DNA from: Antarctobacter heliothermus
GTDB lineage: Bacteria; Pseudomonadota; Alphaproteobacteria; Rhodobacterales; Rhodobacteraceae
DNA length: 33,927 bases
Reading direction: 5' to 3'
Assembly (NCBI RefSeq): GCF_900188425.1
Contig: NZ_FZON01000053.1
Coordinates: 1-33,927, forward strand
The first letter of the stretch is position 1; the number at the start of each line of letters is the position of its first letter. This document shows positions 1 to 33,927 of the stretch, in pieces. A program made the position numbers and the translations under genes. A model generated the notes under the pieces. The model saw only the letters and a program-made list of their open reading frames with translations. It was not told where the DNA came from and ran no database searches.

Positions 1-885
1 AACCCGCTGACCGCCCCCGATCTCGGGCTCGCGGATACGGCCAATCGGGCGCTGGAGTCCGCCAATCTCTATCGAGGCGCGGCCAGGGATCTTGCCGAGA
101 GCGCCCGCGCGCCACTTGAAAGCTGGCAAGCGCTGCGAGATGCGGTGCGCGGCAGCGATGAAGGTGCGGCTGATGCGCTGACCGAGACGGCTGGTGCCGC
201 CGACAGGTTGGAGACCGCCCTTGGGAATGCCGGACGCGCGGCGACCGACGCGGGAGCTGCCGCCGGGGCGGCTGCGGCTGCGGCCAAACCCGACGCAGAG
301 GCAGCGGTCACCGGCTGGCAGGCGGTGACCGCTGCGCTCTCGGACTATGCCAGCAAGGCGCGCGATATCGGCGGCGACATTGGCCAGAGCCTGGTCGGCG
401 CTTTCCAATCGGCCGAGAATGCCATCGGCGAGTTCGTAAAGACCGGCAAACTGGACTTCCGCGGTCTGGTCACATCCTTGCTGGCCGATCTCGCCAAGCT
501 GGCGGCGCGGCGGTTCATCCTCGGACCCATCGCCAATGCGCTTTCCGGCGCGCTGGGGGGTGCGGGTGGGATCTTCGCGAATGTCCTGCATGCAGGCGGC
601 ATGGTTGGGTCCGCGGGGCCCTCGCGGATGGTCCCGGCCATGGCGTTCGCCAACGCTCCCCGGATGCATTCCGGCGGCGTTGCCGGCCTACGGCATGACG
701 AGGTGCCGGCAATCCTGCAGCGCGGTGAGCGGGTGCTGTCGCGCAGTGAGACACAGAGCTACAGCGCAGGCGGCGGCGTCACTATCACCATCATGACCCG
801 TGACGCCGAAAGCTTCCGACAATCCCGCACCCAGGTCGCTGCGGATATTGCCCGGGCCGTGTCGCTCGGGCGGAGGGGCATGTAG
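1..885 (+). CDS. Phage tail tape measure protein, C-terminal part (5' truncated by window)
   Basis: The reading frame is open from base 1, with no stop before TAG at 883-885, so this is the C-terminal 294 residues of a longer protein. Tape-measure proteins set tail length and line the tail tube of siphophages. The end resembles the lambda-type tape-measure C-terminal domain: an Ala-rich helical stretch, a segment with SLVGAFQSAENAIGEFVKTG, then the Gly/Ala-rich tail with a HSGGVAGLRHDEVPAILQRG motif that is common at the end of these proteins. An internal GTG at 145 is not a credible start, because recognisable sequence continues upstream. The next gene starts on the last base of this stop, as in a translationally coupled tail operon. 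The family call is firm; the phage group is inferred. Confidence 0.85.
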   Translation, partial: NPLTAPDLGLADTANRALESANLYRGAARDLAESARAPLESWQALRDAVRGSDEGAADALTETAGAADRLETALGNAGRAATDAGAAAGAAAAAAKPDAEAAVTGWQAVTAALSDYASKARDIGGDIGQSLVGAFQSAENAIGEFVKTGKLDFRGLVTSLLADLAKLAARRFILGPIANALSGALGGAGGIFANVLHAGGMVGSAGPSRMVPAMAFANAPRMHSGGVAGLRHDEVPAILQRGERVLSRSETQSYSAGGGVTITIMTRDAESFRQSRTQVAADIARAVSLGRRGM

Positions 886-1511
886 TGGCGTTTCACGAGA
901 TCCGGTTTCCCGACAACATCAGTCGTGGCGCGCGTGGCGGGCCAGAGCGGCGTACTCAGATCGTCGAACTGGCCTCGGGCGACGAGGAACGCAACGCCAG
1001 CTGGGCGAACTCGCGCCGCCGCTACGACGTGGCCTACGGCATCCGCCGCGGGGATGATCTCGCGGCGGTCGTTGCCTTCTTCGAGGCGCGCAACGGACGG
1101 CTGCACGGCTTCCGCTTCAAGGACTGGGGCGATTTCAAATCCTGCCTGCCTTCAGGCATGCCAACGCCCAATGACCAGGTCATTGGCTCTGGCGATGGCA
1201 GCGCAACCGCGTTCCAACTGGTCAAACGCTATGTTTCCGGTGCGCAGACATGGACGCGCGCAATTTCCAAGCCAGTCGCGGGCAGTCTGCGCATCGGTTT
1301 CGACGGCACCGAACAGGCCAGCGGCTGGTCGGTCGACACAACGACAGGTGGCGTCACCTTCGGCACTGCGCCGGGCTCTGGAGTCGCCCTCACCGCAGGC
1401 TTCGAATTCGACGTGCCCGTCCGCTTCGACACGGACGTGCTCGATGTGACGCACGACCTCGAGCGACTGGGCTCGATCACCTCCATCCCTCTCCTGGAGA
1501 TCCGACGATGA
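885..1511 (+). CDS. DUF2460 phage tail protein (RcGTA gp12-like)
   Basis: This is a 208-residue protein with a GTG start that overlaps the tape-measure stop by one base. It matches the DUF2460/TIGR02217 family: an N-terminal FHEIRFPDNISRGA motif, then a region with YDVAYGIR and FRFKDWGDF, and a C-terminal FDVPVRFDTDVLDV segment. In gene transfer agents and related siphophages the family forms the distal tail ring between the tube and the baseplate hub. Its place directly after the tape measure fits that role. Its stop (TGA) overlaps the ATG of the holin-like gene. Confidence 0.9.
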   Translation: MAFHEIRFPDNISRGARGGPERRTQIVELASGDEERNASWANSRRRYDVAYGIRRGDDLAAVVAFFEARNGRLHGFRFKDWGDFKSCLPSGMPTPNDQVIGSGDGSATAFQLVKRYVSGAQTWTRAISKPVAGSLRIGFDGTEQASGWSVDTTTGGVTFGTAPGSGVALTAGFEFDVPVRFDTDVLDVTHDLERLGSITSIPLLEIRR

Positions 1512-1870
1512 ACGACACCGGCAGCTTCATGGCGGCTGTCCTGCGCGAACTTGCGGCCTCGACCGCCGTGATCCTGGCCGCCTGGGGCGCGCTTGGCGGC
1601 GCGACCAATGCGCTGACCACAAAGATGCGGCTGCGCGATGCTCTCCGGCACATTCTGCTCGGCGGCTTGATCGCTGCCGGGATGGGCAGCCTCTCCATGG
1701 CGCTGGTGACCAGCTGGCTGGATCTGCCGCCCGAGGCCATCCCGGCCGGGGGCGCCGCAGGATCCGCCGCCTATCTCGTCGGCGTCTTTGGCCCGGCCTT
1801 CATTGAAGTCATCCTCGCGCGGCTGCGCGCCGCGACAGGAGGCAACGGCGATGGGGGCAACAATGAGTGA
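1508..1870 (+). CDS. Holin-like small membrane protein
   Basis: This is a 120-residue protein whose ATG overlaps the preceding TGA (ATGA). It has a hydrophobic N-terminal segment at about residues 10-32 and further hydrophobic segments at about 47-67 and 78-100. Short charged loops separate them and the C-terminus is Gly/Asn-rich and charged. Two or three membrane spans in a protein this size, three genes before an endolysin, fit a phage holin that permeabilises the inner membrane. The assignment rests on topology and position, not on a recognised family motif. An alternative is an antiholin or a non-lytic prophage membrane protein. Confidence 0.6.
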   Translation: MNDTGSFMAAVLRELAASTAVILAAWGALGGATNALTTKMRLRDALRHILLGGLIAAGMGSLSMALVTSWLDLPPEAIPAGGAAGSAAYLVGVFGPAFIEVILARLRAATGGNGDGGNNE

Positions 1871-1994
1871 GCTCCTCCGCCTTGCGCGGTTCCTCCGCTG
1901 CGTGCCTGTCGATGCCCGGCAGACCTTCATTCACCGCCTGCGCATCGGCCTGGCCGTCGCAGCGCTGATCCTGATCCTTTCTCAACTGGGATAA
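1863..1994 (+). CDS. Small single-span membrane protein in lysis cassette
   Basis: This 43-residue ORF starts at ATG 1863, inside the end of the preceding gene (8-base overlap), and ends four bases before the endolysin. The first 26 residues are basic and amphipathic. Residues about 27-41 (IGLAVAALILILSQL) form one membrane span. The overlap with the upstream gene and the tight spacing to the endolysin support translation. Its role is unknown; a pinholin, antiholin or lysis regulator is possible from position alone. Confidence 0.5.
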   Translation: MSELLRLARFLRCVPVDARQTFIHRLRIGLAVAALILILSQLG

Positions 1995-1998
1995 ATCC

Positions 1999-2685
1999 AT
2001 GCAGATGACAGACCGGGGCCTGCTGGCCCTCACCCGGCACGAGGGTATCGTGCCGGGACCCTACCTTGATGTCGTAAACGTCTGGACCTTCGGCGTCGGC
2101 CATACGGCTGCGGCCGGTCCCCCCGATCCGGCCAAGATGCCCCGTGGCATGCCAGCAGACCTTGAAGCCGGACTCCGCGAGGCGTTCCAGATCTTCCGCG
2201 CGGATCTGGCACGTTACGAGGCTGACGTCCGGCGCGCGGTGAAGGTGCCCCTCGCCCCGCATGAGTTCGATGCGCTGGTCTCGTTTCACTACAATACCGG
2301 CGGCATCGCCCGTGCCATGCTGACGCAGCATCTGAATGCGGGCAACCGGGCTGCGACAGCCAGCGCCTTCCTGAACTGGCGCAAGCCCGCCGCGATCATC
2401 CCGCGCAGGGAAGCCGAACGCGACCTCTTCCGGGATGGCCGCTATCCGGCTGGGTCGATCCCGGTCTGGTCGGTCGACAGACACGGTCGGGTGGATTTCT
2501 CCCGTCCAATCCGACGGCTGACCGAGACCGAGGCGCTGGCGCTCTTGCGCCCAGAACGGGCGGTTTCTTCAGAGTCCAAACCCGCCGCGCCATCGGCATC
2601 GGCATCGGCATCGGCATCCAAAGATAAGCCCAACTGGCTCACCCGCCTGATGCGTTTCTTCTCAACCCTGAAGCAGAAGGCCTGA
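1999..2685 (+). CDS. Phage endolysin, GH24 lysozyme (muramidase)
   Basis: This is a 228-residue protein. Residues E15, D24 and T30 have the same spacing (9 and 6 residues) as the catalytic E11-D20-T26 triad of T4 lysozyme, within HEGIVPGPYLDVVNVWTFGVGH. Downstream are the family-like LVSFHYNTGG and FLNW motifs. The enzyme would cleave the MurNAc-GlcNAc bond of peptidoglycan at lysis. After about residue 185 the sequence becomes a low-complexity Ser-Ala linker (residues about 197-208) encoded by a hexamer repeat. A basic, amphipathic C-terminal tail follows, which may bind membrane or wall. There is no obvious N-terminal signal anchor, so export probably depends on the holin. Confidence 0.88.
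   Translation: MQMTDRGLLALTRHEGIVPGPYLDVVNVWTFGVGHTAAAGPPDPAKMPRGMPADLEAGLREAFQIFRADLARYEADVRRAVKVPLAPHEFDALVSFHYNTGGIARAMLTQHLNAGNRAATASAFLNWRKPAAIIPRREAERDLFRDGRYPAGSIPVWSVDRHGRVDFSRPIRRLTETEALALLRPERAVSSESKPAAPSASASASASKDKPNWLTRLMRFFSTLKQKA
2591..2618 (+). repeat. Hexamer tandem repeat (catcgg) inside endolysin gene
   Basis: Four copies of catcgg plus a partial copy (catc) lie in frame and encode alternating Ser and Ala in the linker between the catalytic domain and the C-terminal tail. The unit is a multiple of three, so slippage would change linker length without a frameshift. Confidence 0.85.
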
Positions 2686-2688
2686 CCC

Positions 2689-2919
2689 ATGCGCTACATC
2701 CGACCCAACTCCCTGACCTGGTGGGCGGGGGTACTCGCTGTCCTGACCGGCGTTGCCGCCGCGGCACTCCCCGCCACCGGCGCCTTCAGCGAGCTCGCCC
2801 GGCTTGTCGCTCTGATGGCGGGCTCAGGCGATGCCTCCCCGGCCGGGCTGATCTTTCTGGGTCTCGGCCTGATCGGCCTGCGCGATCGGATCGAACGGGG
2901 GTTCCGAGGGGATGGCTGA
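2689..2919 (+). CDS. Small two-span prophage membrane protein
   Basis: This 76-residue ORF starts three bases after the endolysin stop. It has hydrophobic segments at about residues 12-29 and 50-65 joined by a short loop, and an RDRIERG C-terminus. It lies between the endolysin and the spanin pair, so it probably belongs to the lysis module. It could be a second holin or antiholin. No family motif was recognised. Confidence 0.6.
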   Translation: MRYIRPNSLTWWAGVLAVLTGVAAAALPATGAFSELARLVALMAGSGDASPAGLIFLGLGLIGLRDRIERGFRGDG

Positions 2920-3142
2920 CCTGGTCACGGGTCTGATGGCCCTCGCCACCCTGATTGCGGGTCTGGCCATACTGCTCTGGCGAGCAAAAGGCCGGGGCGT
3001 CGCCGAAGAACAAACACGTCAGGCGCTGCGGGACCGCGACGACGCAGAAGCAACCAAACGGAGGATGAAAGATGCAACGGCTGATCTGGGCAGTGATCCC
3101 AATGTGCTGCGCGACTGGCTGCGCACCCGTGGCCGTGAGTGA
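2912..3142 (+). CDS. Candidate inner-membrane spanin (i-spanin, Rz-like)
   Basis: This 76-residue ORF overlaps the preceding gene by eight bases. One membrane span lies at about residues 5-23 (LVTGLMALATLIAGLAILLW). A strongly charged, helix-forming region rich in Glu, Arg, Lys and Asp follows, which would lie in the periplasm. This is the layout of a short i-spanin. A lipoprotein ORF (3072-3281) begins inside its 3' end in another frame, the typical embedded or overlapping spanin arrangement. Spanins fuse the inner and outer membranes in the last step of Gram-negative phage lysis. The call is based on architecture; sequence conservation among spanins is very low. Confidence 0.6.
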   Translation: MADLVTGLMALATLIAGLAILLWRAKGRGVAEEQTRQALRDRDDAEATKRRMKDATADLGSDPNVLRDWLRTRGRE

Positions 3143-3281
3143 ACCCGCGCTTTGTGCTGGACTGGCGCGCGCCGTGACAACCCACGCCGCAGCGCTCGCT
3201 GATGACGGTGGACCGCGCTCGGTCACAACCGGCGCGCGTCTGATCCGCCTGATCGATGCCGGTTGCGGGTGGCCGCAATGA
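3072..3281 (+). CDS. Candidate outer-membrane lipoprotein spanin (o-spanin, Rz1-like)
   Basis: This is a 69-residue ORF in a different frame from the i-spanin candidate, overlapping its last 71 bases. A strong Shine-Dalgarno sequence (GGAGG at 3059-3063) sits eight bases before the ATG. The N-terminus is a lipoprotein signal: basic MQR, a hydrophobic stretch, then ATGC with C17 as the likely lipidated cysteine. The mature part is about 50 residues. Small outer-membrane lipoproteins paired with a single-span inner-membrane protein are the hallmark of two-component spanins. The stop overlaps the ATG of the hub gene. Confidence 0.6.
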   Translation: MQRLIWAVIPMCCATGCAPVAVSEPALCAGLARAVTTHAAALADDGGPRSVTTGARLIRLIDAGCGWPQ

Positions 3282-4162
3282 AGTCCCTCGACCCGACGTT
3301 TCAGGCCCATCTCGACGAGGGAACAACCACACTCTGCTGGTGCTGGCGCATCCTGCGCGCCGATGGCATGAGCCTTGGCTTTACCGATCATGATCTGGCA
3401 CTCGACTTTGACGGCACCGGCTTTGAGCCCGAAAGCGGGCTGACAGCCTCCGAGATCCGTTCAGGCACTGACCTCTCCGTAGATGCTCAGGACGCCGAAG
3501 GCGTGCTGAGTTCCGACAGGATCACCGAGATCGATATCCTCGACGGGCGCTGGGACAATGCAGAGGTCGAGGTCTGGCGGGTGAACTGGGTTGACCCGGG
3601 CCAGCGGGCCCTGTTGCGGCGCGGCGCCATCGGCCAGATCCGGCGCGGACGGCTGGCCTTTGTGGCCGAAGTGCGCTCGCTTGCCCATGTGCTGGGCCAG
3701 ACGGTGGGACGGACGTTTCAGGCGAGTTGCGATGCAGCGCTTGGGGATTTCCGCTGTGGCGTCGGTCTCGAAGACCCCGCCTTCAAGGGAACCGGTTCTG
3801 TCGTGACCATCTTGCGAGACCGAGCTGTTCGCGTCTCCGGTCTGACAGGATTTGCCGCTGGCTGGTTTGCGCATGGCACCCTCGAATGGACCAGCGGTGC
3901 CAATGCGGGACGGATCGCGGAGGTGCTGGGCCATGACGCCACGGACGGAATCGCAATCCTAACCCTGCTCGAAGCACCGGTGCGCGAGATCGCCGAGAGC
4001 GACGCCATCACCATCCGCGCGGGTTGCGACAAGCGGATCGAGACCTGCGGGGCGAAGTTTGCCAACACCGCCAATTTCCGCGGTTTCCCACACATCCCCG
4101 GTCAGGATGCTGTGCTCCGCTACGCGACGAAAGATGGCGGGCATGAGGGAGCCGTGCTGTGA
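3278..4162 (+). CDS. DUF2163 tail hub protein (RcGTA gp13-like)
   Basis: This 294-residue protein belongs to the DUF2163/TIGR02218 family. ATG 3278 is chosen over an upstream TTG because it overlaps the previous stop (ATGA) and gives the usual family start MKSLDPTFQAHL. The conserved cysteines C151, C160, C250 and C257 (motifs CDAALGDFRC and CDKRIETC) are all present. In the RcGTA tail such a cysteine cluster has been linked to an iron-sulfur site in the hub, recalled here and not checked. The end GFPHIPGQDAVLRYA is typical. Its GTG-overlap coupling to the NlpC gene matches the usual gp13-gp14 order. Confidence 0.9.
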   Translation: MKSLDPTFQAHLDEGTTTLCWCWRILRADGMSLGFTDHDLALDFDGTGFEPESGLTASEIRSGTDLSVDAQDAEGVLSSDRITEIDILDGRWDNAEVEVWRVNWVDPGQRALLRRGAIGQIRRGRLAFVAEVRSLAHVLGQTVGRTFQASCDAALGDFRCGVGLEDPAFKGTGSVVTILRDRAVRVSGLTGFAAGWFAHGTLEWTSGANAGRIAEVLGHDATDGIAILTLLEAPVREIAESDAITIRAGCDKRIETCGAKFANTANFRGFPHIPGQDAVLRYATKDGGHEGAVL

Positions 4163-4653
4163 ACGTCGTTTCCAGCGGAAACGACGCGCGGCAGTGCATC
4201 GCATCGCGATGCATGAGAGCAAGCACCGATCCCCAACGCGTCATCGCCGTGGCCCGTTCCTGGCTGGGCACGCCCTATCACGATCAGGCCAGCCTGCGCG
4301 GCGTCGGCTGCGACTGCCTCGGCCTAGCCCGCGGCATCTGGCGGGAGATCGTCGGCCAGGAGCCGTTTCAGATCCCACCTTATAGCCGGGACTGGGGCGA
4401 GACAGGGCCTCGAGAGGTCCTAGCCGAGGGCGCGCGGCGCATGATGATCGAGGTTCCGCGTGCCGAAGCTGGACCCAGTGCGCTGGTCCTGTTCCGCATG
4501 ACCCCGCGCGCCATCGCAAAACACGTCGGGATCCTGACCGGGCCCGACACGTTCCTCCACGCCTATGAGCGCCTCGGCGTCATCGAGGAGCCGCTGACAC
4601 CCACCTGGCGGCGGCGCATCGCCTTTGCCTTCCTCTTTCCGGATCGGACCTGA
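4159..4653 (+). CDS. NlpC/P60 cell-wall peptidase of tail tip (RcGTA gp14-like)
   Basis: This 164-residue protein starts at a GTG overlapping the DUF2163 stop (GTGA). It matches the TIGR02219 phage NlpC/P60 family: GTPYHDQASLRGVGCDCLGLARG carries the likely nucleophile C53 next to D52, and KHVGI carries the catalytic H122. The enzyme would cleave peptide bridges of peptidoglycan during DNA entry. Family members I know begin close to the PQRVIAVAR segment. Here about 20 extra residues (from the GTG to about residue 20) are encoded by palindromic DNA. An alternative start is ATG 4213, which lacks a clear ribosome-binding site. Confidence 0.87.
   Translation: MNVVSSGNDARQCIASRCMRASTDPQRVIAVARSWLGTPYHDQASLRGVGCDCLGLARGIWREIVGQEPFQIPPYSRDWGETGPREVLAEGARRMMIEVPRAEAGPSALVLFRMTPRAIAKHVGILTGPDTFLHAYERLGVIEEPLTPTWRRRIAFAFLFPDRT
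4164..4212 (+). repeat. Two palindromes at the 5' end of the NlpC/P60 gene
   Basis: A perfect inverted repeat with 10-base arms and a 3-base loop covers 4164-4186 (left arm CGTCGTTTCC, right arm GGAAACGACG). A second perfect 12-base palindrome, GCATCGCGATGC, covers 4201-4212 and is preceded by a partial copy (GCATCGC). Both fall just after the GTG start, where a hairpin could hinder or tune translation of the peptidase. Confidence 0.75.
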
Positions 4654-4656
4654 CTT

Positions 4657-7600
4657 ATGGCCACGCTTGTTCTCGGAGCCGTTGGCTCGGCCATTGGCGG
4701 CAGCATTGGCGGGGCAATCTTCGGGGTCAGCGCCGCTACGATCGGCGGTTTTGTCGGCTCGACCCTCGGCTCGGCGGTCGACAGCTGGATCGTCTCCTCG
4801 CTCACCCCGGCCCAGAGGATCGAAGGCGCGCGGCTGGACACGTTGCGCATCACCTCCTCGACCGAGGGCGCGGTCATCCCGCGGCTTTACGGGCGCATGC
4901 GCATCGGTGGCAATATCATCTGGGCCACGGATTTCCGCGAGCGCAAGAAGACCTCCACCCAAGGTGGCGGCAAGGGCGGTGGTGGACCCAAGGTCAAGAC
5001 CACCGAGTATCTCTACTATGCTTCCTTTGCCGTTGCCCTCTGCGAAGGTCCCATCACCGGCATTGGCCGCATCTGGGCCGACGGCAAGCTCCTGGATACC
5101 TCCGGCCTGACCTGGCGCTGGTATCCCGGTGACGAGATCCAGACGGCAGATCCCTTCATCACTGCGACTATGGGGGCCGAGAACACACCGGCCTATCGCG
5201 GCACCGCCTATGTCTTGTTCGAGGACCTACCGCTGGCAAACTTCGGCAACCGCCTGCCGCAACTGTCCTTCGAGGTCTTCCGCCCCCTTGGCGGCGAGGA
5301 CAGCGCAGAGAGCCTGATCCGGGCCGTCACGCTGATCCCCTCGGCGGGAGAATTCGTCTACGCCACCACGCCGATCCGCAAGGGAGCGCTCGGCACAACC
5401 CGGTCCGAGAATGTCCATGCCCGGGCCGACGCCTCGGATCTCACCGTCGCGCTGGACCAGTTGCAGGCAGCCTTGCCCAATCTGGAAAGCGTCAGCCTGG
5501 TCATTGCCTGGTTCGGGGACGATCTGCGGGCGGGGTATTGCAATATCCGGCCTTGTGTCGAGACCGGGGAGAAGACCACCACCCCGCAGGCCTGGCGGGT
5601 GAACGGGCTGGACCGCGCCAATGCCCCGCTTGTCAGCCGCGATGCGCAGGACCGCCCGGTCTTTGGCGGCACGCCGGCGGATTTCTCCGTTGTCGAGGCA
5701 ATCCGCGAGATCAAGGCGCGCGGCTGGCGCGTCACCTTCTATCCTTTCCTGCTGATGGATGTGCCATCGGGCAACACGCTGCCGACCCCCTATTCCGACG
5801 ACGCATCCGCCATCGGCCAGCCCGCGCTTCCCTGGCGCGGCCGGATCACCTGTGCACCTGCGGCCGGGTTTGCTGGAACGGTCGACCTGACCGCAGCGGC
5901 GGCCGCCCAGGTCGCGGCCCTGTTCGGCGCGGCCATGCCATCGGATTTCACCGTATCGGGCGAGGATGTCGCCTGGACCGGCAGCGCAGACTGGGGGCTG
6001 CGTCGCATGATCCTGCACTATGCAAATCTCTGCGCCGCCGCAGGCGGGGTCGATGCCTTCCTCATCGGCTCCGAGATGCGTGGGCTGACCACCATCCGCG
6101 CAGAGAACGACACCTTCCCGGCGGTGCAGGCTTTCCGGGATCTGGCGGCCGACGTGCGCGGCGTTCTCGGATCCACTTCCCGCATCAGCTATGCCGCCGA
6201 TTGGTCAGAGTATTTCGGCCATCATGTCACCGAGGCAGGGGACACAGCGTCCAGCGATTTCTCCGGCATCACTCTCAGCACCCCGATCCTGGCCGGTGAC
6301 TACAAGGTATATGTCCCCCAACTGGTGCCGGACTTCACCTCCGGCTGGCGGCTGCATGTCTATTCCGGCGGCCCATCCATCGATCTCGCCGACCTGTCGC
6401 TTGGCAGCAGCCTTTCGCAGACCGGACGTGACTCCAAGGCAATCTATTACGCCATTCACGATCTCTGGATCGGCGATGTCCCCCTCGGCACCGAACTGAC
6501 CTACACCGACATCATGACCATCCAGCAGGGCAGTTCCATCGGTCCCTGCAATGACATCCTCACCCTTTACGGTCTCACCCAGGCCAAGATCGACAGCGTC
6601 TTACCGGACGGGCTGCGCATGGCAAGCTTTGCAAGTGTGATCGCCTCACGCAACCTCATTGAATCCGATCCCGGAGATCACCCCCGGTCTTTGAGCTACA
6701 CGCGCACGGATGCAAACGTCGTCGGCTTGCGGATCGTGCTTCAACTGGAAGAGCCCTATTACTCGGGCAATTTCGACAAACTGGTCAGCTACAGCGCGCC
6801 CGTGCTGCCGCTGGCCAGCTCCGAGCCGGTCACAAGCGTCTTTTTTCATCTCGACCCGCTCTGGGCCGATCCAGAGATCGATTTTATCGGCATCGACAAT
6901 TACATGCCGCTCTCCGATTGGCGTGACGGGTCGGCCCATCTGGACGCAGGCAATGGCTGGCCGTCGATCTACGATCGCGCCTATCTGCACGCCAATATCG
7001 AAGGTGGTGAAGGGTTCGACTGGTTTTATGCCTCGGGTGCCGACCGGACAGGCCAGATCCGCACGCCTGTCGAGGACGGCTCTGAAGGCAAGCCCTGGGT
7101 GTTTCGGTATAAGGACCTGAACGCCTGGTGGTCAAATCTGCATTTTGACCGACCCGGTGGGGTGGAAAGTGCCTCACCCACAGCCTGGATCCCGCAATCC
7201 AAACCCATCGTCTTCACCGAATGCGGCTGCCCCGCCATCGACCGGGGCACCAATCAGCCCAACGTCTTCTTCGATCCCAAATCCTCGGAAAGTGCCGCGC
7301 CTTACTTCTCGCGCGGTTGGCGCGACGATGCGATCCAGCGGGCGTATTACGAAGCCCTTCTGACCTATTGGGGGGAAGCCGCAAACAACCCGGTGTCCAC
7401 AATCTACAGCGCACCGATGATCGATCTGCCTGATTGCGCCGCCTGGACCTGGGACGCGCGGCCCTATCCGCATTTCCCCGCACTCACCGAGATCTGGACC
7501 GATGGGCCAAACTGGCAGCGAGGCCATTGGTTGACCGGGCGGATGGGCGGCGGGTCGCTGGCCGCCCTGGTCCGGGACCTCTGTCTGCGCGCCGGCCTTC

Positions 7601-9210
7601 CGGAGGCGCGCATCGACACGACCGGTCTGACAGGCTCTGTCGAGGGCTACATCCTCACCGCACTGGAATCGCCGCGGGCCTCGATTTCCACGCTGGCGCG
7701 ACATTTCGGCTTCGATGCGGTCGAGAGCGAAGGGCAGATCAGGTTCCTCATGCGCGGCCGCGGCGCCGTTGTCAGTCTGACCCACGACGATCTTGTTGCC
7801 CCGCGCGAGGGTGACATTCTGGAACTGGTCCGCGCGCAGGAAACCGAACTGCCCCAGGCGCTGAAGTGGCAGGTCACCCGCGCGGACGGCGACTATGACA
7901 CCGCGCAGGTCGAGGCCCGGCGCATCATCGTGGACTCGACCCGCGTCACCTCCGAGGCCTTCCCCATTGCAGTTCCGCCCGAAGAGGCCGAACGCCGCTG
8001 CCAACGCGCCCTGATGGAAGCCTGGACCGCCCGAGAAAGCGCGACCTTCCGACTGCCACCGTCGCGGCTGGCCCTCGATCCCGCCGATGTGGTCACGCTG
8101 GCGCATGACGGCCGGCAGATGCCGCTGCGGCTTGTCTCCATCGCCGATTCAGACGCCCGGGGCATCGAAGCCCTGCGCCAGGATCTGGAAAGCCTCGAAG
8201 TTCCGCCCGGCGAGGCGAGGCCAACATCCCCGAGCCCAGTCGCGGTCTTCGGTGCGCCAGAGGTCACCTTGCTCGATCTGCCGCAGTTGAGCGAAGATCA
8301 GCCTGCGCACCGGCCATTTGTGGCAGCTTTTGCCGATCCCTGGCCGGGCGATATGGCGGTGTTCCGCAGCCCCTCAATGGACAGCTTTGAAGTGCTGACG
8401 ACATTTGGCAGTACCGCCAGGATCGGCGCGCTGGTCTCGGATTTTCATGCAGGCCCCACATCCCGCTTCGATCTCGGCAATGCGCTGGAAGTAGATCTGC
8501 TCTCCGGCACGCTGGAGGGCGTCAGCGACTTGACCCTGTTTGGCGGGGCCAATGCACTGGCAGTGGAAACTGCGCCGGGCGTTTGGGAGATCCTGCAGGC
8601 AGGTGCGGCTGAATTGATCGCACCGGGCCGGTATCGCCTGACCCGCCTTCTGCGCGGGCAGCGCGGAACCGAAGGCGCACTGGGAACCCCGGCGCTCGCG
8701 GGCGCACGGGTGGTGGTGCTGGACGAGACACTGGCCGAACTTCCAATCGCCGAGGGGGACCTCCGGCTTCCGTGGAACTGGCGTATCGGCCCCGCGAGCC
8801 GCCCGGTCAGTGATGACAGTTACATCGGCACCCCCTTCACGCCTGCGGGGGTTGGGCTTCGGCCCTTCTCGGTCACCCATGTCGAGCAGCCATGGCGCAA
8901 GCCCCGTGTGGCCGGCGCTCTGACCCTTCGTTGGACACGGCGGTCCCGCGCCTTGTCCGCCGACAGCTGGGGCGCAGTCGAGGTGCCGCTGGTGGAAGAG
9001 GTCGAAGCCTATGCACTCGAGATTCTTGATGGCGCATCCATCAAGCGCACGCTGACCACCGCCACGACCAGTGCCGTCTACACCGCGGCCGAGCAGATCA
9101 CTGATTGGGGCGCACTGCTCGGCCCCGGCGATACGCTGACAATCCGCCTCTTCCAGCTCTCAGCCCTCCTCGGGCGGGGCGCCGAGAAAACCATCCCCCT
9201 CAACTTCTGA
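4657..9210 (+). CDS. Large GTA-type TIM-barrel tail tip protein (gp15-like)
   Basis: This is a 1517-residue protein starting three bases after the NlpC stop. The Gly-rich N-terminus (about 1-50) is followed by a conserved tail-hub region and then a glycosidase-like TIM barrel from about residue 330. Barrel motifs include the TFYPFLLMDVP segment, YAADWSEYFGHH, FIGIDNYMPLSDWRDG and FTECGCPAIDRG. The C-terminal half, from about residue 1000, resembles the putative phage tail domain found after the barrel. In RcGTA the homologue forms the baseplate megatron and tip. About 205 residues (about 523-727) interrupt the barrel between YFGHH and FFHLDPLW, segments I expect to be nearly adjacent in homologues. 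No frameshift is visible. The family call is strong and the inserted domain is not recognised. Confidence 0.88.
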   Translation: MATLVLGAVGSAIGGSIGGAIFGVSAATIGGFVGSTLGSAVDSWIVSSLTPAQRIEGARLDTLRITSSTEGAVIPRLYGRMRIGGNIIWATDFRERKKTSTQGGGKGGGGPKVKTTEYLYYASFAVALCEGPITGIGRIWADGKLLDTSGLTWRWYPGDEIQTADPFITATMGAENTPAYRGTAYVLFEDLPLANFGNRLPQLSFEVFRPLGGEDSAESLIRAVTLIPSAGEFVYATTPIRKGALGTTRSENVHARADASDLTVALDQLQAALPNLESVSLVIAWFGDDLRAGYCNIRPCVETGEKTTTPQAWRVNGLDRANAPLVSRDAQDRPVFGGTPADFSVVEAIREIKARGWRVTFYPFLLMDVPSGNTLPTPYSDDASAIGQPALPWRGRITCAPAAGFAGTVDLTAAAAAQVAALFGAAMPSDFTVSGEDVAWTGSADWGLRRMILHYANLCAAAGGVDAFLIGSEMRGLTTIRAENDTFPAVQAFRDLAADVRGVLGSTSRISYAADWSEYFGHHVTEAGDTASSDFSGITLSTPILAGDYKVYVPQLVPDFTSGWRLHVYSGGPSIDLADLSLGSSLSQTGRDSKAIYYAIHDLWIGDVPLGTELTYTDIMTIQQGSSIGPCNDILTLYGLTQAKIDSVLPDGLRMASFASVIASRNLIESDPGDHPRSLSYTRTDANVVGLRIVLQLEEPYYSGNFDKLVSYSAPVLPLASSEPVTSVFFHLDPLWADPEIDFIGIDNYMPLSDWRDGSAHLDAGNGWPSIYDRAYLHANIEGGEGFDWFYASGADRTGQIRTPVEDGSEGKPWVFRYKDLNAWWSNLHFDRPGGVESASPTAWIPQSKPIVFTECGCPAIDRGTNQPNVFFDPKSSESAAPYFSRGWRDDAIQRAYYEALLTYWGEAANNPVSTIYSAPMIDLPDCAAWTWDARPYPHFPALTEIWTDGPNWQRGHWLTGRMGGGSLAALVRDLCLRAGLPEARIDTTGLTGSVEGYILTALESPRASISTLARHFGFDAVESEGQIRFLMRGRGAVVSLTHDDLVAPREGDILELVRAQETELPQALKWQVTRADGDYDTAQVEARRIIVDSTRVTSEAFPIAVPPEEAERRCQRALMEAWTARESATFRLPPSRLALDPADVVTLAHDGRQMPLRLVSIADSDARGIEALRQDLESLEVPPGEARPTSPSPVAVFGAPEVTLLDLPQLSEDQPAHRPFVAAFADPWPGDMAVFRSPSMDSFEVLTTFGSTARIGALVSDFHAGPTSRFDLGNALEVDLLSGTLEGVSDLTLFGGANALAVETAPGVWEILQAGAAELIAPGRYRLTRLLRGQRGTEGALGTPALAGARVVVLDETLAELPIAEGDLRLPWNWRIGPASRPVSDDSYIGTPFTPAGVGLRPFSVTHVEQPWRKPRVAGALTLRWTRRSRALSADSWGAVEVPLVEEVEAYALEILDGASIKRTLTTATTSAVYTAAEQITDWGALLGPGDTLTIRLFQLSALLGRGAEKTIPLNF

Positions 9211-9218
9211 GAACGCCC

Positions 9219-10610
9219 ATGTCCGATACCACGACCAACCTGGCTCTGCCTTACATCCTGGCCGCGCAGGCCCAGAAGCATGTCACGCACAATGAGGCGC
9301 TCCGGATCCTCGACGGGCTTGTCCAGCTCTCCGTTCTCGACCGCGATCTGGCCGCACCGCCAGCCAGCCCCGCCGATGGCGACCGCTATATTGCCCCCTC
9401 CGGTGCCACCGGCGATTGGTCCGGCTGGGATCTGAACGTCGCGCTCTGGACCGACGGGGTCTGGCTGCGCCTGCCGCCGCGCAGCGGCTGGCGCGCTTGG
9501 GTCGAGGACGAGGGGTTGCTGCTGGTTTGGGACGGATCGATATGGTCGGACATTCTGCCGTCAGAGTTGCAGAACCTTGACATGCTTGGGATCCGGGCCG
9601 CGGCCGACACGACAAACCGGCTTTCGGTCTCGGCCCCGGCCATTTTGCTCAGCCATGAAGGCGCCGGTCATCAGGTGAAGATCAACAAGGCCGCTGCGGG
9701 CAATACCGCATCGCTGCTTTACCAGACCGGGTTTTCCGGCCGGGCAGAGATGGGGCTGGCAGGATCAGATGATTTTGCCATCAAGGTCAGCCCGGATGGC
9801 AGCGCCTGGCTGGACGCCCTTGTCGTCAACCGCACAAGCGGCAGTGTGACCGGCGAGGCCGTCCAATCCGACGCGCTGGACGCAACCGCCGGGCGGCTCT
9901 TGCGTGTCGGTGGCTTCGGACTTGGCCTGGACGCAGGGCCCAATGTCGCGGATCTGGATACGCATGGTCTGGCCGGGTTCTTCTTTGGTTACGGCGGGGC
10001 CTCGGTGACGCCGCCGACAGGGGACAACCCGTTTCCCACCCTGAACGGCGCCTACGGGTTGATCACCGGCAATGGCACTTTGGGCGATGACAGCGGCTAC
10101 CTGTGGCAGATCGCCGTGCAATACGGCACGCTTTCTCCCCAACTCAAATTCCGCAACAAGGCAGGTGTCACCTGGGATGCCTGGCAGACCGTGGTTGCGA
10201 CGGACAATATCCTGGGCTCCGTCAGCCAGGCGGGTGGCGTGCCCACGGGAGCCATCATCGAACGCGGCAGCAACGCCAACGGCGACTACACCCGCTTTGC
10301 CGACGGCACGCAGATCTGCACGCGCCAGGGCCTCGTCGCCACCTTCGTTGACGCGGAACACTGCGCGGCAACCTGGACTTGCCCGGCGGCCTTCGCCGCG
10401 CCGCCCACAGCAGTCACGCTCACCCTCGACGGCGGCGCCTGGGGGGCGAGTGGTCCGGCCAGCGGTGTCGGGCGCGGGGATGTGCAACCGGTGGCAGGCA
10501 TCAACACAAACACGGCGCTCTCAGCGGAGGTCTGGGCCTCTGGCAGCGCGGTTTTTGTCTCCGGCGATACGGTCCCTTTGCTGGGCGTCGCTTTTGGCCG
10601 CTGGTTCTGA
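9219..10610 (+). CDS. DUF2793 / pyocin-knob tail fibre-like protein
   Basis: This 463-residue protein starts at ATG 9219, eight bases after the gp15-like stop. An in-frame upstream extension would lie inside gp15 and is rejected. The N-terminus (TTNLALPYILAAQAQKHVTHNEALRILD) is the DUF2793 signature of roseobacter prophages and GTA-linked proteins. Around residues 265-330 the pattern GYLWQIAVQYGTLSPQLKFRNK...TWDAWQTV resembles a pyocin knob, a receptor-binding fibre domain. The C-terminal ~130 residues look beta-rich. Its position after the tail tip gene fits a host-recognition fibre or capsid/tail decoration. The exact role is inferred. Confidence 0.8.
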   Translation: MSDTTTNLALPYILAAQAQKHVTHNEALRILDGLVQLSVLDRDLAAPPASPADGDRYIAPSGATGDWSGWDLNVALWTDGVWLRLPPRSGWRAWVEDEGLLLVWDGSIWSDILPSELQNLDMLGIRAAADTTNRLSVSAPAILLSHEGAGHQVKINKAAAGNTASLLYQTGFSGRAEMGLAGSDDFAIKVSPDGSAWLDALVVNRTSGSVTGEAVQSDALDATAGRLLRVGGFGLGLDAGPNVADLDTHGLAGFFFGYGGASVTPPTGDNPFPTLNGAYGLITGNGTLGDDSGYLWQIAVQYGTLSPQLKFRNKAGVTWDAWQTVVATDNILGSVSQAGGVPTGAIIERGSNANGDYTRFADGTQICTRQGLVATFVDAEHCAATWTCPAAFAAPPTAVTLTLDGGAWGASGPASGVGRGDVQPVAGINTNTALSAEVWASGSAVFVSGDTVPLLGVAFGRWF

Positions 10611-10623
10611 GGAGGAGCTTTCC

Positions 10624-10950
10624 ATGAACATCACTCTTGTGCCGCAAAGGCGGGACACACCGCTGGTCGCGGTCAAATCCGGCGATGTGCTTTGGCTCAA
10701 CGGCGAGGCCTTTGATTTTGGCCCACTGCAGGACGGCGATGCGTTGCCCGCGGATGCCATCGCGTCGGACCTCTTCGCGGGGCCGGTGACGCGCATCACT
10801 GGGATCCTGCAAATCTCCCTTGTCCTGCCCATCGGCGCGCATGCGCCTGAGGAGGCGAGGTTTCCGGTGCCGCTTGTGGACGTGCCGGATGGTGAGATTG
10901 CTCTGCCAAACTTCGAGGTGATTGCGGGTATTGATGAGGAGGCTTTGTGA
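10624..10950 (+). CDS. Small phage tail-associated protein, unknown
   Basis: This 108-residue protein has a good ribosome-binding site (GAGGAG seven to eight bases before ATG 10624). It lies 13 bases after the fibre gene and overlaps the next start. No motif is recognised. The sequence is acidic and beta-strand-like (VLWLNGEAFDFGPLQDGDALP, a hydrophobic ITGILQISLVLPI strand). Small proteins in this position, directly after a fibre gene, are often fibre assembly factors or tail-tip accessory proteins. That is a positional guess only. Confidence 0.6.
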   Translation: MNITLVPQRRDTPLVAVKSGDVLWLNGEAFDFGPLQDGDALPADAIASDLFAGPVTRITGILQISLVLPIGAHAPEEARFPVPLVDVPDGEIALPNFEVIAGIDEEAL

Positions 10951-11264
10951 TGGCCAATATTGATTTCTCAAAGGTGCAGACGACCGAAGCGCGGACGGCC
11001 CGCAAACATAAGGACCGTCGTGTTGCGCTAAAAGCCGAAGCCAGACGCCGCATCGCAGCGGTCTTTGACGACCGCACCCAGATGAACCTGGTCGGGGCGG
11101 CAATCGCAGGAGATCTCTCGCGCGCCGAGATGGTGGTGTTCCGTGCCTCTCGGCGATGGATCGCCGAAACGCTCGCGGCGTCGCGTGCCGCGGCATCGTC
11201 CGGTGCCGATCCGGAGTGGCCAGACGCCCCAACCGGACTCGCAGAACTGGTCGCCAGGTTTTGA
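10950..11264 (+). CDS. Small basic phage protein, unknown
   Basis: This 104-residue ORF has its ATG overlapping the previous TGA by one base and a GAGGAGG ribosome-binding site 10 bases upstream. The N-terminal half is strongly basic and helical (RTARKHKDRRVALKAEARRRI). The rest is mostly helical and Ala-rich. It is the last + strand gene of the phage module. It might be a tail assembly or fibre chaperone, or a cargo gene; no family was recognised. Confidence 0.55.
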   Translation: MANIDFSKVQTTEARTARKHKDRRVALKAEARRRIAAVFDDRTQMNLVGAAIAGDLSRAEMVVFRASRRWIAETLAASRAAASSGADPEWPDAPTGLAELVARF

Positions 11265-11580
11265 CAGACGCACGGGCCGCAAATCGCACGTCCTGAAGGT
11301 GCCGCGGTGGGGGACCGTGTTCTCGGCCTCAACCCACTGGGAAACGCCGGGCCGGAGGAATGGCCTGGAAGCACCGCATGCCTCGACAGCCCGCCGCACA
11401 TCCGGCCCGCCGGTTCCAGTTAACTGTGTCAAAAAGCGGTGGATCGAGTCCGATCCATGCCTGAAGTGTACCCCAACCTTTGCGGAAAGTCTTTTCCGGA
11501 AAGGGGCAACTTGTTGCACCCAAACTGCTGCTGCTACTGAACCTGCCAATCCCCGACAAGCTTCAGTTGATTACTCACCA
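11265..11580. other. Non-coding junction between prophage and BREX operon
   Basis: These 316 bases lie between two convergent transcription units. I see no gene, tRNA or complete insertion sequence. A weak hairpin (arms CGGAAA and TTTCCG, 11483-11498) and a short GCAAC/GTTGC pair (11506-11517) could act as poor terminators, but neither has a good T-tract. GC content falls from left to right, consistent with a junction between phage-like and BREX-like DNA. No attachment-site repeat of the tRNA fragment at 29100 was found here. Confidence 0.5.
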
Positions 11581-13668
11581 TCAGGCTCCCTCACGCACGT
11601 AAGTCACATAAAAACCCTTGATCGTCCGGTGATCCTGCAGCCGGTCTCCAAGAGAAAACCCATCTTTTCTGATGGGCGCCTGGAAAATGTCCAGCCCACG
11701 ATCAAGGACGATCTTCCAGCCTGTGTCGGTGGTTATATCGCGCGCATGGCCGGTACCGGTACCGTCGAAGACCCAAGTGAACTCAATACCGGTGCCTGCA
11801 CAGGCGTCAGCTATGGAGTCGAGAAGCTCGCGCTGCTTGGCCACGTTGCCGTCATCTGGCCCTGTTACCAGATGAATACTGACCTGGTCTTCTGGCGGCT
11901 TGCGCTGGATGACCATTTCGACAAATTCCATCATATTCTTGATCTGGTAGAAGTAGCGGACATAAGGGTCGGTCACTACGATCTTGGATGCACCGACGAT
12001 GTAGGGGCCAAATACCCTGTCGTAGCTGATACCTCTGCGGTTTTCAGCGAAAACATGATGTCCTTCAGCGAGCGCTGCTACTTTCGGTTTGGGGCGGCTG
12101 TTTTCGGCAGCAACGGATGCCTCATGGAGGGTCGAGTCCTCAGTCTGGTTGTCTTCGTTCTCTTCACCCTGTTCCTGTTCCTTCGGATCCAGCGCCGGTT
12201 TCAGATGATAGAATTGCGGATATTCTTCTTCTTCTACCGTGGTCACACGCCGCTTTTCGCCATCAGAGCCGGTGTAGTAGAAATCCACCTCAGGATAGGT
12301 CGCATCGATACGTGCCAATTGGTCCTTTACGCGCTTTCGGCTTTCAATTGCCAGGCGCAACAGCTCTTCGACATCCTCTGCGGTCTCGCCACCGTTCGGG
12401 AAGATCAACTTCAAGAACCCGGACATCGTTTTGTAAATGGCGTCACGATCGCGGGTCGATATCTTCTCACTGATCTTGAAATACTGGTCAGGTCGATGTG
12501 AGAAATCCTCCGAGCGCAGATGGCGCAGAATTTCCGCCAAATAATCCACGATAAAGCCATAGCCCTTGGTGAACATCTCGCCCCGGATGACGTCGACTTC
12601 CCAACCAGGAAGGTAGGAATGCAGACGGTCGATGAAAGCTGAGTCATGGAACTGTGACGGCAGCGCCTCGAAGAGATCACTGTTTTTCAGCATGAAGGGC
12701 ACGTTGTGGTCGGTATTGCCGACAAAGGCAAAGCTGGCCTCGGCCCCCATGGGATTGACCCCGCGCGAGAAGGTCTTGTTGGCCATGTAATTTTTCATGA
12801 TGTCAACGAGGGCCTTGTTGGCCTTCTTTTCCCGTCCCGCAAACTCGTCGAAAGCAACGACATCCCAATACCCCACCAGACCAATCCGGCCGTTGGAATT
12901 GTTGACAAAGAGCTTTGGGATCGAGACCTCGCCGCCGGAGATCAGCTGCCCGTGCGGTGAGAACTCCGAATAAATATGAGACTTGCCGGTGCCTTTGGGG
13001 CCCAGTTCGATGATGTTGTAGTTGCGCTCGACGAAGGGGATGAGGCGCATGAGCTGCAGCAGCTTGGCGCGCCGACCAAATGCCTCCGGATTGAAGCCAA
13101 TGCTCTGCATCAGAAGGTCAATCCAATCATCGGTGTCAAAGTTCGACCGGGCTACGCGAAAAGCTTCGTAATCGACCTTGGCGATCTGGATTGGTTTGAT
13201 TGTCTCAAGGATCCACGGTGAAGTCCGGGCGTCTTCGGCAAACTCATACTGGACGTCAGCGATGCACCAAACGCCGGTCACCAGCAGCTTTGGATGGGCC
13301 TTGATGGTGCCGCTGTCGACAGCCACCTTCTTGATCCCAAGGTTGTCAAAGGTTGCCTCGTAGCTGTCGGTTTTTTCGTTCAGCGACACGCTGATCTGGT
13401 CAATAACCTTGTAACGGCCCTTTTCCTTGATTGTAGACTGGATCAGCCCCGCCTCACTCCGGTGGACATAATGCTTGCGCAGGATTTCCTTGACGGTCTC
13501 GATCCCCGTACCGATCGAGGCCTCATCGTCGGTGGCACAATACTGGCCCAAGAGGTACTCGAGCACATAAGTTGGAACGATCGCATTGCCTTTGACGGCC
13601 TTGACCAGGTCTTTACGCACCACGAAGCCCGCGAAATGTTCGTTGATCCTGTCGTCGAGATCACTCAT
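11581..13668 (-). CDS. brxL: BREX AAA+ ATPase BrxL with MIT_C-like C-terminus
   Basis: This is a 695-residue protein. ATG 13668 is preferred over an in-frame TTG at 13683 because AGGAG lies at the right distance and the family starts near MSDLDDRINEHF. The Walker A motif GPKGTGKSH is at about residues 222-230, a Walker B-like VVAFDEFAG is at about 268-276, and a sensor-1-like GNTDHN follows. An acidic linker (EQEQGEENEDNQTED) leads to a C-terminal domain from about residue 545. This domain resembles MITD1-C (MIT_C): SYDRVFGPYI, VTDPYVRYFYQIKNMMEF and DTGWKIVLDRGLDIF. BrxL acts late in BREX defence as a DNA-associated ATPase and is needed for phage restriction but not for methylation in the systems studied. 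It is the last gene of the operon, 11 bases after pglZ. Confidence 0.9.
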   Translation of the reverse strand: MSDLDDRINEHFAGFVVRKDLVKAVKGNAIVPTYVLEYLLGQYCATDDEASIGTGIETVKEILRKHYVHRSEAGLIQSTIKEKGRYKVIDQISVSLNEKTDSYEATFDNLGIKKVAVDSGTIKAHPKLLVTGVWCIADVQYEFAEDARTSPWILETIKPIQIAKVDYEAFRVARSNFDTDDWIDLLMQSIGFNPEAFGRRAKLLQLMRLIPFVERNYNIIELGPKGTGKSHIYSEFSPHGQLISGGEVSIPKLFVNNSNGRIGLVGYWDVVAFDEFAGREKKANKALVDIMKNYMANKTFSRGVNPMGAEASFAFVGNTDHNVPFMLKNSDLFEALPSQFHDSAFIDRLHSYLPGWEVDVIRGEMFTKGYGFIVDYLAEILRHLRSEDFSHRPDQYFKISEKISTRDRDAIYKTMSGFLKLIFPNGGETAEDVEELLRLAIESRKRVKDQLARIDATYPEVDFYYTGSDGEKRRVTTVEEEEYPQFYHLKPALDPKEQEQGEENEDNQTEDSTLHEASVAAENSRPKPKVAALAEGHHVFAENRRGISYDRVFGPYIVGASKIVVTDPYVRYFYQIKNMMEFVEMVIQRKPPEDQVSIHLVTGPDDGNVAKQRELLDSIADACAGTGIEFTWVFDGTGTGHARDITTDTGWKIVLDRGLDIFQAPIRKDGFSLGDRLQDHRTIKGFYVTYVREGA

Positions 13669-13679
13669 GGGCCCGCTCC

Positions 13680-16181
13680 TCAAAAGTCAAAATCGGTTGT
13701 AATGCCACGTTTAAGCTGGAAGCGATGGCTGGTGTAATCCTGATAGTGGCTGGTCTTTCCGACGCGCTCGCGCAGCTTCAGGAAAACGTCCTGATTGTTG
13801 AACTTGTCCGTGTCACGCGACAGCAGGAATTTCCGAGGCATTTCGCGTTCGCGCGCACTTTCGGACGCGAAGTCAAACTGCAGGACGTGTTCGTCAGAGA
13901 TCAGGTTGCCATCAGCTGCGTAAATCCCCGCGATCAATTCCCTGGCCTGCATCTTTTCGGACACCGGTTGTGCTTGGTAGAAGACGACTGCAGTCTGCCC
14001 CGATGTGATCTGGCTTCGCCCGGAGACGATAATCTGCACCTCAACCTGGTTCACATCCGCATCGCGCTGCTTGCCAACGCGGATCACCGGGATGACGATC
14101 TCCTGTAGGGACGCCCCGCCGTGGACAAAGCGGCTGCCTGCGCCCTTCACCCTCAGACGATTTATCGAATTTGGGATCAAGACATCCAGGTCACCCGCCA
14201 GACCGAGGTTGGCAGAGCTGAACTTCTTCATGCCTGCAGTCGTGGCCAGTCCCCGACCGATCACGAAACGACGGTTTCGCATGAGGATTTCATCGCCTTG
14301 GGGATCTGCGATGGCAAAGTCGCTCTCGCCGAGGGCCCGATGCTGGTAGAGAAATCCGTGATCTGCCGTGATCAAGATGTTCGAAAAGTTCGCCGAAGTA
14401 AGCTTTCGGACCAGTTTCGTGAGGTCCTCGATCGCATCTTCCGTGGCCTTTGGCAGTTGGTCTTCCGTCTGCAGCTTGTCGCCAATTGCGTCGATATGGT
14501 TGTGGTAGATGTAAATCACGTCGTTGTCTCGGAAGAGCTCCTTGCCTTCGTCGACCCGCATGTTCTTAACATCTTCGGCTTTCAAGGCCTTGGCACGGTC
14601 CCCGGCGCGGCCAGTTGAGAGCAGCTTTTCGCGAGCGGTCAGGCCTTGGGTGCTTTCGCCACCTGACAACACCGCACCGCTGCCTTCTGTGGAAAGTGTC
14701 AGCGCCTTGTTTGGCAAGAGGGCGGCCATGCCGAGCTGGGTGTAACTCGGCAAGGCACTGATCATGGGTTTCAGTTCAGCGTCAAACCGGTTCAATGCGC
14801 GAATGCGGCGCAGGCATTCCTCCGCGACCTCAAATCGGAGGGCATCCGACACAATGACCGCGACCTTCTGGTCCTTGCGGCGGAACTCAGCAGCCTGCTC
14901 TGTGTAGAAGGCGCTTTGGCGCGGATAGCCAGGGATTGCCCAATCCGTCATGCCGCTCACCTGGTCCTGCCAAGCATCGTTCAACTTCAGCAGGAAGCTA
15001 TTGGTGTATCGGTTTTCCACTGCGTCATAGAGCTCTGCCAGCAAAGAGGCATGCCCACTTTTCTGCATGTGGTAGATGAACTTGCGGTAAAGCTGATCGA
15101 GCTTGTACCAGCTGGTCACATACCGCTTAACGCCCTCGGCTGGGCTGGTCATGCCCAGATTGGCCTCGGCGAGCGCCTGCTGGAACTCGGTGGCAAACCC
15201 CATCGCTTGGTAGATATCCTCATAAGTGGAGTACCAATGGCTCTGGCGACGTTCACGCACCCACTTCAGAACCTCGGATGCACTGACGGTCTGGGTCGAC
15301 ATCGCGTGGACCATCTGGCGGATGATGTGTCGGTCGATCTCTTCAAAATGGTCGACCGGCATCAACATCCGGAAATCGCGCTGGGACAGATCTTCAAGTA
15401 TCTTCAGCAGGCCCTGATACCGCGTGGCCAGCGTCTCGAATGCCGCCTCCCAGTGACGGTTGTTCTTCCAGCGCCTGAACACCAGCAGCGCCTCGGCATT
15501 CAGCTTGCCATCCTCGCCCAAAGCCCGGAAATAGGCCGACTGGAAAAGGGCAATGGCGAAGTCCTCGAAATCTGGTTCGGATGGCTGATAGCCATAGGCA
15601 TTGCCGACCTGCTTCCAGAAAACTTCGGTCAGCCCTGCGCGTGTCATCAATCGCATTGCGTCATCGCGGCCCTCCGCCAGATCCCCCAGCAGCGCCTCGA
15701 TCACCGTATCCAGGCCGCCTTCGGCACCCGCGCAGACGGCCAACATCCGCAGGCGGACCTGCGATTGGGTATCCGACGCCTGCAACAGCCGCTTCAGCTC
15801 GGCCACGCGGGCTTTGGAGCGGTAGAACTCCAAATGCTCGCGCACGACGCTCTCGAACTGTGGCGGCAGGCCCAGTTCGCCCAACCAGATTCCGGCCTGA
15901 TCCGCCTTGAACACGGCGGTGGCCAGCTGCAAGTCCAGCAACCAGTTCTCGGCATTGGGAGGCTCGGGCCCGTCACCAAACACCAGAAACCGCGCCTTGG
16001 GGTCCTGCCGTATCATTCGGTGCTTCAGGCCGAACTCGTTGTTGGCGATTTCGACCTTGGTCACACCGGGCAGATCCACGGCGTCAAACTCACCGCGCAT
16101 GTCGCGGGCAGTGTCGTACCAAAAGACGATCCGGTGATCGTCAAAGAGCCGCCGCAGGCTGGCCGTGATGCGATCCGTCAT
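13680..16181 (-). CDS. pglZ: BREX alkaline-phosphatase-superfamily protein PglZ
   Basis: This is an 833-residue protein. The N-terminal half is helical (starting MTDRITASLRRLF). The C-terminal half carries the alkaline phosphatase-like PglZ domain: VIVSDALRFEVAEEC at about residues 440-455, LPSYTQLGMAALLP with the likely nucleophile Thr, a YIYHNHIDAIGD segment, and ITADHGFLY at about 605-613 with metal-binding Asp-His. Known PglZ proteins are required for both BREX methylation and restriction, and some have metal-dependent nuclease or phosphodiesterase activity. Its start overlaps the pglX stop by one base. All expected metal-site motifs seem intact. Confidence 0.94.
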   Translation of the reverse strand: MTDRITASLRRLFDDHRIVFWYDTARDMRGEFDAVDLPGVTKVEIANNEFGLKHRMIRQDPKARFLVFGDGPEPPNAENWLLDLQLATAVFKADQAGIWLGELGLPPQFESVVREHLEFYRSKARVAELKRLLQASDTQSQVRLRMLAVCAGAEGGLDTVIEALLGDLAEGRDDAMRLMTRAGLTEVFWKQVGNAYGYQPSEPDFEDFAIALFQSAYFRALGEDGKLNAEALLVFRRWKNNRHWEAAFETLATRYQGLLKILEDLSQRDFRMLMPVDHFEEIDRHIIRQMVHAMSTQTVSASEVLKWVRERRQSHWYSTYEDIYQAMGFATEFQQALAEANLGMTSPAEGVKRYVTSWYKLDQLYRKFIYHMQKSGHASLLAELYDAVENRYTNSFLLKLNDAWQDQVSGMTDWAIPGYPRQSAFYTEQAAEFRRKDQKVAVIVSDALRFEVAEECLRRIRALNRFDAELKPMISALPSYTQLGMAALLPNKALTLSTEGSGAVLSGGESTQGLTAREKLLSTGRAGDRAKALKAEDVKNMRVDEGKELFRDNDVIYIYHNHIDAIGDKLQTEDQLPKATEDAIEDLTKLVRKLTSANFSNILITADHGFLYQHRALGESDFAIADPQGDEILMRNRRFVIGRGLATTAGMKKFSSANLGLAGDLDVLIPNSINRLRVKGAGSRFVHGGASLQEIVIPVIRVGKQRDADVNQVEVQIIVSGRSQITSGQTAVVFYQAQPVSEKMQARELIAGIYAADGNLISDEHVLQFDFASESAREREMPRKFLLSRDTDKFNNQDVFLKLRERVGKTSHYQDYTSHRFQLKRGITTDFDF

Positions 16182-19100
16182 CAGCTGACCCCGACGATCT
16201 TCTTCAACGCGGCGCCGAACTTCGGGTAGTTCGCCTTCACCCCATCATCCAGATCGATCTCGATCTTGGCCTGCGCCAGCGGGAAGACCACCTCGCGCTC
16301 CCATTCGTTCAGCTCGTCGATCTGCTTGACCACCACGGCCACGTCCTTCAGCGCCTTGGTGCGCTGGCTCTGGCTGGCGCTGGGGTCGTCGGACAGTTTT
16401 TCGAGCCGCCCGCGTTCGGCTTCCAGCTTGCTGATGAACTCGCGCAGATAGTCGTTGAGGATGACCGACACGGTGTCGGCCCGGTAGCGGTGCATGTAGA
16501 TCAGGGCGTTGAACGTGCCCTTGGGGCTGGAGAACATCCAATAGATCGGGCGCTTCTTGTAGCGCTTCACATGGTCGGTATAGAAATCGCGTGTGAAATA
16601 CTTGCGGATGTCCTTGCCAAGCGCGTCTTCGATATAGCGCAGGTTCTCGCGGAAATGCGCCTCGCCGAAGGTGGTGCGCAGGAGCAGGCGGAAGCGGTCT
16701 GTGATGTCGTCGGGGAACCAGTCGGCGTCGAGCACGGGGATGACGTTGTCTTCGTCCGGCATGAATTGCGGTTCGGGGATGCGGGCGAGGTAGTCTGCCA
16801 GCGTCTCGCCCTGATTGGCGAGGATCAGGCTGGGGGTGTCGAGGCTGTAGCGGCCGAACATGCAGCCGACGGCGTAGGAGAGGAACTCGGCCATGGTATC
16901 GGCGCGCAGGCGGGCCTCGTTCGCCGCTGCGTCGTTCTTGATGCCATAGCGATAGGCGGGGTTGCAGGTGAGGGTGATCTCGTTCAGCGGCACGTCGGGG
17001 GTCAGCTCGTCTTGCAGGCCATAGGCGTCGATGAAGATGCGGTTGTTCTCTTCCTCTAACGTAAGCATCTCGTCCGTCATGCCCTGCCAATGGGTGCGCA
17101 GGGTGGTGTAGGTGCCCTCAAGCGTGTCGGCGCGATGGTCGGGTTGGTGCAGCGGAAGCGTGGTGAAATCCCATGAGGTTTCGTAGGCGTCCCAGTCGGA
17201 TTTGGCGAGTTGGACAGTCTGCACTTCTTGAACTGCCAGATCGGCGAAAGCTTCAGGTTTAGCAAAGGGGACACGAGCCAAATCGCCTACTTGGAAGGTG
17301 GAAGTCGGGTTCACGCATCGCATAAACTGAGGCATTAGGCTGCTACAAAGAAGGCTTAGGACAGGGCTCAAATTATCTGGTTGATGGGGAACACCGGATG
17401 ATCCCTTTACGTCAAAGAGGAAGCCTTTAGGAGAAAAGCGCGCCGCGAATGAACTTGTTGATATATCAGACCAAGTTGCGCATTCGAGGAACATTTTATC
17501 CAAGTTCTGAATATAGCGTGACCAGTGTTTTCCCTTGTTTCGATAGGTTGCGAAGTCCTTAACTTCTTGACCATCGTTTTGCCAATTGATGATGTGGCTT
17601 TGGTTCCCATACCATTTTCTGTGACCGCCACCTTTGTTGTAGGGAAACCATTTTTCATCGCGAGTCGCAGCATCTTTGATGCTCGATGCGTCAAAGCAGA
17701 TTTCCTCTGAACCGACCTCAAACCATTGTTTTAGAAAACGGTCATTGTCACCTGTGTTAAGTCCGACCGCTGGTTTGAAAACATCTTTAATGGCATCCAG
17801 ATTACTGAAACATGATCTGAAATTATCAGAAATCCAATGCGCGATAGGCTGACCTTCAACAGCTTCGAAAGTCGTTGAGCTGGCGTGATTTATCGCTACT
17901 TCACCTGTAACTGCGAGTCTCAGTTGCTCAAACTTAGCAGCCTCGGAGCGGCCGTCGCGAAGATCAATGAAAGAGCCTTCGTATTCGCGCGATCCTTCTC
18001 GACAAAGAACGAACGCTGTCGTTGATACCACTTCTCCTCCAATTGAATCAAAAGCACCCGAACCGAGGTGCGCCATGGACCTAATGGGAAGAGTAGCGAC
18101 GACCTTTTCTCTGAGCTTTTGATGTCGGGACAAGAACATCCAGCTCTGCATCGTAATCATGCTGATGAAGCCATTGCGGCGCGACAATTCAGCTGATCTT
18201 TCGATGAACATAGCAAAAAGGTCTGATTTTGAATCTGGGTAACTTTCCTTTGCGAATGCATCAAGTTTCGCATTCATCCCTTTCCCGCCCATATACGGTG
18301 GGTTGGCCACCACCACATGATACTTCGGCGACAGCGCCTCGGCCATGCGCAGCACGGCCACCACGCGCGCCTGCACGTCCTTCAACAGGAGATCGCCGCC
18401 GAAATCCCGCGCCTCCACCACCCGCAACGCCTCTGCCGGGTCGCGCAGTTTTGGCACGATCAGCGAGCCGAAGTTCTTGGCCTGCTCGAACTGTCCCAGC
18501 GTCTCGCGCAGCGCGTCCGTAAACAGATCCTTGCCCACCACGGCGGCCACGTCCTGCATCTCGGCATCCGTAAAACTCACGTTCTGCAACACGCAGATGT
18601 CGGGCTTTGCCTCCATCCGCAGGAACCGCCGCCGCCCCAGCTTGGCCGCCGCCTTCATCGCCAGCGCAAAGGCCGCCAGCGCGCCCGCGCGGTCGTCAAT
18701 CTCCATCCCTGTGAGGTTGTGCGTCAGGATCAGCGCGGGGATCTCGGCCGCGTCATAGCCCTCTTCCTCGTAGATGGCGTAGAGCAGGTCAAAGGCATAT
18801 GTCAGCATGTGCCCTGAGCCTGCGGCGGGATCGCAGATGCGGATATCTTCGGGGCGGGAGATGCGCAGAAAGTCCGTCTCGGGTTCTTCCGGCGCGATGT
18901 AGTAGTCCATCCGCTCGGCCAGACGGCTTTGGGGCCGGTTCAGCAGCCAGAGCCGCCCCAGCGAGTTCTCCACCAGGTAGCGGACGATCCAGTGCGGGGT
19001 GAAAAGCTGCGTCGCGGCGGGGATGTTCTCGGCCGTGATCTTCTGGTTCTTCTTGAGGCCCGCAAAGACCTGATCCTTCTTCTCGGAGATATAGAACTGG

Positions 19101-19687
19101 TAGAGCCAGCCGATGATCTCGACGTCCTGACAGGCCTCCTCGGTCATGACCTTGCGCAACTCAGCCAGAATGGAGGTCTGCGAGAGCAGATCCTCGGGCA
19201 TCAGCAGCTCGGTGTAATCGTCGATCTGCTCGAAGAGGAACGGCATCGGCCCGTGCCACTGGTTGCAGGTGCGGACCAGCAGTTGGCGGTAAGCCTCGGC
19301 CTGCGGATCGGACGATGGGGTGCGGCCGTCCAGAAGCGCGGCGATGCCCGGCGGCGCGCCCTCGGGCAGGTTGCCCGCCATCGCCTCGGCCAGAAGCTCG
19401 GGCCTTGTCGCGCCATCAGCGGGGGAGACGATGCGCGTGTTGGTGTAACCGTTGGCATCCATGAAGCGCAGCGCAGTGAACCGGTTGAACCAGGTATAGG
19501 CGACCTGTTCGATGACCTGCCGCTTGCCGTCCTTGCGGATCGCAGATTCCAGTTCCTTGATCGCCTTGGTGTGTTCGCGTCGCGCCGGGCTGCCCTCGGC
19601 CAGGACCATGTCAATCTTCGAGGTCACCTGATCGATCAGCAGGTTGCGGGCGGCCTGGGCGAATTTCTTGAGCGCGTTGGTATCCAT
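16181..19687 (-). CDS. pglX: BREX adenine-specific DNA methyltransferase PglX
   Basis: This is an 1168-residue N6-adenine methyltransferase. The SAM-binding motif DPAAGSGHM is at about residue 284-292 and the catalytic NPPYMGGKG at about 460. PglX recognises a short asymmetric site and marks host DNA for BREX. The gene is uninterrupted, and its start overlaps the brxC stop (TGATG). Composition is strikingly uneven. Hand counts give 41/60 GC at both 16681-16740 and 18361-18420, 25/60 at 17761-17820 and 28/60 at 17881-17940. The poor-GC block, about 17215-18270 (residues about 472-824), lies just after NPPY and covers the expected target-recognition region. That is a sign of specificity exchange. 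Confidence 0.95.
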   Translation of the reverse strand: MDTNALKKFAQAARNLLIDQVTSKIDMVLAEGSPARREHTKAIKELESAIRKDGKRQVIEQVAYTWFNRFTALRFMDANGYTNTRIVSPADGATRPELLAEAMAGNLPEGAPPGIAALLDGRTPSSDPQAEAYRQLLVRTCNQWHGPMPFLFEQIDDYTELLMPEDLLSQTSILAELRKVMTEEACQDVEIIGWLYQFYISEKKDQVFAGLKKNQKITAENIPAATQLFTPHWIVRYLVENSLGRLWLLNRPQSRLAERMDYYIAPEEPETDFLRISRPEDIRICDPAAGSGHMLTYAFDLLYAIYEEEGYDAAEIPALILTHNLTGMEIDDRAGALAAFALAMKAAAKLGRRRFLRMEAKPDICVLQNVSFTDAEMQDVAAVVGKDLFTDALRETLGQFEQAKNFGSLIVPKLRDPAEALRVVEARDFGGDLLLKDVQARVVAVLRMAEALSPKYHVVVANPPYMGGKGMNAKLDAFAKESYPDSKSDLFAMFIERSAELSRRNGFISMITMQSWMFLSRHQKLREKVVATLPIRSMAHLGSGAFDSIGGEVVSTTAFVLCREGSREYEGSFIDLRDGRSEAAKFEQLRLAVTGEVAINHASSTTFEAVEGQPIAHWISDNFRSCFSNLDAIKDVFKPAVGLNTGDNDRFLKQWFEVGSEEICFDASSIKDAATRDEKWFPYNKGGGHRKWYGNQSHIINWQNDGQEVKDFATYRNKGKHWSRYIQNLDKMFLECATWSDISTSSFAARFSPKGFLFDVKGSSGVPHQPDNLSPVLSLLCSSLMPQFMRCVNPTSTFQVGDLARVPFAKPEAFADLAVQEVQTVQLAKSDWDAYETSWDFTTLPLHQPDHRADTLEGTYTTLRTHWQGMTDEMLTLEEENNRIFIDAYGLQDELTPDVPLNEITLTCNPAYRYGIKNDAAANEARLRADTMAEFLSYAVGCMFGRYSLDTPSLILANQGETLADYLARIPEPQFMPDEDNVIPVLDADWFPDDITDRFRLLLRTTFGEAHFRENLRYIEDALGKDIRKYFTRDFYTDHVKRYKKRPIYWMFSSPKGTFNALIYMHRYRADTVSVILNDYLREFISKLEAERGRLEKLSDDPSASQSQRTKALKDVAVVVKQIDELNEWEREVVFPLAQAKIEIDLDDGVKANYPKFGAALKKIVGVS

Positions 19688-22600
19688 CAGACGATCACTT
19701 TCTTGCCCGCGCGGATTTCGACCAGCAGGGTCTGTTTCATTTGCTCGACGTATTGCTCAACATCGGCCTCTTCGGTGAGGAATTGTTTCGTGAAGACCAC
19801 CTTGAGCTCCGAAGCGTTGACGTAGGTGGGCGTGACTGGCTGGATCGGTCGTTCGCTCATGCCCGGGATCGGCTGCATTGGGGTTGTCGGCTTGCCCAAC
19901 CGTTCGACCTCGGCCAGAGTGCGCGGGAGCAGGTCCAGCCTCGCCCCATTGGCACGATCGCGCAGGATCGGGATCATCTTGACCCCATCCAGACCCGTCT
20001 TGTGGCTGTCGATACTGCGTTTGATACGCTCTTGGTCGTCTTGGGCCAGCGCCTGGAACTCGGGTGTTTGGGCAACCTTGTCGGCGCATTCGTTCACTGC
20101 CGCAATAACGGCCTTTCGTTCCTCCAGCACTGTCAGTTCCACCCGGTCCTTGAGCGTGTAAAGATCGGATTTCAGGGATTGGATTGCGGTGCCCTTGTAG
20201 CAGGCAGGATCGGCCAGCGCCTTGGAAATCGCATCGCCCGCAGCAGCATCAACATAAGAAATATTGGCCTCCTGATCGCGCAGGAACTCGCGTGCGTCGT
20301 CATAGATTTCCTTCTGCGCGCCGCCCATGAAACTGCGGACCTTGTCCAGCACCTCTTCTTTGGCATCCAGAAGGTCGTCTTCCTGCTGGGGGGGCTCAGT
20401 TATGTACCAGGTGGCTGGTTTGCCGACCAAGGCAGCGATCCTGGTGGCCAAAGGCTCAAGCGCGGCCAGGAACGGATATTGGAATTTCTGCGCCGTAAGT
20501 CGGGTCAGCTCATCTGCCAGAAGCTTGGTGCTGTCGGCCCATTCGGCGCCAATCGTTCTGGCATCGGTCCCATCCGAGGGAAGATCGAACAGTTCCTTGT
20601 AGAGCTCTTTCGCCTTTCGGATCTGGGCCGAGGTGAACTCGGTCTGCGGCGTCAGGAGGATATTGGCCAGCGCATGGCTGTTGTTCAGATTACGCGCCAG
20701 ATCGGCTCGCTCCAGAACAGTGCCATCGGAGCGCGCTTCAAGTTTGCCTTTACCGGACAAGCTGGCTGCCAGACAAAGCACAGCGGTCGTTGGCCAGCCA
20801 TAGGGTTTTCCACCGAAACGCTCGGTCAGGTATTTGACCGAAACCTTCACGCCGTTTCTGGCTTGGCCCTGGACGTAGTTCAGCACATCCTGCTCAGCTT
20901 CGGTCAGACCTTCGCCGTTGTTGCCGAAAAGACCGCTTTCCGGGGAGGCCGCCTTGATGATGTCGGCCTCGACGTAACTGACCCCGCGCAACATCGGGAG
21001 GTTCACATGGACCTTGTCGACCAGCCCCTGAAATCCTTTGACGATCCGTTCCTGCGGTTCTTCACCTCCGATATCCAACTCATCACCACGGACAAACATA
21101 CGTGCGTCGGCCACCAGCTTGCGCAGGCGCAGTTCGAGGTCCTTGTAGCGACGGCTGTTCTGATCGCCTTTTTCGGCTACGATCCGATCCCGACCGGGCT
21201 GCTGAGATCCAGCACGCGCCTGGCGAATGAACTTGTCCGTCTGCTTGAAGAGCGTCAGGTCCCGGATGAATCTCACGTCGGGCTGGAGCACGACCGCCAG
21301 TTCTTCGCGGCTCATGTTGCGCATACGAACCGCTTCCGGCGCTGCTACATCATCGTTGAACGGGCTGATCACATTGATCGCCAGTTCATACTCGCGGCCC
21401 AATAGGTGGTCATCGAGCTTGCGACTGAAACTATACTCATGGCCCGTGGTCATATGCTTTATCTTGCGGTGGCGCAGGATCGTGTCAAAGGCCAGCGCTT
21501 CCATTTCCTTGGAAAGTTCAGACGGATCGACATCGAGCCCTTTGATTTCGGCTTCGACGTCCTTTTCCTCATTGGTCAGGAACTCGTAGACCTCTCCGTT
21601 GCGCTGGATGAGCGTGTTGCGCTCCAGAAACGACAGCGCTTCCTCGATCTTGCGCCTCTGCTTGGCTTGATCGGTGTCGAACTCTGACAGTAAAAGCACG
21701 CTGATGTTACGCACCGTCGGCTTAAATTCCTTGACGTATTTGACCAGGAACAGCGCCTTCAAAACCCGGACGGCAAAGGGGTCGATGTCCTGAATTTCCT
21801 TTTCGGCGATCTGGATCGATTGCTGAGCTGCAGATTTGAGGGCGGTCCGGATGCCTTCGAACATAAGATCAAAGGTAGCGAGCCCGCCAACCGGCTGATC
21901 AGCCAACTTCTTGGCCACCTCTTGAAACACGCCCAGCATGGAACGTTCCCCAATCGAGCTGTGCTTGCCCTCAAAGGCATTGTGTTGCGATAGCGACGTG
22001 ATCGCCATCTGGAACAGCATGTATTGGTAGGGAGGGAACGGATAGCTGGACACAAACTGCTCGCGGCCATCGAAATTCTTCAGCTTGATCGAGCCGTCGG
22101 TGAAGTCGAACAAAGTCTTGAGGTTGTTTTCTTCGCGGTCGTGCAAATTGCCCAAGGTAATCTGTCCGGCATCGGTCTTCGACAGCAAGCGTCGCTGTAT
22201 CACCTCGGCCACGTCCGCAGAGTTCAGTGGCATTTTGACTCCAAAGCGCGCCATGATTTTCGAGAAATCCTGAGACTGAAACGCCTTCCCGTCTCCGATG
22301 ATCGCTTCCATGTCTTGCTGTGAGGTTACGATGACCCATGCCTGACCTTTGCACTTCGTGTTGAGGCTTTCGGCAATCGTCTGCAAGTTGGTCATCAGCT
22401 TAACGTTTTCAGCGATGTACTGGCCGACCTCGTCCACGAAGAAGTTCAGGCGAAACTTGGAACCCTGTGTGTCGATCCAAGCCTTTACCTTGTTGGCAAA
22501 ATCCTCGATCGAAACCCGTGTGTCACTGCGATACTGACCAAGAATATCCTGGGCGTCGGACGGATCGCCGTCCGTAACCGAGGCAAAGGCAGCAGCGATG

Positions 22601-23208
22601 TTTCTGCGCTCCAACGCGGCTTGTTCGCGTCCCCGCTCCCAAGGTTTGCCCGCCGCTGCTTTATAAGCCGACGCGAAGGCCGCAAGCTGGCCGCGCTCAT
22701 CAAGATCTCGTTCAAATTGAGCGATGTGCGGCAGCTTGCCATAGTAGCCGCAAGCCTCATCAAAGACCTTCTGGAAAACTGACAGCAGAGCATCGACGTC
22801 CGTCTTGGAGATGACGTCTGCCTTCTGGTCGATGTTGAACAGGATCGATTTCGAGGGAACTGAAATCGCTTTGCGCAAGGCGCCGGCCAGCATAGGGTCA
22901 TCGGTCAGTTTTTCGGCAAAGATATCAAATGCGCGCACTCCATCGACTTCGCGATTTTCCATCAACAGCGCGAGCATTTTCAGCAGATGCGATTTGCCCG
23001 ACCCGAAAAACCCGGAAATCCAAACGCCATTGGCGGTATCGTAATTGTTGTAAGCCTCAAGGAAGGTCTCCAGGCGCCGACCGATCTCGTCTGTGATGAC
23101 ATACTCGTCGAGCTCGATCCGCAGGCTTGCTTCATCGTCGGCCTTGATCACGCCATCGATCGGGCGGTCAACGGGCTTGGCGAAAATTGTTCTCAGAGCA
23201 GTGGTCAT
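19687..23208 (-). CDS. brxC: BREX large P-loop ATPase BrxC
   Basis: This is an 1173-residue protein of the BrxC/PglY type. The N-terminus (LRTIFAKPVDRPIDGVIKAD) and the Walker A GFFGSGKS at residues 66-73 in GVWISGFFGSGKSHLLKML are diagnostic. FFVDEVGQYI, encoded near 22420, is a Walker B-like segment. The rest is a long helical region without other recognised domains. BrxC is a core ATPase needed for BREX methylation and defence. It starts four bases after brxB. GC is close to 50-52% in hand-counted lines (19741-19800: 30/60; 22321-22380: 31/60), well below the neighbouring ends of pglX. Confidence 0.94.
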   Translation of the reverse strand: MTTALRTIFAKPVDRPIDGVIKADDEASLRIELDEYVITDEIGRRLETFLEAYNNYDTANGVWISGFFGSGKSHLLKMLALLMENREVDGVRAFDIFAEKLTDDPMLAGALRKAISVPSKSILFNIDQKADVISKTDVDALLSVFQKVFDEACGYYGKLPHIAQFERDLDERGQLAAFASAYKAAAGKPWERGREQAALERRNIAAAFASVTDGDPSDAQDILGQYRSDTRVSIEDFANKVKAWIDTQGSKFRLNFFVDEVGQYIAENVKLMTNLQTIAESLNTKCKGQAWVIVTSQQDMEAIIGDGKAFQSQDFSKIMARFGVKMPLNSADVAEVIQRRLLSKTDAGQITLGNLHDREENNLKTLFDFTDGSIKLKNFDGREQFVSSYPFPPYQYMLFQMAITSLSQHNAFEGKHSSIGERSMLGVFQEVAKKLADQPVGGLATFDLMFEGIRTALKSAAQQSIQIAEKEIQDIDPFAVRVLKALFLVKYVKEFKPTVRNISVLLLSEFDTDQAKQRRKIEEALSFLERNTLIQRNGEVYEFLTNEEKDVEAEIKGLDVDPSELSKEMEALAFDTILRHRKIKHMTTGHEYSFSRKLDDHLLGREYELAINVISPFNDDVAAPEAVRMRNMSREELAVVLQPDVRFIRDLTLFKQTDKFIRQARAGSQQPGRDRIVAEKGDQNSRRYKDLELRLRKLVADARMFVRGDELDIGGEEPQERIVKGFQGLVDKVHVNLPMLRGVSYVEADIIKAASPESGLFGNNGEGLTEAEQDVLNYVQGQARNGVKVSVKYLTERFGGKPYGWPTTAVLCLAASLSGKGKLEARSDGTVLERADLARNLNNSHALANILLTPQTEFTSAQIRKAKELYKELFDLPSDGTDARTIGAEWADSTKLLADELTRLTAQKFQYPFLAALEPLATRIAALVGKPATWYITEPPQQEDDLLDAKEEVLDKVRSFMGGAQKEIYDDAREFLRDQEANISYVDAAAGDAISKALADPACYKGTAIQSLKSDLYTLKDRVELTVLEERKAVIAAVNECADKVAQTPEFQALAQDDQERIKRSIDSHKTGLDGVKMIPILRDRANGARLDLLPRTLAEVERLGKPTTPMQPIPGMSERPIQPVTPTYVNASELKVVFTKQFLTEEADVEQYVEQMKQTLLVEIRAGKKVIV

Positions 23209-23212
23209 CGGG

Positions 23213-23815
23213 TCAGACCTCGTAGTTCAGAATGTTGAAAGCGCGGTAATATTTGTCATCGTGAAGCAGACTGAAGAGGTCCAGCGATCCACCCGTGGCC
23301 GTGGAATGAGTGTAGCTGCCTGGAAAGAACAGAACCGTGGGCCTGTCCTTCGCTGTGCTTTGAAGGTTGTTCAGCACATTATGGGAACGAATGTAGGGAT
23401 AGACCTCGCCCACGCCTGAAAGGAAAATTACGTCGTGGGGCTGACTGTCGATGGCCCCGGCGATCTTGGGGATCAGGTGTTCATGGACATCCAAGACGCC
23501 TTGCAGCAGCTCTCGCAGCTCGGATTTCTCCATGCCTGGTTCAGCGCTCAGCACGTCTTCAAGGATCCCGCGTTCTTCAAGAATGCCCAGCGAAAGCTCG
23601 TACAGGCTGAGGTCGAGAACCTTCACGCCAGAATGACCTATTCGCTCGATCAAGTCGGCGCGGTCCTCCGTCATCGAGAGGCCTTCGCTGGCTGGGAAGG
23701 GGCAGATAAAGAACGGCACCTCATTCCCAAGGCCTTGTTTGGTCAGAAACCGCTCGCTGGTGATCACACGATACAAGTGCTCGGCGCGCTCTTTGCGGGT
23801 CAGCTGTTCGCTCAC
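23213..23815 (-). CDS. brxB: BREX protein BrxB (DUF1788)
   Basis: This 200-residue DUF1788 protein is the usual length. Characteristic segments are FFICPFPASEGLSM, KVLDLSLYELSLGIL, DVIFLSGVGEVYPYIRSHNVLNNLQ and VLFFPGSY near the end. BrxB is required for BREX function in model systems; its biochemical role is not settled, though it associates with other core subunits. It overlaps brxA by four bases and sits four bases before brxC, so production of these subunits is probably coupled. Confidence 0.93.
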   Translation of the reverse strand: MSEQLTRKERAEHLYRVITSERFLTKQGLGNEVPFFICPFPASEGLSMTEDRADLIERIGHSGVKVLDLSLYELSLGILEERGILEDVLSAEPGMEKSELRELLQGVLDVHEHLIPKIAGAIDSQPHDVIFLSGVGEVYPYIRSHNVLNNLQSTAKDRPTVLFFPGSYTHSTATGGSLDLFSLLHDDKYYRAFNILNYEV

Positions 23816-24453
23816 GGTTTGCCCCCCTCGGCCATAACTCCTGGGAAGAACGCTAGGTCAGATGGCGTGTTTGCTTCAATCAAAGCCCGAAGCGAGGTCG
23901 ACAAATAGGTGGATTGGATCCGACGATCCTCAGAAATCACCCCGGCTTCGCGCATGATCTTGAAGGCAACCTGACGCAACCGAACACGAGTCGCATCCGC
24001 AGTCGAAGCCAGAGTGTCATCCCACTCAGCCTTCTGCTCTATGAAAAGTTCAAAGCTTTCTATAGGGATCTCCAACTGATAGGCCAGATAACGATCTTGC
24101 ACGACTTCCACGGCAAATTCACGGACAAGTCGGTATGCCCGGCATATTGAAAGCCAAAGAAGCAGACGCTGCTCTTGCCGATCTGCGGTGTCCACCAAGA
24201 ACTGCAATTCCTCATCGCTCAGCGTTTCAAGGCGATTGGTAATCTCGCGTAGCACCCGGCGTTTGGACTTTTCTTTTGGCAGTGAAGTCAGCCCTTCAGA
24301 TTGGGCCAGTGCGATGGTCTCAATCCAATTTGAGGTCTTCAAATAGCTGGCGGCAAGGTCAATGCTTTCGTTCAGAAACAGTCCGCCAGATGTGAATGAC
24401 ATTTTGTAAGGCTGGTCCGCCCCAATGTCTCCCGATCCTCTTGCCAATGTCAT
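23812..24453 (-). CDS. brxA: BREX protein BrxA (DUF1819)
   Basis: This 213-residue DUF1819 protein has the family signature YKMSFTSGGLFLNESIDLA near residues 16-34 and a helical body. BrxA homologues are small DNA-binding proteins resembling the RNA-binding antitermination fold, recalled from a published structure. The first ~15 residues (MTLARGSGDIGADQP) look like an extra N-terminal extension. The start overlaps the brxR stop by four bases (ATGA), which supports ATG 24453 as the translated start. Confidence 0.92.
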   Translation of the reverse strand: MTLARGSGDIGADQPYKMSFTSGGLFLNESIDLAASYLKTSNWIETIALAQSEGLTSLPKEKSKRRVLREITNRLETLSDEELQFLVDTADRQEQRLLLWLSICRAYRLVREFAVEVVQDRYLAYQLEIPIESFELFIEQKAEWDDTLASTADATRVRLRQVAFKIMREAGVISEDRRIQSTYLSTSLRALIEANTPSDLAFFPGVMAEGGKP

Positions 24454-25301
24454 CCAATGACCTCTTGGCGATTGAGCAAGACGATCTGCTGGTGATGTGG
24501 TTCGCGTGCTTCAGGATCCGTGTCGAGCCCCAGACGCTTCAGGGCGTAATAGAGCAGCGCACGTCTAACCGGAATCTTCCCTATGCCATCTTGCATGCCA
24601 TAGTCGAGTGCGATGACTTTCTTCTGGGTTTCGGACAGTTCAGGATGAGGGCAAATTTCAAGAGTAACGTGATCGTGCCACGCCGCATCCGCTGCGTCAG
24701 TGATTTCACTTGCTGCGACGCCTCGCGTCTTGATCATCCGCGAGAGCAGGAAGTCCTTGAATATTTCATCCGTCAGGCAGAACGCCCGGCTGTGCCAACG
24801 AAATCCGTCGAACGCGATAGCATGCGGGGCAATCCAGCGCCAGCGCGGCTCTGGGTTCGAAAGCGATTGGTATTTCACCTCTATCGCTTCAGCCTGCCGA
24901 ATGGCGCCAACAACCGAACGTAGAGTTTCCGGCTTTACTCCACGGGCGGGGGCCGGTGCAGCGTCATACGACGGAAGATCGATAATCCAGCAGTCTTCGC
25001 GATCGAGGATGTCTTCTCTCACCGATCTTAGTTGTGCGAGGTAGCGCGCCGCGTCTGGCGCTTGAAACCACGGCTCAAACTGAGGGCCTCGGACATACGT
25101 CCTAGCGCTCTTGTCGTAGACCATGTTGTTCGGCGCGAGCGCGATATAGCGGTTCAGGTCGGATGACGCCTGGTTCACCGACAGACCGAACTGCTCCATC
25201 AAGTCGCTCCGGTTCACATGGCTCTCCCAAAACAGTCGAAACTCAATGAACTCGAGTCGTTGCTCGACGCCCCAGCGCAGTTTCGACCTATTCCCTTCCA
25301 A
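24450..25301 (-). CDS. brxR: BREX-associated WYL transcription regulator BrxR
   Basis: This is a 283-residue protein read from TTG 25301, which sits five bases after AGGAGG. GTG 25304 is an alternative, and a far-upstream TTG at 25349 lacks a ribosome-binding site. The N-terminus holds a winged helix-turn-helix (QRLEFIEFRLFWESHVNRSDLMEQFGLSVNQASSDLNRY). A WYL-type ligand-sensing domain follows around PRWRWIAPHAIAFDGFRWHSRAFC, then a C-terminal dimerisation-like segment. BrxR proteins bind inverted repeats upstream of BREX operons, in known cases as repressors, and are thought to sense a ligand of phage or nucleotide origin. It is the first gene of the operon, with candidate promoter and operator just upstream. 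Confidence 0.88.
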   Translation of the reverse strand: MEGNRSKLRWGVEQRLEFIEFRLFWESHVNRSDLMEQFGLSVNQASSDLNRYIALAPNNMVYDKSARTYVRGPQFEPWFQAPDAARYLAQLRSVREDILDREDCWIIDLPSYDAAPAPARGVKPETLRSVVGAIRQAEAIEVKYQSLSNPEPRWRWIAPHAIAFDGFRWHSRAFCLTDEIFKDFLLSRMIKTRGVAASEITDAADAAWHDHVTLEICPHPELSETQKKVIALDYGMQDGIGKIPVRRALLYYALKRLGLDTDPEAREPHHQQIVLLNRQEVIG

Positions 25302-25334
25302 CACGCCCTCCTGACATCTCTGTCCACACCAAAA

Positions 25335-25364
25335 AATATGCGCGCACAATTTCTGGACTGTCTA
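25335..25364 (-). promoter_or_regulatory. Candidate promoter of the BREX operon
   Basis: On the minus strand, TAGACA (25364-25359, 5/6 match to the -35 consensus) is followed after 18 bases by CATATT (25340-25335, 4/6 match to -10). The brxR start codon is about 33 bases downstream of the -10. No other good hexamer pair was seen in the 90 bases between brxR and the sbcB fragment. Confidence 0.45.
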
Positions 25365-25370
25365 GACGGT
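25357..25370 (-). promoter_or_regulatory. Candidate BrxR operator palindrome
   Basis: ACTGTCTAGACGGT is a 14-base near-palindrome (12 of 14 positions symmetrical, core GTCTAGAC) that overlaps the predicted -35 element. A WYL regulator bound here would block the promoter, which fits autorepression as described for other BrxR proteins. This is a sequence-based inference. Confidence 0.5.
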
Positions 25371-25390
25371 ATCCGCGAAACGTCGAGCAA

Positions 25391-25843
25391 TCAAACGAAA
25401 ACCAAGGCGGGTTGGCTATGCCAGACCGCATAAAGCGCCGTCAGCACGTCGAAACGTGTGTTGCCGTTAAATTGGGTGGCGAAGATGTCAGGCTGCAGGT
25501 TCTGGTAAAATGCCTGGCGCAGCATCTCCTCATCAAAGCGGATGCTGTTGAACCCGGTCCAGATCGTCGGTGACCAGCGGTTGATCAGCGTCCCGATTGA
25601 TTGAGTGAACTCAAAGAGCGTCGGCAGGTCCGGGTCCAGCAACTGCGCTGGGCGCACCCCGGTGACAGTCAGCGCCCAAGGGGATGGGATGATGTGCGGC
25701 GCAATCCGGCAGCGCAGATTAACCCGCTCGATCTCCCTGAATTCGTCATCTGTCAGAATGGCGGCGAATTGCAGCAGCTGATCGAAGGCGGGCGAAAGGC
25801 CTGTCGTTTCGAGATCGTAGATGGCAAAGGTCGTGGGCGTAGC
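25391..25843 (-). pseudogene. sbcB: Exonuclease I (sbcB) N-terminal fragment
   Basis: A reading frame from about 25843 to the stop at 25391 encodes about 150 residues of the exonuclease I N-terminus. It contains TFAIYDLETTGLSP (DEDD exonuclease motif with the catalytic Asp and Glu), LQFAAILTDD and the strongly conserved WTGFNSIRFDEEMLRQAFYQNL and NTRFDVL. There is no ATG, GTG or TTG before the motif: the frame opens directly after an in-frame TAG at about 25844. The match stops at the YAVW motif, where the sequence runs into HSQPALVFV and a stop. Full-length ExoI is near 470-480 residues, so the 3' two-thirds is absent. A downstream GTG (25657) gives an ORF but not a functional exonuclease. 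Confidence 0.85.
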
Positions 25844-25929
25844 CTAAATTTTGAAGCGGAATTCATCATCTGCCAAACACGGCGCGCCCACTCTGCAGAA
25901 GCTGCTGGTATTCCGCCACTTTGCTCCAT

Positions 25930-27171
25930 CTACCCATCGCCCTTTTCGATATCGGCGATCAGAGATTTCAGCCGCGCTGACATGATCACGTCCGTAGCGG
26001 TATTGGCCGCGAGCCTCTGGAGCTCCCTCAGCACAGGGTCCCGCTGCCCGATCCGCGCACTGGCGTCCATGACATGGGTGACAGCCTCATCAATATCGAG
26101 CGGGCTTGGTTCATATCCGCGCCCAGCCAGCAGATGTGCGATGGCATGAAGGCCGATTTGTGCCGCAAAGGCTGGCTCCTTGATCGCGAAATCCCGCGCC
26201 GCGCGGATCAGCGTCGCCGGTGCCGCGTCAGAATGCGCTGCGCAGTCGAGTGCAAGATCGAGGTATTTTGCGGTCTTGGCGGCGGCAAACCATTTTCCTT
26301 TGGACCCGTGGCTCTCGATCAAATCGACGAGGATCATGCGCGCGTCGAGATCAGGATAGCGCTTCACCAGATCGCGCCACATCGCAAGATAGGTGTTGCC
26401 CGAAGCGGTGGGGAGGCCGAAGCGGCGATAGGCTTCGTCCTCACGCCCCTGCCGGACCAGAATGTCCTCACAGAACCGCGCGATTTCGTGGTGACCCCAT
26501 TGGCGGCCATCATCCTTCAACAGCGCCTCGGCGAAGGCCAGTGCCTGGTCTTCGCGCCCCTGCCGTAGCTGTGCTTCAGCGCCGAACTTCATATCGAACC
26601 ACAGAGACGTCTTCTTCAGCGCCAGAAGGGCCATCAATTCGTCGTAGCGCCCAGCCTCAAGCAGGCAGGACAGCGTTAGCGTGCCCGTCGTGACATGGGA
26701 GAACCGCTCGTGATCCGCCCAAGCCTCTCGCATCATGTCGAGATCGCAGTCGGCATGCAGGTTCATCAGCGCAGGGTATGCCGCGATCTGCCCAAAGCGA
26801 TCGGCTAATGGCGCGAGATAATCGACGCCGTCGTCCTCGATCGCCTCGCGCAGCTGCTCGAGCCATTTCGTGCGGGTTTTCTCATCAGCAGGTGCCTCGA
26901 TCAGGATCGGCAGCAGGTCTTCGAGCGTCCGGCGCACAGCATTGCCAAGCGCACCCGAGGACGTGTCGATATGCTCGAAGGCGGGCCAGATGCGCTGGGC
27001 CAGCGCGATGACACCCTCGGCCGCGGCGGTCGGGTCAGTGCGCGCGACAGCCCGGATCTCTGTGCTGGCCGATTTCAGCCGGTCAATGGCCTTGGCAGAC
27101 GACTTCCAGCTGTACGCGCCAGCGCGCATGCCCGGTTTGAATGCCCATTTGTGCGTCACCTTGCCCGCCAT
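25930..27171 (-). CDS. Helical-repeat protein in hip operon (possibly DUF6880)
   Basis: This 413-residue protein is almost wholly alpha-helical in appearance, with TPR-like pairs (for example LEAGRYDELMALLAL, GREDQALAFAEALL and GREDEAYRRFGLP). Part of it (AQRIWPAFEHIDTSSGALGNAVRRTLEDL) resembles DUF6880-type proteins; that family name is from memory. There is no signal peptide and no obvious catalytic motif. The ATG follows the hipA stop with no gap (TAGATG), so it is likely translated with hipA. It could be an accessory factor for the toxin-antitoxin pair, a substrate scaffold, or an unrelated passenger. Confidence 0.75.
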   Translation of the reverse strand: MAGKVTHKWAFKPGMRAGAYSWKSSAKAIDRLKSASTEIRAVARTDPTAAAEGVIALAQRIWPAFEHIDTSSGALGNAVRRTLEDLLPILIEAPADEKTRTKWLEQLREAIEDDGVDYLAPLADRFGQIAAYPALMNLHADCDLDMMREAWADHERFSHVTTGTLTLSCLLEAGRYDELMALLALKKTSLWFDMKFGAEAQLRQGREDQALAFAEALLKDDGRQWGHHEIARFCEDILVRQGREDEAYRRFGLPTASGNTYLAMWRDLVKRYPDLDARMILVDLIESHGSKGKWFAAAKTAKYLDLALDCAAHSDAAPATLIRAARDFAIKEPAFAAQIGLHAIAHLLAGRGYEPSPLDIDEAVTHVMDASARIGQRDPVLRELQRLAANTATDVIMSARLKSLIADIEKGDG

Positions 27172-28476
27172 CTATAGCCTCCCCGCTATGCGCAGCGCAT
27201 TAACTTCGACAGCTTCCGCAGTCTGCGTGACATAGCCCTCTGTCGCACCCTGAAGTGCTGCCACCTCGGCTGTGACCTTCACCCTACATGCCACAAGCTT
27301 GTCGACGAGGTCCTGGACCCGGTTTCTCACATCGGTCGGGCGATAGCCAATGTCGCGCGCCATCTCCTCCCAATGCCGTCCCGCGATCATGTCCGGTGTA
27401 CGCTTCCTGCCGGCGATGCTCTGGGCGTAACTCTGGACGACATGCGGCCAAGGCAGGACCGAGGACACGTCGTAAAGCGGGGCAAGGCGCGGCGCTGCCG
27501 CGACCGGCAGGATCAGCGAATAATTCTTCGCATGGGCATCGGTGTTGGCGACCAGAATGTTGAAGATGACCTGATCCAGCAGGGCAAGGGCGTCGCTTGC
27601 GCTGACGTGCCGCCCGGTCTCAAGCAACGTCATGAGGTCCAGCCCGCGCAGTGTGCCGCGCTCGTATTTCCGCCCGGGGGGAAAGCCATTAGCCTGTGCG
27701 AAATCCTCTTGGTGAAGGCGCAGGACCTGACCATTCCGCCCAAGCCTGCGATCATAGCGCAATACACCGATTGCCGTGCGCCCAGATGCCTTGAGAATCG
27801 TTGCTTGTGCAGCCTCAATGCCGACGGCCTGCGCCATCCGCAGGCACCAGACCTCGTTCTCGGTGATGCCCGGCAGATTGGGATTGTCCGGCTTCACGAT
27901 CAGTGTGGACGGGGCACCGTTGAGGGGAATGGCGAGCACGTCATCCGGGCCGGGCAAGCGCAGCACAGGCACGCCATCTGGACCAAGGACGGCCAAAGCA
28001 GACTTCTTCTGGCCACCGGCGAGGGACTGGCGCACCCCTTCCTCGCCCACCAGAAATGGTCTTCGGCCAAGATCTGCAAAATGCCGCTCCAGTGCTTCCT
28101 GCGCATCGCCGGTGCCGTAGAAACGCGTAAGCAGCGTGTAGGCCCAGCGGCTGGGATCCGCAGGCTCCCCAAAAGACAAGGCGCCCGCAGTATCCCCGCC
28201 AATCTCTGTCAGCACGGCCAGCACATCAGCCTGATCCAGCCCCAGTGAGCGTGTCAGGACCTGAAGCTGTTCTTCCTCCGGGAGCAGGTTGGCAAGCCAA
28301 GGCGAGATGACCTCGGACGGATAGGCCTCGGCGCGCAAGGGCATGGTGACCGATAGCGGAAACGCCCCTGCGGTCTGCAGCCATCTCTCGCCGTAGCGCA
28401 AAGACAGCGTGCCATCAGCGGCAACATCGACATCACCAACCGCCAGCGCATCGAACCAGGTCGAGACCGAGGTCAT
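27172..28476 (-). CDS. hipA: HipA-type Ser/Thr kinase toxin
   Basis: This is a 434-residue protein. ATG 28476 overlaps the hipB stop (TGATG); an in-frame GTG one codon upstream is less likely. The N-terminal HipA domain includes PLSVTMPLRAEAYP. The kinase core shows the LAGGQKKSAL phosphate-binding region (about 150-160), IVKPDN with the ATP-site Lys (about 192), the catalytic loop NTDAHAKNYSL with Asp near 313, and LYDVSS with the metal-binding Asp near 338. All catalytic residues seem intact. HipA kinases of this kind phosphorylate glutamyl-tRNA synthetase or other translation proteins and cause growth arrest or persistence; the target here is not predictable. Confidence 0.93.
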   Translation of the reverse strand: MTSVSTWFDALAVGDVDVAADGTLSLRYGERWLQTAGAFPLSVTMPLRAEAYPSEVISPWLANLLPEEEQLQVLTRSLGLDQADVLAVLTEIGGDTAGALSFGEPADPSRWAYTLLTRFYGTGDAQEALERHFADLGRRPFLVGEEGVRQSLAGGQKKSALAVLGPDGVPVLRLPGPDDVLAIPLNGAPSTLIVKPDNPNLPGITENEVWCLRMAQAVGIEAAQATILKASGRTAIGVLRYDRRLGRNGQVLRLHQEDFAQANGFPPGRKYERGTLRGLDLMTLLETGRHVSASDALALLDQVIFNILVANTDAHAKNYSLILPVAAAPRLAPLYDVSSVLPWPHVVQSYAQSIAGRKRTPDMIAGRHWEEMARDIGYRPTDVRNRVQDLVDKLVACRVKVTAEVAALQGATEGYVTQTAEAVEVNALRIAGRL

Positions 28477-28766
28477 CACAGGTAGTCTCCAAGGTCGTAA
28501 CCCTGCGGAGCGTCTTTCGTCTTGGCGTCCGGGCCAGGCGACGTATCATCCATCAGGACCGAGAGCGACACACGCAGCGCCGCCGCAATCTTAGCAAGTG
28601 TCGTCAGCCTGGCATCACGCTTCCCCGTCTCGATCAGTGACAATGCCGGAGCACTGATCCCGGTGAGGCGAGCGAGCTGGTCGAGGTTGAGGCTCTGCTC
28701 TGCACGGATCGCCCTGATGCGCCGCCCGACATCGGCAAGAAGCTTCCGCTCGTTTTCGATTGACAT
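28476..28766 (-). CDS. hipB: HipB-type antitoxin and autorepressor
   Basis: This 96-residue XRE helix-turn-helix protein has its HTH at about residues 24-60 (LDQLARLTGISAPALSLIETGKRDARLTTLAKIAAAL). The C-terminal tail (QGYDLGDYL) is short and probably flexible. HipB proteins bind palindromic operators and hold HipA inactive. The ribosome-binding site AAGGAG lies about eight bases before ATG 28766 and abuts operator 1, so binding would occlude it. It is the first gene of the hipB-hipA-helical gene operon. Confidence 0.93.
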   Translation of the reverse strand: MSIENERKLLADVGRRIRAIRAEQSLNLDQLARLTGISAPALSLIETGKRDARLTTLAKIAAALRVSLSVLMDDTSPGPDAKTKDAPQGYDLGDYL

Positions 28767-28777
28767 GACGAGGCTCC

Positions 28778-28793
28778 TTACCGTTATCGGTAA
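28778..28793 (-). promoter_or_regulatory. hip operator 1
   Basis: TTACCGTTATCGGTAA is a near-palindrome with TTACC/GGTAA half-sites. It overlaps the hipB ribosome-binding region and abuts the -10 element. A closely matching copy lies 50 bases upstream. Confidence 0.7.
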
Positions 28794-28821
28794 GGATAGA
28801 CAAAGATGTGGGATCGCTCAA
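28793..28821 (-). promoter_or_regulatory. Candidate hipBA promoter
   Basis: On the minus strand, TTGAGC (28821-28816) and TATCCT (28798-28793) are separated by 17 bases. Both hexamers match consensus at four or more positions. The promoter lies exactly between the two operators, so HipB bound to both would enclose it. Confidence 0.6.
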
Positions 28822-28827
28822 GAGTTC

Positions 28828-28843
28828 TTATCGTTATCGGTAA
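28828..28843 (-). promoter_or_regulatory. hip operator 2
   Basis: TTATCGTTATCGGTAA differs from operator 1 by one base. The two copies start exactly 50 bases apart, close to five turns of B-DNA, so HipB dimers would sit on the same face and could bridge. Confidence 0.7.
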
Positions 28844-29015
28844 AACGACACGGATTTGGGCTAAGAGCGATCACTGTTTACCTTATTGGATAATTTCTTC
28901 TGACTTTGGCTCGGTAATCCGGTCGGTTCATCTGCGACACATCAAAACCCGCGAATGCAGCCCAATGTCGGCGAATGCCCGCGAGTGCGGACGAATGCCG
29001 TTTTTTGGTCGTGGT

Positions 29016-29033
29016 GTTGATGTGGCGTTGATG
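29016..29033 (+). repeat. Candidate integrase arm-type site, left copy
   Basis: GTTGATGTGGCGTTGATG consists of two GTTGAT hexamers separated by GTGGC. The same pattern recurs in the same orientation at 29287-29303, on the other side of the tRNA fragment. Pairs of short direct repeats flanking an attachment core are typical arm-binding sites of tyrosine recombinases. Confidence 0.45.
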
Positions 29034-29047
29034 TAAACTGCAAAACG

Positions 29048-29073
29048 CCCTGTGGTATCTAAATACCACAGGG
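29048..29073 (-). terminator. Hairpin terminator downstream of tRNA-fMet fragment
   Basis: This is a perfect 11-base-pair stem (arms CCCTGTGGTAT and ATACCACAGGG) with a CTAA loop. On the minus strand it is followed by CGTTTTGC, a short T-run. It lies 26 bases past the 3' end of the tRNA fragment, where a native tRNA or rRNA-operon terminator would be expected. Confidence 0.6.
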
Positions 29074-29099
29074 TAAGCGTTTGTTATCACGGTATTTTT

Positions 29100-29146
29100 T
29101 GGTTGCGGGGGTCAGATTTGAACTGACGACCTTCAGGTTATGAGCC
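29100..29146 (-). other. Initiator tRNA-fMet 3' fragment, attachment site scar
   Basis: The minus strand reads as the 3' 47 bases of a tRNA. It starts at GG-CTCATAA (anticodon CAT at 29142-29140), continues with CCTGAAGGTC, a T-arm GTCAGTTCAAATCTGAC, acceptor strand CCCCGCA, then A73 and encoded CCA. A72 is typical of initiator tRNA, which has a mismatched first pair. The 5' half is absent: upstream of the anticodon loop the sequence does not pair or match. This is the usual product of integration into a tRNA gene. The scar's 5' side, and so the element, is at higher coordinates. Confidence 0.85.
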
Positions 29147-29286
29147 AAAGCACTAGCGACTCCAACAGTTTAGCGATTTCCGTGACTTATGGGCCAAGCC
29201 TTTGATTTCGTAAAATTCTCATTCCGAAAACGCCCGACATTGACCCGCTTTCAGCAGCATCAATCGCGCAAAAATGGCATATGCGG

Positions 29287-29303
29287 GTTGACGTGGCGTT
29301 GAC
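29287..29303 (+). repeat. Candidate integrase arm-type site, right copy
   Basis: GTTGACGTGGCGTTGAC matches the left copy at 15 of 17 positions (two T-to-C changes) in the same orientation. It lies about 140 bases inside the element side of the tRNA core. Confidence 0.45.
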
Positions 29304-29456
29304 ACGGATGGATTGGGAACCCTTCATACAGTAATCATAAGCACGTATAATGCACTGGAGAATCGAGCGTCAAATTTGGCAATTTGCGGTGTTTCAATTC
29401 AGTACAACGGATCAGTGCGTTTCCCCAAAGAGATCATGCTTTGAGCAAGTCCACTC

Positions 29457-31028
29457 TCAGGTAGTCAATAGGGCTGCGGCTTGGGCGGATGCTTCAGGCC
29501 TAGCCGTCGGGCCATAACCACAAGCAGGATCCGCCACCAGTTCTGGAAACAGTGCAAGAATCTCGGCCTGTGTTGCGCCGTCAAATGAGTCAAGCGTGGC
29601 GGGGCCGGGATAATAGCTTTCGCTCCACAGCCCTTCTGCGCAGATGATTTCGTGGCGATCAAACAAAAGGTGGTGATAGCTTATTAACGCGCCCGAGTGA
29701 TCTTGGCGCAGGTGGCCGCTTCTCACCAGGTGCGCGGCCTTGACCAAAACCTCTGGCGCGGCGCAGTGAAGCTCCACCCGCCAGCCTGATTGGTGAATTC
29801 GGTGCTGCGGCGAGACGCGCAGCGCGCCATGATCGCCCAGAGCGCCGGGCGGAATTACCACCGCAGCGTGCGCCCCGCGAGAAACAACGGTTCGGCTGCC
29901 ACGCCAGCGAACGCGCTGCGGTCCACCGTCAAGCGTTAACACGAGATCGCCAACTTCAATATCTTCAACCGGAACAAGGCCACGTACTGTCCTGATCCGG
30001 GCGCCAGCAACAAAACACGGTAGCACCTCGCCCGTGACGAAAGCCAGATCTGTTACCCCGTCGGCATTCGTAACCTCATAGGAAAAGCCCGCCCCGCCTG
30101 GCTGATCTGAAGGATCAGTGATCACGGTGATCGTGCCATCACCATTGACCACAATCTCCAGCCCCGAGGGCAGGGTGACAATCGATCCCTCCGTCACCGC
30201 CACACCGTTGATCTTGGTAATGGTCAGCTTTCCACCGATAGAGTTGCTGTCATTCCCTGTCAGATCAACAACAACCTTATCATTCGGGCCGACCTCAAAA
30301 CTGTCGTCGTTGGCCACAACAGCGGTTTGCACTGAATTTCCGGCAATCAACAGGTTGCTGTCATAAGCCGCATCACCACTGTCGGCGATACCGATTTTGA
30401 TCGTGTTCACCTGTCCTGGCACCACCGGCGCTTTCAGCGTCAGCGTGACGGTAAAGCCGTCCATTTCGGTATTGAATTGATCCTTTGCATTGTCGATATA
30501 AAGGTCGCCGTTCGAAGTCAGGTTGATATTGTCGATCGAGATGTCGCCACTGCCGACCGTCAGCGTGGCCTTTACGCCATTGACCCAGACACCCACCGCA
30601 TCGTTGAAGCCAGATCCAACGTATTCGAGGTATTCTTCTGACGAAAAAGTAACCTGCATTGTCAGGACAGACCCTTCAGGGATGAACTTCGCCTCTAGAA
30701 TCGCGGCATCAAACGTTTTGGCTCCGGCGATTTCATTAAGATCCTTGTCGTTATCTATCCCTTTGGTGTCAGAAGACGTCGAAGCGGACTGATTGGCTTC
30801 GCCCTTGGCGTTGGTAAAATTTGCAGCCTTGCCGGTGGACAGGATCACACCCGTGTCCGAGGGCGTCACCCCCGGAGCGACCTTCAACCCGTTCGAGTAA
30901 ATCCCAGCCGAGGCCGGGTCGCCAGAATAGCTGGCGCTTACAATTTTGATCCCTGAACCGAACATTGAGTCAGCCATCTTCATTGCGTCGCCACCAGAGG
31001 TGACAGGAAGCTTCGCGGCACTGACCAT
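29457..31028 (-). CDS. Hint-domain secreted protein, Rhodobacterales type
   Basis: This is a 524-residue protein. ATG 31028 is chosen over an upstream start at 31130 because GAGG lies eight bases before it. Residues about 1-230 resemble a choice-of-anchor L-type beta domain (ILSTGKAANFTNAKG, VTFSSEEYLEYVGSGFNDAVGVWVNG). A VVANDDSFEVGPNDKVVVDLTGNDS Ig-like segment follows. From C338 (CFVAGARIRTVRGLVPVEDIEVGDLVLT) to about 480 is a Hint_2 domain ending YYPG. Such proteins in roseobacters lack a classical signal peptide and are thought to leave by type I secretion. The Hint module would autoprocess the protein or attach it to a partner. No extein-like C-terminal part follows. Confidence 0.85.
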   Translation of the reverse strand: MVSAAKLPVTSGGDAMKMADSMFGSGIKIVSASYSGDPASAGIYSNGLKVAPGVTPSDTGVILSTGKAANFTNAKGEANQSASTSSDTKGIDNDKDLNEIAGAKTFDAAILEAKFIPEGSVLTMQVTFSSEEYLEYVGSGFNDAVGVWVNGVKATLTVGSGDISIDNINLTSNGDLYIDNAKDQFNTEMDGFTVTLTLKAPVVPGQVNTIKIGIADSGDAAYDSNLLIAGNSVQTAVVANDDSFEVGPNDKVVVDLTGNDSNSIGGKLTITKINGVAVTEGSIVTLPSGLEIVVNGDGTITVITDPSDQPGGAGFSYEVTNADGVTDLAFVTGEVLPCFVAGARIRTVRGLVPVEDIEVGDLVLTLDGGPQRVRWRGSRTVVSRGAHAAVVIPPGALGDHGALRVSPQHRIHQSGWRVELHCAAPEVLVKAAHLVRSGHLRQDHSGALISYHHLLFDRHEIICAEGLWSESYYPGPATLDSFDGATQAEILALFPELVADPACGYGPTARPEASAQAAALLTT

Positions 31029-31661
31029 ACTTTTTTCCTCGTTGAACTGAACCGCGTCAGTCTCCGACAAAATCATTGAGAAAATGCTATGATGACACTT
31101 GAAAATAGCAGATCGCCCCGCACCGTTCATGGCACTATGCGGATCCGGTTGTGCGGACAGGCGAGTGCCCGCGCCTTTGCCGTTAATTTGCGCTCAAAAT
31201 GGAAGATCGCGTCGGTCCTTTTTGCAGTCACCAGCGCAATGGGCGAGATATAGCGTGTTGGTTTTCTGTCACGCACGTTGCCCTCAGTATCCAACATCTC
31301 AAAAAATTAGCGCCGTGCATGGTTCCAACAAAGGACACTGCTGACAGGCCCCATGCTGCGATCCTAAAGATAGGACCCATGCCACACATTCATCCTTTGT
31401 TCTCTTTCTGGCGTTATCCACAACTTCCTGATCGGCCCCCTCTTGCTCCGAATCGTGGCCCCGTGCAGCATGCACGCATGGGGAGAGCAGTCCTCAACTA
31501 AAAAGCATAACAGGACGTATCATCCGGCACACCAGGTCGAAGAAGGCGCTTTCGCGTCCTGACCTTTTGCGCCGATTTCTCCTATTTTGCACATAAGAAA
31601 CACGGCCAGCAGGCGGTACAGGCACGTTCACTCCTCTGGCCCTTTTGAGGGCGGATTCATC
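31029..31661. other. Gene-free stretch with one DnaA-box match
   Basis: This is intergenic between divergent genes. It contains a perfect TTATCCACA at 31414-31422 and scattered GC-poor blocks, and no ORF with coding character. The bases before 31662 hold a GAGGGCGG ribosome-binding site for the next gene. The promoters of the two flanking genes must lie here, but no convincing hexamer pair was found. Confidence 0.5.
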
Positions 31662-32252
31662 ATGGCACTACCACAACGCGTATTCTTTACTCTTCACGAA
31701 GCCTCGGCTCGCTGGGGTTGTTCTATTGCCGACATCGCTGGCTGGGCGGCCATCGGCAAACTCAAAATCATGACCGGGATCGGTTTGGTGCGCTGCGGCG
31801 ACGCCGACTTCGCGGGCCGAGTCACCCTCTCGGCCATGGACTTGCAGCCGCTGTTTCGGCGATGCGGCACTGGCCCGGTCGAAGGGATCGTGCGTCGGAT
31901 TATGCCCGATGGTGGCGCAGATTGGCTGATCATCACTGAACCGGCTGGCGGGATCGCGGTCGCGGTGGTCGACATGCTGATCTTGGCCGAGGACGTCTTT
32001 GGGTTTGAAGACGATCACGACATGATCCGCCGTCCCACCACCAATGGAACTCCATACGACTGGGAGGGTATGATCGTCTTTCTGGTTCAGCGCATCCATG
32101 AGCGCGGCCTGCCAGAAACGCAGGCCGAGCTGATCGCAGAAATGCAGGACTGGTTCGCCAATCAGTCAGACGGCACCAAGATCCCCGACAGCCGCAGTAT
32201 CCGCCGACGGATCACACCAATCTGGCGCGCCTTGCGGAAGGAAGCTGCCTGA
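31662..32252 (+). CDS. Unknown 196-residue protein with N-terminal HTH-like segment
   Basis: ATG 31662 with GAGGGCGG 9-10 bases upstream is a better start than an in-frame ATG at 31587. The N-terminus (FFTLHEASARWGCSIADIAGWAAIGKLKIM) looks like a MerR- or excisionase-like winged helix that reads as first-helix LHEASARWG. The middle is hydrophobic and beta-like. The C-terminus is basic (PDSRSIRRRITPIWRALRK), also helix-turn-helix-like. It sits 25 bases from the convergent integrase 3' end. A regulator or recombination directionality factor is possible. No family is certain. Confidence 0.65.
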   Translation: MALPQRVFFTLHEASARWGCSIADIAGWAAIGKLKIMTGIGLVRCGDADFAGRVTLSAMDLQPLFRRCGTGPVEGIVRRIMPDGGADWLIITEPAGGIAVAVVDMLILAEDVFGFEDDHDMIRRPTTNGTPYDWEGMIVFLVQRIHERGLPETQAELIAEMQDWFANQSDGTKIPDSRSIRRRITPIWRALRKEAA

Positions 32253-32277
32253 TTGATCGCGCGCTGGGCCAGCGGCG

Positions 32278-33546
32278 TCATGCAGTTTTGCGCGCAACTG
32301 GTTCAGCGTCGGCGTCATGTACCAGAATGGGGCGGGGCCGAAAGGCGCTGGCCACAGCATCGACGCCCGCGCGCAGGGGTGAGTCCATCAGGTGGGCATA
32401 GCGCTGGGTTGTTTGCATCTGCGAATGACCCAGCAGCTTGCCGATCATCTCAAGCGATGCGCCGCCACTGACCAGCAGGGATGCAAATGTGTGCCGCAGA
32501 TCATGAATGCGAACTTCGGGCAGTTTGGCATCCTTCTGGATGTTGATCCAGAAGCGGCGGATTTCCTTGACGGGCTGACCCGGCATGTCGCCGGGGAACA
32601 GCCATGGACTGCCGTTGGGCACCAGCAGCTGGCGCTGGCGCACGATGGCCGCAACCTCGGCCGAGATTGGGATCCGGTGGATCTTTCGCTGCTTGGTGGT
32701 GGCGGCAGGTTTAGACCAGCTGCCAAGTTCCAGATTGAACTGTTCAAACCGCGCCTGACGCACCTCGCCCACCCGGCTGCCAGTCAGCATGCAAAGACGG
32801 ATGATCCCGGCCGCGCGCTGATCGGTGGCGGCGTCGAGCACTTCGGCCAGCTTGCCGATTTCGTCTTGCGACAGGAACCGCTCGCGTTCGTTCTCGATCC
32901 GCTTTTTGAAAGCCGCTGCCGGATTGTCAGTGCGCCAGCCCCAGCCGATGGCAAGGGTGAACATCTTGCGCAGCACCTCGCCCACCCGATTGGCACGGAT
33001 CGGCGTGGGCTTTGCGCCCTGCAGCTTCCGCGCGCGGTTGTTCGGCTTTTCCTTGGAGGGGCGCGCCCTGCCCTTCGCGATGATGTTCAGCAGTTTCGCC
33101 ACATCATGCGGCGTTATATCCATCACCAGTTTTGTTCCCCAATGTGGGGCGACCAACTTCGTCAGCATGGATCGCTGATCGGACCCGTTGGTCTTGGCCA
33201 GATGGGGCACATGCTCGGCAAGGTAGCGGTCGATCATGTCGCTGAACCTCGGGGCTTCGCGCAACTCACTCCGTTCGCCCAAGGGGTCGCGCCCCTCGTC
33301 GATTTCGCGCCGCAGCTCTTTGGCGCGCTCGCGCGCAGCCGTCACCGTCCATTCGGGCCAGCGCCCGATGGCCATGCGGCGCTGCCGACCAGCAAAACGG
33401 TAGTCCAGCGAGAACGACCGGCTGCCTGATCGCAGGATCCGGATGGAAAAGCCCCGCACGTCGGTGTCGAAGACCTGGTAATCGCGTGCTACTTCAGGTT
33501 CGCACTCCCTAACTGATTTCTCGTTCAAGCGCAGACGTTTAAGCAT
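32278..33546 (-). CDS. P4-type tyrosine integrase (DUF4102 N-terminus)
   Basis: This is a 422-residue protein from ATG 33546, preceded by AGGGGAG seven bases upstream. The longer ORF from 33609 runs into the insertion sequence end and is rejected. The N-terminal arm-binding domain has the DUF4102 pattern (DTDVRGFSIRILRSGSRSFSLDYRFAGRQRRMAIGRW). Catalytic residues R258 (TGSRVGEV), H348-x-x-R351 (HDLRH), H374 (LGHSQ) and Y383 (TQRYAHL) are all present. Such integrases insert islands into tRNA 3' ends. The gene points towards the tRNA-fMet scar, which is on the same strand. Only about 50 bases separate its start from the IS21-like end, so its native promoter may be lost. Confidence 0.92.
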   Translation of the reverse strand: MLKRLRLNEKSVRECEPEVARDYQVFDTDVRGFSIRILRSGSRSFSLDYRFAGRQRRMAIGRWPEWTVTAARERAKELRREIDEGRDPLGERSELREAPRFSDMIDRYLAEHVPHLAKTNGSDQRSMLTKLVAPHWGTKLVMDITPHDVAKLLNIIAKGRARPSKEKPNNRARKLQGAKPTPIRANRVGEVLRKMFTLAIGWGWRTDNPAAAFKKRIENERERFLSQDEIGKLAEVLDAATDQRAAGIIRLCMLTGSRVGEVRQARFEQFNLELGSWSKPAATTKQRKIHRIPISAEVAAIVRQRQLLVPNGSPWLFPGDMPGQPVKEIRRFWINIQKDAKLPEVRIHDLRHTFASLLVSGGASLEMIGKLLGHSQMQTTQRYAHLMDSPLRAGVDAVASAFRPRPILVHDADAEPVARKTA

Positions 33547-33596
33547 GGATGATCTCCCCTTTCGCCTGCGACACAGGCTTAGATTCGCGGCTCTAT

Positions 33597-33927
33597 TGTG
33601 AACAGGCATGCAATTTTGACCCCGTAACGGGGTGATCGGCGTCCAACAATGACCCCCTTACACTGATGTGGATGATGCTCCCGAGGCTATCGGGGAGCAC
33701 AGTGTGGGATGTTGGTTGTGGAGACGATTGCGAAGATCCGTCGGGCGTATTTTCAGGACAAGAAGCCGATCAAGCAGATCTGCCGGGAACTGCGGATTTC
33801 ACGGAACACGGTGCGCAAGGTGATCCGGTCCGGTGCGACCGAGCACACCTACGAGCGGACCGTCCAGCCGCAGCCGAAGATCGGTCCTTGGAAGGACGAA
33901 CTCGACGAGATGCTGGCGACAAACGCG
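33597..33927 (+). mobile_element. IS21-family insertion sequence, left end (continues past window)
   Basis: A TGT-starting terminus is inferred at about 33597. Near it lie two imperfect repeats (ttttgaccccgta and aatgaccccctta) and a CCCCGTAACGGGG palindrome at 33620-33632, like the multiple terminal repeats of IS21 elements. A further imperfect hairpin lies at about 33675-33699. The istA gene follows. The other end is outside the window, so target duplication cannot be checked. Confidence 0.75.
33709..33927 (+). CDS. istA: IstA transposase N-terminus (truncated by window end)
   Basis: ATG 33709 opens a frame of 73 codons to the last base. The sequence MLVVETIAKIRRAYFQDKK, then IKQICRELRISRNTVRKVIRSG and later KIGPWKDELDEML is the helix-turn-helix start typical of IS21 IstA. 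The catalytic DDE domain and the partner istB would follow to the right. No stop or frameshift is seen in the visible part. Confidence 0.9.
   Translation, partial: MLVVETIAKIRRAYFQDKKPIKQICRELRISRNTVRKVIRSGATEHTYERTVQPQPKIGPWKDELDEMLATNA

Follow-up and report, generated by a model that had tools for sequence, protein, structure and literature searches.

The pglX gene of a type 1 BREX island appears to be a hot spot at which its specificity block is exchanged between alleles, new blocks entering through homologous shoulders on either side, a reading to which we give a probability of about 0.88. The island lies in the window, by which we mean the whole stretch of DNA analysed here, a single contig of 33,927 bp from a draft genome of 5.17 Mb in 159 contigs, whose host belongs to the same family as Roseibaca and, by inference, to the Rhodobacterales. 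Block and flanks of the gene differ in ancestry, a divergent tract interrupts an island otherwise almost identical to that of Roseibaca ekhonensis, and a halo of likeness across genera lies on both shoulders of the block. We infer that homologous recombination is the mechanism, that selection for new specificities is the driver and that the DNA site has changed.

The BREX type 1 gene set is complete in the window, with brxA, brxB, brxC, pglX, pglZ and brxL lying end to end on the minus strand (PADLOC; Table 1). Residues 48-1164 of PglX can be aligned with the solved structures of Salmonella PglX and E. coli BrxX, and the AlphaFold model of the protein (mean pLDDT 83.7, pTM 0.70) matches six chains with TM 0.63-0.84, among them 9ewz (TM 0.84) and 8q56 (TM 0.70). 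Near full-length homology and fold, together with the NPPY catalytic motif present as NPPYMGGKG, place it in the PglX/BrxX family, whose members are expected to methylate an asymmetric 6-bp site. An IMG/VR contig of equal length (UViG_2619619037_000008) is 100% identical over pglX.

Table 1. Features of the BREX island in the window (residues are those of PglX unless another protein is named).
Feature	Position	Strand	Basis
brxL	11581..13683	-	PADLOC, Pfam
pglZ	13680..16181	-	PADLOC, Pfam PF08665
Divergent tract, window vs. Roseibaca, ~4.5 kb	15045..19581	.	Maximum-likelihood boundaries; 4,537 bp
pglX (brxX), 1168 aa, BREX type 1 adenine methyltransferase and specificity factor	16181..19687	-	PADLOC PglX E=0, residues 1-1166; PDB 8c45/8q56, 8zek, 9ewz by sequence and AlphaFold-model fold
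C-side shoulder, residues ~829-1168	16181..17204	-	Chance-corrected 4-fold identity 0.48 (residues 835-944), 0.53 (945-1054), 0.38 (1055-1164); 0.24 in pglZ 1-280 (10 islands)
Putatively exchanged block, residues ~472-828	17205..18274	-	GC/GC3; blastn gap vs. Roseibaca L028; reciprocal tree conflict (residues 472-824)
Block, second part: target-recognition domain (TRD), residues ~609-810	17258..17863	-	Alignment to E. coli BrxX, TRD 651-837
Block, first part: methyltransferase domain after NPPYMGGKG, residues ~472-608	17864..18274	-	Alignment to solved PglX/BrxX
N-side shoulder, residues ~117-471, GC3-rich, homogenised across genera	18275..19339	-	Chance-corrected 4-fold identity towards the block 0.24 (residues 117-232), 0.53 (233-348), 0.61 (349-464) (10 islands)
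brxC	19687..23208	-	PADLOC
brxB	23213..23815	-	PADLOC, Pfam PF08747
brxA	23812..24453	-	PADLOC

The first-pass annotation had reported a sharp fall in GC content inside pglX from hand counts of 25/60, 28/60, 41/60 and 41/60. All four counts are exact, sliding windows and GC3 change points agree with the limits that it gave, which are good to ~30 bp, and the dip is far beyond chance. GC content is 46.6% at 17216-18274 against 62.9% in the remainder of pglX, and GC3 is 158/353 in the block against 696/805 in the flanks (Fisher p = 5e-47); the edges are sharp, the best-supported change points falling at codons 462 and 829 (window 18301 and 17200). The block all but coincides with the GC minimum of the contig: only one of 32,869 windows of 1,059 bp is lower, the minimum lies at 17225-18283, and the lowest value away from the block (windows ending before 17000 or starting after 18500) is 50.8%. 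As the pglX flanks are richer than the other BREX genes (52-58%), the dip sits between two humps within the island; in the phage-tail part of the contig GC reaches 65.7%, higher even than in those flanks. The annotation had equated the low-GC block with the TRD. The TRD does lie inside it, as placed by the published limits of the E. coli BrxX domain (PMC11842806), but the second half of the methyltransferase domain lies inside it too, so that the exchanged unit, judged by alignment, would be larger than the TRD alone.

Comparison was made with the near-identical island of Roseibaca ekhonensis (sister locus L028, taken as genome G551). Across 10001-24680 the two are 99-100% identical outside the divergent tract, with 4 mismatches in 5,044 sites at 10001-15044 and 33 in 5,075 at 19606-24680. 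In the core of the tract, at 17205-18272, a global alignment gives 447 mismatches at 954 compared sites (~53% identical) and blastn leaves the whole stretch unaligned; PglX shares 30% amino-acid identity in the block, against 96 and 91% in the flanks. The two hosts are of different genera (codes g1 and g180, taking G551 as Roseibaca) and their rpoB-region DNA is 76-80% identical, against 99-100% in the island, so that the island itself must have been shared recently. The tract may be composite, since mismatch rates to its left and right are unequal and 15709-16009 inside it holds no mismatch at all. By nearest neighbours in 19 segments, the shoulders of both alleles, that of the window and that of Roseibaca, appear to be mosaics, and mismatches in the tract (88 vs. 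81) have no clear strong/weak bias.

Trees of block and flanks place the window in different company. The nearest block relatives are Novosphingobium album (L024), an alphaproteobacterial MAG (L025) and Modicisalibacter luteus of the Halomonadaceae (L026), with 83, 83 and 78% amino-acid identity to the window in the block and 83/74, 77/71 and 73/66% in the flanks. Among 24 sequences the flank tree groups the window with Roseibaca (99), whilst the block tree groups it with these three (100). In AU tests of the same sequences, which were hand-chosen and whose grouping was set with the distances already in view, the flanks reject the grouping of the block (p ~3e-6; 3.5e-6) and the block (residues 472-824) rejects the grouping of the flanks (p = 3e-72), so that the phylogeny of the block alone, proposed as a check by the annotation, comes out in favour of a swap. 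Distances in 78 sequences agree among flank segments (rho 0.73-0.84) and not between flank and block (-0.21 to 0.04). The two block parts, methyltransferase and TRD, do not correlate over all pairs of the 78 sequences (rho 0.00), though the nearest block relatives share both parts, the window with L024, L025 and L026 included; clustering of the TRD part at 60% identity yields 61 groups among these sequences, singletons counted. In 39 alpha-like sequences the outer gene ends agree better (N1-C2 0.72) than N1 and N2 (0.31), a comparison in which the inner shoulder N2 is more conserved and hence noisier. The sequence comparisons show a different ancestry of the block from the rest of pglX and strongly support its replacement by recombination; the claim of the annotation that a new recognition module had entered a resident methyltransferase is upheld by the topology conflict and the near-identical sister island, not by GC. 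pglX displays the discordant TRD and flank trees, and the near-identical flanks around a very different TRD, by which allelic TRD exchange is recognised.

The immediate source of the block is not among these relatives. At 4-fold sites in the block, the window is identical to L024, L025 and L026 at 36% (47/130), 40% (51/127) and 27% (32/117), against ~25% expected, which argues that they are not immediate donors. No near-identical donor block was found: none closer occurred in plasmids (all 288 matching records below 60% identity) or in phages with a whole-PglX query (9 records, all below 60%), and in viral contigs the block query recovered the window's own contig and one 41% match. With whole PglX as query, the viral contigs again yielded that of the window, plus five at 57-73% that fall to 31-41% identity in the block.

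The first-pass annotation had reasoned from the dip itself. Recent AT-rich foreign DNA, not yet ameliorated, would fit both the low GC3 of the block in this gene and a block ancestry unlike that of the flanks. We consider this unlikely, and as a sufficient explanation of the dip it is largely refuted. Of 87 relatives, most of which have a very different block, 86 show a lower GC3 in the block than in the flanks; the difference is below 0.10 in 6 of 77 (three Komagataeibacter, L086, L079 and L085), a set that omits the window's own copy, duplicate records, the distant C93 homologue, partial frames and second pglX copies, and mean block GC3 is lower in each of five clades. The block kin L024, L025 and L026, although 4-fold sites in their blocks have largely turned over (27-40% identical), keep a block GC3 of 0.46-0.52 beside flanks of 0.67-0.81, and columns conserved above 0.9 have a GC3 of 0.465 in the block (14 columns) against 0.76-0.77 in the flanks. 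Conservation-dependent codon use was rejected as the cause of the dip: the GC3 step is nearly independent of amino-acid conservation, and the dip is much alike in variable and conserved columns. Being general among relatives, low block GC3 cannot show a swap of the window's allele, and we rejected the dip as swap evidence; in such genes a GC dip, alone, is no sign of recent foreign DNA. The annotation had set against its own swap a pattern of low GC in all relatives with no topology conflict, of which the low GC is found almost throughout and the topology conflict is strong. That conflict also refutes, unless the trees are wrong, the idea that the block evolves fast in place under diversifying selection, without exchange. 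ConSurf does rank the TRD as the most variable part of BrxX (PMC11842806), yet rapid change in place sits badly with a block ~53% identical to that of Roseibaca between kilobases of 99-100% identity, and with 78-83% amino-acid identity of the same block to distant taxa; we regard it as hardly credible.

Recurrent exchange is also suggested by the shoulders. Their likeness was measured as identity, corrected for base composition, at 4-fold sites of codons that agree in the first two bases. First estimates came from 44 alpha-like sequences selected for a pglX N flank like that of the window, which biased them towards alike shoulders, and the analysis was therefore repeated on 10 islands of 9 genera (two from one genus, g24) chosen by brxC, not pglX: 10 of the 14 genomes that matched brxC were used, that of the window included, leaving out a near-identical island (G551), one at which the contig ends (G609) and two at 34-36% identity (G631 and G400), whilst L155, with a short pglX frame, contributes no C-shoulder data. 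In these 10 islands, identity is 0.12, 0.13 and 0.19 in brxC segments and 0.17 in PglX residues 1-116, climbs through the N-side shoulder, drops to 0.03 and 0.02 in the two parts of the block, is high again in the C-side shoulder (Table 1), and returns to 0.24, 0.16 and 0.13 in pglZ and 0.13 and 0.10 in brxL. Jackknife values over genomes are 0.548 ± 0.038 (inner shoulders), 0.146 ± 0.042 (brxC), 0.120 ± 0.032 (brxL) and 0.021 ± 0.021 (block). The shoulder exceeds brxC in 43 of 45 pairs and rpoB of the same genomes (0.255) likewise in 43 of 45. The shoulders of Rhodobacterales pglX thus appear, on this measure, to form a recombination halo across genera.

In a wider set arranged by clade and chosen by pglX similarity, the halo varies between clades. 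Inner shoulders score 0.48-0.61 (brxC 0.19) within the Rhodobacterales, 0.35-0.46 (brxC 0.11) between Rhodobacterales and Hyphomicrobiales, and 0.26-0.41 (brxC 0.09) between Rhodobacterales and other alphaproteobacterial orders; among the Hyphomicrobiales themselves (9 pairs) there is no clear halo, with shoulders of 0.29-0.47 and brxC at 0.33. It is weak in Gammaproteobacteria (0.20-0.29 vs. brxC 0.15), and pairs of Rhodobacterales with Gammaproteobacteria score 0.07-0.24 against 0.06 in brxC, with the signal on the C side. Shoulder GC3 rises in a hump of similar distribution: 0.83-0.86 against 0.68-0.71 in brxC for Rhodobacterales, 0.73-0.79 against 0.64-0.67 for other alphas and little or none elsewhere (L014 is missing from one of the shoulder data sets).

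A codon-usage or RNA-level constraint on the shoulders could produce such likeness without recombination, and would account for the raised shoulder GC3 and for the modest signal, up to 0.24, that remains on the C side of alpha-by-non-alpha pairs. However, the measure is already corrected for base composition, and a constraint built into the gene is argued against by the variation of the halo with clade, that small C-side remainder apart: 450 random alpha-by-non-alpha pairs (as many were drawn from the pairs within the non-alphas, each sample from all such pairs) score only 0.04-0.12 on the N side, against 0.08-0.24 on the C side, and pairs within Thermodesulfobacteriota (0.15-0.26 vs. brxC 0.19) and Actinomycetota (6 pairs, 0.04-0.19 vs. 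brxC 0.12) are nearly flat. A similarly conserved stretch of brxL (88% at the amino-acid level) reaches just 0.13. Identical runs of at least 40 bp occur in the N shoulder in 32 of 45 pairs and in the C shoulder in 24 (44 of the 45 pairs being cross-genus), against 1 to 3 of 45 in stretches of brxC, brxL and pglZ of like length, a contrast weakened by rpoB, in which 20 of 45 pairs have such runs, over a longer gene. We therefore think constraint improbable as the source of the halo. Less probable again is programmed movement within one genome, by a shufflon, a silent cassette or repeats. pglX is subject to phase variation in lactobacilli, and a Levilactobacillus plasmid (L130) carries pglX with a tyrosine recombinase and an inverted second pglX; here, however, the single DNA match to pglX in the draft genome (159 contigs) is the gene itself, and the sole further homologue is a distant methyltransferase on another contig (G000:C93:11430-14159; L002-L004, L113), 24-38% identical by piece in an open frame of 1150 aa. 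The gene content from brxA to brxL includes no recombinase, and the block edges bear no repeats, with only short imperfect two-copy pairs elsewhere in pglX: members of 3 of the 8 such families (16-30 nt long, 77-94% alike) lie some way off on opposite sides of the block, as do those of one inverted pair (22 nt, 77%), an arrangement that looks like chance. With neither edge repeats nor a second DNA copy, domain movement of this kind is not supported.

The evidence points instead to recurrent block exchange by homologous recombination through shared shoulders. The block, comprising the second methyltransferase half and the TRD, exists in many very different versions; incoming DNA would pair by homology with the conserved DNA flanking the block, and the resident block would be replaced with ~1-2 kb of shoulder carried along on each side. 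Repeated across genera, such exchange would homogenise the shoulders whilst distant BREX genes kept their own history, and one or more such events would have replaced ~4.5 kb in the window or in its Roseibaca counterpart. A new specificity would give its host an advantage where phages bear the old methylation or are free of the old site. BREX may thus retarget by trading ready-made recognition blocks across genera via conserved shoulders, and the natural chimaeras, with similar shoulders and many blocks, could be used to map recognition rules in laboratory strains.

A close known parallel is the Type I HsdS protein of Helicobacter pylori, in which TRD homology groups are reassorted by recombination, probably in conserved flanks (PMC3077401, PMC3983042); PglX differs in that its specificity part is fused to the methyltransferase, half of the methyltransferase domain belongs to the exchanged unit, and exchange seems to reach across genera, probably across orders too. 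In domain movement (DoMo), recognition domains likewise shift as modules, but this is attributed to TRD-flanking repeats (PMC3077401), which the pglX block edges lack. PglX shares family, fold and a variable TRD with the E. coli HS and Salmonella proteins (9ewz, 8q56), whose specificity has been altered by engineering (PMC11842806, PMC11341690), and the divergence of pglX between E. coli and Salmonella fits variable TRDs (PMC9009780). The portions of these BREX accounts consulted describe neither natural cross-genus exchange nor homogenised shoulders. More widely, TRD exchange is described for Type I and Type IIG specificity proteins, and TRD variability and engineering for PglX; a description of cross-genus pglX exchange with homogenised shoulders was not found in the open-licence PMC text covered.

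Much more tentatively, and we think doubtfully, the halo may sustain itself across genera in Rhodobacterales, and more weakly with other Alphaproteobacteria, with gene transfer agents (GTAs) as the main vehicle and GC-biased gene conversion behind the GC3 pattern. If so, shoulders of ~1 kb would stay alike as landing pads for any new specificity block, and each incoming block would renew the likeness; GTAs, present in the group, would bring ~4.5-kb fragments by allelic replacement; and raised shoulder GC3 would be the footprint of conversion, with the low GC3 of the block that of DNA never converted. GC rises with recombination in bacterial GC-biased gene conversion as well (PMC4450053), but the pglX hump stands on both shoulders of a non-homologous hole, and the link is suggestive only. 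RcGTA carries fragments of ~4.5 kb, integrated by allelic replacement (PMC9690577), and RcGTA-like genes are well conserved in Rhodobacterales (PMC9836097); GTA_TIM genes occur in 10 of 10 genomes tested, and the single measured tract, which is perhaps composite, is 4,537 bp. A GTA is a possible vehicle, though GTA_TIM also occurs in the phage-like tail module beside this BREX island, so that its presence is no proof of a working GTA, and phages, plasmids or transformation would serve too.

The neighbourhood of the island adds several observations. The GTA-like phage tail module (tape measure, DUF2460, baseplate hub, NlpC/P60, GTA_TIM protein and DUF2793) occupies 1-10610 and abuts the BREX island; left of 10 kb it is mosaic relative to Roseibaca, at 80-100% identity in 400-bp steps. 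In the island common to Roseibaca, a WYL-domain protein (24450-25349) adjoins brxA and a HipA-like kinase lies at 27172-28479; a ~1.1 kb insert between the WYL gene and the next gene in Roseibaca (L111) is absent from the window (~25410). The alignment with Roseibaca stops near 29.1 kb; beyond it a Hint-domain protein and a tyrosine integrase are encoded (region 28800-33609). A search for tRNA genes found none in the window. Where one Roseibaca contig ends, a further BREX island is represented in part, by brxA, brxB and the first portion of brxC (G394:C187:127-3249; L112). Tandem pglX copies lie between brxC and pglZ at 3632-7684 and 9361-12942 of L151 (reverse strand), and also in G038: the first L151 copy is 85% identical to the window over residues 1-399 and has an extra segment in its methyltransferase part, and its neighbour is 66% identical overall. 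In another genus (G606:C39, ~40235-56562) BREX and a GTA_TIM gene likewise converge, no more than ~4 kb apart; the adjoining of BREX and GTA-like tail genes may recur.
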